64,000 bases of DNA from the NCBI RefSeq assembly GCF_000585335.1, contig NZ_KK073872.1, positions 1,913,283 through 1,977,282 of the forward strand. Direction: 5' to 3'. The stretch comes from Cloacibacillus evryensis DSM 19522. GTDB taxonomy: Bacteria; Synergistota; Synergistia; Synergistales; Synergistaceae. The translations under genes were made by a program, and so were the position numbers. Shown here piece by piece: positions 1-64,000 of this stretch (the first letter of the stretch is position 1; the number at the start of each line of letters is the position of its first letter). Under the pieces are notes generated by a model. That model searched no databases and was not told where the DNA came from. It worked only from the letters and a program-made list of their open reading frames with translations.

Positions 1-371
1 TAGCCTCTCGCCTCAAAGGTGGCGCGCAGTCCTCCCGAGGGGAATGACGAGGCGTCCGGCTCGCCCTTTATAAGCTCCTTGCCGGAAAATTCCATTATCA
101 CACGTCCGTTGTCAAGCGGCGAAATGAAGCTGTCGTGCTTCTCCGCCGTGATCCCCGTCATCGGCTGGAACCAGTGTGTGAAATGCGTCGCGCCCTTCTC
201 CACCGCCCAATCCTTCATCGCGTTGGCGACGACGTTCGCGATATCGCGCGCGACCGGCTTGCCCTCGCTGACAGACTTTTTAAGCGCTTTGAAGGTCTCC
301 TTCGGCAGGCGCTGTTTCATCGTAAAATCATTAAAGACCATCGTACCAAATATCTCTTCTACCTTTATCAT
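1..371 (-). CDS. glnN: Type III glutamine synthetase, N-terminal part (cut by window edge)
   Basis: GlnN makes glutamine from glutamate, ammonia and ATP in the cytoplasm. The reverse complement encodes about 123 residues beginning [15 protein letters not shown] and includes the type III signatures [38 protein letters not shown] and LRATFEARG. The family is about 700 residues long, so over 80 percent lies beyond base 1. The ATG at 369-371 is preceded by an AGGAGTGG ribosome site (377-384). The leader holds a short inverted repeat (TCCTTTTGAAAAGGA) that overlaps this site and could mask it; that is inference. The gene has its own sigma70-type promoter. Family assignment is secure. Confidence 0.93.
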
Positions 372-414
372 CACAACCACTCCTTTTCAAAAGGACTTTC
401 TCCTTAACGCGGAC

Positions 415-443
415 ATATTATCGCAGCTCGCAATAAATGTCAA
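415..443 (-). promoter_or_regulatory. glnN sigma70-type promoter
   Basis: On the minus strand TTGACA (438-443) and TAATAT (415-420) are separated by exactly 17 bases, 44 bases upstream of the glnN start. The region beyond it (444-560) is very AT-rich and shows no gene. Confidence 0.8.
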
Positions 444-573
444 TATTTAAGCAGGATATTTTGGGATTTTTTATGCTTAATATGAAATACAATGTACAAA
501 ATATAGATTATCAATAAAATTAAACAATAAATATATAAACCTAAGCGGATTATATACCCCGGTAAAAAGAAAA

Positions 574-600
574 ATGATGCCCGCCGAAAAGGCGGGCAGT
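574..600 (-). terminator. Rho-independent terminator of the pilin-like gene
   Basis: GCCCGCC and GGCGGGC form a 7-bp GC-rich stem with a short AAAA/TTTT loop, followed on the minus strand by a T-rich stretch (561-573). It lies about 45 bases after the stop of the prepilin-like gene. Confidence 0.75.
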
Positions 601-641
601 TTACTCCAGACCAAAATATTACAAAAATGGAGTTTTATAGG

Positions 642-1427
642 TTATTTAAAAGAGTTACCATCGATTATTTTATATGTATGCTCATTGTCATCTTTGTCTT
701 TTTCAGTTTCTGTGCCAATGGAGACCGTACCTGTTGCAACGTTACTAAAAGATTTATTTTCATAATTGTAGGTCACTTTATAGGCCGTCACATTTGTTGT
801 TTTTGTAGTTTTCGCAGTCCAATAAATTTCATATGTTTTTTTCTCTTTATTAACATAAATGCGCCATAAATATTGTGACATGTCTATTCCCAACACGGCA
901 GACAAATCTTGTGTTATAGACTGTCCATAATTTACGCCTTCGGAGTTTAGCGCAAACTTAATTTTATCTTTATTCTTTTCGTTGATAAAGTACTCAGCAG
1001 TGGCATTAAGTACAAGCTTTTTTGAAAAATCAAATACACTGGCTTCGTTCAAGCCAATATCGTCATGTACCGAACAAGTCATTGTTATCCTGTCATCACT
1101 GACAGTAGCAGTATATCTGCCCTTAGCCGGGCATATTCCAGTCACAGTATTATTGTCTTCAACCTTTCCGCGGGTGTTGTCAAAGTTGTTCTTCAGTACA
1201 TATTCCAACGCTGTCTTAATGTCGGCGGATGTGATAGCGCCATGCTCCGCCCTGTATATGTTCAGCGCGGAACGTATCGACCGCCGGTCGGCGACGCATC
1301 TCGTCTCCTCCGCCTTATCCGTCGCGCTGCCGCTGGAGATCATCATCAGACCGGCCAGTATTCCGATCACGATTATCACTATCAACATTTCCACAAGAGT
1401 GAAGGCTTTTCTCGCATCCTTGCGCAT
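642..1427 (-). CDS. Prepilin-type N-methylation domain protein (type IV pilin / pseudopilin-like)
   Basis: The protein (261 aa) starts with a short basic leader followed by FTLVEMLIVIIVIGILAGLM, the hydrophobic helix of type IV pilins and type II secretion pseudopilins. It is presumably cut by prepilin peptidase and assembled into an envelope filament. The residue before the mature Phe is Ala (MRKDARKA/FTLVE) rather than the usual Gly. The C-terminal 200 residues are polar and I recognise no further domain; two cysteines around residues 95-120 could pair. ATG 1427 is preferred over the upstream GTG (1436) because AAGGGGAG lies 8 bases before it. It stands alone, with an insertion sequence starting less than 100 bases upstream that may have separated it from its original promoter. 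Confidence 0.8.
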   Translation of the reverse strand: MRKDARKAFTLVEMLIVIIVIGILAGLMMISSGSATDKAEETRCVADRRSIRSALNIYRAEHGAITSADIKTALEYVLKNNFDNTRGKVEDNNTVTGICPAKGRYTATVSDDRITMTCSVHDDIGLNEASVFDFSKKLVLNATAEYFINEKNKDKIKFALNSEGVNYGQSITQDLSAVLGIDMSQYLWRIYVNKEKKTYEIYWTAKTTKTTNVTAYKVTYNYENKSFSNVATGTVSIGTETEKDKDDNEHTYKIIDGNSFK

Positions 1428-1484
1428 ATTTATCACTCCCCTTTTACAAAAATCACGAACATTATAACCCCTATTCTATAGTGA

Positions 1485-1519
1485 TTATAACACGCCGCGC
1501 CCTCATTTACCACACACAG
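1485..1519. repeat. Target-site duplication, left copy (35 bp)
   Basis: These 35 bases (starting TTATAACACGCCGCGCCC) are identical to 3580-3614 and directly abut the left inverted repeat of the IS1634-type element. Confidence 0.92.
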
Positions 1520-1610
1520 CCCGACTTTTACATCACACCAGAGTCAAAACCATCCGAGCCGTTGCTACAACCGATATTTTTCTCTTATCTGAGCAAAAGG
1601 CTCTGTTATG

Positions 1611-3014
1611 CTATTTTATCCCCTTAAGAAATCTGTTAAAGACTTCCTGCTTTGGATAAGCATCGTAGAAATCAACGCAAAATGCCTTTTGTATCTTGGC
1701 ATAATCAAGCGCAATCTCGTCTTCGCAGGAAAAAGCAAGTGTGTCGACCTGTTTACCATTGCGCCCTATACGCTTTTTAAACGCCATGCTGCCGCCTACA
1801 TCCAGAAGATGCACAATGCCTCCGCGCAGGACCTGGCAATTCGCCGCTCCAAGTGCCGCCGCTATTCGTTCGGCGGAGATGGCGTCTTCCCCCATTTTTA
1901 GCTGCAGCAGCCTCACTATCAGCAGAGCTGTAAAACAGATAGTGAAATGAGCCAGGATATGCTTCTGCGTGCTTACAAAGACTGGCCTTGCTTCGAGACC
2001 TGACTTCATTACCCTAAAAGACTGCTCGATGCGCCAAAGACCGCCGTAGACCTCGCGTATCTTTGAGGCATCATATTCCATCTCGCTTGTGATGATGCAG
2101 AAATAACCGTCGAAACGGGAATCTGCCTCGGCCTTTTCTTCGTCCAGTTTGAGTCTCTTTCTGACGTTTTTTACTATATGCCCGTCGTGACCGTCGCGAA
2201 TCTCTTCTTTTGTATATTCGAGGCATCCGTGCTGAATAGAATAAGCGTTATTTTTTGTTGCGTTCTCAGCACGCAGCAATTTTTCCACACGCTTGCGGCG
2301 AGCCATTTCTGCATCTGCCCGACTCCAGTAAATAAGAACCTTGCGGCATCTTTCAACTGAGTGTCCGTCGTTGTCCTTGCCTGTGTACTCCTCTGTAAAG
2401 AGTTTGTAACGGTAACTGCCGTCTGCATTCTGTATATATCCGCCGTCATCGAACATCGCTTCATGGTAGCGGCTGCCCTTCTTGCCGCGCAGCACCTGAG
2501 ACACGACATAACCGTCGCCGTTATTGCAGATCATGTCGATATTCTTTGAAGTGTTCAATCCCTTATCTGCGACAACGACAAGCCTCTTCAGACCATAGTT
2601 CCCGCGCACCTCTGCCATCACAGGCTTAAGCGTCATACAGTCGCTCCTATTCCCCGGAAACAAAGACATACATGCAGGCAGACCCTTCTCATCAAGAAAT
2701 AGCCCCATCTGGATTATAGGATCCACCCTATGTTCCTTAGAAACCCCGCGCCTGCGGTATCCTCCTTCATCGTCAGGGAAATCTATATCGAAAAAGAAAT
2801 TGGTAACATCATAAAAGGCATAAGACATATCGCGCCCTATGCTGCGCTTCACCTCATTATTCAGCCAAAGTTGGAGATCCTGCGACATATCTCCGAACAC
2901 GTCGAGAGCTCGGTATGCGTCCTGCAAAGAAAAATCGCATGACAGGCCGTAGAATTCCTCCTTCATCTGACAGCTTCCCCTTTTGGAATCAGGAGCCAAA
3001 ATGCGAGTCAACAC
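1611..3014 (-). CDS. IS1634-type transposase, downstream frame (catalytic part)
   Basis: This frame covers about 467 residues and contains the DDE core of IS4/IS1634 transposases: FYDVTNFFFD for the first Asp, VVVADKGLNT for the second, and GGLWRIEQSFRVMKSG for the Y-R-E-K region with the catalytic Glu. It lacks the N-terminal 130 residues of the family, which are encoded in the preceding frame (3008-3400). The two frames overlap by 7 bases at a run of five T. The first codon of the open frame is GTG with no obvious ribosome site, so it is probably expressed by frameshifting from the upstream frame or not at all. Confidence 0.88.
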   Translation of the reverse strand: MLTRILAPDSKRGSCQMKEEFYGLSCDFSLQDAYRALDVFGDMSQDLQLWLNNEVKRSIGRDMSYAFYDVTNFFFDIDFPDDEGGYRRRGVSKEHRVDPIIQMGLFLDEKGLPACMSLFPGNRSDCMTLKPVMAEVRGNYGLKRLVVVADKGLNTSKNIDMICNNGDGYVVSQVLRGKKGSRYHEAMFDDGGYIQNADGSYRYKLFTEEYTGKDNDGHSVERCRKVLIYWSRADAEMARRKRVEKLLRAENATKNNAYSIQHGCLEYTKEEIRDGHDGHIVKNVRKRLKLDEEKAEADSRFDGYFCIITSEMEYDASKIREVYGGLWRIEQSFRVMKSGLEARPVFVSTQKHILAHFTICFTALLIVRLLQLKMGEDAISAERIAAALGAANCQVLRGGIVHLLDVGGSMAFKKRIGRNGKQVDTLAFSCEDEIALDYAKIQKAFCVDFYDAYPKQEVFNRFLKGIK

Positions 3015-3400
3015 AAAAACTTAAATATCTCAGCCAAAGGAATATTGCCCTTATATCCAGAGTATGCAGCATACCGTTCAATAAAGCCGTCAATCTCAAG
3101 ACTGTTATATAGTGCCTCGAGGAACCTGCAGCCATAATTCCTTACGCGGTTGGACAGTGAATACATCTTAAGCGTAGAAGGAACCTCAAGCCGTGTCACC
3201 GGCTCATTCTTGCAGTTTTCGTCATACTCGCGAACCATAGCCATAAAAGCCACAGGATCCTCCTGATCCTCCAAATAGCCAAAATTCTTTAGAGTACGCT
3301 GCTTTGGAGGACATCCTGGCCCAGGTCTGTAGCCCTCGACCACGCGAACCTGAGTTTTGACTGCGCCGCTCTTATATACTCTGCTGTCCTTGCGGATCAT
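3008..3400 (-). CDS. IS1634-type transposase, upstream frame (N-terminal part)
   Basis: The 130-residue product begins MIRKDSRVYKSGAVKTQVRV and continues into PKQRTLKNFGYLED, as in IS1634-family N-termini. It ends AEIFKFLC-stop, where full-length relatives continue. In the minus-strand mRNA the sequence is AAG TTT TTG TGT TGA. A -1 slip on the T run gives GTG TTG ACT CGC, which is exactly the downstream frame. This could be programmed frameshifting or a disabling mutation; the sequence alone cannot decide. ATG 3400 was chosen by family start and an upstream AGAGGCG. Confidence 0.8.
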   Translation of the reverse strand: MIRKDSRVYKSGAVKTQVRVVEGYRPGPGCPPKQRTLKNFGYLEDQEDPVAFMAMVREYDENCKNEPVTRLEVPSTLKMYSLSNRVRNYGCRFLEALYNSLEIDGFIERYAAYSGYKGNIPLAEIFKFLC

Positions 3401-3579
3401 GACAAATCGCCTCTTCTCCAGAAAAAGAATGAAGAACAATACAAATATAGTATAGCACAACAATAGCATAACGTAAATAGAATAAAGAAAACCCGAAACA
3501 GAATTGTAATTTTCCGCTCCGGGACTGGGTTTATTGATGGGTCGATTTGTGGACTTCTAGATTTTCTGTAAAAGTCGGG

Positions 3580-3614
3580 TTATAACACGCCGCGCCCTCA
3601 TTTACCACACACAG
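3580..3614. repeat. Target-site duplication, right copy (35 bp)
   Basis: Identical to 1485-1519; it begins at the base after the right inverted repeat. Confidence 0.92.
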
Positions 3615-3666
3615 GCAAACGCGTCAACAGCAAAATAGGAAATGAATTGCGGTTTTGTGTTATGCT

Positions 3667-3721
3667 CTTCCGTCGCTCCGGCCTCCGAGCCGGAGTCAAG
3701 GGGCGTTGGTTTTGCTTTACA
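3667..3721 (+). repeat. Intergenic repeat type B, copy 1
   Basis: The stretch beginning CTTCCGTCGCTCCGGCCTCC and ending in GGCGTTGGTTTTGCTT recurs at 33210-33256 with few changes. Both copies lie close to a structured-repeat element. The open frame across this region (3602-3835, minus) is a by-product of the repeat. The rest of 3615-3853 holds short palindromes (GATAAATCACAGTTTATC) and no gene. Confidence 0.75.
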
Positions 3722-3835
3722 AGCAAACCTGAAGCCGTTGGATACCGGGTCAAGCCCGGCATGACAAGATAAATCACAGTTTATCTTTCTCCTCTCCCAA
3801 AGGAAATCAACAATAGCCGTTTTGCATAATAACAA

Positions 3836-3966
3836 AAAAATCGGCGCGAAGAAGTGCCGTAGGCTAAATAAGCCGGTCTCTGAGTACCGGAGCCGTATTC
3901 TCCATACGGCGAGGACACTCAGGGGCCGGCTTATGACGCATACGGTGCTTATTCGCGCCGATTTTT
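3836..3966 (+). repeat. Structured intergenic repeat (type A), copy 1
   Basis: The core is 3854-3948. Outer stem GTGCCGTA/TACGGTGC (3854-3861, 3941-3948) has two G-U pairs. An 18-bp stem follows (3868-3885, 3917-3934) with two G-U pairs, then a 6x6 internal loop (ACCGGA / GAGGAC... side) and the hairpin GCCGTAT-ATACGGC. A further 15-bp perfect stem (AAAAATCGGCGCGAA, 3836-3850 with 3952-3966) encloses the whole. On the minus strand it ends in a T run and may terminate ahpC. Two other copies are at 32903-32997 (inverted) and 33522-33617. Function is not known to me. Confidence 0.85.
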
Positions 3967-3982
3967 ATAAACGCCGATTTAC

Positions 3983-4546
3983 CTAGATCTTTCCTACAAG
4001 GTCCAGCCCCGGCTTCAGCGTATCCTTGCCGGGGGTCCACTTCGCGGGGCAGACTCTGTCGCCGTACTTGGCGACAAACTGCAGGGCCTGCACCTTCCGG
4101 AAGAGTTCGTCGGCGTTGCGCCCCACGTTGCCCGCGTTGACCTCATAGGCGCAGATCTCGCCCTCGGGGTTTACGATGAAGGTTCCGCGTTCGGCAAGGC
4201 CCTTATCTTCGATCATTACGTCAAAATCTCTCGCCAGCGCTCCCGTCGGGTCGGCAAGCATCGGGAATTTTATCGCCTTGATAGTCTCCGAAGCGTCCTG
4301 CCAGGCTTTGTGGACAAAGTGGGTGTCGCAGGAGACGGAGTAAACTTCGCAGCCGATCTCTTGAAGTTCGTCATATTTGTCGGCGAGGTCCTTAAGTTCC
4401 GTCGGGCAGACAAAGGTAAAATCCGCCGGGTAGAAGAAGAAAACGGACCATTTGCCGAGGATGTCGGCCTTCGATATGGTTTTAAACTCAAAATCATGGT
4501 AGGCGTTCACTGTAAAATCACTGACTTTTTTTCCGATAAGAGACAT
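3983..4546 (-). CDS. ahpC: Peroxiredoxin AhpC
   Basis: A typical 2-Cys peroxiredoxin that reduces hydrogen peroxide and organic hydroperoxides in the cytoplasm. The 187-residue protein has the peroxidatic Cys47 in FYPADFTFVCPTE and the resolving Cys166 in VCPAKWTPGK, and is the same length as enterobacterial AhpC. ATG 4546 follows AGGAGG (4555-4560); an in-frame upstream ATG (4609) would add 21 residues outside the family. No ahpF reductase is adjacent, so the electron donor is elsewhere. A promoter and a palindromic operator lie upstream, suggesting control by a metal or redox repressor. It is monocistronic; a long repeat hairpin follows. Confidence 0.96.
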   Translation of the reverse strand: MSLIGKKVSDFTVNAYHDFEFKTISKADILGKWSVFFFYPADFTFVCPTELKDLADKYDELQEIGCEVYSVSCDTHFVHKAWQDASETIKAIKFPMLADPTGALARDFDVMIEDKGLAERGTFIVNPEGEICAYEVNAGNVGRNADELFRKVQALQFVAKYGDRVCPAKWTPGKDTLKPGLDLVGKI

Positions 4547-4574
4547 CTTCAGATCCTCCTGATTTTTAATTATG

Positions 4575-4588
4575 TTAGCTATAGCTAA
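4575..4588 (-). promoter_or_regulatory. TTAG-N6-CTAA operator at the ahpC start site
   Basis: TTAGCTATAGCTAA (extended GTTAGC-N4-GCTAAC) starts 8 bases downstream of the ahpC -10 box and so covers the transcription start. The same 14-base pattern occurs at 32782, 32796, 34818 and 34851, always in promoter regions. It resembles DtxR/IdeR-type metal boxes; that link is inference. Confidence 0.7.
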
Positions 4589-4596
4589 CTGGATTA

Positions 4597-4625
4597 AATT
4601 TATCACCATTGGATGGATTTGTCAA
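4597..4625 (-). promoter_or_regulatory. ahpC promoter
   Basis: On the minus strand TTGACA (4620-4625) and TAAATT (4597-4602) are spaced by 17 bases. The remaining bases to the next gene (4626-4852) show nothing else that I recognise. Confidence 0.75.
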
Positions 4626-4852
4626 TAACTTAAAATGATTATTTTTTATATTTTCAATTGCGCGGCAAACGTATATTCCCTGGACCGTTACAGGTGACGC
4701 CGAAGCAGGCACTGCCGCAGACGGGCCATATCTGTCGATGCGTTTGCCCCGCCGTCCTATATTTAGTGTTGTACTTTTGCTCCCGCTTGCGATAAACTGA
4801 TAATCGTCTTGTTTTTCACATGTACGAACGCTGTATCGACCGGGAGGTGGCG

Positions 4853-5776
4853 GTGACGCGGAGCGCGGCGCACAACGATCAAGCACTGTCCGTTTCGTTT
4901 ATATTGCTGCAGAGCGTCATCTATGGCTTCGGCAATCCGCTGACGAAGATCGCCTACGAAAGCATAACGCCGCTGTGGTGCCTTACGCTGCGTTTCTCGC
5001 TGGCTTTTGTACTTTTTGCCGTCCTCTTCGGTAAAAACGTCTGCCTGCGGCTGCGCGGCGTAATGGTCATGAGCTATCTTCCCGCCGGGGTCAGCGTCAC
5101 GCTGGTTTTTATTCTCAATAATATCGCGCTCGGCATGACCAGCGCCACCAACGTAGGTTTCATCATGTCGCTGCCGGTGGTGATCGCGCCGATAATGGCC
5201 GTACCGATCTTAAAACGCCGCTATGACATCCGGCATCTGCCGGCGCAGTTGGGATCGCTCGCCGGCATATACCTGCTCTGCTGCGGCGGGAACGGATTTC
5301 AGCTCAACACCGGAGATCTGATCGCGCTGCTCTCCACGGTCTGTTGGGCCGCTTCATTGGCATACAGCGAACGCTCTCTCACAAATATCGACGCCGCCTC
5401 GATCACGCTGGTACAGATAACGATAACCGCATTGTTGAGCTTCGCGGGGGCCCTTTTATTTGAACGAAATACCTCCCTCGCCATCGTTCAGCCCGCGGCG
5501 TGGGCGGTCATTATATATCTGGCGGTCACTTGCAGTTGTCTCGGCTTTATGCTGCAAAACCTCGCGCTGCGCCGCCTATCCGCCGCCGCGGTCGCGCTGC
5601 TGCAGGCCACGCAGCCGATTATGACGACCGCCGCCTCGTGGCTGCTGCTCGGCGAAAGGCTCAATTTTTACGGAATGGCCGGCGCCGCCATGATAATTAT
5701 CTGTATAGCAGCAGAGGCATTTACCGCCAATAAGGCGGCGAAGATACCGGACAGCGGGCCGTCAAAAATTTTCTGA
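4853..5776 (+). CDS. EamA-family (drug/metabolite) transporter
   Basis: An inner-membrane transporter of about 307 residues with two EamA repeats and roughly ten hydrophobic helices. The first repeat includes YGFGNPLTKIAYESITPLW; the second ends QATQPIMTTAASWLLLGE, the typical last-repeat signature. Family members export amino acids or metabolites, but the substrate cannot be told from sequence. GTG 4853 is chosen because GGGAGG (4841-4846) precedes it by 6 bases; the first in-frame ATG (4820) has no ribosome site. It is monocistronic, and its stop codon lies inside a strong bidirectional terminator. Confidence 0.88.
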   Translation: MTRSAAHNDQALSVSFILLQSVIYGFGNPLTKIAYESITPLWCLTLRFSLAFVLFAVLFGKNVCLRLRGVMVMSYLPAGVSVTLVFILNNIALGMTSATNVGFIMSLPVVIAPIMAVPILKRRYDIRHLPAQLGSLAGIYLLCCGGNGFQLNTGDLIALLSTVCWAASLAYSERSLTNIDAASITLVQITITALLSFAGALLFERNTSLAIVQPAAWAVIIYLAVTCSCLGFMLQNLALRRLSAAAVALLQATQPIMTTAASWLLLGERLNFYGMAGAAMIIICIAAEAFTANKAAKIPDSGPSKIF

Positions 5777-5788
5777 CGGCCCGCTGTC
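5750..5788. terminator. Bidirectional terminator between the EamA transporter and fucO
   Basis: A perfect 15-bp stem GACAGCGGGCCGTCA / TGACGGCCCGCTGTC with an AAAATTTTC loop separates two convergent genes. Confidence 0.85.
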
Positions 5789-5806
5789 GTTATGTTCGGC
5801 GATCGC

Positions 5807-6961
5807 TTAAAACGCCTGTTTGTAGAGGGCGAGTATATCTTCCTTCGTCGCCTTGCGCGGGTTGCCCGGGGTGCAGACGTCGGCAAAGGCCGATTCCGTA
5901 AGCGCCTCGAGGTCGGCTTCCTTCACGTTAAGTTCTGATAGCTTCTGCGGGATTTTGACATCCAGCGCGAGCCGGCGGACGGCGTCGACGGCGGCCTTGC
6001 GATATTCGGCGGGGCTCATCTTTTCCGCGCCTTCAACACCGAATATTTTCGCGATCTCACGGTATTTCTCTCCGGTATAATCGGCGTTGTATTCCATGAC
6101 GTAGGGCAGCAGCAGGGCGTTCGCCACTCCGTGAGGCATGTCGTAGAAAGCGCCGAGCGGGTGGGCCATGCCGTGTACGAGTCCGAGTCCGACATTGGAA
6201 TAGGCCATGCCGGTCACGTACTGGCCGAGCGACATTTTTTCACGCGCCTGCGGGCAGCCGTCGTTGACGGCGGCGCGGAGGTTGTCGGCGATAAGCTGGA
6301 TCGACTTGAGGCTGAACATGTCCGAAAGCTCCCAGGCGCCAGGGGTGACATATCCCTCTATCGCGTGTGTGAGGGCGTCCATGCCCGTCGCGGCGGCAAG
6401 GCCCTTCGGCATCGAGCTCATCATGTCGGAGTCAACGATCGCGATCTGCGGGATGTCGTGCGGGTCTACGCAGACGAATTTGCGCCGCTTCTCTTCGTCG
6501 GTGATGACGTAGTTGATAGTCGTCTCGGCGGCGGTGCCAGCCGTCGTCGGCACCGCGAATGTCGGCACCGCTGGATGTTTTGTCGGCGCTACGCCCTCGA
6601 GCGAGCGGACGTCGGCGTATTCGGGGTTGTTGATGATGATGCCGGCCCCCTTTGCGGTGTCCATCGAGGAGCCGCCGCCAATGGCGATCATGTAGTCAGC
6701 TCCGGCCGCTTTGAAGGCCGCAACGCAGTCCTGCACGTTCTTGATCGTCGGGTTCTGTTTGAGGCTGTCAAATACCTCATAGGCAAGTCCCGCCTCTTCG
6801 AGGACGTCAAACACTCTCTTCGCCACGCCGAATTTTATCAGGTCCTTGTCCGTCACGATGAGGGCCTTTTTAAATCCGCGGCGCGCGGCCTCTTCGGGGA
6901 TGCTTTTGATCGCTCCGGCGCCGAAATACGCCGTTCCGTTCCATACCATGCGGTTTGCCAT
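5807..6961 (-). CDS. fucO: Iron-containing alcohol dehydrogenase, lactaldehyde reductase type
   Basis: FucO interconverts lactaldehyde and 1,2-propanediol with NAD(H) and a metal ion. The 384-residue product starts MANRMVWNGTAYFGAGAI and keeps very FucO-like blocks: GGGSSMDTAKG for cofactor binding, PTTAGTAAETTINYVITDEE, the metal ligands in MDALTHAIEGY, and GLGLVHGMAHPLGAFYDMPHG. These match enterobacterial FucO almost word for word. ATG 6961 follows GGAGAG. No fucose or rhamnose genes lie nearby, but remnants of a second iron alcohol dehydrogenase and a PocR-type sensor are next to it, which hints at a former diol-metabolism locus. Exact substrate is inferred. Confidence 0.9.
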   Translation of the reverse strand: MANRMVWNGTAYFGAGAIKSIPEEAARRGFKKALIVTDKDLIKFGVAKRVFDVLEEAGLAYEVFDSLKQNPTIKNVQDCVAAFKAAGADYMIAIGGGSSMDTAKGAGIIINNPEYADVRSLEGVAPTKHPAVPTFAVPTTAGTAAETTINYVITDEEKRRKFVCVDPHDIPQIAIVDSDMMSSMPKGLAAATGMDALTHAIEGYVTPGAWELSDMFSLKSIQLIADNLRAAVNDGCPQAREKMSLGQYVTGMAYSNVGLGLVHGMAHPLGAFYDMPHGVANALLLPYVMEYNADYTGEKYREIAKIFGVEGAEKMSPAEYRKAAVDAVRRLALDVKIPQKLSELNVKEADLEALTESAFADVCTPGNPRKATKEDILALYKQAF

Positions 6962-7010
6962 TTTACATCTCTCCTTTTTTAGTTTTTCATATCTCCGTAT
7001 TTATTGAAAA

Positions 7011-7172
7011 TTACCGCTCGCGGCCTTTCGGCCTCTTCTTCGCTCTCCCACGGAAGTTCGTCGCCGGGTTCTTTAAGGTAGAAGATATGCCGGTAGCCTC
7101 GGCAAATTCATCCTGGATACTTTGAAGGACCTCTATCCTGATGATATTCCTGATGTCTCTTATCCCATCCAT
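7011..7172 (-). pseudogene. Truncated PocR-like sensor domain fragment
   Basis: A 53-codon frame starting at ATG 7172 with a good ribosome site (AAGGGAGG) reads MDGIRDIRNIIRIEVLQSIQ, then DEFAEATGISST. This is the start of a PocR ligand-sensing domain (typically followed by a V/T-D-x-x-G-x-P stretch). After ISST the similarity stops and a basic tail follows to the stop, so the domain and any DNA-binding part are missing. I read it as a remnant of a propanediol-type regulator; a functional micro-protein is unlikely. Confidence 0.55.
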
Positions 7173-7254
7173 TTGGCAGCCTCCCTTAGATGCTAATTCG
7201 GGACACCCGGCGCGGTCCCCTGCGCGGCCTCGTCTCAGACGGCCAGCGGGTACC

Positions 7255-7680
7255 TCATATTTTTTCTCTGTCAGTGATAACCGCATAACGGCTTACCTCG
7301 GAACCGGTGCCGCTTGTGGTGGGGATCACAACAAACACAGCCTTATTGTCAATGACGCCGCCGGAAATGTGAGAGATCGACTTCGCGGCGTCTATCGCAG
7401 ACCCTCCGCCAAAGGCGACGATCGTGTCGGCGTCAAAGGCTGCCAGCCTTTTTATTCCTTCGGCGACAGTATCCACGTCCGGGTCAGGGCTGACGTCGGA
7501 AAATATCACATATTCCGCTCCTATTTTATCAAAAAAATCGCTTACATAGGATACTTTACCACTTTCGTGCATAAATTTATCCGTAACGATAAACGCCTTT
7601 TTGGTTCCGGAGAGCACCTCTTCCAAAGACGACGCCCCCATATACACCGTTGGTCCCAAACAAAATTTATGCATAACCAT
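7255..7680 (-). pseudogene. Truncated iron-containing alcohol dehydrogenase (PduQ/EutG-like N-terminal fragment)
   Basis: The 141 residues show the Rossmann half of group III alcohol dehydrogenases: KKAFIVTDKFMHESGKVSYV, FGGGSAIDAAKSI and VIPTTSGTGSEVSRYAVITD. Translation stops right after REKI, where the family continues into the all-helical metal-binding half (about 240 residues are missing). The next 80 bases carry only a frame-shifted trace (EKKY) before the PocR fragment starts. A ribosome site precedes the start, so the fragment may still be translated, but it lacks every metal ligand. The upstream region 7681-7905 holds no gene that I can see. Confidence 0.8.
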
Positions 7681-7905
7681 TCTCCTTGTACGATGAAAGT
7701 TTATAAACCGCAGCGATAATTACGGTTACTTTCACTATAGACAGATCGAAATAATTTTTCTGGTTATTGTCTGTCCAAATTATGGCAAAAAATTACAGTA
7801 TTATTTTGTTTTGCGGTAAATATTGCGAAAGATGAGCCGTGGCCGGCATCGGTTGGCGAAGCGGTCAGCGAGGATGATTTTACTGGGGGCGGCGCACGCC
7901 GCGGA

Positions 7906-8574
7906 TCAGGAGTATTCGGAGATAACTTCCGAGCTCCAGGAGATCAGCCTCTCCGAAGCAGCCCTGAAGTCAACGGCGCCTTGCCCGTCATGGCGCAGGG
8001 AGGCCCATAAGTCAAGCACGGCGCGGTCGCCGCCGCAAAGCAAACCGGCTAATTCCGTCATCTTTTTTACATAAAGGCCGCTCTCACAGAAATACTTCGC
8101 GCGGAGCACAAAAAAGGCCGATTTGCAGAGAGCTTCGAGGGTATCCTCGCTCTTTTCGTACAGGTAATTATGACAGCAGCCGTGATATATGGAGCAGGCC
8201 CCGTCGCGCACCGCTTTGGCCGCCGCTCCCTCGTCGAAGAGCCTGCTGAGAAACCCGAGGGAACCGTACAGCGGCACCGTGTCAAAATAGAGAAGGAACA
8301 GTTCAGAGGGGGTCCATGACAACAGTTCCCTTTCGCCTGAGATAAAACCGCAGGCGCGCTCGCCGTACGGCATCTCCGCTATTACCGCGCGGTATCTGTC
8401 AAGGCCCGCGACCGTAAGAGCCTTAAGTATCACAACGACGTCGATGTCGCTGCTCTGAGTAGCTTCTTCACGTCCGTAGCTGCCCTGAAGCCCCACGAAG
8501 AGAAGCCCCCCTCCGTAGACGCCGAGCAGTTTATCCGTCAGTTCCGCGCTCCAGCGCTTTATATCGATCTGCAT
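7906..8574 (-). CDS. Nucleotidyltransferase-domain protein
   Basis: The 222-residue protein has the minimal nucleotidyltransferase fold signature GLQGSYGREEATQSSDIDVV (GS-x9-DxD), followed by a mostly helical C-terminal half of the kind that binds substrate. Relatives include aminoglycoside-adenylyltransferase-like and toxin-antitoxin MNT proteins; the size and the C-terminal region do not match a specific named enzyme. It lies alone between the alcohol dehydrogenase remnant and the tRNA genes. ATG 8574 is the likely start. Molecular substrate unknown. Confidence 0.7.
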   Translation of the reverse strand: MQIDIKRWSAELTDKLLGVYGGGLLFVGLQGSYGREEATQSSDIDVVVILKALTVAGLDRYRAVIAEMPYGERACGFISGERELLSWTPSELFLLYFDTVPLYGSLGFLSRLFDEGAAAKAVRDGACSIYHGCCHNYLYEKSEDTLEALCKSAFFVLRAKYFCESGLYVKKMTELAGLLCGGDRAVLDLWASLRHDGQGAVDFRAASERLISWSSEVISEYS

Positions 8575-8661
8575 ACGGCCGTCTCCTCACCCTTGCATTG
8601 AATATTCATCAGCTTACAAAAAACGCAGTCGCCTTGAGGCAACTGCGTTATGTTTGAAAAA

Positions 8662-8737
8662 TGGCAGTCCCAAGGGGATTCGAACCCCTGCCGTCGCCGT
8701 GAAAGGGCGATGTCCTAGACCTCTAGACGATGGGACC
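8662..8737 (-). tRNA. tRNA-Glu (TTC)
   Basis: The minus strand folds as a full cloverleaf: acceptor GGTCCCA, anticodon stem TCGCC/GGCGA with loop CTTTCAC (anticodon TTC), T-loop GGTTCGAATCC and an encoded CCA end. It is co-transcribed with tRNA-Lys, 7 bases away. Confidence 0.96.
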
Positions 8738-8744
8738 GTCAAAA

Positions 8745-8820
8745 TGGTGAGCCGTCCGGGACTTGAACCCGGGACACCCGGATTAAAAGTCCGGTGCTCT
8801 GCCAACTGAGCTAACGGCTC
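8745..8820 (-). tRNA. tRNA-Lys (TTT)
   Basis: A cloverleaf with acceptor GAGCCGT/ACGGCTC, anticodon loop CTTTTAA (anticodon TTT), T-loop GGTTCAAGTCC and an encoded CCA end. It is the first gene of the two-tRNA unit. Confidence 0.96.
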
Positions 8821-8841
8821 ACTCAAGTATCACGAGGAGAT

Positions 8842-8869
8842 ATTTTACAGCATTTTAGGATTTTGTCAA
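8842..8869 (-). promoter_or_regulatory. Promoter of the tRNA-Lys/tRNA-Glu unit
   Basis: On the minus strand TTGACA (8864-8869) and TAAAAT (8842-8847) are spaced by 16 bases, just upstream of tRNA-Lys. The target duplication of the ISNCY-like element begins at the very next base (8870), so the core promoter is intact but anything further upstream has been moved away. Confidence 0.75.
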
Positions 8870-8886
8870 TATACTTATTTTGACGA
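8870..8886. repeat. Target-site duplication of the ISNCY-like element, left copy
   Basis: TATACTTATTTTGACGA, identical to 10290-10306, abuts the left end of the element. Confidence 0.88.
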
Positions 8887-10289
8887 TGTCAATAGCCAGA
8901 GAAAAAGTCACCCCAAATGGTCAAAGAAAATGTCACTATTCCTTTGAATTATGGTATCATCCTTGGTAGTCACATTTGTAGATCTGCCCCGCCAGGGGTG
9001 GTCTGAAGCAGGTTTGTGTGGTGACACAACACCTGCTTTTTTCTTTGAATCACTATGGGTCGCTTTTTTCGGCATCTCCACCTGTTTCATCAATATAGCC
9101 CTGTCGTTACGCATGATGTATATCTCTCCTTTAACGGTCTGTCTAACTTCAACGGTGCTTCCTGGAGTCATGTATATACTGCCGTCAACCGGAATATATA
9201 TCCGACTGTTGTAAGATATAGTGTTTCCGCCGCCTATCTTTCTTTCACAGCGCAGAACAAAGACCAGATCCAGATCAATTCTCTTGTCGAATTTGAGATA
9301 CACAGAGTTTTCTACTTTTGGTTCAACGGAAAATCTGGCGTTGTAATCATCCAGAAAGAGTGGGAGGAAGCTATTAGCCTCTTCAATGTTCCTGATTCCA
9401 TTGAGCCTGAGTTCCGCCGCAAGCCTGTCCTGAAAAGTATTCCACAGCCGTTCTATACGTCCTTTAGCCTGGGGCGTATTGGCAAATATCTGCTTTATGC
9501 CTAAATCATTCAGTGCATGGCCAAAATTCGACAGGTGAATTGATACGCCTTTCAATTCGTCTTCGAGGGTCAGCTCCTTAGGAGACTTGAATATCGTGTG
9601 CCTGTCGCTGTAAATATAAAGGGGCAGTCCATAATCCCTTATACCCATCTTTATAGCCTCCGCATATCCGACAAAACATTCACTCTCTATGAAGAATGCA
9701 CCGGTAACAATACCTGCGGCATCGTCCATAAAAGCATGCAGGGTTGCACTATCTCCATCTTTGCCAAACCACTTATGGCTGCTCGCGTCTGTCTGCCATA
9801 ACATGCCGGACGATTCCTTCCTTTGCCTCGGACGATGTGCTTTGGGCTTTTTATTTACCGACCTCTTACTCCTTATTCCCTCCAACTTCAGAATACGAGA
9901 CACCGACGACCGGCTGATACTGATACATTCCCTTTCATTAAGATGTTCGGTAAAATGAGAGATATTAAAGTCATAATACCTTTCCTTAAAAAGACTCACT
10001 ACCTCCCCTCTGACCTCATCGGTAATCGCATGGACGGGATTCCTACCACGATTACCGTGAACCAACCCTTGTGCTCCTTCCTGTAAAAACTTCTTCTTGA
10101 TTCTGATAAACTGCCTGACGCAAACACCGAGCAGCTCCGACGCATCTTTGTTAGTCAATCCTCCTGATAATGCGATACTCAACACCTCAACGCGCCTTAC
10201 TTCCTTCTTCGTCATTGTCACTAGCTCCTGGCTCATAGTGACATTTTCTCAGATCTGTTATGGAGTGACTTTATCTCTGAGCAATAACA
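8887..10289 (-). mobile_element. ISNCY-like insertion sequence, complete
   Basis: The element is 1403 bp and has imperfect 28-bp inverted ends (8887-8914 and 10262-10289; 21 of 28 bases match) sharing AGTCAC and GAGA blocks. A perfect 17-bp direct repeat flanks it. It carries one transposase gene, whose stop codon lies inside the left inverted repeat. It sits between the tRNA promoter and the DUF501 gene. Intact ends and duplication suggest a fairly recent, possibly active insertion. Confidence 0.88.
8908..10215 (-). CDS. ISNCY-type (ISDol1-like) transposase
   Basis: A DDE transposase of about 435 residues. An N-terminal helix-turn-helix (KDASELLGVCVRQFIRIKKK) and a second DNA-binding region precede an integrase core with Asp in MLWQTDASSHKWFG, Asp in LYIYSDRHTIF and Glu in TPQAKGRIERLWNTFQ. 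The C-terminal region is a beta-rich tail typical of this group. ATG 10215 is preferred over 10236 because AGGAGC lies 9 bases upstream. The frame is intact, so the element could be active. The family label ISNCY is from memory of the motifs; the DDE assignment itself is secure. Confidence 0.88.
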   Translation of the reverse strand: MTKKEVRRVEVLSIALSGGLTNKDASELLGVCVRQFIRIKKKFLQEGAQGLVHGNRGRNPVHAITDEVRGEVVSLFKERYYDFNISHFTEHLNERECISISRSSVSRILKLEGIRSKRSVNKKPKAHRPRQRKESSGMLWQTDASSHKWFGKDGDSATLHAFMDDAAGIVTGAFFIESECFVGYAEAIKMGIRDYGLPLYIYSDRHTIFKSPKELTLEDELKGVSIHLSNFGHALNDLGIKQIFANTPQAKGRIERLWNTFQDRLAAELRLNGIRNIEEANSFLPLFLDDYNARFSVEPKVENSVYLKFDKRIDLDLVFVLRCERKIGGGNTISYNSRIYIPVDGSIYMTPGSTVEVRQTVKGEIYIMRNDRAILMKQVEMPKKATHSDSKKKAGVVSPHKPASDHPWRGRSTNVTTKDDTIIQRNSDIFFDHLG

Positions 10290-10306
10290 TATACTTATTT
10301 TGACGA
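10290..10306. repeat. Target-site duplication of the ISNCY-like element, right copy
   Basis: TATACTTATTTTGACGA, identical to 8870-8886. Bases 10307-10374 show no gene. Confidence 0.88.
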
Positions 10307-10374
10307 CCCCGCCGTGAATCATCAGACGGACGCCGCAGCAGAGCGCGGCACTCCGGCTGTGCCGTAAGGCCTGC

Positions 10375-11007
10375 CTAGGCTTCCCGCCCTGCCTTGAGCA
10401 GCGTCAGCGCCTTTGCGCAGCGCCCGGCGGCGCAGTCCTGCGCACCGATCTTTTCCGCAAGCCATTCCCCGGCGGGATGGCCGCCCATGCCAAGCCACGT
10501 GGCGGTTTGCAGATGGAGGCACTTTACCGCCCGCGGCGCGTCCCGCCAGTTTATGCCGCCCACGCCGAGTTCGGCAAGCGAACGCCGCATCCCGACGCTC
10601 ATGCCGGAGAACGCGGGGGCTGCTTCTCCGCCGGCAAGCGACAGGCGCAGCTTCGCGTAATCCAGGTGCATCTTTGCCACCGCCTCAGGCATCGCGCCGA
10701 AGAGCTCTTCCAGCTCCGCAATCCGCTGCTCCGACTCAAGTTCACCGCAGCGATGGTCAAGAAACGGGCATGTTAGCCAGAAAACGGTCGGAAATGGCAT
10801 CCCCGACGACGAGATAGGCGATGAGACGACGACCTGCGGAAAACCATGGCGGCAGCGCCGCGCCACCGCCAGCACGGCGGAGGTGTCAAATTTCCTGCCC
10901 TTCGTCTGCTCGCACAGTATGGGGAGGTCCTCCTCCCGCAGGTCCGTCCAAAAGGCCGGAAGAGCGTACTCTTCCGGCCCAGTCTCTTTTATTGTATGAC
11001 CTGTCAC
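10375..11007 (-). CDS. DUF501 family protein
   Basis: A 210-residue cytoplasmic protein with the DUF501 signatures VARRCRHGFPQVVVSSP, PFPTVFWLTCPFL and GGINWRDAPRAVKCLHLQTA, plus conserved Cys and His residues that could bind a metal. The family's biochemical role is not established; members often lie near cell-division or glycolytic genes in other bacteria. It starts with GTG one base after the stop of the S1-domain gene, so the two are probably translated together from one mRNA. Confidence 0.85.
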   Translation of the reverse strand: MTGHTIKETGPEEYALPAFWTDLREEDLPILCEQTKGRKFDTSAVLAVARRCRHGFPQVVVSSPISSSGMPFPTVFWLTCPFLDHRCGELESEQRIAELEELFGAMPEAVAKMHLDYAKLRLSLAGGEAAPAFSGMSVGMRRSLAELGVGGINWRDAPRAVKCLHLQTATWLGMGGHPAGEWLAEKIGAQDCAAGRCAKALTLLKAGREA

Positions 11008-11008
11008 G

Positions 11009-11431
11009 TTACTTCTTTCCGGAAGTCCCGCCGCCTGCGCGGCGTTTCGTTCCGCGGGGGTCTTTGCATTTGCTGTTCAGGTCAGCTATCTTTTCGTCGC
11101 TGAATTTGAGAAAGTTCGTCAGCTTCTTTTCAAAATCCTCTTCACGATGTACCGGCGGGCGGACCTCTTTTACCTGCAGAGCCTTGATCGACAAATCGAT
11201 ACGGCCTTTATCGTCGATCTTTATGACCTTTGCTGTGATTTTTTTACCCTGTTCGAGAACATCTTCTACTTTCTTCACATAGTTGTGGGAGAGCTCTGAG
11301 ATATGTACCATGGCCTTCTGCCCTGATTCAAGTCTTACAAAGGCCCCGTATGGAGCGACATGTTCTACCGTGCCGCTTACTGTTTCTCCCACGCTTACCG
11401 CCGGTGCTGCTGCAGCCGCCTTCTCTGCCAT
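11009..11431 (-). CDS. S1-domain RNA-binding protein (YabR/GSP13-like)
   Basis: A single S1 domain occupies about residues 12-85 (VGETVSGTVEHVAPYGAFVR, KAMVHISELSHNYV, and DKGRIDLSIKAL), followed by a charged tail ending in KRRAGGGTSGKK. Small S1 proteins of this type associate with ribosomes or RNA; their exact role varies. The preferred start is ATG 11431, with GGAGGT 12 bases upstream. An upstream in-frame start (11482) would add 17 residues unlike the family. It is the first gene of a pair with DUF501. Confidence 0.82.
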   Translation of the reverse strand: MAEKAAAAAPAVSVGETVSGTVEHVAPYGAFVRLESGQKAMVHISELSHNYVKKVEDVLEQGKKITAKVIKIDDKGRIDLSIKALQVKEVRPPVHREEDFEKKLTNFLKFSDEKIADLNSKCKDPRGTKRRAGGGTSGKK

Positions 11432-11543
11432 CTGTGGTTTCTGACCTCCAAAATTTGTTTTAAAAGACAATAATACTCTCAAGCCCTTTTAAGACTATGA
11501 AGCGAATTGTACCATATTTTTTAATTTAAGTATTGCGAAAGAG

Positions 11544-11906
11544 TTATTTCAGCGCTCTTTCTATCGCCTCGGCGACGCGTTCCGATTGGAGCGGCTTGAT
11601 AAAAAAGTCCGAGGCCCCCGCCCTGATCGCCTCTATCACCTGGTTCTGCTGGTTCATTGCGCTGACCATCACCACTTTGGCATGCGGGTGCTCGTTTTTT
11701 ATCGCTTTGAGCGCCGCGATCCCGTCCATCTCCGGCATAGCGATATCGAGCGTTACCACGTCCGGGTGGAGCTCATTGTACATCCGTACGGCCTCTTCAC
11801 CGTTTTCAGCCTCGCCTACAACGTCGTATCCGTCTCTTATGAGTATGTCCTTAAGGATCATACGCATGTGTGTGGAGTCTTCCGCTATCAGCACTGTAGC
11901 CTTCAT
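11544..11906 (-). CDS. CheY-like single-domain response regulator
   Basis: A stand-alone receiver domain of 120 residues with the full active site: acidic pair Glu9-Asp10, phosphoacceptor Asp54 (VTLDIAMPEMDG), Ser82 in the switch position and Lys104 (FFIKPLQ). There is no output domain, so it acts through protein contact, for example on the flagellar switch or another kinase pathway. It lies 28 bases downstream of codY in the same direction and may be co-transcribed with it. No chemotaxis kinase is in the window. Confidence 0.9.
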   Translation of the reverse strand: MKATVLIAEDSTHMRMILKDILIRDGYDVVGEAENGEEAVRMYNELHPDVVTLDIAMPEMDGIAALKAIKNEHPHAKVVMVSAMNQQNQVIEAIRAGASDFFIKPLQSERVAEAIERALK

Positions 11907-11934
11907 CTTTGCCGCTCCTTTCTTATTTTTCTTA

Positions 11935-12768
11935 TTATCTGGCCGCTATTCCAAGCTCCTCAAGGAAGAGGGGGCTCAGCACCTTGATGTAGGTACCCTT
12001 CATTCCAAGGCTTCTGCTCTCTATTATACCCGCACTTCCCAGTTTTCTCAGCGCGTTCACGATGACGCTCCTGGTAACTCCGACTCTGTCCGCGACTTTG
12101 CTGGCAACGACGACGCCCTCGGGGCCTCCGAGGTCTTCGATGATGTGGCGGACGGATTCCACCTCGGAGTATGAAAGGGCGCGCATCGCCATTTGAACGA
12201 CGAGGCGTTCGCGTCCGCGCTCTTCTATCGATTTTCCGCGGTCGTTAAGTATCTCAAGGCCGACGACCGTCGAAAGGTACTCGGCGAGTACGAGGTCGCG
12301 GGTGTCGAACTGGCAGCCGAAGCGGGCGAGTATAAGGGTGCCCAGCCTATCGCCGGCGCCGTTGATCGGTACGATCAGGACGTGCTTGTTGGAGTAGGCG
12401 CAGGGCTGGTCGGCATAGGCGCAGAGGCCGTGGTCTGTGTGGTTGAGGACCGATTCGTGGAACTGGTTCACCTTTTCGACATAGGGAGCCGGCATTGCCC
12501 CATTTATGAGGATCTCCGCCATTATCGGGCAGTCATATTCGCTGACCCAGGCGTAGCCGAGTATCCTTCCCTCTCTGTTTATCACGTAGACGTTGGCGGC
12601 CGAGAGGTCGGACATCAATCTAGCGAGTTTCGGGTAGTCGGGCGTGCCCCTGTCTTTTCTGGCCTGCAGCACGCGGCTGACGACGCGGGTCTTTTCAAGC
12701 AAGTCCTGCATTGCTGACTGGTTCATTATTTTAGGACGGTTTTCGATAAGTTCTTTCGGCGTATCCAT
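11935..12768 (-). CDS. codY: GTP- and branched-chain-amino-acid-sensing regulator CodY
   Basis: CodY represses stationary-phase and nutrient genes when GTP and branched-chain amino acids are plentiful. The 277-residue protein has the N-terminal GAF domain (MSDLSAANVYVINREGRILG, ILINGAMPAPYVEKVNQF) and the C-terminal winged helix with VASKVADRVGVTRSVIVNAL, RKLGSAGIIESRSLGMKGTY. CodY is best known from Bacillota, so its presence beside an outer-membrane porin fits a diderm such as a synergistote. ATG 12768 follows GGGAGG. The gene order xerC-codY matches Bacillus, except that hslVU, which normally lies between them, is absent. Confidence 0.95.
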   Translation of the reverse strand: MDTPKELIENRPKIMNQSAMQDLLEKTRVVSRVLQARKDRGTPDYPKLARLMSDLSAANVYVINREGRILGYAWVSEYDCPIMAEILINGAMPAPYVEKVNQFHESVLNHTDHGLCAYADQPCAYSNKHVLIVPINGAGDRLGTLILARFGCQFDTRDLVLAEYLSTVVGLEILNDRGKSIEERGRERLVVQMAMRALSYSEVESVRHIIEDLGGPEGVVVASKVADRVGVTRSVIVNALRKLGSAGIIESRSLGMKGTYIKVLSPLFLEELGIAAR

Positions 12769-12805
12769 TAAAATTGCCTCCCTGATTTCTTTCTATATAC
12801 AAAGA

Positions 12806-13708
12806 CTATAATTCTCCGTCTTCCAGCGCTCTGGGGTGTGCCTCCAGATAACTCTTTTTGATCTGCTCGGATGTGATCAGCAGATATCTCTGCGTCGACG
12901 CGATGCTCTCGTGTCCGAGCATCTCCTGCACGACGTGGAGCGGCGCTCCGTTTTCCAGCATGTGCGTCGCGCAGCTGTGGCGCAGCGTATGCGGCGTCAC
13001 TCCGTGCAGCCCGACGCGTGCCGCGGCGCGCAGCACTATACGGTCTACGGTGCGGACCGTAAGGCGTTCGGCCCCCTTGGCGGAGAGAAATACCGGGGCC
13101 GCACCGTCAACGCAGGTGACGTCGCGCCAATCTTCCAGCAGCTTCTTCAGCGGCGCGCCGATCGGCACGAGGCGTTCTTTGTCGCCCTTGCCCATAACGC
13201 GCAGCATCCGCTCGTCAAGCTCCACCATGTTCCAGTTGAGCCCGATCAGCTCCGACACGCGCAGCCCGGCCCCGTACATCAGCTCAAGCACGAGCCTGTC
13301 GCGCCGGAAGCTCTTCGAGCCCTCCTCCGGCCCCTCCGTGAGCAGCTTGTCGATCTGCTCATATGAAAGAGCGCGCGGCAGCGCCTCGGACTTCTTGGGG
13401 CCCTTCAGCCCCAGCGAAGGGTCTTCGGCGATCAAACCGCGCCAGCAGAGCCACGCCGTAAAACCGCGTACCGCCGAGAGCCTTCTTGAAGCGGTGGTCT
13501 TTTCCTCGCCTACTCCAAGTATACTGCTTAAGAAAATCCGTATCGCGCGCGTATCTATTTCACGCACATCGGTAATTCCCTGATTGGAAAGATAGCCTTT
13601 GAAATGCGAGAGGTCTATCTTATAGTTTACCGTTGTATGTTTAGATTTTCCCAGTGATGTCAAATACTCAATATAAGCATCGATATTATCAGATATATTT
13701 TCCATCAT
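12806..13708 (-). CDS. xerC: Tyrosine recombinase XerC/XerD type
   Basis: A site-specific recombinase that resolves chromosome dimers, 300 residues long. The SAM-like N-terminal domain (residues 1-90) is followed by the catalytic domain with every active-site residue visible: Arg in YGAGLRVSELIGL, Lys in MGKGDKERLVPIG, HxxR in TPHTLRHSCATHML, His in LGHESIASTQRY and the nucleophilic Tyr at the end of that motif. Its place between trmFO and codY is the usual xerC position in Bacillota. Whether it partners a XerD elsewhere or acts alone cannot be seen here. Confidence 0.9.
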   Translation of the reverse strand: MMENISDNIDAYIEYLTSLGKSKHTTVNYKIDLSHFKGYLSNQGITDVREIDTRAIRIFLSSILGVGEEKTTASRRLSAVRGFTAWLCWRGLIAEDPSLGLKGPKKSEALPRALSYEQIDKLLTEGPEEGSKSFRRDRLVLELMYGAGLRVSELIGLNWNMVELDERMLRVMGKGDKERLVPIGAPLKKLLEDWRDVTCVDGAAPVFLSAKGAERLTVRTVDRIVLRAAARVGLHGVTPHTLRHSCATHMLENGAPLHVVQEMLGHESIASTQRYLLITSEQIKKSYLEAHPRALEDGEL

Positions 13709-13883
13709 GAACGGTATTTTAACAGGAAAATTGTAAATATCAAGCGGAATTTTAAGAAAATTCGCAAGTAACTGTACAATGTGTACGATTTAACAAACTC
13801 GTTACGGCAGAAGGCGGGCAAAGGCGGCCAAAAAGCCGGGCCGCGGCGGGCTCCGCCGCCGCATGGTCCGGCTCGGTCGAGTT

Positions 13884-15204
13884 CTATTGATCCGGAAACA
13901 ATCCCTTATTTTCCGCGATCAGTTTTTCCACGGCGGCCAGGGAGCGCGCTGCATAAGCCTCGCAGCGTTCGGTCCTTTTGCGTATTTTTTTCCCGTGCAG
14001 GCGCGGGAAGATGCCAAGGTTGACGTTCATCGGCTGGAAGCTCTTCGGCAGCGCCGTCCTCAGATAGTTCAGAAGGGAGCCGACAGCGGTCTCCGGCGGA
14101 AAATCGATCATCGGCCGGCCGCTGAGCCGCAAATATGCGAATATCGCCGCGGCAAGCCCCATCGCCGTGCTCTCCATGTATCCCTCCACGCCGGATGCTT
14201 GCCCGGCGATAAAGAGCGCCTCGCGCCCGTTGAAGCGAAGGTAAGGGTCAAGCACCTTCGGAGCGCAGACGAAGAGGTTGCGGTGCATCACGCCCTTGCG
14301 TACAAATTCGGCCTCTCTGAGCGCTGGGATGAGCCTGAACACGCGTTCCTGTTCGCCCCATTTCAGGTTTGTCTGAAAACCTACGATGTTGAACAGGGTC
14401 CCGTCCTCGTTGTCCTGACGCAGCTGTACGACGGCGCAGGGCTCTTCGCCGCCGTTCGCCGCCTCGAAACCTACCGGGCGCAGCGGGCCGAACAGCAGCG
14501 TCTTCTCACCGCGCTTGGCGATGACCTCTACCGGCAGGCAGCCGTCAAAATGGCGCATCTGCTCTTCCTCAAAATCATGGCGCGGCGCGGTCTCGGCATT
14601 GACGAGTTCCTTCCAGAAGACAGCGTACTCTTCTTCGTTCATTGGGCAGTTTATATAGTCCCCCTCCGTGCCGTAACGGTTGGCGCGAAAGGCTTTAGTC
14701 ATATCAACGGTGCTTACGTCGACGATCGGCGCGACCGCGTCGTAAAAATAAAGGAAATCCTCTCCCGTGAGCGCCGCGAGCGCCCGCGCCATCGGCGCGC
14801 TTGTGAGCGGCCCCGTGGCGATTATCGCCGGCTCTTCGGGTATCTCCGTCAGTTCTTCGCGCGCCAGCTCGATATTCGGGTGGTTAGCGACGCTGCTGTC
14901 GATGAGATGCGCGAAGACCTCCCGGTCCACCGCAAGCGCGTTGCCGGCTGGTACGCGGCTCGCCTCCGCGCAGCGCATGATGAGGCTGCCCATACGTTTA
15001 AGTTCTGCCTTCAGGATGCCGGCCGGGGTCGTCGGCCTGTCGCCGCCGAGGGAATTGCTGCAGACGAGCTCGCCGAGCAGCGGCGTCTCGTGCGCGGGGG
15101 TCATCTTTAGGGGGCGCATTTCGCAGATGCGGACGCGCACGCCGCGCTCCGCAAGCTGCCAGGCGGCTTCGGAGCCGGCAAGTCCGCCGCCGGCTACGGT
15201 CACA

Positions 15205-15221
<17 letters not shown>
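13884..15221 (-). CDS. trmFO: Methylenetetrahydrofolate-tRNA uracil-5 methyltransferase TrmFO
   Basis: TrmFO makes ribothymidine at position 54 of tRNA using methylene-tetrahydrofolate and FAD. The 445-residue protein begins with the FAD motif VTVAGGGLAGSEAAWQLAER, then has LLGELVCSNSLGGDRPTTPA, and ends with a typical C-terminus (NVNLGIFPRLHGKKIRKR). ATG 15221 overlaps the last 17 bases of topA in another frame, so translation is probably coupled. The longer in-frame extension upstream is simply topA antiframe and was discarded. The 175-base gap to xerC holds GC-rich inverted repeats only. Confidence 0.95.
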
Positions 15222-17466
<2,245 letters not shown>

Positions 17467-17485
17467 CGTTGCGGACACCTCTTTC

Positions 17486-18586
17486 TTACAAATTACCCTT
17501 TACGCTGTATCGTCCAGGCGCGGACATAAAAACAATCCCTTTTGCGGATAAGAGTGCAATATTTTTTAAAAGGTCAGCGGGGCTCATTTTAACGGCAAGC
17601 GATAGGTTGTCAATCGTCATCGCCCCGTTTTCCGCGAGAAAATTGAAAATTCTCTTCTCTTCGCCGGATATCCCCGCGCCTTCCGGGCCTTTCTTTTCCG
17701 GCGGCGAGGCGGCAATGTCAATGCCGCAGGCGTCGAGGAATATCTCCTCGCCGATATATGGGTAAGCCCCGTCGTATATCAGGCGGTTCGTTCCCTCAGA
17801 ATTGGCGCCGTATATCTGCCCCGGCACTGCCCATATCTCGCGGCCGAGTTCCAGCGCGAGACGCGCCGTGATCATCGATCCGCTTTTGAGCGGGGCCTCC
17901 ACCACCACGACCTTTTCCGAGAGCGCGGCGACTATCCGGTTGCGCTGAGGAAAGTGCCACGGCTCGCCGTTCGCTCCGAGAGGAAACTCGGATATCAGCG
18001 CGCCGCGTTCGGCGATCCGCTCAAACAGTTTTTTATTGGCCGCGGGGTAGACCAGATCGATGCCGGTGCCAAGCACGGCGAAGGTCTCCCCTCCGCCGCC
18101 GCAGCAGGCCTCCTGCGAACAGCCGTCGACGCCCCAGGCGCCGCCGCTTATCAGTATGATATCATGTTTCGCGCAGGCGGCCCCTATACGCATAGAGACC
18201 TCTCTGCCGTAGCGGCTCATGCGGCGGGTGCCGACGACGCCGATTTTCTTTTTATCGGGCAGTTTTTTTGCGCCGCCTTTCCAGTAGAGCACCAGAGGGG
18301 CGTCTTTAAGGTCAAACAGCTCTTGCGGATAGTCGCCGTCGTCCACCGTCAGCAGCCGCGCGCCAAGCTTACCGGCGCGCTCAAGCTCGCGCTCCGCCCA
18401 GGCGGCGTCGTTGGCGGCGCGTATTTTCGCGAGGCTCTTTTCGCTGAAGACCTCTTGAGCGACGTCTGTTTTTGCCGGATTCCAGAGCTCGCGCGGCTCG
18501 GCCCCGCGCAAAAGGAATTTCGCGAGCGCGGCGGCGTTGGCGTTGACGCTGTTTAGAAGCAGCATCATCTTCAGGCGGTCATCCAT
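17486..18586 (-). CDS. dprA: DNA-processing protein DprA (Smf)
   Basis: DprA binds incoming single-stranded DNA and loads RecA during natural transformation. The 366 residues show a Rossmann-like core with GVVGTRRMSRYGREVSMRIG, ISGGAWGVDGCSQEACC, FAVLGTGIDLVYPAAN and FPLGANGEPWHFPQRNRIVA, and a C-terminal winged-helix-like domain after about residue 300. Its start overlaps the end of yifB by 16 bases, and topA begins 19 bases after its stop, so all three share an mRNA. Confidence 0.94.
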   Translation of the reverse strand: MDDRLKMMLLLNSVNANAAALAKFLLRGAEPRELWNPAKTDVAQEVFSEKSLAKIRAANDAAWAERELERAGKLGARLLTVDDGDYPQELFDLKDAPLVLYWKGGAKKLPDKKKIGVVGTRRMSRYGREVSMRIGAACAKHDIILISGGAWGVDGCSQEACCGGGGETFAVLGTGIDLVYPAANKKLFERIAERGALISEFPLGANGEPWHFPQRNRIVAALSEKVVVVEAPLKSGSMITARLALELGREIWAVPGQIYGANSEGTNRLIYDGAYPYIGEEIFLDACGIDIAASPPEKKGPEGAGISGEEKRIFNFLAENGAMTIDNLSLAVKMSPADLLKNIALLSAKGIVFMSAPGRYSVKGNL

Positions 18587-20085
18587 GCGGTGGCCTCCCC
18601 TTCGCGGTAGCTTACCGCCTCGGCGACATGCTTTACCTCTATCTGCGCCGCGCCCTCAAGGTCGGCGATCGTCCGCGCCACGCGCAGCACGCGCGAAAGG
18701 CCGCGGCCGGAGAGTTTGACACCCTTGAGCGCCTCTAAAATGAACGAGCGCACCTCCGGCCTCATAGAGGCGTTGCGGCGCAGGAATTTTTCCGGTATCT
18801 CGGAGTTGCATTGAAAACCAAAGCGCGACCAGCGTTCCGCCTGTATCTTACGCGCCGCGGAGACGCGCGCGCGCACCCTCTCGCTGCGTTCCCCGCAGTC
18901 TCCGCCGAGTGAAACGAGTTCTTCGGGGGTGAGGCGCGGGACCGCCACATGCAGGTCGATCCTGTCCAGGATCGGACCGGACAGCTTTCGCCGGTAGCGC
19001 TCAAGAGAGGCGGGGGTGCAGACGCACTGCTTCTCTCCGTCTCCCGCGAATCCGCAGGGGCATGGATTGCAGGCCGCGACGACGAGGACCTTTGCCGGAT
19101 AGACGACGCTGCCGGCCGCGCGGCTCACCGTGATCGAGCCGTCCTCAAGCGGCTGCCGCAGCGCCTCGATCACGTCGCGCTGAAATTCGGGAAATTCATC
19201 AAGAAAAAGCACGCCGCGCGAGGCAAGGCTTATCTCGCCGGGGCGTAGCGCGGAGCCGCCGCCGCAGATCGAGACGGCGCTCGCGGTGTGGTGCACGGAA
19301 CGAAAGGGGCGCTCGCGGCTGAGCTCGAAGCCGAGCCCGGCCGTGCTGCGCAGGAGGACGACCTCCATCATCTCCGCGTCGGTAAGCGGCGGCAATATGC
19401 CCTTCAGGGCGCGGGCCAGCAGCGTCTTTCCCGAACCGGGGGAGCCGACGAACAGTACGTTGTGATGGCCGGCCGCCGCTATCTCCAGAGCGCGTTTAGC
19501 GGCGGCCTGCCCCTTGATGTCGGCAAAATCGGGATCGGCGGGGGCCGGGACATCCTCTATTTTACGGGCGGCTATCGGTTCAAGCCGCCTCTCGCCGCGC
19601 AGATGCGCGAAAAGCTCGCGCAGATCCTCCACGGCGTAGGCGCGCGCGCCCTCGACGAGGGAGACCTCGGCGGCGTTATCCGCGGGGATAAAAAGCTCGA
19701 TATTATTTTCTTTGGCAAAGAAAGCGGCCGGCACGGCCCCTCTGACACCGCGCAGCCTTCCGTCGAGCGCCAGCTCGCCGATGAAGAGCGACGGGGCGGG
19801 GACGGAAATATATCCGGAGGCGGAGGCCATGGCGACGGCGATCGGCAGATCGAGCAACGCCCCCTCCTTGGGGACGTCGGCGGGAGCGAGATTTATCGAC
19901 ACGCGCCCTCTTATGTTGACGCCGGCGGCGCGAAGCGCGGCGCGCACCCTCTCGCGCGCCTCTTTGACGGCGGTGTCGGCCAGGCCGACCACCGATATCG
20001 AGAAGAGCCCCCCTGTGATCTCGACCTCGACTTCGACAGGGACGCCCTTCACTCCGCGCAGCGTCAGCCCCGAAACGTTGTTCAT
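18571..20085 (-). CDS. comM: YifB/ComM family Mg-chelatase-like AAA ATPase
   Basis: A 504-residue AAA+ protein. In species where it was tested, ComM is a helicase that extends heteroduplex during transformation. The N-terminal Lon-like fold (residues 1-165) precedes the AAA module with Walker A LFVGSPGSGKTLLARALKG, Walker B GVLFLDEFPEFQRDVIEALR, and a cysteine-rich insert AACNPCPCGFAGDGEKQCVC. The C-terminal domain carries the LSGRGLSRVLRVARTIADL motif. It directly precedes dprA, which supports a role in DNA uptake or recombination. Confidence 0.92.
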   Translation of the reverse strand: MNNVSGLTLRGVKGVPVEVEVEITGGLFSISVVGLADTAVKEARERVRAALRAAGVNIRGRVSINLAPADVPKEGALLDLPIAVAMASASGYISVPAPSLFIGELALDGRLRGVRGAVPAAFFAKENNIELFIPADNAAEVSLVEGARAYAVEDLRELFAHLRGERRLEPIAARKIEDVPAPADPDFADIKGQAAAKRALEIAAAGHHNVLFVGSPGSGKTLLARALKGILPPLTDAEMMEVVLLRSTAGLGFELSRERPFRSVHHTASAVSICGGGSALRPGEISLASRGVLFLDEFPEFQRDVIEALRQPLEDGSITVSRAAGSVVYPAKVLVVAACNPCPCGFAGDGEKQCVCTPASLERYRRKLSGPILDRIDLHVAVPRLTPEELVSLGGDCGERSERVRARVSAARKIQAERWSRFGFQCNSEIPEKFLRRNASMRPEVRSFILEALKGVKLSGRGLSRVLRVARTIADLEGAAQIEVKHVAEAVSYREGEATAWMTA

Positions 20086-20537
20086 ATTATCGGCTCCGTT
20101 ATATCGCGCAGGTGTTCTATCAACGGCTCTCGTCCCTCTGCCAGGGTCACGGCGACCAAGTCGACGCGCCAGAAGCCGTCATAATTACGCCCTTCGGTCC
20201 AGGCGCGTCCGGCATATTGGAGGTTGGCGAGCTTCTTTGGTCCGACGCTTTCCGCGGGAGACATCATCCATCCCTCGCTGCGCGTGCGCACCTCGGCGAA
20301 GACCAGTTCGTCCCCGTCCCTGGCGATGATGTCTACCTCGCAGCGCCCGATCTTTACATTTCTGTCCAGTATTTTAAAACCGTGTCCGGTGAGATATTCG
20401 GCCGCGATATCCTCGCCCATGCGCCCCTTGGCGAGATGCGGAGCCCGGGGAGGCTCCGCCGCCGCACGTTTCGCGGCGGGAGCGCCGCCGCACCCGGCTT
20501 CGCTCTTCAGCGCGTATTCAAGAGAACGTTTTGTCAT
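20082..20537 (-). CDS. YraN/UPF0102 family nuclease-like protein
   Basis: A protein of about 151 residues with the UPF0102 core: GRMGEDIAAEYLTGHGFKIL, CEVDIIARDGDELVFAEVRT and VDLVAVTL. This is a restriction-endonuclease-like fold with the D-x-n-E-x-R set, but the cellular role is not defined. The Ala/Pro-rich segment before GRMGED (about residues 15-40) is longer than usual. ATG 20537 is preferred over TTG 20546 on ribosome-site spacing. It overlaps the end of rnhB by 20 bases and the start of yifB by 4 bases. Confidence 0.88.
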   Translation of the reverse strand: MTKRSLEYALKSEAGCGGAPAAKRAAAEPPRAPHLAKGRMGEDIAAEYLTGHGFKILDRNVKIGRCEVDIIARDGDELVFAEVRTRSEGWMMSPAESVGPKKLANLQYAGRAWTEGRNYDGFWRVDLVAVTLAEGREPLIEHLRDITEPII

Positions 20538-21114
20538 CGTCGGCAAGCACCCCTCTGAAAGAGAGTCTGTGTATCGGTGACGGCCCGTATTCCGCGATCA
20601 GGCTCTTGTGCAGCGCGCTGGGATAACCCTTGTGGCTGGCGAAGGAGTACCTGGGATATATGCGGTCCATGGCCTCCATCACGCGGTCGCGCAGCACCTT
20701 CGCGATCACCGAGGCGGCGGCGATCGCGGGGACGCGGTCGTCTCCCTTGATCACCGGCTTCTGCGGCACCGATAGGCCGGGTATCGCCATGCTGCCGTCA
20801 ACAAGCACGAGCGACGGCGAGACCGACAGCCTTTCAACGGAACGCCTCATGCACCAGAGCGAGGCCTGAAGGATATTTATCCTGTCGATGCGCCTGGCAC
20901 AGGCGGCCTGCGCCCGCCAGACCACGCCGGTGCGGCATATCTTTTCAAAAAGCGCCTCCCGGCGCTTAGGCGTCAGCTTTTTTGAATCGCGGAGCCCCGC
21001 GGCGAGCAGCAGTTCCCGCTGTTCCGGCGTCAGCACCGCAGCGGCGGCGACCACCGGTCCCGCAAGAGGACCGCGCCCCGCCTCGTCTGTCCCCGCAATG
21101 ATAAATGCGGCCAC
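20518..21114 (-). CDS. rnhB: Ribonuclease HII
   Basis: RNase HII cuts RNA in RNA-DNA hybrids and single ribonucleotides in DNA. The protein shows the catalytic motifs IIAGTDEAGRGPLAGPVVAA, LRDSKKLTPKRRE, VLVDGSMAIPG and AIAAASVIAKVLRDRVM, with the acidic residues in place. GTG 21114 directly after the rbgA stop (two bases apart) is chosen, with GGGAGAG upstream; a further in-frame GTG (21132) would overlap rbgA. The rbgA-rnhB neighbourhood is common in Bacillota. Confidence 0.93.
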   Translation of the reverse strand: MAAFIIAGTDEAGRGPLAGPVVAAAAVLTPEQRELLLAAGLRDSKKLTPKRREALFEKICRTGVVWRAQAACARRIDRINILQASLWCMRRSVERLSVSPSLVLVDGSMAIPGLSVPQKPVIKGDDRVPAIAAASVIAKVLRDRVMEAMDRIYPRYSFASHKGYPSALHKSLIAEYGPSPIHRLSFRGVLADDDKTFS

Positions 21115-21116
21115 GC

Positions 21117-21950
21117 CTACAGGCTCTCCCACAGCGGCGGGTCTTGAGGCTTTTCGAGACTCATCCGCCCGAGTTTGCCGGTCGCGAACGAATCGATAAA
21201 GACGCGTCCCGCGGCCTCCATGTCAACGGTCCCGCCCGCCTTAAGCTTTCCAAGGCGGCGGCCTATATTTTCCAGAATATCGTTCGGAGGGCCCTCCGGC
21301 TTTATGCCCCACGCGGCCTCAACACCGCGCCAGAGCCCCTTGTCTATCATAAATTTTATACAGTCTTTAGCGTGTTCTTCCAGGTTTCCGATAACCTGAC
21401 CGCGCGAAGAACCTATCCATGAGATCAGCCGGTGCGCGCGCGCGTCGCTGTGCGGGTCAAGTATCCCGGGCGAGTCCACAAGCAGGAAGCCCTGTCCCTT
21501 GAACCAGGAGACGCCCTTCGTGATGCCGGGGATGCCGCCCACAGGGGCCGCCTTGCGCCCCACAAGCTGATTGATCAGCATCGACTTGCCGACGTTCGGC
21601 GTGCCGACGACCGCCATCCGCAGATCGCGAAAGGCGGGCTTTTTGTCGGTGAGATTTTTTATTATGCGGCTCATACCGCCCTTACGCAGATCGAGGGGCC
21701 AAGCGGTCAGCCCCTCTCTCCTCAAATGCTCCACCCATAGCTTCGTTATCCTGTCGTCGGCCAGGTCGGCCTTCGAGAGCACGACCATCGTCTCTATCTT
21801 CGGCGCAAAGAGCGAAAGCATCGGCGAGGAGGTGAGGCGCGGCGCGCGGGCGTCGCGTACCTCTATCAGCAGGTCGATGTCGGCGGCAAGCGCTTCCAGC
21901 TGACGCCTGCCCTTCGCCATATGCCCCGGATACCAGACGGTGCGCGGCAT
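21117..21950 (-). CDS. rbgA: Ribosome biogenesis GTPase RbgA (YlqF)
   Basis: RbgA matures the large ribosomal subunit. It is a circularly permuted GTPase: the G4 motif (VVLSKADLADD, about residue 58) comes before G1 (VVGTPNVGKSMLINQL, about residue 115) and G3 (LLVDSPGILDP), as expected. The C-terminal RNA-binding region is complete (277 residues in total). Its ATG follows the lepB stop codon immediately, so the genes are translationally linked. Confidence 0.94.
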   Translation of the reverse strand: MPRTVWYPGHMAKGRRQLEALAADIDLLIEVRDARAPRLTSSPMLSLFAPKIETMVVLSKADLADDRITKLWVEHLRREGLTAWPLDLRKGGMSRIIKNLTDKKPAFRDLRMAVVGTPNVGKSMLINQLVGRKAAPVGGIPGITKGVSWFKGQGFLLVDSPGILDPHSDARAHRLISWIGSSRGQVIGNLEEHAKDCIKFMIDKGLWRGVEAAWGIKPEGPPNDILENIGRRLGKLKAGGTVDMEAAGRVFIDSFATGKLGRMSLEKPQDPPLWESL

Positions 21951-22466
21951 CTAGTCGAGCAGCCCTATCCGGTTCAACGGCCAGTAACGGAAGACGGCCG
22001 GGCCGCGCACGAAGTTCGCGGGGACAAAGCCCCAAAAGCGCCCGTCCTGCGAGTTGGGGCGGTTGTCGCCGAGGCAAAAATAGCTGTCCGGCGGCACGGT
22101 GACGGGAGCCATGTTGTAAGTGTCGGTATTTTTTACATAGGGCTCGAAGAGTTCATTGTCATTCACATAGACGGTACCGTTCCTCATCTCCACCTTGTCG
22201 CCCGGCAGTCCGATGATACGCTTCACAAAATCGCGCCGCGGGTCCACAGGATACTTGAAGACGACGATGTCGCCGCGCTTTGGCTCGACCTTCGGCAGAT
22301 GATACCAGAACTTCAGCACCAGCACCCTGTCTCCGATCTCCAGCGTCGGTATCATCGAACCGCTCGGAATCCAAAAGGCCTGGACAACGAAGGTCCGCAG
22401 GATCAGAGCGAGCACCACCGCCCATAAAACAGTCTCTATAGTTTCACGCCACCAGGGTTTGGCCAT
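21951..22466 (-). CDS. lepB: Signal peptidase I
   Basis: Removes signal peptides from exported proteins at the outer face of the inner membrane. The 171 residues have one N-terminal transmembrane helix (residues 10-30) followed by the catalytic Ser in WIPSGSMIPTL (Ser37), the catalytic Lys in RRDFVKRIIGLPGD, and the conserved CLGDNRPNSQDGRFWG box. Length fits the compact Gram-positive-type enzymes. It is the first gene of the long lepB-rbgA-rnhB-yraN-yifB-dprA-topA-trmFO series. Confidence 0.95.
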   Translation of the reverse strand: MAKPWWRETIETVLWAVVLALILRTFVVQAFWIPSGSMIPTLEIGDRVLVLKFWYHLPKVEPKRGDIVVFKYPVDPRRDFVKRIIGLPGDKVEMRNGTVYVNDNELFEPYVKNTDTYNMAPVTVPPDSYFCLGDNRPNSQDGRFWGFVPANFVRGPAVFRYWPLNRIGLLD

Positions 22467-22522
22467 TACATGTTTACCTCCAAAGTATATTACAGATTGC
22501 CTTTTCGTATTGCATTACAAAT

Positions 22523-23359
22523 TCAGCGCAGCGCCTCGGGGAGGATCGTTATCTCCGCGATCATCAACGCGCCGCCCTCAAGCCGCGGGGATATCAGGTC
22601 GCTTCCGGAGAACTCCAGGCTTACGCGGTTCACGCCGCCTGGATTTATCACTTCGACACGCTCTCCCGTGATACCCAGCAGCAGCCCCGCGATCGCGCTG
22701 GCCGTCGAACCGGTGCCGCAGGAAAGCGTCATGTCCTCCACGCCCCGTTCGTAGGTAATCACGTCGAGCACGCCGGTGCGCTCAAGGCTCGGGAGCACGA
22801 AATTGACGTTCGTCCCCTCAGGGAAGAGGTCGAGCCTGTTGCGTATCGCGCGCCCGATAGGGGCATAGTCCGCAAAGGAGCGGCTGCGTTCCCTCTCGAA
22901 GATCACCGCGTGGGGCACGCCGACGGTAATAAAAGTATAGTTGAATTCAAAACCGTCGACTTCGGCATGGGCGTCTACGACGGCCTCCGCCACCGATACC
23001 GGCGCGAGGTCGAGCGTCACGCGGTCGCCGCGCGCCGCCGCGCGGACGCTGCCGCCCAGCGTCTCGAAGGTCATATCATTTGACTTCACGATCCCCTTTT
23101 CAAAGGCGAAGCGCGCGATACAGCGCGCGCCGTTTCCGCACATCTCTCCCTCCGAGCCGTCGCGGTTGAAGAGGCGCATCTTAAAATCGGCGCTCTCCGA
23201 CGGTTCGGCGGCAAGGATGCCGTCCGCGCCGATCGCCTCGCGGCGGCGGCAGGCCAGGCGCGCGGCATCGGCAAGCGCCGCCGCGCCAAGCGCAAGCGAC
23301 ATGTTATCTATGACAAGAAAATCATTTCCGTTCCCATTCATCTTAGAACAATTTATCAT
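22523..23359 (-). CDS. dapF: Diaminopimelate epimerase
   Basis: Converts LL- to meso-diaminopimelate for lysine and peptidoglycan. The 278-residue protein has both catalytic cysteines in GEMCGNGARCIARF and TLSCGTGSTASAIAG, and the N-terminal KMNGNGNDFLVID block. ATG 23359 is chosen because the family starts there; the 40-residue in-frame extension is unlike any relative. It precedes lepB by about 56 bases, so it may share the transcript. No other lysine genes are in the window. Confidence 0.94.
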   Translation of the reverse strand: MINCSKMNGNGNDFLVIDNMSLALGAAALADAARLACRRREAIGADGILAAEPSESADFKMRLFNRDGSEGEMCGNGARCIARFAFEKGIVKSNDMTFETLGGSVRAAARGDRVTLDLAPVSVAEAVVDAHAEVDGFEFNYTFITVGVPHAVIFERERSRSFADYAPIGRAIRNRLDLFPEGTNVNFVLPSLERTGVLDVITYERGVEDMTLSCGTGSTASAIAGLLLGITGERVEVINPGGVNRVSLEFSGSDLISPRLEGGALMIAEITILPEALR

Positions 23360-23520
23360 CGCCGGTCTGCCCTTCTTATAGGGATACTCATACATGCGGT
23401 ATTTTATCACATAAAGGCAGGGAGGGCGAAAAAAAGAGAAAAGAGCCGGCAGAGGCATCAAACCGTTTAACGAAATCATTGGACGGCCCGCGGCGAGCCG
23501 ATATTGGACACGGAGGAGAT

Positions 23521-23566
23521 GCGAAATGGGCTGCGGCGCCCGGCGGCGTTCCGCAGCCCACTTCGC
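23521..23566 (-). terminator. Hairpin just after trpA, probable trp operon terminator
   Basis: GCGAAGTGGGCTGCGG pairs with CCGCAGCCCATTTCGC on the minus strand (one G-U pair that would be a mismatch on the other strand), directly after the trpA stop. There is no long T run, so it may only partly terminate or protect the 3' end. Bases 23360-23520 hold no gene. Confidence 0.6.
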
Positions 23567-23567
23567 C

Positions 23568-24350
23568 TTACCGTCCGCCCTCTCTTACGGCGGCCTTCAT
23601 CTCCCTGACGTACTCCGCCACATAGGGCGCGGCCTCCTCGCCGTATTGCGCGCAGAGCTTGACGACGGCGCTGCCGACGATCACCCCGTCGGCGGCGGAG
23701 GCCATCCGCCGCGCCTGTTCCGGCGTCGAGATGCCGAAGCCTACGGCGCAGGGGATTTCCCTCTCTTTTTTCACGAGCCGCACCATCGCGCCGACGTCGG
23801 TCGTTATCTCGCTCCTGACGCCCGTCACGCCAAGCGACGATACGCAGTAGACGAACCCCTCCGCGGCGCGCGCGATCAGCGAGATGCGGTCGTTGGAGGT
23901 CGGCGCGATCAGCGAGACGAGCTCCAGCCCCGCGGCGCGGCAGGGCGCGGCAAATTCCTCTTTCTCTTCAAAAGGAACATCGGGCAGTATCAGTCCGTCT
24001 ATTTCAAGATCAGAGGCAATTTTTACAAAGCTTTCTGTCCCATAAGAATAGACCACGTTGGCATAGGTCATAAATACCATCGGCGTATCGATCCTCTCGC
24101 GGAGACGGCGGACCATCGCGAAAATTTTATCGGCGGTGACGCCGCCCGCGAGAGCGCGCACGTTGGCCGCCTGGATCACCGGCCCCTCCGCCGTCGGGTC
24201 GGAGAAGGGAATGCCGAGCTCGATAATATCCGCCCCGGCCTCCGCCGTCGCGCGGACGAGCCGCTCAGTGGCCGCAAGGCTCGGGTCGCCGCAGGTGATG
24301 AACGGGATGAAGGCCTTGCCGGCCTTGAATGCGTCGCGCAGCCTACTCAT
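23568..24350 (-). CDS. trpA: Tryptophan synthase alpha subunit
   Basis: Cleaves indole-3-glycerol phosphate to indole and passes it to TrpB. The 260-residue TIM barrel shows the catalytic Glu and Asp in [20 protein letters not shown] and the phosphate-binding region [16 protein letters not shown]. It is the last gene of the trp operon, and its ATG overlaps the end of trpB by 8 bases. Confidence 0.96.
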
Positions 24351-25527
24351 GGATATCCTCCCCCCGGTAACGGGCGATCGCCGCGCAGTCCTTGTCGCCG
24401 CGGCCCGACAGGTTGATGACGATTATCTGCTCTTTGCCCATCAGCGGCGCGATCTTCCGCGCGTGGGCGACGGCGTGCGCGCTCTCGATGGCGGGGATGA
24501 TCCCCTCCGTGCGCGAGAGGTATTCAAAGGCCTCTACCGCCTCCGCGTCGGTGACGGCCACGTATTCGGCGCGCCCAGTGTCATGCAGGTGCGCGTGTTC
24601 CGGCCCGATCCCGGGATAATCCAGCCCAGCCGAGATGGAATAAACGGGAGCGATCTGCCCGTATTCGTCCTGGCAGAAGTATGATTTCATGCCGTGGAAG
24701 ATGCCGGGCCTGCCGGTGGCGATGGTCGCCGCCGTCTCCGGCGTATCCGCGCCGCGCCCCGCCGCCTCGCAGCCGATGAGCCGCACGCCGGCGTCGGGGA
24801 TAAAATGATAGAAGGCCCCGATCGCGTTGGAACCGCCTCCGACGCAGGCCAGCACCGCGTCCGGCAGTTTGCCCTCCGCCGCGAGCAGCTGCTCCCTGAT
24901 CTCCTTTGAGATCACCGCCTGGAAGTCGCGCACGATCGTCGGGAATGGATGCGGCCCCATGCATGAGCCCAACACATAATGGGTGTCGCTGATACGGCTC
25001 GTCCATTCGCGCATCGTTTCGCTGACGGCGTCCTTGAGGGTGCCGGTTCCGCTCTCCACGGCATGCACCTTCGCCCCCAGCAGCCGCATACGGTAGACGT
25101 TGAGCGCCTGCCGCTCTGTATCCTCGCGCCCCATGAAGACCTCGCACTCTAGCCCCATCAGCGCCGCGGCGGTGGCCGTAGCCACGCCGTGCTGCCCCGC
25201 GCCCGTTTCGGCGATGACGCGCCTCTTTCCCATGCGCACGGCCAGCAGCACCTGCCCCAGCACGTTGTTTATCTTGTGCGCGCCGGTGTGGTTTAGATCC
25301 TCGCGTTTCAGATATATCTTCGCGCCGCCGAGGTCGGCGGTCATGCGCCGCGCGAAGTACAGCCGCGAGGGACGCCCCGCGTAATCGTTGAGCAGCGCCG
25401 TCAGTTCCCGGTTGAAATCGGCGTCGTCCTTGTAATGGCTGTATGCCTCTTCAAGCTCAATAACGGCGTTCATCAGCGTTTCTGGTATGTATTGTCCGCC
25501 GTGGACGCCAAACCGTCCTTTGCTCAT
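24343..25527 (-). CDS. trpB: Tryptophan synthase beta subunit
   Basis: The PLP enzyme that joins indole and serine. The 394 residues include the PLP-lysine in [18 protein letters not shown], the substrate-binding [20 protein letters not shown] and the phosphate loop [15 protein letters not shown]. It is a TrpB1-type enzyme partnering the adjacent TrpA. Its start codon shares one base with the trpF stop codon. Confidence 0.97.
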
Positions 25528-26132
25528 TATGAATACCTCCTGACGGCGGCCACCGCCGCCTCTATCTTTGCGGGGTCTTTGACGCCGCCCGTCTCCACGC
25601 CGCTGCTCATATCCACCGCGAAGGGCCGCAGCTCCGCCAGCGCAGCGGGCAGATTGTCCGCTCCCAGTCCTCCGGCGAGAAAGTACGGCCTTTTAAAACC
25701 CTTTATCAGCCGCCAGTCGAACGTCCGGCCGGTGCCGCCGCCGCTGTCGAGCAGAACGTAATCCGCCGGGCTCGCCGCGGCGCGCTCCATATCGGAGGGC
25801 GAGGCGACGCTGAAGGCCTGGATCAATATCCCGCCTGTGCACCGCCGCAGAGCGCCGATATAATCCTCATCCTCGCTCCCGTGCAGCTGGGCGGCAAAAA
25901 TTATCCCGTCGTTCAGCATGGAGGCTACGACCTCGGCCCTTTCGTTGACAAAGACGCCGACCGGCATGATATCGGGCGAAAGCAGCGCCGAAAGCGCCCG
26001 CGCCTCTTCCGGTGTCACGCTGCGGCGGCTCTTGGGCACGTTGACGACGAAGCCGGCGTAATCCGGCCCGCAGCGATTGACAAAGCCGATATCGCAGCGG
26101 CGCGAAAGGCCGCATATTTTTATCTTCGTCAT
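25527..26132 (-). CDS. trpF: Phosphoribosylanthranilate isomerase
   Basis: Catalyses the Amadori rearrangement in tryptophan synthesis. The 201-residue barrel starts [15 protein letters not shown] with the catalytic Cys in the first strand, and shows [17 protein letters not shown] with the catalytic Asp, and [13 protein letters not shown]. It overlaps trpC by 4 bases (ATGA), implying coupled translation. Confidence 0.95.
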
Positions 26133-26920
26133 CTTGCGCCGTCCCGCAATTCGTCAAGCATCGCGCGCCTGTCCGCCGCGCGCATCAGCTTTTCACCGAT
26201 AAGCACGGCGTCTACGCCGTATCGCCGCAGTTTTTGAATATCTTCCGCGCCGTTCACGCCGCTCTCGGAGACGAAGACGACCTCAGAGGGCACCAAAGGG
26301 CGCAGGCGGCGGCTCACCTCCATGTCGACCTGAAAGGTCCTGAGATCGCGGTTATTGACGCCCACGACCCTCGCTCCCGCCTTAAGCGCCCGCTCGACCT
26401 CCTCCTCGTCGTGCGCCTCGACCAGGGAAGAGAGGCCGAGCTCGTCGGCCAGCTGCCTGTAAGAGAGCAGCCGCGCGTCGTCAAGGATGGAGACTATCAG
26501 CAGCACCGCCGAAGCGCCGAGCGCCCGCGCGGCGTAGACCATGTACTCGTCCACGGTAAAATCCTTGCGCAGGACCGGGATCGAGAGCGCCGCGGATATC
26601 TCGCGCAGGCAACGGTCCTCCCCTTTGAACCAATAGGGCTCGGTGAGGCAGGAGACCGCCGCCGCGCCCGCCGCCTGGTAATCGCGGGCTATATCCAGGT
26701 AAGGAAAATCCCGCGCGATGAGCCCCTTTGAGGGTGAGGCCCGTTTGACCTCGCAGATGAAGGAGATATCCTCCCCGCGCAGAGCCCTCTCAAAGGCAAA
26801 GGAGGCCGCGCCTTTGGCAGCGGACTCGGCCAGACGCCGCACCTCCGCAAGCGGCAGGCACTTCTTATCCTCGGCCGCCCGCAGCTTCGTCCGCGCGGCG
26901 ATCTCCGCGAGAATATTCAA
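26129..26920 (-). CDS. trpC: Indole-3-glycerol phosphate synthase
   Basis: Closes the indole ring. The 263-residue protein shows [54 protein letters not shown] and [12 protein letters not shown]. The start is the TTG at 26920, which overlaps the trpD stop (TTGA) and follows AGGGAGAG; the 54-residue upstream frame extension is trpD sequence in another frame. A TTG start may keep its expression lower than its neighbours. Confidence 0.94.
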
Positions 26921-27927
26921 CGATTGCTCTCCCTGACAAATTCGTCCAGCTTTTTCAGCGCCGCGCCCGAGTCGATAAGGCTCTCGGCCATCCGCACGCC
27001 ATCCTCCATCGACACGGCGCCGCCGCCGATATAGAGAGCCGCTCCCGCGTTCAGACAGACGGCCTGCCGCTTCGCGCCGCATTCTTTGCCGGTAAGGATA
27101 TCCCTCGTTATTACGGCATTCTCCGCCGGCGTGCCGCCGACTAACTCGGATTTGTCGCAGCGGCTGTAGCCGAAACGCTCGGGCGTTATCTCGTAGGACT
27201 GGAACCAGCCCTCCCTTATCTCACATACCGACGTCGGCGCGCTCATCGATATCTCGTCCAGCCTGTCCTGTCCGTAGACGACCATGCCGCGCACGACGCC
27301 GAGCCTGGACATCACCTGCGCAAGCGGCTCCACGAGGGATTCCTCGTAGACGCCCATCAGCTCGCGGTTCGCCCCGGCGGGGTTGGTGAGCGGGCCGAGT
27401 ATGTTGAATACGGTGCGGATGCTGAGCTCTTTGCGGATCGGCGCCACGTACTTCATCGCGAGGTGATAGTTCTGCGCGAAGAGAAAGCAGATATTTATCT
27501 CCTTCAGCAGCCTCGCGCTCTCCTCCGGGGGGAGGGTTATCTTCACGCCGAGCGCCTCGAGCACGTCGGCGGCGCCGCACTTGGAAGAGGCGGCGCGGTT
27601 GCCGTGCTTGGCGACAGGCACGCCGCCGGCGGCGATCACCAGCGCCGAGGTCGTCGAAATATTGAAGGAGTTGGCGTTATCGCCGCCGGTGCCGACGATC
27701 TCCAGCACGTCCATCTCGTGCAGGAGTTTGACACAGTGCCGGCGCATCCCCGCCGCCGACCCGGTGATCTCCTCCGTAGTCTCGCCTTTGAGCGACAGCG
27801 CCGTGAGATAGGCCGCGGTCTGGACCTGGCTCGTCTTTCCGTCCATCACCTCGTTCATCACTTCCTGCGCCTCGGAATAGCTCAGATCCTCTTTTTTTGA
27901 CAGCTTTATGATTGCCTCTTTTATCAT
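26917..27927 (-). CDS. trpD: Anthranilate phosphoribosyltransferase
   Basis: Transfers phosphoribose from PRPP to anthranilate. The 336-residue protein has the PRPP-binding loop [40 protein letters not shown], and [13 protein letters not shown]. It stands 5 bases after trpG and is a separate protein here, not fused to TrpG as in enterobacteria. Confidence 0.96.
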
Positions 27928-27932
27928 TTTCC

Positions 27933-28508
27933 TTACCTCCTGATCGATTCAAGATAATTTTGCATGATTGCCGGGCCGTCCGGCGTCATCACCGACTCTG
28001 GATGAAACTGTACGCCGCAGATGAGACGGCCGCGGTCCTCCACCGCCATCACCTCGCCGTCGTCCGACCTTGCGGTCACCACAAGCGAGGGCGGCAGGCT
28101 CTCCTCCACGGCCGAGAGCGAGTGATAGCGCGCCGCGGGAAATCCCCCTTCCAGCCCCTTGAAGAGCAGGCTGTTTGGTTCCGCGGAGACATTCGAGACT
28201 TTGCCGTGCATCAGGTTCCCCGCATAAGACACGCGCCCTCCGAGGGCGGAACAGATGACCTGCAGGCCTAAACAGACGCCAAAGATAGGGATATCTCCCG
28301 CGAAACGCCTGACAGCCGCGGGACAGATCCCGGAGGCCTCCGGCCTGCCCGGCCCGGGAGAGAGAAAGATCGCCCGCGGCGAGAGCGCCGCGATATCTTC
28401 AAGCGTCAGCGCGTCGTTGCGCGCCACTGCGACGTCGGGATCGAAAGCGCCGATAAGCTGATAAAGGTTGTAGGAAAAACTGTCGTAATTATCAATGAGA
28501 AGATACAT
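27933..28508 (-). CDS. trpG: Anthranilate synthase component II (glutamine amidotransferase)
   Basis: Supplies ammonia from glutamine to TrpE. The 191-residue class I amidotransferase starts [20 protein letters not shown], with the nucleophile Cys in [16 protein letters not shown] and the His-Glu pair in [18 protein letters not shown] 28508 shares one base with the trpE stop (TAATG) and is preceded by GGAGGG within trpE. It may also serve folate synthesis, as in Bacillus, but no pabB is here. Confidence 0.95.
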
Positions 28509-29992
28509 TATAACCCTCCTTCTGCGGCGCGCAGCGCGCGCACGACGGCCTGCGCCTTGTCGGCGCATTCGCGGAACTCCCGCTCGGGAACGCTGTCGGC
28601 GACGATCCCCGCCCCGGACTGCACACAGACGCGCCCATCCTTTTTATAGGCCAGTCGAATGGCGATGCAGGTATCCATGCCGCCGCCGAAATCGAGGTAA
28701 CCGACGGCTCCACCGTAGATGCCGCGCCGGCAGCCCTCAAGCTCGCGGATGATCTCGCAGGCGCGTATCTTAGGCGCGCCGGAGAGGGTGCCGGCGGGAA
28801 GGATGGAATCTACGGCGTCGACGGCGTCGCGGTCGTCACGCAGCAGCCCGGAGACCGTAGAGCCGATGTGCATCACATGAGAAAAACGCTGAACGGCCAT
28901 ATACTCCTCCACGCGCACCGTATTCAGCCGGCACACGCGGCCGAGGTCGTTTCTTCCAAGATCCACCAGCATATTGTGTTCGGCGAGCTCCTTTTCGTCG
29001 GCGAGTAGCTCGCGTTCAAGCGCCGCGTCCTCTTCGCCGTCCTCCCCGCGCCTGCGCGTACCGGCGAGAGGGAAAGTATAAAGCCGCCCCCCGTCGAGCC
29101 GCGCCAGCGTTTCGGGAGAGGCCCCCGCGATCTCGATATCGTCGCTTGAGAAGTAGAACATATAGGGCGAAGGGTTAAGCGAGCGCAGCACCCTGTAGGT
29201 GTCGAAAAGGCTGCCCTCGGCCGCAGCCGTGAGAGGATCGGAAAGCACGACCTGAAAAATATCCCCCTCGCGGATATAGTCCTTCGCGCGCCGCACCAGC
29301 GCGCAGAACTCCTCCTCCGAAAAACGCGGACGCAACTCCTCTTTAAGGCGAAGCGGCCGGAAGACCGCCTTAGCGCCGCTCTCCAGCAGCGCCTCCATTT
29401 CATCTAGCGCCTCGCAGGCCGCGCGGTATCCCTCCGTGACGCCGTCGGCGGGAACTCCCGCGATCAGCACAAGCTTCTGACGATAGTGGTCGAAGGCGAT
29501 GACCTTGTCAAAAAGCATCAGGTCAACATCGCGGAAGTCCCGCCCCTCATCCGAAGCGCCGCGCAGCGTCGGCTCCGCGTATTTCAAATAGTCGTAGGAA
29601 AAATAGCCGACCAGCCCGCCGCAGAATGGCGGCATCCCCTTCACCTTGGGGGCGCGGTGATCTCTGAGAATGGCGCGGATCGCCTCGCCCGGATGCGAAA
29701 CCTCCTCCACGCGCTCCCGGACATCCTCGCCGTCGACGCCGCCGCGGATACGCAGCAGGCCGTCGGCGCAGGTCAGCTCCAGCGTAGGGGCGTAACCAAG
29801 AAATGAGTAACGGCCCCACCGCTGGCTGTTATCGGCGCTCTCAAGCAGAAAACAGTGCCTGCCGGCGGCCCGCAGCGTCCGCATCACCTCCACCGGGGTA
29901 TAACGGTCGGCGTACAATTCACGGCAGACCGGCACCCTTCGGTAATCTCCCGAGCGGGCCAATGCCCGTACCTCTTCCAACGTCGGATACAT
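28508..29992 (-). CDS. trpE: Anthranilate synthase component I
   Basis: Makes anthranilate from chorismate using ammonia from TrpG. The 494 residues contain the N-terminal feedback-binding region with LLESADNSQRWGRYSFLGY (tryptophan-site LLES) and the chorismate-binding block AGASPETLARLDGGRLYTFP, LAGTRRRGEDGEEDAALE, and GTLSGAPKIRACEIIRELEG. It is the first gene of the operon; ATG 29992 is preceded by GGAGG 7 bases upstream, directly behind the T-box terminator. Confidence 0.96.
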   Translation of the reverse strand: MYPTLEEVRALARSGDYRRVPVCRELYADRYTPVEVMRTLRAAGRHCFLLESADNSQRWGRYSFLGYAPTLELTCADGLLRIRGGVDGEDVRERVEEVSHPGEAIRAILRDHRAPKVKGMPPFCGGLVGYFSYDYLKYAEPTLRGASDEGRDFRDVDLMLFDKVIAFDHYRQKLVLIAGVPADGVTEGYRAACEALDEMEALLESGAKAVFRPLRLKEELRPRFSEEEFCALVRRAKDYIREGDIFQVVLSDPLTAAAEGSLFDTYRVLRSLNPSPYMFYFSSDDIEIAGASPETLARLDGGRLYTFPLAGTRRRGEDGEEDAALERELLADEKELAEHNMLVDLGRNDLGRVCRLNTVRVEEYMAVQRFSHVMHIGSTVSGLLRDDRDAVDAVDSILPAGTLSGAPKIRACEIIRELEGCRRGIYGGAVGYLDFGGGMDTCIAIRLAYKKDGRVCVQSGAGIVADSVPEREFRECADKAQAVVRALRAAEGGL

Positions 29993-30021
29993 AAAAAAAC
30001 CTCCATTCCCGCCGGAGGGAA

Positions 30022-30300
30022 CAAAAAAACCGCCCCCGGCAGAATATCATTCTGCCAAGGACGGGTAAATTTTCCCGCGGTGCCACCTTGCTTCACGGCT
30101 GTGCGTGCTCTTTGCGAGATACCATCATATCTCCGGCAACTTACGTATGCCCCCACGTCGCGGAATACTCGGCCGAAGCGGCCTTTCCCCGCGCCCTCGG
30201 TGGTCCATTTGCCAGCCTGCGTTCCATCCGGTTCTCATCATCCCGGACTCTCTGTAAGTGCACGGCGGACGTTATCTCCACGTCAGCGGTTTTGCCATAT
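30022..30300 (-). promoter_or_regulatory. T-box leader (tRNA-Trp-sensing) of the trp operon
   Basis: The minus strand carries the T-box consensus AAGGTGGCACCGCGGGAA (about 30074-30091), followed by a terminator: CCGTCCTTGGCAGAA pairs with TTCTGCCGGGGGCGG (30031-30064) and runs into TTTTTTT (30024-30030). Stem I elements lie upstream (CAGAGAGTCC, GATGATGAGAACC). The likely specifier is TGG (30205-30207, followed by A), the tryptophan codon. Uncharged tRNA-Trp would stabilise the antiterminator and switch on trpEGDCFBA. The specifier choice is inferred from context; the T-box call itself is firm. Confidence 0.93.
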
Positions 30301-30313
30301 TCAACTAGAAGAA

Positions 30314-30341
30314 AGTATATTCAGAAATCTTTATCTGTCAA
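30314..30341 (-). promoter_or_regulatory. trp operon promoter
   Basis: On the minus strand TTGACA (30336-30341) and TATACT (30314-30319) are spaced by 16 bases. The -35 box lies inside the last codons of the upstream metal ATPase gene, so the trp promoter is nested in its 3' end. Confidence 0.82.
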
Positions 30342-32445
30342 TAGACTGCCGGCGATTTCCCCGTATATCTTTGCCAAGGACGGGAGCCAGGCTGTAGATA
30401 CTCGCTCCCACCGTCGAAAGGTTATGCAACAGCGCCGAAAGGGCGGGAGAGATGAACCCGCCGAGGCCGAGCGCCAGCAGCAGCGTATTCGTCCCGACGA
30501 TAAAGCGGTAATTCATGTGTATCTTCCTCATCGTCCGAACGCTGATGCGCCGCGCGTCCACTAGCGTGCGCAGGTCGTTTTCAAGCAGGACGACGTTCGC
30601 CACCTCCTGCGCGATATCCGCGCCGCTCCTCATCGAGACGCCGACGCTTGCCGCGGAGAGCGCGGGGGAATCGTTGACGCCGTCCCCCACCATGATGACC
30701 GCGCGCCGCCTTTCCGTAAGCCTCCTGACATACTCCGACTTATCGACCGGCAGCATCTCGGAGCGGACCTCGCCGATGCCGAGCTGCGCCGCGGTGTTCT
30801 CCGCCGCCCGCCGACAGTCGCCCGTGAGCATCACAAGGTGCGGCACACCCTCCGCCCTCAGCCCGGAGACGACCTCGCGGGCCTCGCCGCGCAGCGGGTC
30901 GTCTATACAGATTATCCCGGCCAGCTCCGTACCGACGGCGAGGTAGAGCAGCGAATAGTGCGCGCACTCCTCATCGATGACCTTTTTATCAGCTTCGGAG
31001 ACCTTTACCCCCTCGTCCTCAAACACGAAATGGGAGCTGCCGATGATGACCCTCTCGCCGCGCAGACTGGATACGATGCCGTGCGCGACGGCATATTCCA
31101 CCTCGGCGTGTTCTTCCGCGTGGTGCAGATCGTCCTCTTCCGCGCGGCGGACCACCGCCTTCGCTATCGAGTGCGGGAAATGCTCCTCAAGGCAGGCCGA
31201 CAGTTTCAGCACATCTTCTCCGCCGTATCCGTTGAGGGCGATGACCTTGGCCACCCGCGGCTCGGCGACGGTCAGCGTGCCGGTCTTGTCAAACACCGCG
31301 GTGTCCGCGTCGGCTAACGCCTCAATATATTTTCCGCCCTTGATCAGCACGCCGCGCTTTATGCCCTCGCGCATCGAGGCGAGGATGGCCAGCGGCGTCG
31401 CGAGCTTGATCGCGCAGGAATAATCCACCATCAGCGCCGAAGAGGCCCGCACGGCGCTCCTCGTGGAAAGATAGATGACGCCGGCCAGGATGAAGTTGAA
31501 GGGAACGATGGAGTCGGCGAGACGTTCCGCGCGCCCCTGGATCGACGCCTTGCGGCTCTCCGATTCCTCCACCACGCTGATTATCCGGCTGATCCGCGTG
31601 GAGCTTCCGAGAGCGGTCGTCTCCACGACGATCATCCCCTCCTCCACTACCGTGCCGGCATAGACGCTCGCGCCCTCTTTCCGGACGATGCCGAGCGGCT
31701 CGCCCGTCATCGACGACTGATTCACCACCGCCTCGCCCTCGGCGACCCTGCCGTCCACGGGGATCACCGTCCCCGCGCGGACGACGACCAAGTCGCCGAC
31801 ATGAAGTTCCGAGAAGGCCATTTCTACGTCACAGCCGCCACGCCGCACCCAGACGGTATCGACGCGCAGCGCGAGGCTCTGGGCGAGATCCTCCTTCGAC
31901 TTGCGCTGCGTCCAGCTCTCAAGGAGGTCCCCCAGGGAGACCAGCGTCATTATTATTCCCGCCGAAACAAAATCGCCCCTGACGACGGCGCTTAAAATCG
32001 CCGAGGCGTCAAGTACGGATACATTGACCCTGCGGGAAACAAGAAGAGACCGCGCCCCTCTTTTTACAAATGACGAGGCGCGGCATATATTTATCACTTT
32101 ACGCAGGGGCAGGGGAAGCAGAAGGCGGAAGAGCGTGCGGGCGGCCATTGCCGCCAGGCCCGCCTTCAGGCTCTCCTGCGGCGCTTCGCCGCGGAGCCCC
32201 TCAAGCTCCTCGTCGTCATAATAATCTCTGGTCATGAGAGCCGCCGCCGAAAGGACTCCTTCGCGGCACGAGACTTCAAAACAGATAAGGATGCTGCCCG
32301 TAAGATATGACGCCTTGACCTTCTTTACGCCCCGCTGCGATTCAAGCAGCGCCTCCACCGCCGGCGCGTTTTTTTTCGAGAAGGTCCCCTTGGGGGTACG
32401 CAGGCGGATACGCCCGGGCAATTCGTGGGCTACGACAAATTCCAT
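30331..32445 (-). CDS. P1B-type heavy-metal translocating ATPase
   Basis: An inner-membrane ion pump of about 704 residues. An N-terminal ferredoxin-like domain without a CxxC site (AHELPGRIRLRTPKGTF) precedes the membrane domain; the actuator has SSMTGEPLGI, the phosphorylation site is VFDKTGTLTVAEP, the nucleotide domain has HFPHSIAKAV, and the hinge is MVGDGVNDSPAL. The membrane metal motif is YSCAIKLATP instead of the copper-type CPC, so the cargo is probably not Cu; iron, manganese or zinc is likelier. ATG 32445 follows GAGGAATG. A DUF6110 protein precedes it, and tandem TTAG-N6-CTAA operators control the pair. Confidence 0.88.
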   Translation of the reverse strand: MEFVVAHELPGRIRLRTPKGTFSKKNAPAVEALLESQRGVKKVKASYLTGSILICFEVSCREGVLSAAALMTRDYYDDEELEGLRGEAPQESLKAGLAAMAARTLFRLLLPLPLRKVINICRASSFVKRGARSLLVSRRVNVSVLDASAILSAVVRGDFVSAGIIMTLVSLGDLLESWTQRKSKEDLAQSLALRVDTVWVRRGGCDVEMAFSELHVGDLVVVRAGTVIPVDGRVAEGEAVVNQSSMTGEPLGIVRKEGASVYAGTVVEEGMIVVETTALGSSTRISRIISVVEESESRKASIQGRAERLADSIVPFNFILAGVIYLSTRSAVRASSALMVDYSCAIKLATPLAILASMREGIKRGVLIKGGKYIEALADADTAVFDKTGTLTVAEPRVAKVIALNGYGGEDVLKLSACLEEHFPHSIAKAVVRRAEEDDLHHAEEHAEVEYAVAHGIVSSLRGERVIIGSSHFVFEDEGVKVSEADKKVIDEECAHYSLLYLAVGTELAGIICIDDPLRGEAREVVSGLRAEGVPHLVMLTGDCRRAAENTAAQLGIGEVRSEMLPVDKSEYVRRLTERRRAVIMVGDGVNDSPALSAASVGVSMRSGADIAQEVANVVLLENDLRTLVDARRISVRTMRKIHMNYRFIVGTNTLLLALGLGGFISPALSALLHNLSTVGASIYSLAPVLGKDIRGNRRQSIDR

Positions 32446-32465
32446 AAAACATTCCTCACAATTCC

Positions 32466-32495
32466 GGGCCCGCATTCACGAAAAAATGCGGACCC
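32466..32495. other. Hairpin between DUF6110 gene and metal ATPase gene
   Basis: GGGCCCGCATTCACG and the following AAAAAATGCGGACCC form a GC-rich stem (one G-T pair) in the 92-base gap. There is no T run behind it on the minus strand, so it may moderate read-through or mRNA decay between the two genes. Confidence 0.45.
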
Positions 32496-32537
32496 TGCAA
32501 AAAAATAATTACCGCGTTACCGCTGCCGGAAACGGAA

Positions 32538-32762
32538 TTACTTCTCCTCTTCCATGCAGCACTTTGCCTCGGCGATCGTATCCGCGACAGATTCCTTCGT
32601 CCTCTCGGCCGCGGCGGCGACCTTTTCCTGAAGCTCCATCCCCTTTGCCAGCGCCTTGACGGCGGCCTTCTTCGCCTTTCCGTTCTTCACCATCGCGTAA
32701 GCTCCGGCCCCGACGATCAGTCCGGCCGCAAAGACCAGGCAGCGTTCGCATTCGATCCTCAT
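32538..32762 (-). CDS. DUF6110 small membrane-associated protein, metal-ATPase partner
   Basis: A 74-residue protein with an N-terminal hydrophobic segment (CLVFAAGLIVGAGAYAMV), preceded by CERC, and followed by a Lys/Ala/Glu-rich amphipathic helix and a CCMEEEK tail. Such small proteins are often encoded just before P-type ATPases of the kind found here; their role (metal delivery, inhibition or assembly) is not known to me. The start follows GGGAGG. It is the first gene of a two-gene operon with a palindromic operator pair at its promoter. Confidence 0.75.
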   Translation of the reverse strand: MRIECERCLVFAAGLIVGAGAYAMVKNGKAKKAAVKALAKGMELQEKVAAAAERTKESVADTIAEAKCCMEEEK

Positions 32763-32781
32763 AAATATATACCTCCCTAAG

Positions 32782-32809
32782 TTAGTTCTAGCTAATTAGC
32801 CTTAGCTAA
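32782..32809 (-). promoter_or_regulatory. Tandem TTAG-N6-CTAA operators before DUF6110/metal ATPase
   Basis: Two 14-base palindromes, TTAGTTCTAGCTAA (32782-32795) and TTAGCCTTAGCTAA (32796-32809), abut each other with no gap. A TATAAT -10 box (minus strand, 32809-32814) overlaps the second by one base, so both cover the start of transcription. This arrangement fits a repressor binding as a pair of dimers. Confidence 0.72.
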
Positions 32810-32902
32810 TTATACATCTTTTTTAGAACGACGTAAAAGGATTTCAAAAAAAACGGCGTTTATAGCCGCAATCGCAGGGTAAAGATAAATCGGCGTTTAT
32901 AC

Positions 32903-32997
32903 GCGCCGTCTGCGTCATAACTTGCCCTCTGAGTGTCCTCGCCGTATGACCAATACGGCTCCGGTACTCAGAGGGCAAGTTATTTAGCATCCGGCAC
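32903..32997 (-). repeat. Structured intergenic repeat (type A), copy 2, inverted
   Basis: Read on the minus strand it has the same build as copy 1: outer stem GTGCCG/CGGCGC, an 18-bp perfect stem (32966-32983 with 32917-32934), the internal loop ACCGGA / GAGGAC, and the hairpin GCCGTAT-TGGTC-ATACGGC. The base pairs differ from copy 1 in compensating ways (ATAACTTGCC against ATAAGCCGG) while the loop bases are conserved. It continues into TATAAACGCCGATTTA. The stretch 32810-32902 holds no gene. Confidence 0.85.
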
Positions 32998-33004
32998 GTC
33001 TGGT

Positions 33005-33204
33005 GGACAAACTCATATAATATGGACATCCTGACCAAAGGAGGTCAGAGATAGAAAACGTCAAGTCCCATTTAACAACATAAGGTCATACGGGTAGAAT
33101 TACCCTGATGATATAGGAGAGACGGAAAGACCGAGTACAATCTACGCGATTCACACAAAACGCAAAACCGGCGTTTTGGTTCACTGCGTATAAACGCCGA
33201 TTTA
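33005..33204. other. Unexplained non-coding stretch in the repeat island
   Basis: About 200 bases with no credible gene. It contains hairpins CTGACC-AAAGGAGGTCAG (33031-33048) and CAAAACGC...GCGTTTTG (33156-33178), the sequence GACGGAAAGACC (33121-33132), and ends in TGCGTATAAACGCCGATTTA, the same tail that follows the structured repeats. It could be a degenerate repeat or a small RNA; I cannot name it. Confidence 0.4.
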
Positions 33205-33209
33205 GCGCC

Positions 33210-33256
33210 CTTCCGTCGCTCCGGCCTCCGAGCCAGAGTGGCGTTGGTTTTACTTT
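33210..33256 (+). repeat. Intergenic repeat type B, copy 2
   Basis: Begins CTTCCGTCGCTCCGGCCTCC and ends GGCGTTGGTTTTACTT, nearly identical to 3667-3721, with a five-base shorter middle. Confidence 0.75.
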
Positions 33257-33257
33257 T

Positions 33258-33470
33258 TTAAAGGCTCCCTCGCCGAGGGAGCTCCCCGCGAAGCGGGGTC
33301 AGGGAGTGTTGACCTTGGGTTTTGTTTTTGTTCTGACCTTATCCTCTTCCGCGGCTTGCGCCGCGGGCACTGTGTAGCGCGGAAAACATACGCCACACAG
33401 TGCAACACTCCTTCCGACCCGGCGCAAAATCACGCGCCGGCCCACCTCCCTCGGCGAGGGAGGCTTTAAA
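33258..33470. repeat. Large imperfect inverted repeat
   Basis: AAGGCTCCCTCGCCGAGGGA at the left (from 33260) and TCCCTCGGCGAGGGAGGCTT at the right (to 33467) frame a palindrome of roughly 210 bases, with internal pairs such as AGGGAGTGTT with AACACTCC and a GCGCCGG-type hairpin. It resembles intergenic mobile palindromes; no open frame of note. A short palindrome AAAGATAAAT...ATTTATCTTT follows at 33469-33492. Confidence 0.7.
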
Positions 33471-33521
33471 AGATAAATCGCAATTTATCTTTCCTCGCAA
33501 TCGCGTAAATCGGCGTTTAGA

Positions 33522-33617
33522 CGTGCGAATAACGAAATAACCGAGGGCCTGCCAAGCGGAGGCGCACTAGTGTGCGGTGAGCATTGGCAGGCCCTCGGTT
33601 ATGAAGTTAGTCGTGCG
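33522..33617 (+). repeat. Structured intergenic repeat (type A), copy 3
   Basis: Outer stem CGTGCGAATAAC/GTTAGTCGTGCG (33522-33533, 33606-33617) has U-G and G-U pairs in the same places as the other copies. A 19-bp perfect stem (33537-33555, 33584-33602) has a wholly different sequence (ATAACCGAGGG) from copies 1 and 2, and the loop keeps a related GCGGAG / GGTGAGCA pair of strands around a short hairpin. It ends in TATAAACGCCGATTTA. Confidence 0.82.
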
Positions 33618-33645
33618 TATAAACGCCGATTTACGCCGATTTACA

Positions 33646-33688
33646 ACAGAGGGGGAAGGTCCTCATGTCAGAGACCTTCCCCTTCTGT
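33646..33688. terminator. Hairpin after the flavodoxin gene, possible terminator
   Basis: ACAGAGGGGGAAGGTC (33646-33661) pairs with GACCTTCCCCTTCTGT (33673-33688), one G-T pair. It lies about 65 bases beyond the flavodoxin stop. There is no clear T run. Confidence 0.45.
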
Positions 33689-33752
33689 GCGGTTTATGGC
33701 CGGCATGGTAGCCATAAAACTTTATCGACAGCCGCCTTTGGCGGTCAATCTT

Positions 33753-34181
33753 TTAAAATTTGGCGAAGCGAGCTCCGAATTCCTCGCACTGTTTTATTCC
33801 ATCTTCATCGGGAGTCAGGTTGATGATCAGCCCCGTTTCAAAGAGCAGGCAGCCGTCGTCCGCCATTCTCTTCTCCCAGTTCCTCATCCACTCGCCGTCG
33901 CCCCAGCCGTAAGAGCCGAAGAGCGCCACCTTTTCGCCGGCAAGCCCGGATTCTATCGAAGAAAGGAACGGTTCAAACTCGCACTCCTCAAGAACTTCGG
34001 CCCCCATCGAAGGGCAGCCGAGAGCGAACTTCTCATAATCGTTCACGCTCTTATTACCGAACTCCGAGACGCTGAATACCTCTGCCCCGACGTTTTCCGA
34101 GGCTATGCCCTTGGCTATGGCCTTCGCCATCGCCTCGGTGTTTCCCCCCGCGCTCCAGTAGATCACTGCGATTTTACTCAT
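33753..34181 (-). CDS. Flavodoxin
   Basis: A short-chain flavodoxin of 142 residues that carries low-potential electrons with FMN, often replacing ferredoxin when iron is scarce. The phosphate loop is YWSAGGNTEAMAKAIAKG (the usual T/S at the first position is here S-A-G-G-N-T), and the isoalloxazine-binding loops FGSYGWGDGEWMRNWEKRM and GCPSMGAE are present. It follows the DUF3793 gene by 32 bases, and both are probably expressed from the operator-bearing promoter at 34818-34872, consistent with iron control. Confidence 0.92.
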   Translation of the reverse strand: MSKIAVIYWSAGGNTEAMAKAIAKGIASENVGAEVFSVSEFGNKSVNDYEKFALGCPSMGAEVLEECEFEPFLSSIESGLAGEKVALFGSYGWGDGEWMRNWEKRMADDGCLLFETGLIINLTPDEDGIKQCEEFGARFAKF

Positions 34182-34213
34182 TTTTCTTCCGCCTTTCTTT
34201 TATCTGTGGACTT

Positions 34214-34789
34214 CTAGCCGAATGTCGGTACTACGTTCAAAAGCTGCGCCATTTCGCATCCCGCCTCGAACTTATTGTAAAAATACTCCGTGCACCTCTT
34301 ATAGCGCTCAAAAAGGGCGAGAGCGCTCTCTCTGTCGCCGTAGACCTTCCACGCGCCGCAGGCTTTGCAGCCCTCTCCCCTCTTTTCGATGAATCCCCTG
34401 ACGTCTTCCAGCGGATAGCCTAGAAAGACTCCGATCTCATGGGGAAACTCGCCGCACGTAACAAGACGGCTCTTCAGAGCGGCTATCTTTTCCGCGATGT
34501 CGGAGCCGGCGGCATATCCGCAGCCCTCAAGGAAGCGTTCGGCCTCGGCGGTGAAGAGCCCGCGCAGCATATCCGCGCGGTAGACGAAGATCAGGGCATG
34601 GCTGTCGCACCGGCAAAGGACCTCCATACTGATGCCGTAAGGAGCGAGTTTTGCGCGTGTGACGTCCATATTGCCGTCCGTACTCTGCCCATTCGTATGA
34701 TGCCACGTAAAAAGGTTGGCGGCCTTTATCCCCGCCAGCGTCGGAGCGCAGTGAAATGTGATAAGCGATTCCAGAGAATTTTTTACCAT
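34214..34789 (-). CDS. DUF3793 family protein
   Basis: A 191-residue protein typical of DUF3793: LITFHCAPTLAGIKAANLFT at the start, RALIFVYR-like strand (SHALIFVYRADMLRG), FPHEIGVFLGYPLEDVRGFI and GACKACGAWKVYGD-like (EGCKACGAWKVYGDRESAL). The family is frequently found with feoB, flavodoxin and other iron genes; its biochemical role is unknown. Cysteines in CRCDS and CKAC could bind metal. It is the first gene of an operon with flavodoxin. Confidence 0.85.
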   Translation of the reverse strand: MVKNSLESLITFHCAPTLAGIKAANLFTWHHTNGQSTDGNMDVTRAKLAPYGISMEVLCRCDSHALIFVYRADMLRGLFTAEAERFLEGCGYAAGSDIAEKIAALKSRLVTCGEFPHEIGVFLGYPLEDVRGFIEKRGEGCKACGAWKVYGDRESALALFERYKRCTEYFYNKFEAGCEMAQLLNVVPTFG

Positions 34790-34817
34790 CAGCCCCGCAT
34801 CTCCCTTTTAATATTTG

Positions 34818-34872
34818 TTAGCGTCCGCTAACCAACGCGAATATAATACATTAGCATAGGCTAACTTGTCAA
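34818..34872 (-). promoter_or_regulatory. DUF3793-flavodoxin promoter with two TTAG-N6-CTAA operators
   Basis: On the minus strand TTGACA (34867-34872) and TATTAT (34843-34848) are 18 bases apart. One operator, TTAGCATAGGCTAA (34851-34864 as read on +), fills the spacer. A second, TTAGCGTCCGCTAA (34818-34831), lies downstream of the -10 box. Both are ideal repressor positions. The divergent acetyltransferase gene (34943) could be affected too. Confidence 0.75.
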
Positions 34873-34942
34873 CAGGCAATTTTATCCAATATACTATTCG
34901 CAGTACAAATAAAAGAGACAGACTGAAAGGCTGCGGGACAAT

Positions 34943-35473
34943 ATGAAACTGGTAAGGATAAAAAACAGCGGGCACGAGAAATTCCCCGAAGCGACGGCGC
35001 TCTATGCGGCGAGCTTCCCCCTCCATGAACGTCGTGAGGACGAAAGCCAACGCGCCGTGCTTGACGACGAGGAATATCACTTCAACCTTCTCTTCGAGGG
35101 AGAGACCTTTCTCGGCCTGCTCCTCTGCTGGGAGACGGAGAGATTCATCTACGTGGAGCACTTCTGCATCCTGCCGGAGATGAGGGGCAAAGATTACGGC
35201 GGCAGGGCGCTGGCGCTGCTCTCAAAGAGGGGGCGAAGCGTCATCCTGGAGATAGACCCGCCCGAAGACGATATCTCGATCCGCAGGAAGGCTTTCTATG
35301 AGCGCTCGGGATACCGCGCGAACGGATTTACACACGTCCACCCGCCGTACAGGAGAGGCTTTGACGGACACCGGCTGGTCGTCATGTCCTCTCCCGCGCC
35401 GCTGTCGGATGACGGATATAAAGACTTTTTCCGCTATCTCTGCGAGCGGGTCATGAAAAACGAACCGCGTTAA
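34943..35473 (+). CDS. GNAT-family N-acetyltransferase
   Basis: A 176-residue acetyl-CoA-dependent acyltransferase. The acetyl-CoA loop region is visible in IYVEHFCILPEMRGKDYGGR (motif A, R/Q-x-x-G-x-G/A in the form RGKDYGGRAL), followed by RKAFYERSGYRANGF (motif B). Members of this branch acetylate small molecules or protein N-termini; the substrate cannot be told. A short AGGCTG-type ribosome site precedes ATG 34943. It is transcribed away from the metal-regulated operon. Confidence 0.82.
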   Translation: MKLVRIKNSGHEKFPEATALYAASFPLHERREDESQRAVLDDEEYHFNLLFEGETFLGLLLCWETERFIYVEHFCILPEMRGKDYGGRALALLSKRGRSVILEIDPPEDDISIRRKAFYERSGYRANGFTHVHPPYRRGFDGHRLVVMSSPAPLSDDGYKDFFRYLCERVMKNEPR

Positions 35474-35551
35474 GGAAACCACCAAGAGCCGCAGAGATAC
35501 AGCCGGCGCTCGTTTTTCAGCGGCGCGCCGGCATGTCGTTAAAAGGTTTCG

Positions 35552-36352
35552 CTATAGTTCAAATGTACCGACAACCGCCGTGTGGTCGGAGGGCCTGTCC
35601 ATCGCGCGCAGGCCGCGTTCCACCCTCACGCCTTTGCATAGCTCCGCGGCGCTCTCGGTCCCCAATATGTGGTCTATCCGCCAGCCGATGTTCCGAGAGA
35701 GAGAGTCCTTGACGCGGTAATCCCAGAAGGTGTATTGCCCCTCGCCTGGTAGGTGTTCGCGGAATATGTCCACCAGCCCCCACGACATCGCCTGCGCCAG
35801 AGCCTCCTTCACGTCCTCGTGAAAACAGACGTGATCCTTTTTGTTTTTCGGATTCGTCACGTCGATATCGGTCGGGGCGACGTTCAGGTCGCCAAGCCAG
35901 ACCACCTTGTCGGAGGAGCTGCATTTTCTCTCCAGCAGCCGCTTCACGCGGCCGATGAAGCGCAGCTTGTAGAGATAGTCGGGGTTGTCTATCTCCTTCC
36001 CCTGAGGTATGTAAGTGTTGAGCACGGTAAGGCCGCCGAAGCGGACACGCGCCACGCGCGCGTTCTCCGACTCTTCGCGCCCCTCCTCGCCCTCGTCGCA
36101 GAGGCCGAACTCAAATTCGTCCGGCTCGGCGCGCGAGACCACGGCAACGCCGTTGTAGCTCTTCATTCCCTTGAATACGCAGTGATATCCCTTATCCTCA
36201 AAGAAAGCGGCGGGGAAATCCTCGTCGCGGCACTTCGTCTCCTGCAAACAGAGGATGTCGGGGGCGTTCTCCGAGGAGAGCCATGTATCGAGTATCGGCA
36301 GGCGGCTCTTTACTGAGTTCACGTTAAATGTCGCTATGTCTGTCTTTGGCAT
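35552..36352 (-). CDS. xthA: Exodeoxyribonuclease III
   Basis: Repairs abasic sites and 3' blocks in DNA. The 266-residue protein shows the metal-binding motifs IATFNVNSVKSRLPILDTWL, LCLQETKCRDEDFP, VLNTYIPQGKEI, VVWLGDLNVAPTDIDV and the C-terminal IDHILGTE and PSDHTAVVG. All catalytic residues of the family are in place. ATG 36352 follows TGAGGTG; the upstream GTG belongs to that ribosome site. Confidence 0.94.
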   Translation of the reverse strand: MPKTDIATFNVNSVKSRLPILDTWLSSENAPDILCLQETKCRDEDFPAAFFEDKGYHCVFKGMKSYNGVAVVSRAEPDEFEFGLCDEGEEGREESENARVARVRFGGLTVLNTYIPQGKEIDNPDYLYKLRFIGRVKRLLERKCSSSDKVVWLGDLNVAPTDIDVTNPKNKKDHVCFHEDVKEALAQAMSWGLVDIFREHLPGEGQYTFWDYRVKDSLSRNIGWRIDHILGTESAAELCKGVRVERGLRAMDRPSDHTAVVGTFEL

Positions 36353-36482
36353 TGTCAGCACCTCATATACGTTATTTTGATGATTAGATTATAAGGCACG
36401 CGGCCCGCCGCCGGAATAGCCTATTTACATTTGTAATGGTACTATTACCGCGTATTTAATCCTTATTTTGAGGTGCGAAAAA

Positions 36483-37187
36483 ATGCCACAGACGACGGCG
36501 GTTAAGGCAAAAGAATATCTTTCGCGGGACGCCCTTTCCCATATCGACATGCTGGAGGCGATCGACAGGGGCAGCGCAGATATCCTCTACGCGGAGCGCG
36601 GCGGCGTAATCCTCATCGAACGGGAGAGCCGAAGCTGCATGATCTCCGTAGACGAGATCAGTATATGCGAGGAACTGCCCTCTCTCGGCAGTTATCCGCA
36701 GTACGCGGCGCACCAAAGGGATGCGGCGGCATATATCACGCAGGGACGGAGTTTTCCACATTCTCTCACCGTCTGCCAGGCCGCCTATCTGGAGAAAGAG
36801 CCGCCTCGCGCTTTGGAGGCCGATATCCGGCCACTGACAGAGGAGCAGGCGGAAACTGTCTTTCACAGCTACGAGGCGATGGACGATCCGGCGTATATCA
36901 GGGAACTGATCTCCCGCGGACAGATGTGGGGCCTCTTTAAGGACAGCCTCTTGGCGGGCTTCATCGGCGAACACCTCGAGGGCAGTATGGGGCTGTTGGA
37001 GGTCCTTCCAGAACACAGAGGGCGCGGATACGGATACGCGCTGGAATCGTTTCTCATAGGGCGCACGCTGGCACGGGGAAGTATCCCCTTCTGCCAGGTC
37101 GTGACCGGCAACCGCCCCTCGCTGGCGCTGCAGAAAAAGCTGGGGATGGCGATTTCTAAAGGAAAGACATACTGGCTGTTTAACTGA
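36483..37187 (+). CDS. GNAT-family N-acetyltransferase (FR47-like)
   Basis: A protein of about 234 residues. The C-terminal half (from about residue 110) is a GNAT domain: DSLLAGFIGEHLEGSMGLLE, VLPEHRGRGYGYALESFLIG as the acetyl-CoA loop, and VTGNRPSLALQKKLGMAI. The N-terminal half is a less conserved substrate domain. ATG 36483 is chosen because GAGGTG lies 7 bases upstream; the preceding TTG has none. Substrate unknown. It is convergent with the HAL-like gene pair. Confidence 0.82.
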   Translation: MPQTTAVKAKEYLSRDALSHIDMLEAIDRGSADILYAERGGVILIERESRSCMISVDEISICEELPSLGSYPQYAAHQRDAAAYITQGRSFPHSLTVCQAAYLEKEPPRALEADIRPLTEEQAETVFHSYEAMDDPAYIRELISRGQMWGLFKDSLLAGFIGEHLEGSMGLLEVLPEHRGRGYGYALESFLIGRTLARGSIPFCQVVTGNRPSLALQKKLGMAISKGKTYWLFN

Positions 37188-37315
37188 AAAGGACAAAAAA
37201 TACGCCCGGCAGTTCACGGCGTTCTGCCGCAGGCTACCAGGCGTTGGGGTACGCCGCCTTAGGCGGCGCGTCCTCCAGCTTAGACGACTTTTTATTCAGG
37301 TTCTGGTATATACCG

Positions 37316-38425
37316 TCAATCAGTCAGTTTATAGACCGCCATCAGCTCGGCGAAAAGCTCTATGCCGGCGTCGGCTTTTCTCGCCGCGGAATAGCTGAAT
37401 TCCACGTGGTCTTCCTGGCCGCCCTTGGTCGGGATGGAGTCGGCGCTGACCTGCATCGTCATGCCGCGCAGTTTATCGAGCAGCGCCGAGACGCGCGGCG
37501 TTTCGCCGAAGAGCTCCGCAACGTCCCAGCCCATCTCCGCGAGGATCACGCTGAGCAGGTCCATCACGTATCCGACCTGCGTGTTGCTGCAGTTGCAGCC
37601 CATGACCGCCTCAAAGGTGCCGTCTTCAAGCTCGAAGAGGTTGGGATTGTCGCAGGTGATGTTGTTTTCAAAGTCAAGTATCCCGCGGATGAATTCCACA
37701 GTCTCTTCGCAGGCCGCGAGCTTGTCGCGGTCCACCTTGCCGGCGGCGGCTTTGCGGTAATTTTCAAAGAGTCTCTGGAATCTGATGAAGGAGACGACGG
37801 CGATGCTCTGGCTCATCGTCGAGCCGTTCATCTGGGCGAGGACCTCTTTGCATTCAAGCGTGAAGGTCTCCGCCATGCCCTTCGCGCGATAGGCTTCGGC
37901 GGCGGGCACGACTTTGCCGTCAACGATCGCTCTCGCGCCGGGAAGCCCAGCGACGGTCATGATGTTCTGCGCGATCGGCGCGAGGTCGCTGAGTCCCGTG
38001 GAGCCGTCGCCGTGGACCGCGGGCGATATGCCGTTGTTGAACATATCGAGCAGTCTTTCGATCAGCGACACGCGCACGGCCGAAAAGGCGCGGCAGAGGA
38101 TGTTGGCGCGCAGCAGGAGTTCGGCGCGCGTCACCTCGGCGGGAAGAAAGTCGCCGAATCCAGCGCCGTGGACGTAAGGCAGCGTCTTGTTCCACTCGAT
38201 ATGCTTGTCTGGCGGCACCGGCACGTCCTTCAATGCGCCCAGGCCTGTGTTGATGCCGTATATGGTCGGCGCTCCCTCTTTAAGCCATTCGTCTATCTGT
38301 CCGCGGCTCTTCTCGCAGCGCGCGCGGGCTTCGTCTGAAATTTTTACCTGAGGATGCTCGTCGCTCAGCATTTTGGCGACGTCGGCAACTGTCAGGCTGT
38401 AGCCGTCCAATATGTATGTTCCCAT
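37316..38425 (-). CDS. HAL/PAL-superfamily lyase-like protein, subunit A (no MIO triad)
   Basis: The 369 residues look like a histidine/phenylalanine ammonia-lyase with its middle deleted. Present: the catalytic Tyr loop TIYGINTGLGALKD (Tyr56, Lys66, Asp67), the region that normally forms the MIO group (GDGSTGLSDLAPIAQ, about 140-153) without Ala-Ser-Gly, CDNPNLFELEDG (equivalent of SDNPL) and DSIPTKGGQEDHVEF near the C-terminus. Missing: the RPHPGQ and RVQDxYSLR segments, which occur in the neighbouring gene. I infer a two-subunit lyase. Canonical members are about 500 residues. ATG 38425 follows GGGAGG, 13 bases from the partner gene. Confidence 0.75.
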   Translation of the reverse strand: MGTYILDGYSLTVADVAKMLSDEHPQVKISDEARARCEKSRGQIDEWLKEGAPTIYGINTGLGALKDVPVPPDKHIEWNKTLPYVHGAGFGDFLPAEVTRAELLLRANILCRAFSAVRVSLIERLLDMFNNGISPAVHGDGSTGLSDLAPIAQNIMTVAGLPGARAIVDGKVVPAAEAYRAKGMAETFTLECKEVLAQMNGSTMSQSIAVVSFIRFQRLFENYRKAAAGKVDRDKLAACEETVEFIRGILDFENNITCDNPNLFELEDGTFEAVMGCNCSNTQVGYVMDLLSVILAEMGWDVAELFGETPRVSALLDKLRGMTMQVSADSIPTKGGQEDHVEFSYSAARKADAGIELFAELMAVYKLTD

Positions 38426-38438
38426 AATGATGCCTCCC

Positions 38439-39674
38439 CTACTTCAGTGTCCCGACGGCGGCTTCCACCGCTTTGAGGATCACGCCGTCAGCCGTCAGAC
38501 GTTCCGCCGCGATCATATCCGGCGCGACGAAGCGGTTCTCGTCCATCATGGAGATCTCGCCGCGCAGGCATTTATGCGCCGCGGCCGTGCCGGCGCCGCA
38601 GGGGTAGCCGGGTATCTTCGCGTGTACGATGTCGAGCGCCTGCGCCGACATCAGGATCTCCACGGCCATTACGCGGTTCAGCTTCCTGATGAGTTCAAAC
38701 AGTTTGCTCACCGAGTAATAGGCGAGAGAAACGTTTTTCCTCTTTATCGCCGCCGCCGGCAGCGCCAGAAGCTTCAGTTCCGCCGTCTCCGCGGCCTGCG
38801 TCGACTGTATGATGGGGAAGCCGTAATTGATGCCAAGTTCGTCGGGAACGAGGTTCATCGGCAGCCCGTATGAAAGGCGCGTATCGCAGAGGCGGAAGCT
38901 GCGGCGCTCGCTGGTATGGGCAAGGTCGGCCAGCGCCGTCGCCAGCGCGTCCATCGCGTATTCCGTCCTGTAAAGAGTATGCGCGTGGCTGTTCCAGTCG
39001 GAGGCGACCTGCGCGGCGCACCAGTGGAAGATGTCGCGCACCCCGCCGTGCGTCTGCGGCGTCGCGCGCACGCAGATGGCGTCCTGCACCCTCGGCTTCT
39101 TATCGTAGCCGAAGGCGTAGCGGCCCTCGTCGGTGGTAAGTTTCGAGCCCGCCGTGACGCGGCGCACATTTTCCGCCGATTCGATCTGTCCCGGATAGGG
39201 GCGGCCCAGCTCCTGGAGTCGCTTGTCGAAAGCGCCGAGCTCTCCGCGGATGGCTTCGAGGTTCATCGATACCGCGACGTCCGCGGTCTTTATCGCGCGT
39301 CCAGCGACGGCGCAGATATACATCGCCATACCCGTCGTCACACAGTTGCTTTTAGCGACGAAGTCCCTCTCTTCCACGGGCAGTTCTCCACCGGTTTCCA
39401 GAGCCTCGGCGAGCATCTCCGCCAGCGTCCCTTCATCCGCGTCCTCATAGGGCAGTTCGGGCAGGACCTGCCCCTTCAGGCGTTCTTCCGCCGCCTTCTG
39501 AAGCTTGAGGCAGCCCTTTTCCGCCGCACCCTCGGCCAAAAGTTCAAGGATGACGGCGACGCAGCCGTCGGGAAGCGTCTCCTTCTTTGTGCAGCATTCC
39601 GTGTTGACGACCGGTTCACGTGAGCCGCCGCGGCGAGCCGCCAGGATATCGTCGATCCACTGCAAATTTTCCAA
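38439..39674 (-). CDS. HAL/PAL-superfamily lyase-like protein, subunit B (complementary segments)
   Basis: The protein (411 residues) carries the family parts lacking in subunit A: SMNLEAIRGELGAFDKRLQE, GRPYPGQIESAENVRRV (RPHPGQ-like), PRVQDAICVRATPQTHGGV, and TSERRSFRLCDTRLSYGLPM. It lacks the N-terminal Tyr loop, any MIO region and the QEDH segment. The N-terminal 120 residues are not recognised. TTG 39674 is chosen because GGAGGTG precedes it by 7 bases; the upstream in-frame ATG has no ribosome site. Probably a structural or substrate partner of subunit A in a mixed tetramer. Confidence 0.65.
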   Translation of the reverse strand: MENLQWIDDILAARRGGSREPVVNTECCTKKETLPDGCVAVILELLAEGAAEKGCLKLQKAAEERLKGQVLPELPYEDADEGTLAEMLAEALETGGELPVEERDFVAKSNCVTTGMAMYICAVAGRAIKTADVAVSMNLEAIRGELGAFDKRLQELGRPYPGQIESAENVRRVTAGSKLTTDEGRYAFGYDKKPRVQDAICVRATPQTHGGVRDIFHWCAAQVASDWNSHAHTLYRTEYAMDALATALADLAHTSERRSFRLCDTRLSYGLPMNLVPDELGINYGFPIIQSTQAAETAELKLLALPAAAIKRKNVSLAYYSVSKLFELIRKLNRVMAVEILMSAQALDIVHAKIPGYPCGAGTAAAHKCLRGEISMMDENRFVAPDMIAAERLTADGVILKAVEAAVGTLK

Positions 39675-39973
39675 CTCTTCGCACCTCCAAGATAATAAAA
39701 ATCCGGCAATCTGACCTCTCCGCCATTTTCTCTCCGGCATTTATCGCGAAGAAAGCCTTCCGGTTGATTTCTGCCTTTGATTCTACAAAACCTCCGTCGA
39801 AAATTTATAGAATTTTTATAAAAAAAGCGTCTAAAACCAGAATTTTCACCCTGATTTTGACGCGAAACTGACGCGTATCAAATAGGCGCGTTTGCGGCAA
39901 AGGCCGGTTCAGGATAAAATATAGGACATAAAATCAGGCTGGTTTTACAAGGGATCTGCGAAAGGAAATTTCG
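39675..39973. promoter_or_regulatory. Divergent promoter region between HAL-like pair and BTAD regulator
   Basis: Three hundred AT-rich bases without a gene. The half-site TGACGCG occurs in TTTTGACGCGAAACTGACGCG (39857-39877) as a direct repeat 11 bases apart, a possible regulator site. Candidate -10 hexamers occur on both strands (for example AAAATATA near 39917); no promoter is clear enough to place. Confidence 0.4.
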
Positions 39974-42900
39974 ATGGGGACAAAAGTGGTCAGGATAAAG
40001 TTGATGGGCGCACCTGAAATAGCGATCGACGGCACCCCCGTCAGACTGCCCTTCCGTCAGGCCGACGCGCTGATCTATTACCTTGCCGTTACCGGCTCCG
40101 CCGCTAAGACAAAGCTCTGCGACCTCCTGTGGGGAAGCAAATGCACCGACGAAAAGGCAAAATCCAATCTGCGCAACACCGTCTATGTGATCAGGAAAGC
40201 GTTCGGCGGCGACTTCATCGACGAACCGGCACGACAGACGATGGCGCTGAATCCCCGACGCCAGATAGAAAGCGACCTTCAAAGCTATATGGAGGGCGAA
40301 GCCCCTGACTGGGAAGACTTCCTCGGCGGTTTTTATCTGAAGGACAACGAAGAATTCAGCGAGTGGACCGAGGCTACGGCGCGGCAGGTCAAAGAGAGCT
40401 ACTGCCGGCGGCTCAGGGAAAGGATAGCGGCGGCCTACGACGCGCGCGACTTCACCCTCTGCCGTTCGCTCTGCGACTCGCTCGCCGGCGCCGATAAGTA
40501 TGACGAATACGCCTGCCGCCGCCGGATGATGATGCTGAAAAGCGAGGGCAAAGAGGCGCAGGCGCAGAAAATATATGAAGAGCTGAGAAAACTTTTGCGG
40601 GACGACCTCGCGCAGGAACCTGAGGCCGAAACGACGCGGCTCGCTCGCGAAATAAAAAGCCGCCCGCCCCGCGCGGCGCGGCCCGACCTCGGCATTGAGA
40701 CGAGACGCGCCGCCGCGGGAGCGGGGTTTTTCTACGGACGCGAGGCGGAGCTGGCAAATATCTCTCGCACGCTGCGCCTTTTCATGGGAAACGCGCCCGC
40801 CGCGAGCATCGTGGTAAAGGGCGAAATGGGGATCGGAAAGTCCGCGCTAATGGAAGAGGCGCTGCGCCGCACGGCGGCGGGCGACGCCGCGCTGATATCG
40901 GCACGCTGTTATCAGGCGGAAGAGAGCTTTCTGCTCAAACCGTGGTACGACATTTTTGAACAGCTCCTGTCATCCCTATCGAACGACGTCTCCGAGGAGG
41001 CACGCACGCTGAGAAAAGCGGTGACTTCGCTCTTCCCGAGCGCGGATTCCGTCGTCGCGCCCGCAGACGAACTTTTCTCCGCCTGGGGAGAATATTTTCT
41101 CGTCCGGGCGCTTGTCAAGTACTGCGCCGGCAGCCGCCTGATCCTCAAGATAGACGACATCCAGTGGGCCGACCCCGCGAGCCTCGCGCTGATCCGCAAC
41201 ATCGTCACGATGGACAAAAACCGAGCCATCCTCTTCGTCATGGGCTGCCGGAACGACGCCCCCGCAGCGACGGAGCGGCTGACGAGCGGCCTGAAATTGG
41301 CGGGTTTACTGGAGGAATACGATCTGGAGCGCTTCACGCCGGAACAGACCGCCGACTTCGCGAAGAAGTTCCTGCCGCGCCGCGGCTTCGACGCCGCATT
41401 CGGCAGTTCGCTCTTTCGCGAGACGGAGGGCAACCCGCTCTTCATAACGGAGACGCTGAACAACATATCCTTCAGCGGCTCGCTTGCCGGCTTCACGCCG
41501 AAACTGGGCGACGTCATCCGCCAGCGCATCCTCGGCGTCGAAGGAGAACCGCGCAAGGCGCTCGACCTGATCTCGATGATGCCGGACGGCGCGGCCTTCG
41601 AAACGCTGGCGCGCATCTCCGGCAAAGAGCCGGCCGGGCTCGTGGATGATCTCGAACAACTGATAGAGCGAAAACTAATCCGCGAAGAGGCGGCCTCCGG
41701 CGGCGTCATCTTCCGTTTCAGCCACCAGAAGATCAGGGAATACACATACGAAAACATCCCCCTCGTCAGAAGAAGGCTGCTGCATGAAAAGATCGCCCTC
41801 TACTTTGAGAGCACCCTGGCCGCGCAGCCTCACGGCGCTTTCGTCTTCCCGAAACTCATCTATCACTTCGAGAAGAGCCGCCTGCTGAAAAAATATCTCG
41901 AATACGTCATAAAGAATATCATCGGCTACCTCAACATAACGCAGGAATACTTCCCCACCGGCGGAGACGCCGCCCAACCGCTCATACTGAGCGGCGAGAA
42001 CGGCGTATCCGTGCTGGACATGAACAACATCGAAAGCTATTTCCAGAGCGTGGAGCGAAAGATAACGGAGGACCCCGCCCCCTTCCGCGACGAAGAGGGG
42101 CAGGCGCTGCTTTCGGAATTCTACGTCCTCCAGGCCAGGCATTACACCCATAACCTGGGCTACGCGCGCGCGCGGGAGTGCATCGCGAAAATCCGCGAGA
42201 TCAACGGTTCCTGCGCGACGGCGGCGCAGCGCGGATACATTTTAAAGGCCAACTATCATCTCAGCTCCATCTGCATGGACAGGATGGAGATCGCGCTTCT
42301 GCTGCGCACCGCCGACGAATCGGCGCGGCTCGCGGAAATAGACGGAGACCGCAACTGGAAGGCGGCGTGGCTGCGCATAAGCGGGATGTCGCGCGCCTTT
42401 GCGGGAAACTACGGCGAGGCCGTCCGGCTGCTGGAAGAGGCGGCGGCGCTCTTTTCCTCCTTCGGCGATACGGCGGCGTACCGCTACTCCCTCTGCGCCT
42501 GTTACGCCTGGCTCGGCGAGGCGAAGCGGAACCAGTTCGATTTCACGGAGGCCGAGCGCTGGCATGAACGCGCGGTCGGCCTCTGCCGCGAGGCCGAGGC
42601 GCGCGGAGGCGCGGCGCTTATTTACACATTATACGCGCAGTCTCTCGCCGACAGCGTGCTCTCCGGTCACGAATGCGACGAGGCAAAGCTGCGCCGCGTC
42701 CTGAAAAGGGCCCGCGCGTTCTTCGACAAATTCCATCTGCGCTGGTATCGCGGCGTCGCCTGCGCCTATTCCGCGCTCGCCGCCTGCAAAGCCGGCTCTT
42801 ACGAAGAGGCCGCCGACTGCCTTGCGGAGGCGCGCGCCGCCGCGGAGCTTCTCGACAGCGATTACGAACGCTGCGTCGCGGACCGCGTCTCGGCGCAGAT

Positions 42901-43048
42901 CAAAGCCATCCTCGCGCAAAACGGCGAAGGCACGGAAACGCTGGCCGCTTTAGTCAATGAAGATATCGAGTTCTATAAGGAAAGGGCGCTCCGTGTGACG
43001 GAACGCCTCTCGCTGCCGATAGAAAAAGCCTGCCTCGAAGGGCTGTAA
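39974..43048 (+). CDS. BTAD-AAA-TPR transcriptional regulator (SARP/MalT-like)
   Basis: A 1024-residue regulator. Residues 1-95 form an OmpR-like winged helix (VRIKLMGAPEIAIDGTPVRL, LIYYLAVTGS, NLRNTVYVIRKAFG); 96-235 form the bacterial transcriptional activator domain; 255-560 form an AAA-16 ATPase with Walker A VVKGEMGIGKSALMEEALRR and Walker B LILKIDDIQWADPASLAL; the rest is TPR-like helices that usually bind an inducer. The ATP-dependent design suggests a ligand-activated switch. It is divergent from the HAL-like pair, which is the probable target. No C-terminal LuxR domain is visible. A GAAAGGAAA-type ribosome site precedes the start. Confidence 0.85.
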   Translation: MGTKVVRIKLMGAPEIAIDGTPVRLPFRQADALIYYLAVTGSAAKTKLCDLLWGSKCTDEKAKSNLRNTVYVIRKAFGGDFIDEPARQTMALNPRRQIESDLQSYMEGEAPDWEDFLGGFYLKDNEEFSEWTEATARQVKESYCRRLRERIAAAYDARDFTLCRSLCDSLAGADKYDEYACRRRMMMLKSEGKEAQAQKIYEELRKLLRDDLAQEPEAETTRLAREIKSRPPRAARPDLGIETRRAAAGAGFFYGREAELANISRTLRLFMGNAPAASIVVKGEMGIGKSALMEEALRRTAAGDAALISARCYQAEESFLLKPWYDIFEQLLSSLSNDVSEEARTLRKAVTSLFPSADSVVAPADELFSAWGEYFLVRALVKYCAGSRLILKIDDIQWADPASLALIRNIVTMDKNRAILFVMGCRNDAPAATERLTSGLKLAGLLEEYDLERFTPEQTADFAKKFLPRRGFDAAFGSSLFRETEGNPLFITETLNNISFSGSLAGFTPKLGDVIRQRILGVEGEPRKALDLISMMPDGAAFETLARISGKEPAGLVDDLEQLIERKLIREEAASGGVIFRFSHQKIREYTYENIPLVRRRLLHEKIALYFESTLAAQPHGAFVFPKLIYHFEKSRLLKKYLEYVIKNIIGYLNITQEYFPTGGDAAQPLILSGENGVSVLDMNNIESYFQSVERKITEDPAPFRDEEGQALLSEFYVLQARHYTHNLGYARARECIAKIREINGSCATAAQRGYILKANYHLSSICMDRMEIALLLRTADESARLAEIDGDRNWKAAWLRISGMSRAFAGNYGEAVRLLEEAAALFSSFGDTAAYRYSLCACYAWLGEAKRNQFDFTEAERWHERAVGLCREAEARGGAALIYTLYAQSLADSVLSGHECDEAKLRRVLKRARAFFDKFHLRWYRGVACAYSALAACKAGSYEEAADCLAEARAAAELLDSDYERCVADRVSAQIKAILAQNGEGTETLAALVNEDIEFYKERALRVTERLSLPIEKACLEGL

Positions 43049-43075
43049 AAACAGCGGACGCCGGACAAGCAAGAC

Positions 43076-43137
43076 GCCTCTTTTGAGTTATGCGATTTTG
43101 TTATAACAAAATCAATTAACGTATCGTTCAAAGAGGC
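43076..43137. terminator. Nested inverted repeats between convergent genes
   Basis: GCCTCTTT (43076-43083) pairs with AAAGAGGC (43130-43137), enclosing the perfect palindrome GATTTTGTTATAACAAAATC (43094-43113). The location between two convergent stops suggests a terminator, though no T run follows on the plus strand. Confidence 0.5.
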
Positions 43138-43166
43138 CCATGTATATGATGCCGGTAAAGCCGGCG

Positions 43167-44111
43167 CTAATCTTCTTTTGCGGAATTTTTGGGGAATACT
43201 TCGCGGATCGATCGTAAAAACAGCGGGAGAGCGTGGTTTTCGTTATTTGCCCTGTAATAGCAATTCATGGAAATGACGCAGTCTGGGTCTTCGAGCGGTA
43301 TGATCGTGCTGTCGTGCAGGTTGATAGTCTTCTCGCCGAAACAGAGGGGCACCACGCTGACGCCGCCGGATTGCAGGATCGCCGTTTCAAGGGTGTTCAT
43401 CTGGTGGGGGAATCGTACTTTTTTAGCCTCGACGCCGCGTTTTCGCATTAAAGAAAGAACAAGTTCCGTAAAGTTCGTGATCGAATCGTTCTCGTCCTCT
43501 ACGGAGACAAAAAGGTCGTCCTTAAATTCGTCGAGCCTGACCGACGAACGCCCAGCCAGGCGATGTTCCAAACTCATAGCGACGGCCAGCCTTTCCCGGG
43601 CGAACTCGTATCTGCATATTTGGTCGTTGATCTCATCGATACTGATCGTCATGCTGATGATGGCGATATCCGCTTCTCCGTTGCACATTCCTATAAAACA
43701 ATCTATCGGCTGAAACGACTTCGCCCTCACCTCCACGTTGGGAAAGGTCTTCGCAAAATGCGCCTTGATCGGGTCGATATATTTTTCGGCCCAATAATAG
43801 GGGCTGTTTATCTTGAGCGTTCCGCTTATATCTATCCCGTCATTGCATGAGGTCAACCGCTTGATCTGTTCGTTGGCGCTGTTGAACGCTTTCAATATCT
43901 CCTTGAAAGATTCATAGACAATCTGCCCCGCGGGAGTTATGCTCACGCCCTTCGTATTGCGGATGAAAAGCTTTGCGTCCACCATCTCTTCAATTATGGA
44001 AATATGCCTGCTGAGAGCGGGCTGTGTAATATACAGATGATTAGCTGTCTTTGTGAAGTTCAGATTCTCGGCTAAGGTCACATATTCCTCGATATAGTTC
44101 AGCTTTATCAT
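43167..44111 (-). CDS. LysR-family transcriptional regulator
   Basis: A 314-residue LysR regulator: N-terminal helix-turn-helix (LAENLNFTKTANHLYITQPA, LSRHISIIEEM) and a C-terminal periplasmic-binding-like effector domain (residues 90-300, with WAEKYIDPIKAHFAKTFPNV and GGVSVVPLCFGEKTI). It is divergent from the ten-gene catabolic operon that begins at 44352 and is very probably its regulator, with the inducer being the substrate or an intermediate. The shared region 44112-44351 (240 bases) contains no other gene; it includes CATTATAACGGAG and a related ATTATAACGAAG repeat (about 44143-44176). Confidence 0.92.
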   Translation of the reverse strand: MIKLNYIEEYVTLAENLNFTKTANHLYITQPALSRHISIIEEMVDAKLFIRNTKGVSITPAGQIVYESFKEILKAFNSANEQIKRLTSCNDGIDISGTLKINSPYYWAEKYIDPIKAHFAKTFPNVEVRAKSFQPIDCFIGMCNGEADIAIISMTISIDEINDQICRYEFARERLAVAMSLEHRLAGRSSVRLDEFKDDLFVSVEDENDSITNFTELVLSLMRKRGVEAKKVRFPHQMNTLETAILQSGGVSVVPLCFGEKTINLHDSTIIPLEDPDCVISMNCYYRANNENHALPLFLRSIREVFPKNSAKED

Positions 44112-44351
44112 GATATGCCGTTATCTCCTTCATTTTATTCATTATAACGGAGAACACCGCTAATTATAACGAAGAACGACGACTGTTACAAGCGGCGGCT
44201 TCAAATGCGGTTTTATCCCCCTCGCGGCGCTGGCTATACGCTCCCGTTATATCAACGTCAATAAAAGAATTTCACTAATGCCGCAGATTTGAGGATAATG
44301 CTCGTGAAGAAAATAATTAACTTAAATCGTTTGAGAAGGGGGTATACGTTC

Positions 44352-45548
44352 GTGAAATTCAATAAATCTTTCATCCCATACGGCGGATACTATTCAACGC
44401 CGTTCGCTCGCTGGAACGGATCATTGAAGGCTGAAAATTCAGTGGTGCTGGCTGCGGACACGGCAAGAAGGTGGTTTGTGGAAAAGCAGATCGATCCGAC
44501 CGTGCTGGATTTTATCTACTATGGGATAACTACGGCTCAGCCGTTGTCGTTTTACTCTCACGTCTATTCAAGCGCGGTCATCCTCGACCGCAAGAAAAAC
44601 ATCCCTGGGATACAGGTGAGCCAGGTATGCGCGACCTCCTGCACGACCATGGGGTCGGCGGCGGCCGATGTTGAAAACGGAGCCTATGAAACAGTATACG
44701 CTCTGGCGGGAGACCGCTGCTCCAGTACGCCTCTGCTGGTGGTGCCCAGCCCGAATAACGGCTCGGTGGTCACGGAAAATATCGTTACCGACAATTTCAA
44801 GCGCGACCCGTCGCCGGGCGCGGGCTTGGCGATGTTCGAGACGGCGGAAGCGGTGGCGAAGCAAGCCGGCATAACCAGAGAGGAATGCGACGATATCGCG
44901 CTTCTCAGATATGAGCAATATTTGGATGCGACGGCAAACGGAAGGGCGTTCCAGAAACGCTACATGTATCCTGTGGAAATAAAAGAAAGAAAGCAGATAA
45001 AGCGGATCGACGCCGACGAGGGAGTCGCCGCCAGGACAAAAGAGGGCCTGGCCGCCTATAAAACGGTCATTGAAGGCGGAGTGCTGACAAGCGGCAGCCA
45101 ATGCCACCCCGCCGACGGCAACTGCGGCGTTATCGTAACGACGAAAGAAAACGCCGGTAAGCTGAGCGCGGACGGCACCGTAACGGTTCAGATCATATCC
45201 TACGGCGTGGTCAGGGTCGCCCCCGGACGCATGGCTTCCGCGCTGGTCCCCGCGCTGACGCTGACGTTAAAAGACGCCGGCATCGGCGCAGGCGAACTGA
45301 AACAGGTAAAAACGCACAATCCCTTTATCGTAAACGACATCTACCTGGGAAAAGAGATGGGAATAGACCAAAAGCATATAAACAACTATGGCTCTCCCAT
45401 GATCTTCGGGCATCCCCAGGCGCCTACCGCCGGCAGGGCCATCATCGAGCTTATCGAAGCCCTGGCCGTACAGGGCGGAGGCTATGGCGCCTTTACCGGA
45501 TGCGCGGCCGGCGATCTCGGAGCCTCCTTGATCGTCAAAGTGTATTAG
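44352..45548 (+). CDS. Thiolase-family acyltransferase
   Basis: First gene of the catabolic operon. The 398-residue protein has the thiolase fold with the nucleophilic Cys in IQVSQVCATSCTTMGSAAAD, an Asn-Pro-Phe variant of the NEAF motif (KTHNPFIVNDIYLGKEMG), the second-Cys loop near the end (GAFTGCAAGDLGASLIVK), and GHPQAPTAGRAII for the conserved His. It would cleave or form a 3-oxoacyl-CoA. The substitution of NEAF by NPFI marks a divergent branch, so a lipid-transfer-like or specialised thiolase is also possible. GTG 44352 follows AAGGGGG; upstream in-frame ATGs lack ribosome sites. Confidence 0.82.
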   Translation: MKFNKSFIPYGGYYSTPFARWNGSLKAENSVVLAADTARRWFVEKQIDPTVLDFIYYGITTAQPLSFYSHVYSSAVILDRKKNIPGIQVSQVCATSCTTMGSAAADVENGAYETVYALAGDRCSSTPLLVVPSPNNGSVVTENIVTDNFKRDPSPGAGLAMFETAEAVAKQAGITREECDDIALLRYEQYLDATANGRAFQKRYMYPVEIKERKQIKRIDADEGVAARTKEGLAAYKTVIEGGVLTSGSQCHPADGNCGVIVTTKENAGKLSADGTVTVQIISYGVVRVAPGRMASALVPALTLTLKDAGIGAGELKQVKTHNPFIVNDIYLGKEMGIDQKHINNYGSPMIFGHPQAPTAGRAIIELIEALAVQGGGYGAFTGCAAGDLGASLIVKVY

Positions 45549-45572
45549 TTTTTCAAACGGAAGGAAGATAAC

Positions 45573-46889
45573 ATGGCTGATTTGAAAAAGACAGAAAGAA
45601 TACCGGCTCCCGCCTTCATCCCCAAGTTCGGCGCTCTGTCGGGGATGCGGGTCCTGCTGACGGGGACCATCGTCGCGGGGCCGTTTACCGCCACACTGCT
45701 GGCAGAAAACGGCGCGGAGGTCATCCACGCTGAGCGTCCCGGCGGAGACAATTACCGCCTGCAATCGCCGGTGGTGACTTTGGACGGCGACGATATCGTG
45801 ATAGCCGGCCCGGAAGTGCCGATGGACAAAAAAGTAAGCACCGCCTGGATACAGGAGGGACGCAACAAACTGAGCCTGACCTTTAACTGGGACTTGAGGA
45901 TACCCGAAGCGAAAGAAGTATTTTTCGCTTTGATCAGGCAGGTCGACGTCTATGTGGAAAATATCCTCTGGACCGAGAAACTGGGGATCAGGGACGAGGA
46001 GCTGCTCAGCGTGAACCCGCAGTTGGTCATCTGCCATATCAGCGGATTCGGCCGCAAGGAGTTCGGTGAAGGCGACGGCTGGAGCACCCGGCGCTGCTAT
46101 GACCCCATCGCGCAGATGGAGGGCGGCTGGATGAATCTCAACGGCTTTCCCGACGGTCCGCCGGTATGCGGAGCTTCGTTCATAAACGACTATATTACGG
46201 CCTACTACGCAACTATCGGGATAGTGATGGCCTACAACAGCGCCCAAAAGACCGGGCGGGGGCAAGTCATCGACGCGTCTCAGATAGAATCCATGAGCAA
46301 GGGGCTCAACGACTGCTTCGTCAACTACTTCCTGCTTGGCATGATCAAGGAAAGATCGGGCAACGCCACAGGCATATTCCAGCCCGGCGACCTCTATAAG
46401 GCAAAAGATAACTACCTCTATATCGGCAGTTCGGGAGAGGCGTCCTACAACAAGTTTGTCAAAGCCATAGGCACCAGCGCCGAACGTTTCCCGTACCATA
46501 CGTGCGCCTCTTCAAAGGAAGCCATCAATTCGCCGGAAGGGCTGGAGTTTAAAAAGTATATCCAGGATTGGGTAAAATCGCGCACCGCTCAGGAAGGTTT
46601 CGAGCATCTAAGCAAATTCAACGTGGCCTGCGCCATCCCCAAGAACATCAAGGAAGTGGCGGAAAGCGCGCATTACCAGGTGCGCAACGATTTCATCGAG
46701 TATGTCGACGAGACCCTGGGGAAAAAGGTAAAGGCCTTCGGCTTCGCCCCCAAAATGGGAGGGACTCCGCAGAAAATATGGCGCGGCGGCCCGAAGATCG
46801 GGCAGGATACCGAAGTCATCCTCAAAACCCTGGCCGGACTTGGCGATCCTGAAATGGCCGCCCTTAAAGAGAAGGGCATCATCGACTGA
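45573..46889 (+). CDS. Family III CoA-transferase (CaiB/BaiF-like)
   Basis: Moves CoA between carboxylic acids by a mixed-anhydride mechanism. The 438 residues show the N-terminal CoA-binding region (SGMRVLLTGTIVAGPFTATL, LAENGAEVIHAERPGGD) and a catalytic Asp in CYDPIAQMEGGWMNLNGFPD. In the operon it would activate a free acid, for example a ring-opened product, to the CoA thioester at no ATP cost. It starts 24 bases after the thiolase. Confidence 0.9.
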   Translation: MADLKKTERIPAPAFIPKFGALSGMRVLLTGTIVAGPFTATLLAENGAEVIHAERPGGDNYRLQSPVVTLDGDDIVIAGPEVPMDKKVSTAWIQEGRNKLSLTFNWDLRIPEAKEVFFALIRQVDVYVENILWTEKLGIRDEELLSVNPQLVICHISGFGRKEFGEGDGWSTRRCYDPIAQMEGGWMNLNGFPDGPPVCGASFINDYITAYYATIGIVMAYNSAQKTGRGQVIDASQIESMSKGLNDCFVNYFLLGMIKERSGNATGIFQPGDLYKAKDNYLYIGSSGEASYNKFVKAIGTSAERFPYHTCASSKEAINSPEGLEFKKYIQDWVKSRTAQEGFEHLSKFNVACAIPKNIKEVAESAHYQVRNDFIEYVDETLGKKVKAFGFAPKMGGTPQKIWRGGPKIGQDTEVILKTLAGLGDPEMAALKEKGIID

Positions 46890-46915
46890 TTTTGCAGATA
46901 CAGGAGGGTAAAAAA

Positions 46916-47779
46916 ATGGTTATTAAGAAGATCGGGATATTGGGAGCCGGGGCCATGGGCGGAGGCATCGCCCAACTGGCGGCTCAAAGAGGATTTGAAG
47001 TGATTCTTGGCGACGTCGATATCAAGTATGTCGACGGAGCGGTCGCCAGAATGGAAAAATTAATGGCCAGAAGCGTGGAAAAGGGAAAAATCACGGCCGA
47101 AGAAAAGGACGCCGCTCTTGCTCGCATCACAAAGACGGCAAAGTTAGAGGACTTCGCCGCGGCCGACTTTTTCATCGAAGCGGTCGTAGAAGATTTCGCC
47201 GTTAAAACAGCCGCCCTGGCGAAAGCGGAAAAGATTTTAAGGCCCGAGGTCGTCATGGCGTCCAACACTTCTTCCATGTCCATCACGGGGCTGGGAGCCG
47301 CCACCGGCCACCCGGAGAAGTTCATCGGCACGCACTTTTTCAATCCGGCCCCGGTAATGCGCTTGTGCGAGATCATCCGCGGCGCGCTGACCAGCGACGA
47401 TACTTACGCGACCGCCGCCGGACTGGCGACGGCGCTGGGCAAGACCCCGGTCGAAGTAAAGAAAGACACCCCTGGCTTCATCGTCAACCGCTGCATGATC
47501 CCCCAGTTTATCGAGGCTATCCGCCTGGTCGACGAAGGAGTCGCGACGCCGCAGGATATAGACACCGCCGTCAAACTGGGGCTGAATTACCCCATGGGGC
47601 CTTTCGAGCTCATGGACCGCACCGGGATAGACATCGCGCTGCTGACTATGGACTACCTGTACTCCGAAACGGGAAGAGAGCTCTGGAAAGCGCCACATGC
47701 CATAAAGAGCATGATCCGGGCCGGAAGGCTGGGCGATAAGACAGGGGCCGGCTGGTACGCGAAGGAGAAAACGGCATGA
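46916..47779 (+). CDS. 3-hydroxyacyl-CoA dehydrogenase
   Basis: Oxidises L-3-hydroxyacyl-CoA to 3-oxoacyl-CoA with NAD. The 287 residues show the NAD motif IGILGAGAMGGGIAQLAAQ, the catalytic His in IGTHFFNPAPVMRLCEII, and the C-terminal NYPMGPFELMDRTGIDIAL region. It is a stand-alone HBD type, not a multifunctional FadB. ATG 46916 follows AGGAGGG. The stop overlaps the next start by 4 bases. Confidence 0.94.
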   Translation: MVIKKIGILGAGAMGGGIAQLAAQRGFEVILGDVDIKYVDGAVARMEKLMARSVEKGKITAEEKDAALARITKTAKLEDFAAADFFIEAVVEDFAVKTAALAKAEKILRPEVVMASNTSSMSITGLGAATGHPEKFIGTHFFNPAPVMRLCEIIRGALTSDDTYATAAGLATALGKTPVEVKKDTPGFIVNRCMIPQFIEAIRLVDEGVATPQDIDTAVKLGLNYPMGPFELMDRTGIDIALLTMDYLYSETGRELWKAPHAIKSMIRAGRLGDKTGAGWYAKEKTA

Positions 47780-48555
47780 CCTACGAGACTATTCTGCTTA
47801 ACAAAGAAAACGGCGTGGCGACCATTACCCTGAACCGCCCTCCGATGAACCCTCTGAACAGCCGTTTGTTCAAAGAGCTGTACGACGCCGCCGACGATGT
47901 CGATATGGATCCGACGGTGAAGGTCGTAATAATTACCGGAGCCGGCTCCAAAGCCTTTGCCGCCGGAGCCGACGTCTCGGAGATGGCCAACTTGAGCCCG
48001 GTGGAAATATACGGCTTCAATATGGTTTCCAGAAAGGCCTTTGAGAAGATCGAAAATATCGGCAAGCCCGTCATCGCGGCCATGGCAGGCATCACTTTCG
48101 GCGGCGGCTGCGAACTGGCCCTTTGCTGCGACTTCCGCATCGCGGCGGAAAATCTCAAAGTCGCCTTCCCAGAAACGGGACTGGGGATCATCCCCGGCGG
48201 CGGAGCGACCGTGCGGCTGCCCAAGCTTATCGGAGCCAGCAAGGCGAAGGAGCTGATCTACACGGGGGCGGCGGTCGACGCGGCGACGGCGGAAAAGCTG
48301 GGCCTCGCGGATAAAGTGGTACCCGTGGACGCGCTGGTCGAAGAAGCCCGTACTTTTGCCGCCAAAATGGCAAAAAAGCCGGCCGTAGCGCTGAAGATGG
48401 CCAAAGAATCGATCCAGACCGGAGCCAATATGGACATCAATTCGGCGTTGAATTTTGAAAACCAGAGCTTTATTACCGCGTTTGCCAGCGCTGACGCCCA
48501 GGAAGGCCTCCATGCCTTTTTGGAGAAGCGCAAGCCCGATTATAAAGACAAATAA
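47776..48555 (+). CDS. Enoyl-CoA hydratase/isomerase (crotonase family)
   Basis: Hydrates trans-2-enoyl-CoA in beta-oxidation. The 259 residues show AGSKAFAAGADVSEMANLSP for the oxyanion hole, GGGCELALCCDFRIAAE with the first catalytic Glu, and AFPETGLGIIPGGGATVRLP with the second. Both glutamates make this a true hydratase, in contrast to the divergent crotonase later in the operon. It begins inside the last codon of the dehydrogenase gene (ATGA). Confidence 0.93.
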   Translation: MTYETILLNKENGVATITLNRPPMNPLNSRLFKELYDAADDVDMDPTVKVVIITGAGSKAFAAGADVSEMANLSPVEIYGFNMVSRKAFEKIENIGKPVIAAMAGITFGGGCELALCCDFRIAAENLKVAFPETGLGIIPGGGATVRLPKLIGASKAKELIYTGAAVDAATAEKLGLADKVVPVDALVEEARTFAAKMAKKPAVALKMAKESIQTGANMDINSALNFENQSFITAFASADAQEGLHAFLEKRKPDYKDK

Positions 48556-48575
48556 AAAAGTAAAGGAGCAGGAAA

Positions 48576-49814
48576 ATGGGAAATAACGAAGTCAAAAAAC
48601 TCACCATGGAAGAAAGGCTTGAAGCCTTTAAGAAGAAGGTTGGAGTCAACAGGGTAAACCGGGCCGTCGTCGAGGCAGGGCTGCCGCGCGGCCTGTATCT
48701 TTCAAACCATAACGCCTCCAGCGACAACATCCGCAGATGGGCGCTCGGAGTAGGCGAACTGAATCCGCGCTACATAGACTCAGAATATGCGAAAGCTACG
48801 AAATACGGACGCCTTGTCGCGCCGCCGTTGTTCCTCCAGAGCGTATACTTTGCGGGCGCGGCCCCCGAAACGACAGAAATAGACGAGTATGCGCGCCCCT
48901 TCCACAGCGGCAGCGAATGGGAATTTTACAAGCCGGTACTCGAGGGCGATGAAGTCGATTACAACGCGCTGCGCCTCATCGACGTCAAGCTGGTGCCGAG
49001 CAAGTTTGCCGGCCAGATGATGGTCATGACCTCCGCCAGCCAGTACACCAACCAGCACGGAGAGACGGTAGGCCTGATAAAGTTCTTCTTCCATCAGTCC
49101 TCCAGCGACGAAGAGGTCAAGAAAATAGGCAAATACGACAAACTGGTCGAGCCCTATAAGTATACCGACGAAGAGCTGCACAACATACAGGAAGAACAGT
49201 CAAAAGAAGAAATGCGCGGGAGCCTTCCGCGGTACTGGGAAGATGTAAAGGAAGGCGACTCCGTAGGCCCGCTCGTCGTCGGCCCCCATACCGTTATGGA
49301 CAGCGTCGGCCATTTCTCGGCCATATGGGGAGGCTTCCCTCTCGGTACGTGCGACCGTTCATACAAAGCCTGGGCGAAAAAAGACGGCAACGGCATCGCG
49401 GTCTACGACGCGCGGATAAACGCTTACGTGAACGCAGACCTGCCTCACCTGGATCATGACCTCGCGCGGGCTGTCGGGGCTCCCGGCGCCTACGATAACG
49501 GAGGCGGCAGAGAATGCATAGCTTCCATCCTCATGACAAACTGGATGGGAGACGCCGGCTTCCTCTGGAAGTATTCGATCCAGTTCCGCCGCTTCAACGT
49601 CTACGGCGATACGACATGGTACCGCGGCACGGTGGTAAGGAAGTACGAGGACGACGGCAAATACTGCGTGGATATCGACCACTGGGGTGAAAACCAGCGC
49701 GGCGAGAAAAATACCGCCGGCAAGGCGACCATCATCCTTCCCTCAAGAGAGCACGGCGAAGTAAAGTATCCGGCTCCCCGTACGCTGGACGATATTTACC
49801 CGGGCAAGCAGTAA
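48576..49814 (+). CDS. MaoC-like double-hotdog protein
   Basis: A 412-residue protein with an N-terminal FAS1/hotdog-like half (NIRRWALGVGELNPRYIDSE, YGRLVAPPLFL) and a second hotdog half (from about residue 205: DVKEGDSVGPLVVGPHTV). Double-hotdog MaoC proteins hydrate branched or cyclic enoyl-CoA esters. The usual hydratase motif D-x-N-P-x-H is present as ELNPRYID with Tyr in place of His, so activity is uncertain. It could act on an unusual enoyl-CoA produced in this pathway. It starts 20 bases after the crotonase. Confidence 0.7.
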   Translation: MGNNEVKKLTMEERLEAFKKKVGVNRVNRAVVEAGLPRGLYLSNHNASSDNIRRWALGVGELNPRYIDSEYAKATKYGRLVAPPLFLQSVYFAGAAPETTEIDEYARPFHSGSEWEFYKPVLEGDEVDYNALRLIDVKLVPSKFAGQMMVMTSASQYTNQHGETVGLIKFFFHQSSSDEEVKKIGKYDKLVEPYKYTDEELHNIQEEQSKEEMRGSLPRYWEDVKEGDSVGPLVVGPHTVMDSVGHFSAIWGGFPLGTCDRSYKAWAKKDGNGIAVYDARINAYVNADLPHLDHDLARAVGAPGAYDNGGGRECIASILMTNWMGDAGFLWKYSIQFRRFNVYGDTTWYRGTVVRKYEDDGKYCVDIDHWGENQRGEKNTAGKATIILPSREHGEVKYPAPRTLDDIYPGKQ

Positions 49815-49891
49815 GGAAGTTCCGTCAGGTAAGGCGGAGCACGAGGAGGTGACCGCCCGAGCCCAGCAAATCAAGCGGAGGAGTAAAGAGG

Positions 49892-49960
49892 ATGCGCTTC
49901 CATTCGTTTGCCGACCACGCACGTCTATTTTGTCGGCCGGATCTGCCAGCAGTCAGATGA
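49892..49960 (+). CDS. Possible 22-codon small ORF in the operon
   Basis: ATG 49892 with a strong GGAGGAGTAAAGAGG ribosome site opens a 22-codon frame ending at 49960 (MRFHSFADHARLFCRPDLPA...). It lies in the only sizeable gap of the operon (49815-50025). I see no family; it may be a leader, a decayed gene start or noise. Confidence 0.25.
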   Translation: MRFHSFADHARLFCRPDLPAVR

Positions 49961-50025
49961 GCAGATGTCAGTCACGGTAAGACAAGACAAGAAAAGAAGA
50001 GAAATAAAAAACAGGAGGACATAAT

Positions 50026-51300
50026 ATGGACACCAAAAATTCAAACAAAAACGTAGATTTCTCAGCATTGGTATCGCCTTTTAAATTCGGCCCCTTCACG
50101 CTTCCCAGCAGAACGGCCGTCGCCCCGATGAACAACATGCGTCAGCAGGACGGCTACCCGAACATGGATTCGCTCTGCTTCTATACCCGCAGAGCCAGGG
50201 GCGGTTACGGCCTTATCATCGCCGAGCCGGTATCGACGGGCAAGTTCCAGGACGAGCTCAACCCTTATCTTCAGACGAGGCTTTACACGCCCGAGCACGC
50301 CAAAGCATGGAGGCTCGTAGTCGAGGGCGTGCACTCTTTCGGAGGCCGCATCATCGCGCAGCTCGCCGGTCTGGGCGCTGGGCGCCAGCATTGGGACCCC
50401 ACCGGAAAGACACGCCCGGCGGCGGCTTCTCCCATCCCCTTTGAAGTGACGAAGGACCACCTGCCGAAGAACTTCGACAAGGACCCCAACATTGAGATGC
50501 ACCTGAAAGGCGACATGCCGCGGGAGCTGACCAGAGCTGAGATATATAAGGCGATAGGAGATTACTACATGTCCACAAGAATGGCCATCATGGCCGGCTT
50601 CGACGGCGTAGAGTACCATACGTGCCACGGCTACTCGGGACACAATTTCTTATCGCCCAATCAGAATTTCCGTACGGACGAGTTCGGCGGAAGCTGGGAG
50701 AACAGGACGCGCTTCGCCAGAGAATCCTTCAAGCAGATAATGCGCGCCATCAGGGACGAGGGCGTCGAGGGCAAGTTCGTGGCAGGCTGCAGGACCAGCG
50801 CCGCAGAGCATACGCCGGGAGGCTTTACATACGAAGATATGGTCAAATTCCACAAGATGCTGATCGAGCTCGGAAGCTCCTTTGTTGACCTCTCCGACAG
50901 CGCCGGCTATGAGAGATGGGACATCTTCATTCCCGATGAAGACAAGATGCCTCTTAAAATCGAGCAGGCACACTATTTTGACAAGGAACTTGACGTGCCG
51001 GTCCTGATTCCTTCGGTCCACGACCCTGTGCTCGCCGCTCAGCTCGCAAACGAAACAAAGAACATCATCTTCTCGCACGGACGTCAGTCCCTTGCCGATC
51101 CCGACTGGACGAACAAAATAAGGGACGGAAAAGTGGACGAGATCAACAGGTGCAAGCGCTGCAATATCGGCTGCATGCTCAAGTACGGCATTCACGCCGG
51201 GGTACAGCTGCGCTGCATCATCAACCCTGAGATGGGCTTCGAAATGTACGACAGCGCCAACTACCCCAAGCCGATGGCGCCCGGCAAGTATCTGCGCTAA
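50026..51300 (+). CDS. Old-yellow-enzyme-type FMN oxidoreductase with Fe-S motif, no FAD domain
   Basis: The 424 residues form an FMN TIM barrel (SPFKFGPFTLPSRTAVAPMN, GLIIAEPVSTGKFQDELNPY, GVEYHTCHGYSGHNFLSPN, NQNFRTDEFGGSWENRTRF) followed by CKRCNIGCMLKYGIHAG and RCIINPEMG, the CxxC-x3-C-x13-C site for a 4Fe-4S cluster seen in 2,4-dienoyl-CoA reductase and BaiCD-like enzymes. Relatives continue with an FAD/NAD domain of about 240 residues that is absent here, so electrons must come from another protein, possibly the Etf. In the operon it would reduce an alkene or ring double bond. RBS CAGGAGGAC. Confidence 0.88.
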   Translation: MDTKNSNKNVDFSALVSPFKFGPFTLPSRTAVAPMNNMRQQDGYPNMDSLCFYTRRARGGYGLIIAEPVSTGKFQDELNPYLQTRLYTPEHAKAWRLVVEGVHSFGGRIIAQLAGLGAGRQHWDPTGKTRPAAASPIPFEVTKDHLPKNFDKDPNIEMHLKGDMPRELTRAEIYKAIGDYYMSTRMAIMAGFDGVEYHTCHGYSGHNFLSPNQNFRTDEFGGSWENRTRFARESFKQIMRAIRDEGVEGKFVAGCRTSAAEHTPGGFTYEDMVKFHKMLIELGSSFVDLSDSAGYERWDIFIPDEDKMPLKIEQAHYFDKELDVPVLIPSVHDPVLAAQLANETKNIIFSHGRQSLADPDWTNKIRDGKVDEINRCKRCNIGCMLKYGIHAGVQLRCIINPEMGFEMYDSANYPKPMAPGKYLR

Positions 51301-51423
51301 AACCGTAAATGCGGAGGGGGGAGCTCATCCCCCCTTTTTTGATTTTTCAACATCACAAGCAGTACAGCCATACTCTTGCGATAAAGCATAGACATAATGA
51401 AGATTTTAAGGAGGCAACATGAT

Positions 51424-52230
51424 ATGGCCGCTCAAAAGCCTGTCGCCAGACCAAAATTTGAGGAATATAAAGAAAAATACAAAGACTATATAACTATGGA
51501 GCGCAAAAACGGCATCATCGTGCTGCGTATGCATCATGACGACGGGCCGGTCCTGTGGAACGAGATGATGCACTGCGCGCTGCCGCAGGCTTTCCACGAT
51601 ATCGGGAACGACCCCGAGAATCATGTGATGATCCTAACCTCCACAGATCCTTACTGGATCGGAGTGATGGACCACGACGCGGATTTCGTGATGGATTACA
51701 ATACCTATTACGTTGACGCGACAAAATTGCTTGAAAACCTGATTTTTGACGTGGACATCCCCACCATCGCCGCGGTGAACGGCCCCGGTTTTCATACGGA
51801 AATAGCGCTGTTGTGCGATATGACTCTGTGTACGGACGACGTCGTCTTTCAGGACGGACACTTTTCATTGGGGTTCGTGCCGGGCGACGGGCAGCTAGTG
51901 ACTCTTCAGGAGCTGATCGGCGCAAAACGCGCCGCCCATATGGTGTACACCGGCGAGAATATCGACGCTAAAACCGCTTTGGAGTGGGGAATGATCAATG
52001 AAGTCGTCGCAAAGGATAAACTGATGGCGCGCGCATTGGAGCTGGCGGAAAAGATCATGAAGCAGACGCGCGCGACCCGCTGTATGACGCATCATCTGTT
52101 GACGCGCGACTGGAAGCGCCGCCTGATCAACGACTTCCAATTCCACATAACCCAGGAAGGATTTGCCTCTCTCATCGACAGACCGCAGCATGACCTCAAC
52201 AAGCTAAGAGAGAAGTGGGAAGAAGAATGA
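51424..52230 (+). CDS. Crotonase-superfamily beta-diketone hydrolase-like (6-oxocamphor hydrolase type)
   Basis: The 268 residues are not a normal hydratase. They follow 6-oxocamphor hydrolase in several places: DDGPVLWNEMMHCALPQAFH, ENHVMILTSTDPYWIG, IAAVNGPGFHTEIALLCDM and FQDGHFSLGFVPGDGQLVTL. The residues corresponding to its active-site His (GFHTEI), His (DGHF) and Asp (PGDG) are kept, while the two hydratase glutamates are not. This suggests hydrolytic C-C cleavage of a cyclic 1,3-diketone. ATG 51424 lies 9 bases after AGGAGG; the upstream ATG 51397 lacks one. The stop overlaps the next gene (ATGA). Confidence 0.75.
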   Translation: MAAQKPVARPKFEEYKEKYKDYITMERKNGIIVLRMHHDDGPVLWNEMMHCALPQAFHDIGNDPENHVMILTSTDPYWIGVMDHDADFVMDYNTYYVDATKLLENLIFDVDIPTIAAVNGPGFHTEIALLCDMTLCTDDVVFQDGHFSLGFVPGDGQLVTLQELIGAKRAAHMVYTGENIDAKTALEWGMINEVVAKDKLMARALELAEKIMKQTRATRCMTHHLLTRDWKRRLINDFQFHITQEGFASLIDRPQHDLNKLREKWEEE

Positions 52231-53372
52231 TTTTTACTGAAAAACATGATCTTATCAGAAAGCTGGCCCGCGATTTCGCGGAAACCGAGCTGACCGGTAC
52301 GATCCTTGACGAAATAGAAGAAACAGGACAGTATCCCAAGGAAATACTCGACAAAATGGGGAAGGCCGGATTTTTTGGGATCAAGACACCCAGGGAATAT
52401 GGCGGACAGGGCTCCGACAATATATCCTACGTCATCGTCCTTGAGGAGATCGCCCGCGTGAGCGCCGTGAGCGCCATATGGGCGGGAACGCCCAACGCCC
52501 TCGGCAGCGGCCCGCTGCTGCTGGCAGGGACCGAAGAGCAGTTGAAAAAATACCTGACGCCGCTTGCCCTTGGGGAAAAGACTATATCCTTTGCGCTTAC
52601 CGAGCCCGGCGCCGGTTCCGACGCCGGAGGCACGGTCACTTACGCCGCGAAAGACGGCGATTATTATGTGCTCAACGGCCGCAAATCATTTATAACGGGC
52701 GCGCCGGTGGCGGACTGGGCCATCGTCTACGCGAAGACTGACCGCAGGCAGAAGGGGTCGAAGGGCATTTCCGCCTTCATCGTAGATATGAAGCTGCCCG
52801 GCGTCTCCTGCGGCAAGGCCGAACGTAAAATGGGCATCATCGGCTGCCCGACCTCCGATATCATTCTTGAGGACGTGCGCGTACACAAGGACGACCTGTT
52901 GGGCGAGGAAAACATGGGGTTCCAGAACGCCATGAAAACGCTCGACGTCGGACGCATCGGCGTGGGCGCCACGAGCATCGGCGTCGCGCAGGGCGCTTTC
53001 GACGAGGCCGTGAAATACGCTAAAGAACGCAAGCAGTTTGGCCGCCGTATCGCCGATTTTCAGGGCGTCAGCTTCATGATCGCGGATATGGCGACGAAGC
53101 TGCAGGCCGCGAAGGAGCTCGTATACAGAGCCGCGCAGCTCAAGGACACGAACAGCCCCGACGCGGGCGTGGCGGCTTCGATGGCGAAGTATTACGCCTC
53201 AGAGGCGTGCAACGAGATCGCGGCCAAGGCTGTGCAGATCCACGGCGGATACGGGTTTATCAAGGACTACAAGGTCGAGCGTTTTTACCGCGACTGCCGC
53301 GTTTACACCATCTTCGAGGGAACTTCCCAGGTACAGCAGATGGTGATCGCGGGCAGCATTATCGGGAGGTGA
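52227..53372 (+). CDS. Acyl-CoA dehydrogenase
   Basis: An FAD enzyme that puts a 2,3-double bond into acyl-CoA (or reduces one, if reversed) and passes electrons to Etf. The 381 residues show ALTEPGAGSDAGGTVTYAAK, FITGAPVADWAIVYAKTDR, GAFDEAVKYAKERKQFGRRI, and the catalytic Glu in TIFEGTSQVQQMVIAG. It is followed by etfB after five bases and by etfA. Coupling to a ferredoxin-fused EtfA could make this an electron-bifurcating pair, like the caffeyl-CoA reductase complex; that is inference. Confidence 0.93.
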   Translation: MIFTEKHDLIRKLARDFAETELTGTILDEIEETGQYPKEILDKMGKAGFFGIKTPREYGGQGSDNISYVIVLEEIARVSAVSAIWAGTPNALGSGPLLLAGTEEQLKKYLTPLALGEKTISFALTEPGAGSDAGGTVTYAAKDGDYYVLNGRKSFITGAPVADWAIVYAKTDRRQKGSKGISAFIVDMKLPGVSCGKAERKMGIIGCPTSDIILEDVRVHKDDLLGEENMGFQNAMKTLDVGRIGVGATSIGVAQGAFDEAVKYAKERKQFGRRIADFQGVSFMIADMATKLQAAKELVYRAAQLKDTNSPDAGVAASMAKYYASEACNEIAAKAVQIHGGYGFIKDYKVERFYRDCRVYTIFEGTSQVQQMVIAGSIIGR

Positions 53373-53377
53373 TCATA

Positions 53378-54166
53378 ATGAAAATAATCGTTTTGGCAAA
53401 GCAGGTACCGGATACGAACGAGGTCAAGATCGACCCCGTAAAGGGAACGCTTATCCGCGAAGGAGTGCGCTCGATACTGAATCCCGACGACGCCAACGCC
53501 CTTGAAGCGGCGCTCGAACTGAAAGATAAAAACCCCGGTACTACCGTTTCCGTTATGTCGATGGGGCCTCCACAGGCCAAATATATGCTCAGAGAATGCC
53601 TGGCGATGGGCGCGGACGACGCCTATCTGCTCTCCTCGCGCGCTTTTGGCGGCGCGGATACCTGCGCCACCTCCACCACTCTTGCCGCCGGCGTGCGGCA
53701 GCTCGGAGATTTTGACATTATCTTCGCCGGCCGCCAGGCGATCGACGGTGATACCGCGCAGGTAGGGCCGCAGACGGCGCGCCGCCTCGGCGTCCCGTCG
53801 GTCTCATACGTGCAGAAGGTCCGCAAGGTCGAGGAAAAGACGCTCACCGTGGAGCGCGCCCTCGAAGATGGTTTTGAGGTCATAGAGGTGCAGAAGCCCT
53901 GCCTGCTGACGGCGATCAAAGAGCTGAACAAGCCCCGCTACATGTCGGTCGGGCGGATCGAGGAGGCGTACAAAAAGGAGATCACTGTCTGGGACGAAGG
54001 CTCTCTGCATGTAACGCCCGACGAAGTGGGGCTCAAAGCCAGCCCGACCCAGGTGTTCCGCAGCTTTACCCCTCCGCCGAAGGGCGCGGGAGAGATGCTC
54101 GCCGGCACGATACCGGAAATGGCGGGCACGCTTGTGGCGAAGCTGACCGAAGAGCATGTGCTGTGA
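53378..54166 (+). CDS. etfB: Electron transfer flavoprotein beta subunit
   Basis: Binds AMP or FAD and forms Etf with EtfA. The 262 residues begin MKIIVLAKQVPDTNEVKIDP and show the signature FDIIFAGRQAIDGDTAQVGP followed by QTARRLGVPSVSYVQ, and LTAIKELNKPRYMSVGRI. ATG 53378 follows GGGAGGTGATC. The NPDDANALEAAL region is typical of bifurcating Etf families as well as classical ones. Confidence 0.95.
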   Translation: MKIIVLAKQVPDTNEVKIDPVKGTLIREGVRSILNPDDANALEAALELKDKNPGTTVSVMSMGPPQAKYMLRECLAMGADDAYLLSSRAFGGADTCATSTTLAAGVRQLGDFDIIFAGRQAIDGDTAQVGPQTARRLGVPSVSYVQKVRKVEEKTLTVERALEDGFEVIEVQKPCLLTAIKELNKPRYMSVGRIEEAYKKEITVWDEGSLHVTPDEVGLKASPTQVFRSFTPPPKGAGEMLAGTIPEMAGTLVAKLTEEHVL

Positions 54167-54201
54167 GCGATGCGTGGTAAATATAGAGAGGGAAATGACA
54201 A

Positions 54202-55392
54202 ATGGCTATAAAAGTTATTGAGGAAAAATGCAAAGGCTGCGGTCTGTGTGTAAAAAACTGTCCACAGGGAGCCTTCAGCGTACAGAATAAACACGCCGTC
54301 ATCGGTTTGGCCTGTAACGTCTGCAATCAGTGCCTTGAGCCAAAATTCTGCCCGTTCGGCGCCATCGTGAAGGTCGAGGAACGTTCCATGGCAAGGGCCG
54401 TGGACACGACGCAATATCATAACGTGTGGATCTTCGCAGAGCAGCGCGGCGGAAAACTGATGGACGTTTCGCTGGAGCTTTTGGGTGAAGGCAAAAGGCT
54501 CGCCGACGAAATCGGCTGCGAGGTCTGCGCCATTCTTTGCGGCGATTCCACGGACGGGCTCGTTACGGAGCTGTTCGAGTACGGCGCGGACAAGGTGTAT
54601 TACGCCAACGCTCCCGAGCTGAAGACCTATAACACCGACGCCTATACAAGCGTGATCTATAAGGCGATACTGAAATATAAGCCCGAAGTCGTGCTGATGG
54701 GCGCAACGCATATCGGGCGCGACCTCGGCCCCTGCCTCGCGGTCCGCTGCGAAACCGGCCTCACAGCCGACTGCACGAAGCTTGATATCGACCCCGAGGA
54801 TAAAAAACTCAGACAGACGCGTCCGGCTTTCGGCGGAAACCTGATGGCCACGATACTCTGCCCGAACCATCGCCCGCAGATGTCCACGGTGCGCCCCGGC
54901 GTTATGAAAAAGTCCGAGCGCGTCGCCGGCAGAAGCGGTACGAGGATCGACCTCGCGGCTGTTTTTGAGCCGGGCGAGATCCGCATGAAGGTGCTCGAGG
55001 TCGTAGCGGCTGTGAAAGAGATAGTCTCGCTCACCGACGCGGACGTTATCGTCTCCGGCGGCGCGGGGCTCGGCGGCCCTGACGGTTTCAAGGTCATCAA
55101 GCAGTTGGCCGACCGTCTCGGCGGCGTTGTGGGCTCCTCGCGCGCGGCGGTAGACGCCGGCTGGATCGATCACTCGCACCAGGTCGGACAGACGGGCACG
55201 ACCGTAAAGCCGAAGCTCTATATCGCCTGCGGCATCTCCGGCGCCATCCAGCATCTGGCCGGTATGCAGACTTCGGATTATATTGTGGCGATCAACAAAA
55301 ACGAAAACGCACCGATATTTGAAGTCGCCGATTACGGCATTGTCGGCGATCTGTATAAGGTCATTCCCGCGATCCTTGACGCGTTGGGATAA
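54202..55392 (+). CDS. etfA: Electron transfer flavoprotein alpha subunit with N-terminal double ferredoxin domain
   Basis: The first 55 residues carry two 4Fe-4S sites: Cys10, 13, 16, 20 ([12 protein letters not shown]) and Cys38, 41, 44, 50. Then comes an EtfA domain ([37 protein letters not shown], and the FAD-binding [58 protein letters not shown]). Ferredoxin-fused EtfA occurs in CarE of caffeyl-CoA reductase and in bifurcating lactate dehydrogenase systems, so electrons may be split between ferredoxin and NADH. Last gene of the operon. Confidence 0.94.
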
Positions 55393-55512
55393 AGCTTGCC
55401 CCGCCGGCCGCCCTCCTCTGTGCCGGAAGCATTCAGGCGTCACGACGGAAAAGCCCCGTCTGGGCGAACGCCCCGGCTCGGCGGACACAGCGTGAGGAGC
55501 ATTAGGCGCCCC

Positions 55513-55577
55513 AAGCCGACCTCCAGCGGCGCGCGGCGCTTTTGAACGATCTCCGCAGCGGAATGCAGCGGCGTCGG
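55513..55577. other. GC-rich imperfect palindrome, otherwise empty intergenic stretch
   Basis: GCCGAC...GTCGGC frames an imperfect GC-rich palindrome. The rest of 55393-55848 has no gene that I can support on either strand apart from the terminator described next; the long minus-strand frame across it is an antisense shadow of etfA/etfB. Confidence 0.35.
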
Positions 55578-55648
55578 CTGGCATTCTCCCAGCCTTCCCC
55601 GCGGCCCGTTTGGGACCGGCACCGGAAAAAGCTGACGGTGGATCAAAA

Positions 55649-55689
55649 CGCCCCGTCCGGAAGATATCTTCAGGGACGGGACGTTTTTT
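55649..55689 (+). terminator. Rho-independent terminator of the catabolic operon
   Basis: CGCCCCGTCC and GGGACGGGACG pair around a GGAAGATATCTTCA apical part that itself forms a GAAGATATCTTC stem. A TTTTTT run follows (55684-55689). Confidence 0.8.
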
Positions 55690-55848
55690 CGATATTTCGT
55701 ACCGCTTGACAAACACCCCGTACAAATTTATTGACACAAAAGCAATAGCAAAAGAACTGTAACTTCCATGTAATCAAATCTTGGTTTTGTGCCGCCGGCT
55801 ATAATTCCTGCGCGCGGAACCATCTTAATAACGGAGGGAGTTTTTATC

Positions 55849-56592
55849 ATGACAGTTTTAACACGGGCCATAAAGGCTTTTCTTGTAGGCGCTTTTGTTG
55901 GATTGACCGGCCAGTCCCTTATATGGGTGTGCGCGCTGTTCGTACCCCCCGCAATGGCGGTGCCGGCCGCTACGCTTCTCTTCGGCGTACTGGGCATCGC
56001 GTTGATAGGCACCGGTTTTTACGCCGGGGCGATGGAGTTTGGAGGAAACGGCGCCGCGATCCCCATCTGGGGCCTCATGTTCGCCGCCGCCGCCGGACGC
56101 GCGGAGGCGCAGTCTAAAGGGGTCGCAGCTCCAAAAGCCTTTTGGATCGGATTTATCCCCATTATAAAAATTATCGGCGCCGGCTTCGTGCTTGCGTTCC
56201 TGTTGGGGATGGCGCTTAAGGAGACCGGCGCGACAACGGTCGAGGCTCCGGGGCTGATCATGCAGTTCGTCTGGGCCGTCATCATAGGCGGCGCGATCTC
56301 CGCCGCGGCGCAGCTGCTCTCGGAGACGAAGGCGCCGTTTCCTATTATCGCGGTCATTATGATCGCCTTCGGCGGCGGACTGCTGACCTATTTCGGCTTC
56401 ATGAAAACATTCGGCAGGCTGGGCGTCGGCGGCGCGTCCATGACGGCCGTCGCCTGCGGCAGCAGCGCCTATGAGGCCGGGACCGTGATATTGAGCGGCG
56501 TTGCGGCTCCGCTGATAATCGGCGTCGCGCTGAACATAATACTTGTGGCTATGGGCGCTTTTGCCGGCGTGTTTATGTTGGACAGGGACTGA
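55849..56592 (+). CDS. SpoVA-like membrane protein (two tandem repeats)
   Basis: A 247-residue, very hydrophobic protein with about six to eight helices. Two halves look alike: RAIKAFLVGAFVGLTGQSLI with FGGNGAAIPIWGLMFAAAAG in the first, and MQFVWAVIIGGAISAAAQLL with GGASMTAVACGSSAYEAG in the second. This is the pattern of SpoVAC/SpoVAE proteins, which carry dipicolinate channels in spores. No other spore genes are here, and the following gene encodes an outer-membrane porin, so a different transport role is likely. ATG 55849 follows GGAGGGAG. It ends 16 bases before the porin gene. Confidence 0.65.
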   Translation: MTVLTRAIKAFLVGAFVGLTGQSLIWVCALFVPPAMAVPAATLLFGVLGIALIGTGFYAGAMEFGGNGAAIPIWGLMFAAAAGRAEAQSKGVAAPKAFWIGFIPIIKIIGAGFVLAFLLGMALKETGATTVEAPGLIMQFVWAVIIGGAISAAAQLLSETKAPFPIIAVIMIAFGGGLLTYFGFMKTFGRLGVGGASMTAVACGSSAYEAGTVILSGVAAPLIIGVALNIILVAMGAFAGVFMLDRD

Positions 56593-56608
56593 CGGGAGGC
56601 TGAGGCGT

Positions 56609-58216
56609 ATGAAATTCTTTATAGCCGCTATGATTGCGGCATTCGTGTTCATCGCCGCCCCATTTTCCGCGGACGCCTCGTCAAATCCGTTCGCGGACGT
56701 TCCTTCCGGCCATTGGGCCTACGACGCCGTGGCGCAGTTGGCCGCCGACGGAGTCGTTTCCGGTTATCCCGCCGGCGATCTCAATGGCGCCCGTTTATGC
56801 ACACGCTATGAACTCGCCTCCGTCGTCGCCCGCGCTCTGGGAAAGACGGACGCGGGCAAGGCGTCAAAAACGGACGTCGGGATCTTGAACAAGCTGGTCA
56901 TGGAGTTCAAAGATGAACTTGACGCGCTGGGCATAAAGGCCGATAAAGCCGACAAGAGCGCAGCCGCGCTTGAAGAGCGGCTTGGCGGCTGGAGATTGTC
57001 CGGCGTATTCATCTTTGACGCCAATTTTACGAGCAAGGGCTGGTATAACAAGAACGAAAACGTCAATGATTTCAATAATAATCTTTTCGCGCTGCACCTT
57101 GTGAAAAATATTGACGAAAACACCTTTTTCTTCGCCGAATTCCGCAGCGGCTTTTTCGCCGACGGCAAAGGACGCGGCGACCAGTCCCCCGAACTCGACG
57201 AAATTTACGTCCAGACCAAGCTGCCTTACGACATAGACTTCAGAGTTGGCCGCTGGCTGGAGGACTTCGAGCGCGCGAACGGCCTCTACTGGAGCCAATA
57301 CGAAATGAATTCCCTTTACGGCAGCTACCGCACCGACGGCTTTCGGTTCCATAAGAATTTCGGCAGCTTTGACGCCACCGCCTTTATCGGACGCAACGCC
57401 AGGCACGGCGAGAGTTTTCTTCTCCAAATGCTGAACCGCGGCGTCATGAATGAAGAAGAGTGGGTGCTGCCGACATCGGGAGACACGTCGGGCAGCGAAT
57501 ACATGAATACCGTCGTCTACCTCCAGTGGCAGCCGAATGAAAAGTTAAAGCTGGGCGCCACTCTCAACTGGTGGGACGCGGACTCCGGCAAAGCCGGCGA
57601 ATACGACCTCGGGATGGCGATATACGGGCTTTACGCGGATGCGGCTCTCACTCCGGCAATAAACCTCAAAGGCATCTATTACTGGGAGAAGCTCGACGAC
57701 GGCTTCACACGCCTCAACGAATACGACAACAGGCTCCAAGGTATCGCCGATACTTCGCCGACCGCCTATAAAATCGTCCTGGACGTCAAACAGGAGGCGC
57801 TTAAATTCACCTCGTTGTGGCTGGAATATTCGACATACGACAACTCCTTCACGCTGAACAACCTTCAGCACGTCATGAACTGGGGCGAACGGAACCTGAC
57901 GCCCAGCGTCATGGACAATATGCCCTACGGCAGGGACGGCGCGACGAAAATCTGGATGGTAGGCGCCGAACAGCGCTGGAACGACAAGTGGACGACTTTT
58001 GAGAAATACGCGAAGGCGGCTTACGGCAAAGAATGGGCGGACGACGCGGAGAACTTCACCATCGGCGTTACATATCAATACACGCCGGCGATCGCGTTCC
58101 AAGTTGTCTACGACTATCTGGATTTCGGCTACGGGACCGGCGACCCTCTCGTCTCCCATAACTACCGCTTCGGTACGGACCACGTGCTGAAATTCCGCAC
58201 ATGCGTCTGTTTTTAG
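56609..58216 (+). CDS. SLH-domain outer-membrane porin
   Basis: A 535-residue envelope protein: signal peptide (residues 1-24, cut around ADA-S), an SLH domain (PFADVPSGHWAYDAVAQLAA, DGVVSGYPAGD) that binds pyruvylated cell wall polymer, a short helical linker with coiled-coil character (residues 100-130), then a beta-barrel rich in aromatic girdle patterns and ending VLKFRTCVCF with the terminal Phe seen in BamA-inserted proteins. SLH porins anchor the outer membrane in Synergistota, Negativicutes and Thermus. It implies a diderm cell. ATG 56609 follows GGGAGGCTGAGG. Confidence 0.9.
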   Translation: MKFFIAAMIAAFVFIAAPFSADASSNPFADVPSGHWAYDAVAQLAADGVVSGYPAGDLNGARLCTRYELASVVARALGKTDAGKASKTDVGILNKLVMEFKDELDALGIKADKADKSAAALEERLGGWRLSGVFIFDANFTSKGWYNKNENVNDFNNNLFALHLVKNIDENTFFFAEFRSGFFADGKGRGDQSPELDEIYVQTKLPYDIDFRVGRWLEDFERANGLYWSQYEMNSLYGSYRTDGFRFHKNFGSFDATAFIGRNARHGESFLLQMLNRGVMNEEEWVLPTSGDTSGSEYMNTVVYLQWQPNEKLKLGATLNWWDADSGKAGEYDLGMAIYGLYADAALTPAINLKGIYYWEKLDDGFTRLNEYDNRLQGIADTSPTAYKIVLDVKQEALKFTSLWLEYSTYDNSFTLNNLQHVMNWGERNLTPSVMDNMPYGRDGATKIWMVGAEQRWNDKWTTFEKYAKAAYGKEWADDAENFTIGVTYQYTPAIAFQVVYDYLDFGYGTGDPLVSHNYRFGTDHVLKFRTCVCF

Positions 58217-58241
58217 CGTAACGCTGGAATCACATATAGAG

Positions 58242-58279
58242 AGCGCCCCCTCCATTGGATAGATCCGGGAGGGGGCGCT
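58242..58279. terminator. Terminator between porin gene and molybdenum hydroxylase operon
   Basis: AGCGCCCCCTCC pairs with GGGAGGGGGCGCT, followed by TTTAAT on the plus strand. It separates convergent genes and may serve both. Confidence 0.75.
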
Positions 58280-58299
58280 TTAATGGCTTAACGGGACGC

Positions 58300-59250
58300 T
58301 TATGCGGCGTTTAATTTTTTGAGCAGTTCTCCGATCAGTTTGTAGGACATCATCTTGACCTTCGGCGGCACGACTGATTCGCGGATGAGGCCGCCGCCGG
58401 CTTTTATCTCTTTTACCGCTTCCTCCGTCCATTCCGCGCCGTCGGCTGGGGCGTTTTCGTCAAGCAGGCGCGAAGATTTTTCAAGGACGAGCGGCACCGG
58501 CCCGACCGCTCCCGCGACGGCCATCGCGGGGCGCGCTCCGTCGGAGAGGCGCAGAGCGAAGTTCACGAGCGGGAAGTCGATCGACGAGCGCACGTTGTAT
58601 TTCAGGAAGCCGCTCTTCTCGCCCACGGGCGGCAGGGGGATGTGGAGGCGCACCAGCAGCAGGGCGCTCTCTTCGGAGCGGAGACCGTTTTCGGCGCTGT
58701 GCTCCGCGATCAGCTTCGCGGCAGGGATCCTTTCCAGCCTGCCGTCCCTCAATATCTCGGCCTCGGCCTCGTAGAGCACAAGCGCCGTCGCCGTGTCGGA
58801 ATAGTATATGGCGCGGCAGACCGCCGAATTCCTGATCTGCAGGCAGACGCCGCCTCCCGCTTTAAAGCATTTTTCCATGGAGCTTCGCCACGAGGACGAC
58901 TGATTGAAAAATATGCAGCGCCGGTCCTGCATTACGTTGCCGCCGATCGTGCCGACGTTCCTTATTTGCAGGGAGGCCGTCTTTTCGGCGCTCTGTGCGA
59001 GCGCGGGAAGGTATCTCAGGACATCGGCGTTTTCGGCGATCTCCGTGAGCGTCGCCGCCGCGCCGATCGATATTTCTTTATCGGAGAGGCTTATGCCGCG
59101 AAGCTCGGTGAGCTTCGTCACGTCGATCAGCAGGCGCGGCTCTTTCAGTCCCAGCTTCATCAGCGGCACAAAGTCGGTGCCGCCGGCGATGAAGCGCCCC
59201 GCAAGTTTTTTATCATCTAGTTCCGCAAGTGATCTGACTCTTATATACAT
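58300..59250 (-). CDS. FAD-binding subunit of a molybdenum hydroxylase, HcrB-like with extra 4Fe-4S loop
   Basis: A 316-residue CoxM/XdhB-type FAD subunit: RFIAGGTDFVPLMKLGLKEP and SLQIRNVGTIGGNVMQDRRC for FAD binding. After residue 105 comes a 40-residue insert with Cys112, 128, 136 and 145 (spacing 16, 8, 9), including RRCIFFNQSSSWRSSMEKC. The same loop in the beta subunit of 4-hydroxybenzoyl-CoA reductase holds an additional 4Fe-4S cluster, as I recall with the same spacing. The enzyme is therefore likely a low-potential hydroxylase or reductase. ATG 59250 has AGGAG before it; the longer upstream frame is antisense noise. Confidence 0.85.
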   Translation of the reverse strand: MYIRVRSLAELDDKKLAGRFIAGGTDFVPLMKLGLKEPRLLIDVTKLTELRGISLSDKEISIGAAATLTEIAENADVLRYLPALAQSAEKTASLQIRNVGTIGGNVMQDRRCIFFNQSSSWRSSMEKCFKAGGGVCLQIRNSAVCRAIYYSDTATALVLYEAEAEILRDGRLERIPAAKLIAEHSAENGLRSEESALLLVRLHIPLPPVGEKSGFLKYNVRSSIDFPLVNFALRLSDGARPAMAVAGAVGPVPLVLEKSSRLLDENAPADGAEWTEEAVKEIKAGGGLIRESVVPPKVKMMSYKLIGELLKKLNAA

Positions 59251-59261
59251 CGCTCTTCTCC

Positions 59262-61502
59262 TCACTCCGCAACGTTCGGCAGTATGAGAAATTCCTCGCA
59301 GAGCGGGATACTGCTGATCTCGCGCCCGCTCGCGCGCGCCGCCGCGTTGACTATCGCGGGCGCGATCGGCACCGTGCTCAGTTCGCCGACGCTCTTCGCG
59401 CCGCAGGGGCCGGTCGGCTCGTAGCTTTCCGCGATAAACGAATGTATCCGCGGCAGGTCCGAACAAAGAGGTATCTTGTAGTGGAGCAGGTCGGAGGAGA
59501 GCGGCTTTTTCGCGATGTTGCTGATCTCTATCTGTTCCGTCAGCGTGTAGCCGACTCCCTGCGCCGCGCCGCCCTCGATCTGGCCCTCCACCGTGAGCGG
59601 ATTTATCGGCGTGCCGACGTCGACCGTCTCGATGAGGTGGAGCAGGCGGATGGCGTTTATTTTCTTATGGTACTCGGCCTTCACCATGCAGACGGAGAAG
59701 GGGTTGGGACAGGCGTCGGCCTTGTAGAAGCCGCGGCCGACGATGACGCCGCCGCGCTGGTGGAAGAGCGCCCTCTTTACCGCCGCGCGGAAGTCCAGCT
59801 TTTCGCCGCCGATGTAAAATATCCTCTCGCAGAGGATGACCTTGTCTTCCGATATCTGGTCGAGTATTTTTTTCAGCGTTTCATAGACGTCGAGACAGGC
59901 GCGGTAGACGGCGGTGCCGCAGATGAAGGTCTGGCTGCTGCCGAAGGTCCCCGTGTCGTAAGGGGTGATCTTCGTGTCGGCCGCCGTGATCGTCACCTCC
60001 GCAAGCGGGACTTTGAGCGTTTCGGCGGCGATCTGCGAGAGCATCGTTTCGCTGCCCTGACCGATGTCCGCCGAGCCGACGAGCAGCTCGACGCTGCCGT
60101 CGCTGTTGACGTTGACGATCGCCGAGCTGAGCCCCTCCTTCGACGACGGGCCGGAGCCGTGGCAGCCGAAGGAGACTCCCCAGGCCTGGCGGATATCGTC
60201 GTTGTCGATCAGCCCTTCCGCGGCGTCTATCTTTTTACGTTCCTTCATGCAGATGCGCACACACTGCTCGATCTCGCAGCTTGTAACCGGCAGCTCCGAG
60301 CCTGGGAAATGCCCGCCGACGGTGACGTGGTTCTTGAGGCGCAGCTCTATCGGGTCGATGCCGAGCTTCCGTGAGAGCCTGTCGAGCATCACCTCGCGCG
60401 CGAAGGCCAGCTGCATGTTGCCGTAGCCCCGGAAAGCCCCCGCCGTGGCGTGGTTCGTGAGCAGGCATTTGCCGTCGAAGAAGTAGCTCTGGATGGCGTA
60501 CTGGAATTTTCTCGCGCCCGCGCAGAGGACGGTCGGGCCGTGCGTCGTGTATGGCCCCGTGTTGAGCTTGTAGTCGGCGTAGAAGGCCGTCAGCTTTCCC
60601 TCTTTCGTCGCGCCGAGGCGCACCGCCGCCGTGGCTCCGTGCCTGACGACCGTGCCGGTCAGCTCCTCCTCGCGCGTGTTGACGATCTTGACGGGCCGCT
60701 TGATCTTCTTCGACAGGAGCGCCGCCGCCGGCTGCGAGTGAAGCTGCTGGCGCGCGCCGAAGCCGCCGCCGACCGCCGGCTTAATGATGCGTATTTTGTT
60801 TTCGCGGATGCCGACGAGTTCGCTGATTATCCGGCGCTCCTGAAAGACGGTCTGGGAGTTGCTCCAGATCGTGAGCTCGCGCCCGTCGCTGAAGTCGCAG
60901 ATGCAGGCGGTCGGTTCGATCGCCGTATGCTGCATCGGCGGGATGTGAAAACTGCCCTCGATGATGACGTCCGAGTCTTTGAAACCCTCGTCGGTGTCGC
61001 CCTCTTTGACCTCGCGCTTCCAGATGACGTTGTCTTCGGCAAGGTGCGGCTGAAGCGGTTCGTCTCCTCTTTTCAGCGCCTCGTCTATCGTGAAGATCGG
61101 CGGCAGTACGGAATATTCGACGACGACTTTATCGCAGGCCTCGCGGCATGCTTCGGGGGTCTCGGCGGCGACGCAGAGTATGCGGTCGCCCGCGCACTTC
61201 GGTTCCGTCGTGAGTATCTTTTCATCTTTAAGCAGCAGCGGCGAGGGCGGGTTGCCCGAGCAGTTGTAGAGGGTGTCAGGCACATCCTCCGGCAGGAGCG
61301 CGCCCACATATCCGGGGACGGCCTCCGCGGCGCTCAGATCTATTTTAGTGACGACGGCGCGCGCGTGGGGACTTCTGACGACGGCCCCATAGACCATTCC
61401 CGGCAGCTTCATGTCGTCGGTGTAGACTGCGCGCCCAGTCAGCTTGTCCCTGGCCTCGAGCCGCACCACGGGATGTTTGACAACGGAAAAATTCCTCTCC
61501 AT
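59262..61502 (-). CDS. Molybdopterin-binding subunit of a xanthine-dehydrogenase-family hydroxylase
   Basis: The catalytic subunit, 746 residues: N-terminal RLEARDKLTGRAVYTDDMKL, then cofactor-binding blocks KPAVGGGFGARQQLHSQPA, ATAGAFRGYGNMQLAFA, GSADIGQGSETMLSQIAAE and TGTFGSSQTFICGTA, and the catalytic Glu in CGAKSVGELSTVPIAPAIVN. It hydroxylates (or reductively dehydroxylates) an aromatic or N-heterocyclic carbon using Mo. Substrate is not evident; the neighbours suggest an imidazole, thione or acrylate derivative. It begins at the overlapping stop of the iron-sulfur subunit gene. Confidence 0.9.
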   Translation of the reverse strand: MERNFSVVKHPVVRLEARDKLTGRAVYTDDMKLPGMVYGAVVRSPHARAVVTKIDLSAAEAVPGYVGALLPEDVPDTLYNCSGNPPSPLLLKDEKILTTEPKCAGDRILCVAAETPEACREACDKVVVEYSVLPPIFTIDEALKRGDEPLQPHLAEDNVIWKREVKEGDTDEGFKDSDVIIEGSFHIPPMQHTAIEPTACICDFSDGRELTIWSNSQTVFQERRIISELVGIRENKIRIIKPAVGGGFGARQQLHSQPAAALLSKKIKRPVKIVNTREEELTGTVVRHGATAAVRLGATKEGKLTAFYADYKLNTGPYTTHGPTVLCAGARKFQYAIQSYFFDGKCLLTNHATAGAFRGYGNMQLAFAREVMLDRLSRKLGIDPIELRLKNHVTVGGHFPGSELPVTSCEIEQCVRICMKERKKIDAAEGLIDNDDIRQAWGVSFGCHGSGPSSKEGLSSAIVNVNSDGSVELLVGSADIGQGSETMLSQIAAETLKVPLAEVTITAADTKITPYDTGTFGSSQTFICGTAVYRACLDVYETLKKILDQISEDKVILCERIFYIGGEKLDFRAAVKRALFHQRGGVIVGRGFYKADACPNPFSVCMVKAEYHKKINAIRLLHLIETVDVGTPINPLTVEGQIEGGAAQGVGYTLTEQIEISNIAKKPLSSDLLHYKIPLCSDLPRIHSFIAESYEPTGPCGAKSVGELSTVPIAPAIVNAAARASGREISSIPLCEEFLILPNVAE

Positions 61503-61981
61503 CACTTCGTCCCTCCGCCCATTCTTTCGGCGGCGAGTTTCACCGCCTTCTCTATCTTTGTATAGCCGGTGCAGCGGCAGAGATTGCCGGCAAGGGCTTT
61601 GCGTATCTCGTCGGAGGACGGAGCGGGCTTTTTATCGAGCAGCGCCTTCGCCGAGAGCACCATGCCCGGGATACAGTAGCCGCACTGGACGGCTCCCGCG
61701 TCATAAAAGGCCTGCTGCACGGGATGGAGCTCGGAGCCCTTTGTGAGTCCTTCGATCGTGACGACGGAGCGCCCGTCGGCCTGGACCGCCAGGTATGAGC
61801 AGGAGTTCACCGGCTCGCCGTCGAGCAGCACGGTACAGGCCCCGCACTCCCCGCTGTCGCAGCCGCGTTTGCAGCCCTCAAGGCCGGCCCTTTCGCGTAT
61901 AGTGTCAAGCAATGTTTCATTTTCAGATACTTCGAAACGGCATTTCTCTCCGTTAAGAAGTATCTCTATTTTGTAATTCAT
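61502..61981 (-). CDS. 2Fe-2S subunit of the molybdenum hydroxylase
   Basis: A 159-residue CoxS/HcrC-type protein with two 2Fe-2S clusters: a plant-ferredoxin-type site GCKRGCDSGECGACTVLLDG (Cys37, 41, 46, 49 region) and a second site with QCGYCIPGMVL and NLCRCTGYTKI. It passes electrons between Mo and FAD subunits. ATG 61981 follows GAGGAAGAG. It is 104 bases downstream of the HAL-like gene in the same direction. Confidence 0.92.
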   Translation of the reverse strand: MNYKIEILLNGEKCRFEVSENETLLDTIRERAGLEGCKRGCDSGECGACTVLLDGEPVNSCSYLAVQADGRSVVTIEGLTKGSELHPVQQAFYDAGAVQCGYCIPGMVLSAKALLDKKPAPSSDEIRKALAGNLCRCTGYTKIEKAVKLAAERMGGGTK

Positions 61982-62085
61982 GATTCTCTTCCTCGTGAAA
62001 TAAAATATTACGGACGGCGGGCAAAGGGAGGGAACGGAGACGCCCCCGCCCTTTGCCGTCATTGTTGTTTATCTGCCGTGAAAAG

Positions 62086-63603
62086 TTACAGTACCTCTTT
62101 GACGCTCTTTAAAATCGCCGCGCTTTTGACAAACTCGTAGGCCTTCTTGACGTCCGGCGCCAGCGGCCTGTCGTTGGTATAGAGCGGGATCACTCGGCGG
62201 AACGCCTCGTATGCCGCGGCGGTCCCTTTGCCGAGGGCAAAGCCGTCGCGCTGTTTGCGCAGCTCGATGGCCTGGCAGGCGTGTATCAGCTCCATGCCGT
62301 AGATATACTGGAGATCCTTCACTATCTGGCGCAGATGCTGCACGACGAGCGGCGTGTTGTTGGAGTGGTCCTCTATCGAGCCTGAGAGCGAGAGGTAATC
62401 GACTGAACAGGGATTCGATAGGTGGCGTATCTCCGTATCAAGCGAGCCAAAACACTTCTGTATCGTACCGAAGCAGTGCGACTCGCCGCCGTCGTGGCTC
62501 AGGAAGCGCGGCAGCTTCGTCAGCTCGGGGTTGGCGAGGCGCAGCATACGGTAGCAGGACATGCGCGAGACGTGGCTGAGGACGATCGAAAGCATCTCCA
62601 CCGCCGTCGCGAGCGTCGTCGTCTCGAAGTTGGAATTGGAGATGATCCGCTTCTCGTCAAGCAGCAGGCAGGGGTTGTCGTCAGTGCTGTTCATCTGGAT
62701 GACGAGATATTTCTCCGCGTATGCGAGCGCGTCGCGCAGCGAGCCATTGATATAGGCCGCGCCTCTGAAGCAGAGCGGGTCCTGCACCGGCTTGCCGGGG
62801 TATCTTTTGTAGACGTCGCTGCCCGCGAGATAGGCGCGCATCCGTTCCGCGCTCTTCGCCTGCCCTTCCAGCTTCCGCGCCGCCATCACCTCCGGTTCGA
62901 GGGGCGAGGTGTTGCCGTGGAGCCCTTCGAGCGAAAGGCTGGATATGACGTCCCCCATTTCGACGAGCTCTTCAAGCTCCTTTACCGCCAGCGCGGCCTC
63001 TCCCGCGGAGAAAGCGCTCGAACTGACGATCGCGAGGCCATCCTTCGGGCCGAGCACGACCGGCTCGAGGCCGGCGAGCTTGTGCGCCTCGGCAGAGCTC
63101 ATGCGGCGGCCCTGGTAATAGGCCTCGCCCTCGCCGATCATCACGAGGCCGATGTGCGCGAGCGGCGTGAGGTCGGCTTCTCCGACGGAACCCTTCTCGG
63201 GAACGACGGGATGGATGCCCGCGTTGAGCAACTCGGCGTAGCGACGCGCGACGGCGGGCTGGATGCCCGTGTAGCCGAGCAGCAGGCAGTTGAGCCTGAT
63301 CGCCATGATCGCGCGCACCTCGGCCTCGGAGGCCTCCGGCTCCACGCCGAAGGAGTGCGAATAGATAAGCTTGCGGTTGAAATCCTCGAAAAATTCTTTC
63401 GCTATCGTGTGGTCCTTGTTCCAGCCGACGCCGGTATTGAAGCCGTAGACGGGCACGTCGGCGTCCACCAGCTCGTAGACGAGTTTACGCGAAGCCTCAA
63501 GCCTCTCGTTCGCCTCGGGGCTGATCTCAACTTCCGCGCCGTTTACCGCGATCTCCCATACCTTGGCGACGGTCAGATCATTTCCTGTCAGTACGATCTT
63601 CAT
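62086..63603 (-). CDS. HAL-superfamily lyase without MIO triad, ergothionase-like
   Basis: A full-length (505 residues) member of the histidine/phenylalanine ammonia-lyase superfamily: Tyr loop PVYGFNTGVGWNKD (Tyr53, Lys63, Asp64), RKLIYSHSFGVEP, the SVG core, RGAAYINGSLRDALAY, NSTDDNPCLLLDE and SGSIEDHSNN. Where the family has Ala-Ser-Gly (MIO), this protein has VGEADLTPLAH (residues 140-150), one residue shorter and without Ser. Ergothionase, a trimethylamine lyase acting on ergothioneine, is the MIO-independent member I know of. The coupled BCCT transporter gene fits a betaine substrate. Function is inferred; a classical HutH is very unlikely. Confidence 0.78.
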   Translation of the reverse strand: MKIVLTGNDLTVAKVWEIAVNGAEVEISPEANERLEASRKLVYELVDADVPVYGFNTGVGWNKDHTIAKEFFEDFNRKLIYSHSFGVEPEASEAEVRAIMAIRLNCLLLGYTGIQPAVARRYAELLNAGIHPVVPEKGSVGEADLTPLAHIGLVMIGEGEAYYQGRRMSSAEAHKLAGLEPVVLGPKDGLAIVSSSAFSAGEAALAVKELEELVEMGDVISSLSLEGLHGNTSPLEPEVMAARKLEGQAKSAERMRAYLAGSDVYKRYPGKPVQDPLCFRGAAYINGSLRDALAYAEKYLVIQMNSTDDNPCLLLDEKRIISNSNFETTTLATAVEMLSIVLSHVSRMSCYRMLRLANPELTKLPRFLSHDGGESHCFGTIQKCFGSLDTEIRHLSNPCSVDYLSLSGSIEDHSNNTPLVVQHLRQIVKDLQYIYGMELIHACQAIELRKQRDGFALGKGTAAAYEAFRRVIPLYTNDRPLAPDVKKAYEFVKSAAILKSVKEVL

Positions 63604-64000
63604 TTCTGATGATCCTCCGCTGCCGGTTCCTCCTGGAACTTATCGATAAAGAATACCTTGACAAAAGCTACCACCTGTATCGCAAAGATGAAAAGCACCA
63701 CGAAGCCGGCCGCGGAGGAGAGCGCCTTGACGCCGTCCACTCCCTGAGCGCCGCCGCCGAAGGCCGCCATGATGATCGAGACGATACCGACCGAGATACC
63801 CCAGACTATCTTGATCTTCGCCGGAGGCTCGGTGCCGATGGGAACGTTGCGCATACACATCGAGCCGATGTTCGTCAGTGTCGCGTCGGCGCAGGTGATG
63901 AAGGAGGCGAGGATGACGAGGATGTTGACAGGCAGCACGACATAGCCGATGCCGAAGGGCAGGTTCTTAAGGAATTCCCAGAGCGCCATCACCGCGCCGC
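63600..64000 (-). CDS. BCCT-family betaine transporter, C-terminal part (cut by window edge)
   Basis: The visible C-terminal 133 or so residues contain the last helices of a betaine/carnitine/choline transporter: LVILASFITCADATLTNIGS, KIKIVWGISVGIVSIIMAAF, and LSSAAGFVVLFIFAIQVVAF. BCCT proteins import quaternary-ammonium compounds with Na+ or by antiport. Its stop overlaps the ATG of the HAL-like gene (ATGA), so the transporter and lyase are made together. The frame is open to base 64000; the rest lies outside. Confidence 0.85.
   Translation of the reverse strand, partial: GAVMALWEFLKNLPFGIGYVVLPVNILVILASFITCADATLTNIGSMCMRNVPIGTEPPAKIKIVWGISVGIVSIIMAAFGGGAQGVDGVKALSSAAGFVVLFIFAIQVVAFVKVFFIDKFQEEPAAEDHQK

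Follow-up and report, generated by a model that had tools for sequence, protein, structure and literature searches.

Two adjacent genes on the minus strand of the window (the whole stretch of 64,000 nucleotides that was analysed) encode what we call subunit A (37316-38425, 369 amino acids) and subunit B (38439-39674, 411 amino acids). They are separated by 13 bases, and B lies upstream of A in the direction of transcription. B begins at a TTG codon with a conserved Shine-Dalgarno sequence; the sister genome has the same TTG behind GGAGGTGCGAAAAG. Profile match and alignment identify both products as HAL-fold chains, and PF00221 (Lyase_aromatic) is the sole Pfam family that either of them matches. 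The best stretch of A covers profile positions 1-214 (E 6e-68), that of B positions 186-301 (E 6.4e-50), and both scores are far above the cut-off of 27.3 bits. The nearest NCBIfam models are of the HutH type, with scores under their curated cut-offs, and the best matches among solved structures are HAL, PAL or tyrosine aminomutase. An earlier reading made without database searches (the sequence-only reading) had placed a HAL/PAL-type pair at 37316-39674. Both frames are indeed found there, and the profile search, which could have sent A and B to other families, puts both in this one.

Three chains contribute to the active site of HAL: one gives Tyr53, His83, Asn195 and Glu414, the second Tyr280 and Arg283, and the third Phe329. 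His83 and Glu414 contact the imidazole. Members of the HAL/PAL family are homotetramers with four identical active sites, each made by three chains (PMC9002059). To place A and B in this scheme we aligned them with P. putida HAL, whose numbering is used throughout, and with T. denticola ergothionase. A aligns to HAL 1-212 and picks up again only at the SDNP and QEDH segments; most residues of about 213-281 and the C-terminal part are absent. Compared with solved structures, residues 1-220 of A match and the match resumes at the same two segments. The match of B to solved structures begins at about HAL 190 and runs through to the end, except for the SDNP/GNFHG part, which B lacks; B retains RPxPGQ, RVQD..R, SERR and the C-terminal domain, and QEDH is absent. 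A carries the equivalents of Tyr53, Lys63, Asp64, Asn76, His83, Asp145, Asn195, Glu414 and His416. B carries those of Gln277, Asp278 and Arg283 and is without the Tyr53 loop, the MIO loop, the 314-329 segment and the conserved Glu414. The set Tyr53/His83/Asn195/Glu414 is thus complete in A only, and Gln277/Arg283 occur in B only. In the chains' own numbering Tyr53, Lys63 and Glu414 correspond to Tyr56, Lys66 and Glu338 of A, and Arg283 to Arg203 of B.

Chance does not account for this division of residues: in 20 intact homologous pairs, drawn from the window's class and from several Firmicutes lineages, it never varies. Gln277, Asp278 and Arg283 are invariant in 23/23 B chains, and the corresponding region is deleted from all A chains. 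Two other positions have changed as consistently: Tyr280 is replaced by Ile in all 23 B chains, and Phe329 by Cys in all 20 intact A chains. A plain split of one gene into N- and C-terminal parts is ruled out, because the two halves overlap and interleave. The sequence-only reading had already seen about half of the family signatures in each gene, interleaved rather than N- and C-terminal, with the Tyr loop, an SDNP-like segment and QEDH in A and RPHPGQ-like, RVQD and SERR segments in B. The alignments confirm this description; the replacement of Tyr280 and Phe329 and the betaine context discussed below are additions to it.

Neither chain has the Ala-Ser-Gly triad from which MIO is made, again as first noticed. 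A reads GSTG-LSD where HAL reads GSVGASGD, which leaves a Leu-Ser dipeptide in place of the triad (20/20 intact A), and the MIO loop is absent from 23/23 B. Ergothionases also have two residues instead of the triad, Glu, Ala or Gln followed by Gly or Ala (EG/EA). The ergothionase of T. denticola (6s7j) is said to have been described by Maurer and colleagues in 2019 as a MIO-free trimethylamine lyase with the HAL fold.

A structure model was made from a fused B-A chain, obtained by reading through the closest sister pair that is in frame (G014, 86-91% identical; 28 rows). It has a mean pLDDT of 78 and a pTM of 0.75, and the four chains of a tetramer are not placed in it. The A part of the sister model superimposes over its whole length on HAL/PAL chains (Z 25.7-32, rmsd 2.4-3.0, 329-358 residues aligned). 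A therefore has the HAL fold by model, and B has it by sequence only. We also compared how confidently A folds alone and together with B, as a possible sign of a complex. The confidence is about 79 within the fused model and 82 for A folded alone; the GCNCSN segment of A rises from about 51-55 alone to 66-74 when fused, and the overall mean is slightly lower. This is no useful difference and counts neither for nor against a complex.

The genome of the window holds two such pairs, the one at 37316-39674 and a second at G000:C1:1982155-1984329, 31 kb apart. Both pairs also occur in one genome of the same genus and in one of the same family, and no further pair-bearing genome was found among 183 of the window's class. 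A scan of contigs from the genomes of 84,980 species yielded 17 further loci; the scan relies on two short peptides, and more distant pairs may have been missed. These loci belong to Cuneatibacter, Clostridium, Dethiosulfatibacter (two in one genome), Acidaminobacter, Paenibacillaceae, Tissierellales, Lawsonibacter, Pseudoflavonifractor and Devosia. B lies directly upstream of A at 23/23 loci. Adjacency is conserved across genomes, and no homologue of A without B was found.

The chains are longer in Paenibacillaceae, Clostridium and Acidaminobacter (A about 441-450 amino acids, B 485-518). The longer B chains keep more of the ancestral N-terminal region, and such sequences show stages of the reciprocal loss. 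At a few loci A is damaged: it is without its N-terminal half in Lawsonibacter and Pseudoflavonifractor and frameshifted in Devosia. Cuneatibacter has a second, frameshifted A after the intact one. These broken or extra A genes lie at positions 543-2172 of locus L058, 1016-2711 of L059, 5989-7247 of L060 and 7158-8253 of L044. In Lawsonibacter and Pseudoflavonifractor we found no separate gene for the missing N-terminus of A, only full-length relatives at 31-36% identity. A viral or plasmid origin of the pair was rejected: relatives of B were not found in viral contigs, and plasmids gave only ordinary HutH-like matches below 60% identity.

Both genes are under purifying selection. Comparisons between the three related genomes give dN/dS values of about 0.05-0.25 for both genes of both pairs; in the wider comparisons dS is near saturation. 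Hence neither A nor B is a decaying pseudogene. A pseudogene or a sequencing error is likewise ruled out by intact frames in the six copies of these three genomes and by the low dN/dS. In quick maximum-likelihood trees, built without bootstrap, A forms one clade and B forms one clade, each with a support of 100, and their inner subclades are mirrored. Pairwise distances among A chains correlate with those among B chains (Mantel r 0.951, 20 pairs; 0 of 5000 permutations as high), a correlation that is partly due to shared species history.

In the same trees B is sister to a HAL-like subfamily with an Ala-Cys-Gly triad (86), of which members are found at G000:C1:3114592-3116049 (L002) and at L012 and L073-L076. 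Ergothionases form one clade (99) separate from those of A and B; a derivation of the pair from ergothionase is thus unsupported, and the loss of MIO appears to be independent. By the tests that define them, the pair stands outside both the MIO lyases and the ergothionase clade, yet within the PF00221 superfamily. The trees also contain a second MIO-free HAL-like clade, full-length and with the triad missing (GSVGYL in most members), which is recovered as one clade at 100. Its loci are G000:C1:3432688-3434055 (L003), G000:C1:3017267-3018646 (L004), L078-L081, L083, L088, L090 and L092.

What do the neighbouring genes say about function? The only recognisable partner of the pair at 37316-39674 is a divergent gene for a BTAD/AAA-type transcriptional regulator (39974-43048, plus strand, 1024 amino acids), part of a recurring cluster. 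Homologues of this regulator adjoin pairs in the window's genome, the related genomes, Cuneatibacter and Acidaminobacter. The sequence-only reading took this regulator as a hint of a dedicated inducible pathway. That remark is partly borne out: BTAD-type regulators recur beside several pairs, though not beside all of them. The regulators of the two pairs in the window's genome (39974-43048 and L039 8807-11803), each divergent to its pair, are about 24% identical, which suggests different inducers. Beyond the first regulator, at 43167-55392, lies a row with a gene for a LysR-type regulator and thiolase-, CoA-transferase-, hydroxyacyl-CoA dehydrogenase-, enoyl-CoA hydratase-, OYE-, acyl-CoA dehydrogenase- and Etf-like genes, with weak similarity to carnitine CoA-transferase.

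The gene row of the second pair runs on the minus strand in the order B2, A2, XDH small, FAD and molybdenum subunits, BCCT transporter, ergothionase and a second XDH set. B2, A2 and their XDH genes lie just past the right end of the window, and the last part of the row occupies 58300-63998. Here we find, all on the minus strand, part of a BCCT betaine/carnitine/choline transporter gene (63600-63998, continuing to 65192; PF02028 1.5e-105 for the whole gene) and an ergothionase homologue (62086-63603, 505 amino acids; 1e-144 to T. denticola ergothionase 6s7j). They are followed by XDH-type subunits: a [2Fe-2S] subunit (61502-62062, 58% identical to the row's other XdhS), a molybdopterin subunit (59262-61505, NCBIfam XdhA-type 1.5e-154, under the curated cut-off) and a FAD subunit (58300-59466, 38% identical to the row's other XdhM over the matched stretch), whose true start is probably inside the open frame. 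The row is probably one operon, because gaps are small or genes overlap throughout, and the sister genome has the same row. The row as a whole, from 58300 to about 71272 (L039), probably serves ergothioneine catabolism and includes two molybdenum enzymes of XDH type.

Similar company is found elsewhere. A Clostridium genome has the order ergothionase, XDH, B, A, HutI (imidazolonepropionase). Acidaminobacter has an ergothionase and a BTAD regulator upstream of the pair. In Paenibacillaceae the pair is located away from the ergothionase/HutU cluster, and at 5/6 loci a gene for a putative quaternary-amine-binding protein, related to EgtUC and OsmF, adjoins B. An ergothionase at least 46% identical to the window's copy is present in 14/16 genomes with intact pairs; the other two are drafts of 1.8-2.1 Mb. 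No ergothionase was found in the three genomes with a broken A. In the window's class all three pair-bearing genomes are among the 26 ergothionase holders of 183 (naive chance 0.003, ignoring relatedness), and in Paenibacillaceae the five pair-bearing genomes are among the 33 holders of 346 (naive chance 6e-6, again ignoring relatedness). Most ergothionase holders are without any A/B pair.

Our preferred reading is that A and B are obligatory subunits of one MIO-free HAL-fold enzyme that serves an ergothioneine or histidine-betaine module by an ergothionase-like elimination. We give it a probability of about 0.5 as a whole, and its parts differ in strength. It is very likely that the architecture is that of a heteromeric HAL-fold enzyme, and likely that the pathway is ergothioneine/histidine-betaine catabolism. 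The named reaction, trimethylamine elimination from a histidine betaine, is tentative, with slightly less than an even chance.

Under the preferred reading a full-length HAL-like gene would have been duplicated, and each copy would then have lost parts of the site that the other retains. We count the grouping of B with the Ala-Cys-Gly subfamily toward such an origin. The Tyr53/His83/Asn195/Glu414 set would come from A together with the 329 segment, and Gln277/Arg283 would come from B. Reciprocal losses that are fixed and maintained under selection make it probable that both chains are required, and a HAL-type site would not form from either one by itself. The two chains complement each other in sequence, lie next to each other and co-evolve, which favours an A2B2 tetramer, probably with two active sites; a mixed tetramer of this type had also seemed plausible in the sequence-only reading. 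As HAL sites are built from three chains, such a tetramer would have two complete sites (A, B and a second A) and two empty ones, provided that the axis through which residue 329 reaches the site is the one relating the two A chains.

Candidate substrates are imidazole betaines, hercynine for example, and derivatives of ergothioneine. His83 and Glu414, kept in A, suggest an imidazole, and Arg283, kept in B, suggests a carboxylate. MIO is missing and position 280 is aliphatic, both as in ergothionase, which points to a leaving group that can depart without activation; the transporter genes nearby point to a quaternary amine. Taken together, these hints favour a trimethylamine lyase for a histidine betaine. 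Elimination would proceed without MIO as in ergothionase, trimethylamine already being a good leaving group. With Tyr280 and Phe329 lost, the site may also do other chemistry.

One could also argue that the same heteromeric enzyme acts after ergothionase and hydrates, isomerises or desulfurises thiourocanate or its product oxidised by XDH. We regard this as the main rival to a trimethylamine lyase, albeit an unlikely one. Thiourocanate is an acrylate analogue of urocanate, which the HAL fold already binds, and one paper mentions an earlier description of a thiourocanate desulfhydrase from gut bacteria (PMC13405746). The pair is nearly always found in ergothionase genomes, sometimes in the same gene row, and the Clostridium order puts B and A between XDH and HutI. 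That the pair is nested within the ergothionase holders fits a downstream step equally well. The arrangement in Paenibacillaceae speaks against it: there the pair lies apart from the ergothionase/HutU cluster, and the quaternary-amine-binding protein gene beside it suggests that the pair's own substrate is a quaternary amine.

It is considerably less probable that A alone is catalytic or ligand-binding and that B is structural, allosteric or regulatory, like a prozyme, with its Arg and Gln outside the site. There is a precedent in trypanosomatid deoxyhypusine synthase, which is activated 3000-fold by a dead paralogue within a heterotetramer (PMC3663545). The invariant Gln277, Asp278 and Arg283 of B, in a region that every A has deleted, count against a purely structural partner, which need not keep them. 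Least probable of all is a non-catalytic betaine sensor or storage protein, or a degraded remnant without function. The missing MIO, the loss of Tyr280 and Phe329, the halved A in two ergothionase-free genomes and the frameshift in Devosia would all agree with it, but both genes are constrained as described, two pairs are kept in parallel in three genomes, and residues of catalytic type are invariant.

Since distant bacteria have kept A and B together, alongside genes for ergothioneine breakdown, the pair is probably an undescribed two-part enzyme for ergothioneine or a closely related compound. We also hold it fairly likely, if less so than the pathway itself, that gut and soil bacteria use for an unrecognised ergothioneine/histidine-betaine step an obligate MIO-free heterotetramer of reciprocally degenerate paralogues, with sites only between the two. 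If true, this would be a new architecture of the HAL/PAL fold, in which complete sites exist only between such paralogues. One HAL-type active site divided over two genes by reciprocal loss would amount to natural subfunctionalisation inside an active site, and this division has lasted across distant bacteria. The pair is also a candidate for an extra enzyme of the ergothioneine module, which bears on the bacterial conversion of a dietary antioxidant to trimethylamine. In the open literature that we searched, no heteromeric or split HAL/PAL enzyme is described; subscription journals were mostly outside this search, and a precedent is possible.

Among known systems, ergothionase resembles the pair in its HAL fold, in a triad shortened to two residues as in A, in an aliphatic residue at position 280 like the Ile280 of B, and in Lys63, Asp64 and Asn76, which it has in common with A and which differ from HAL. 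It shares genomes with the pair and, in the case of the second pair, the gene row as well. It differs in being one full-length chain instead of two, in retaining Phe329 (Cys in A) and having Ser or Cys at position 195 (Asn in A), and in forming a clade separate from A and from B (SH-aLRT 99). HutH (P. putida 1b8f) and the other MIO-dependent lyases and aminomutases share PF00221 and the HAL fold. Tyr53, His83, Asn195, Arg283, Gln277 and Glu414 of HutH are all present in the pair, divided over A and B. HutH has MIO and forms a homotetramer whose four sites are equal, whereas A and B are without MIO, Tyr280 and Phe329, and part of the site is missing from each chain. Among the full-length relatives compared, the Ala-Cys-Gly subfamily scores highest for most A chains and for B. 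It has Lys63-Asp64 in common with A and an LSYGLP insertion in common with B, but its members are full-length, have lost neither Tyr280 nor Phe329 and carry an intact triad, which contains Cys. Trypanosomatid deoxyhypusine synthase, finally, is also made of two paralogues, one of them catalytically dead, in an obligate 2:2 tetramer (PMC3663545). It belongs to an unrelated family, and it combines an impaired chain with a dead one, whereas the losses in A and B are reciprocal.
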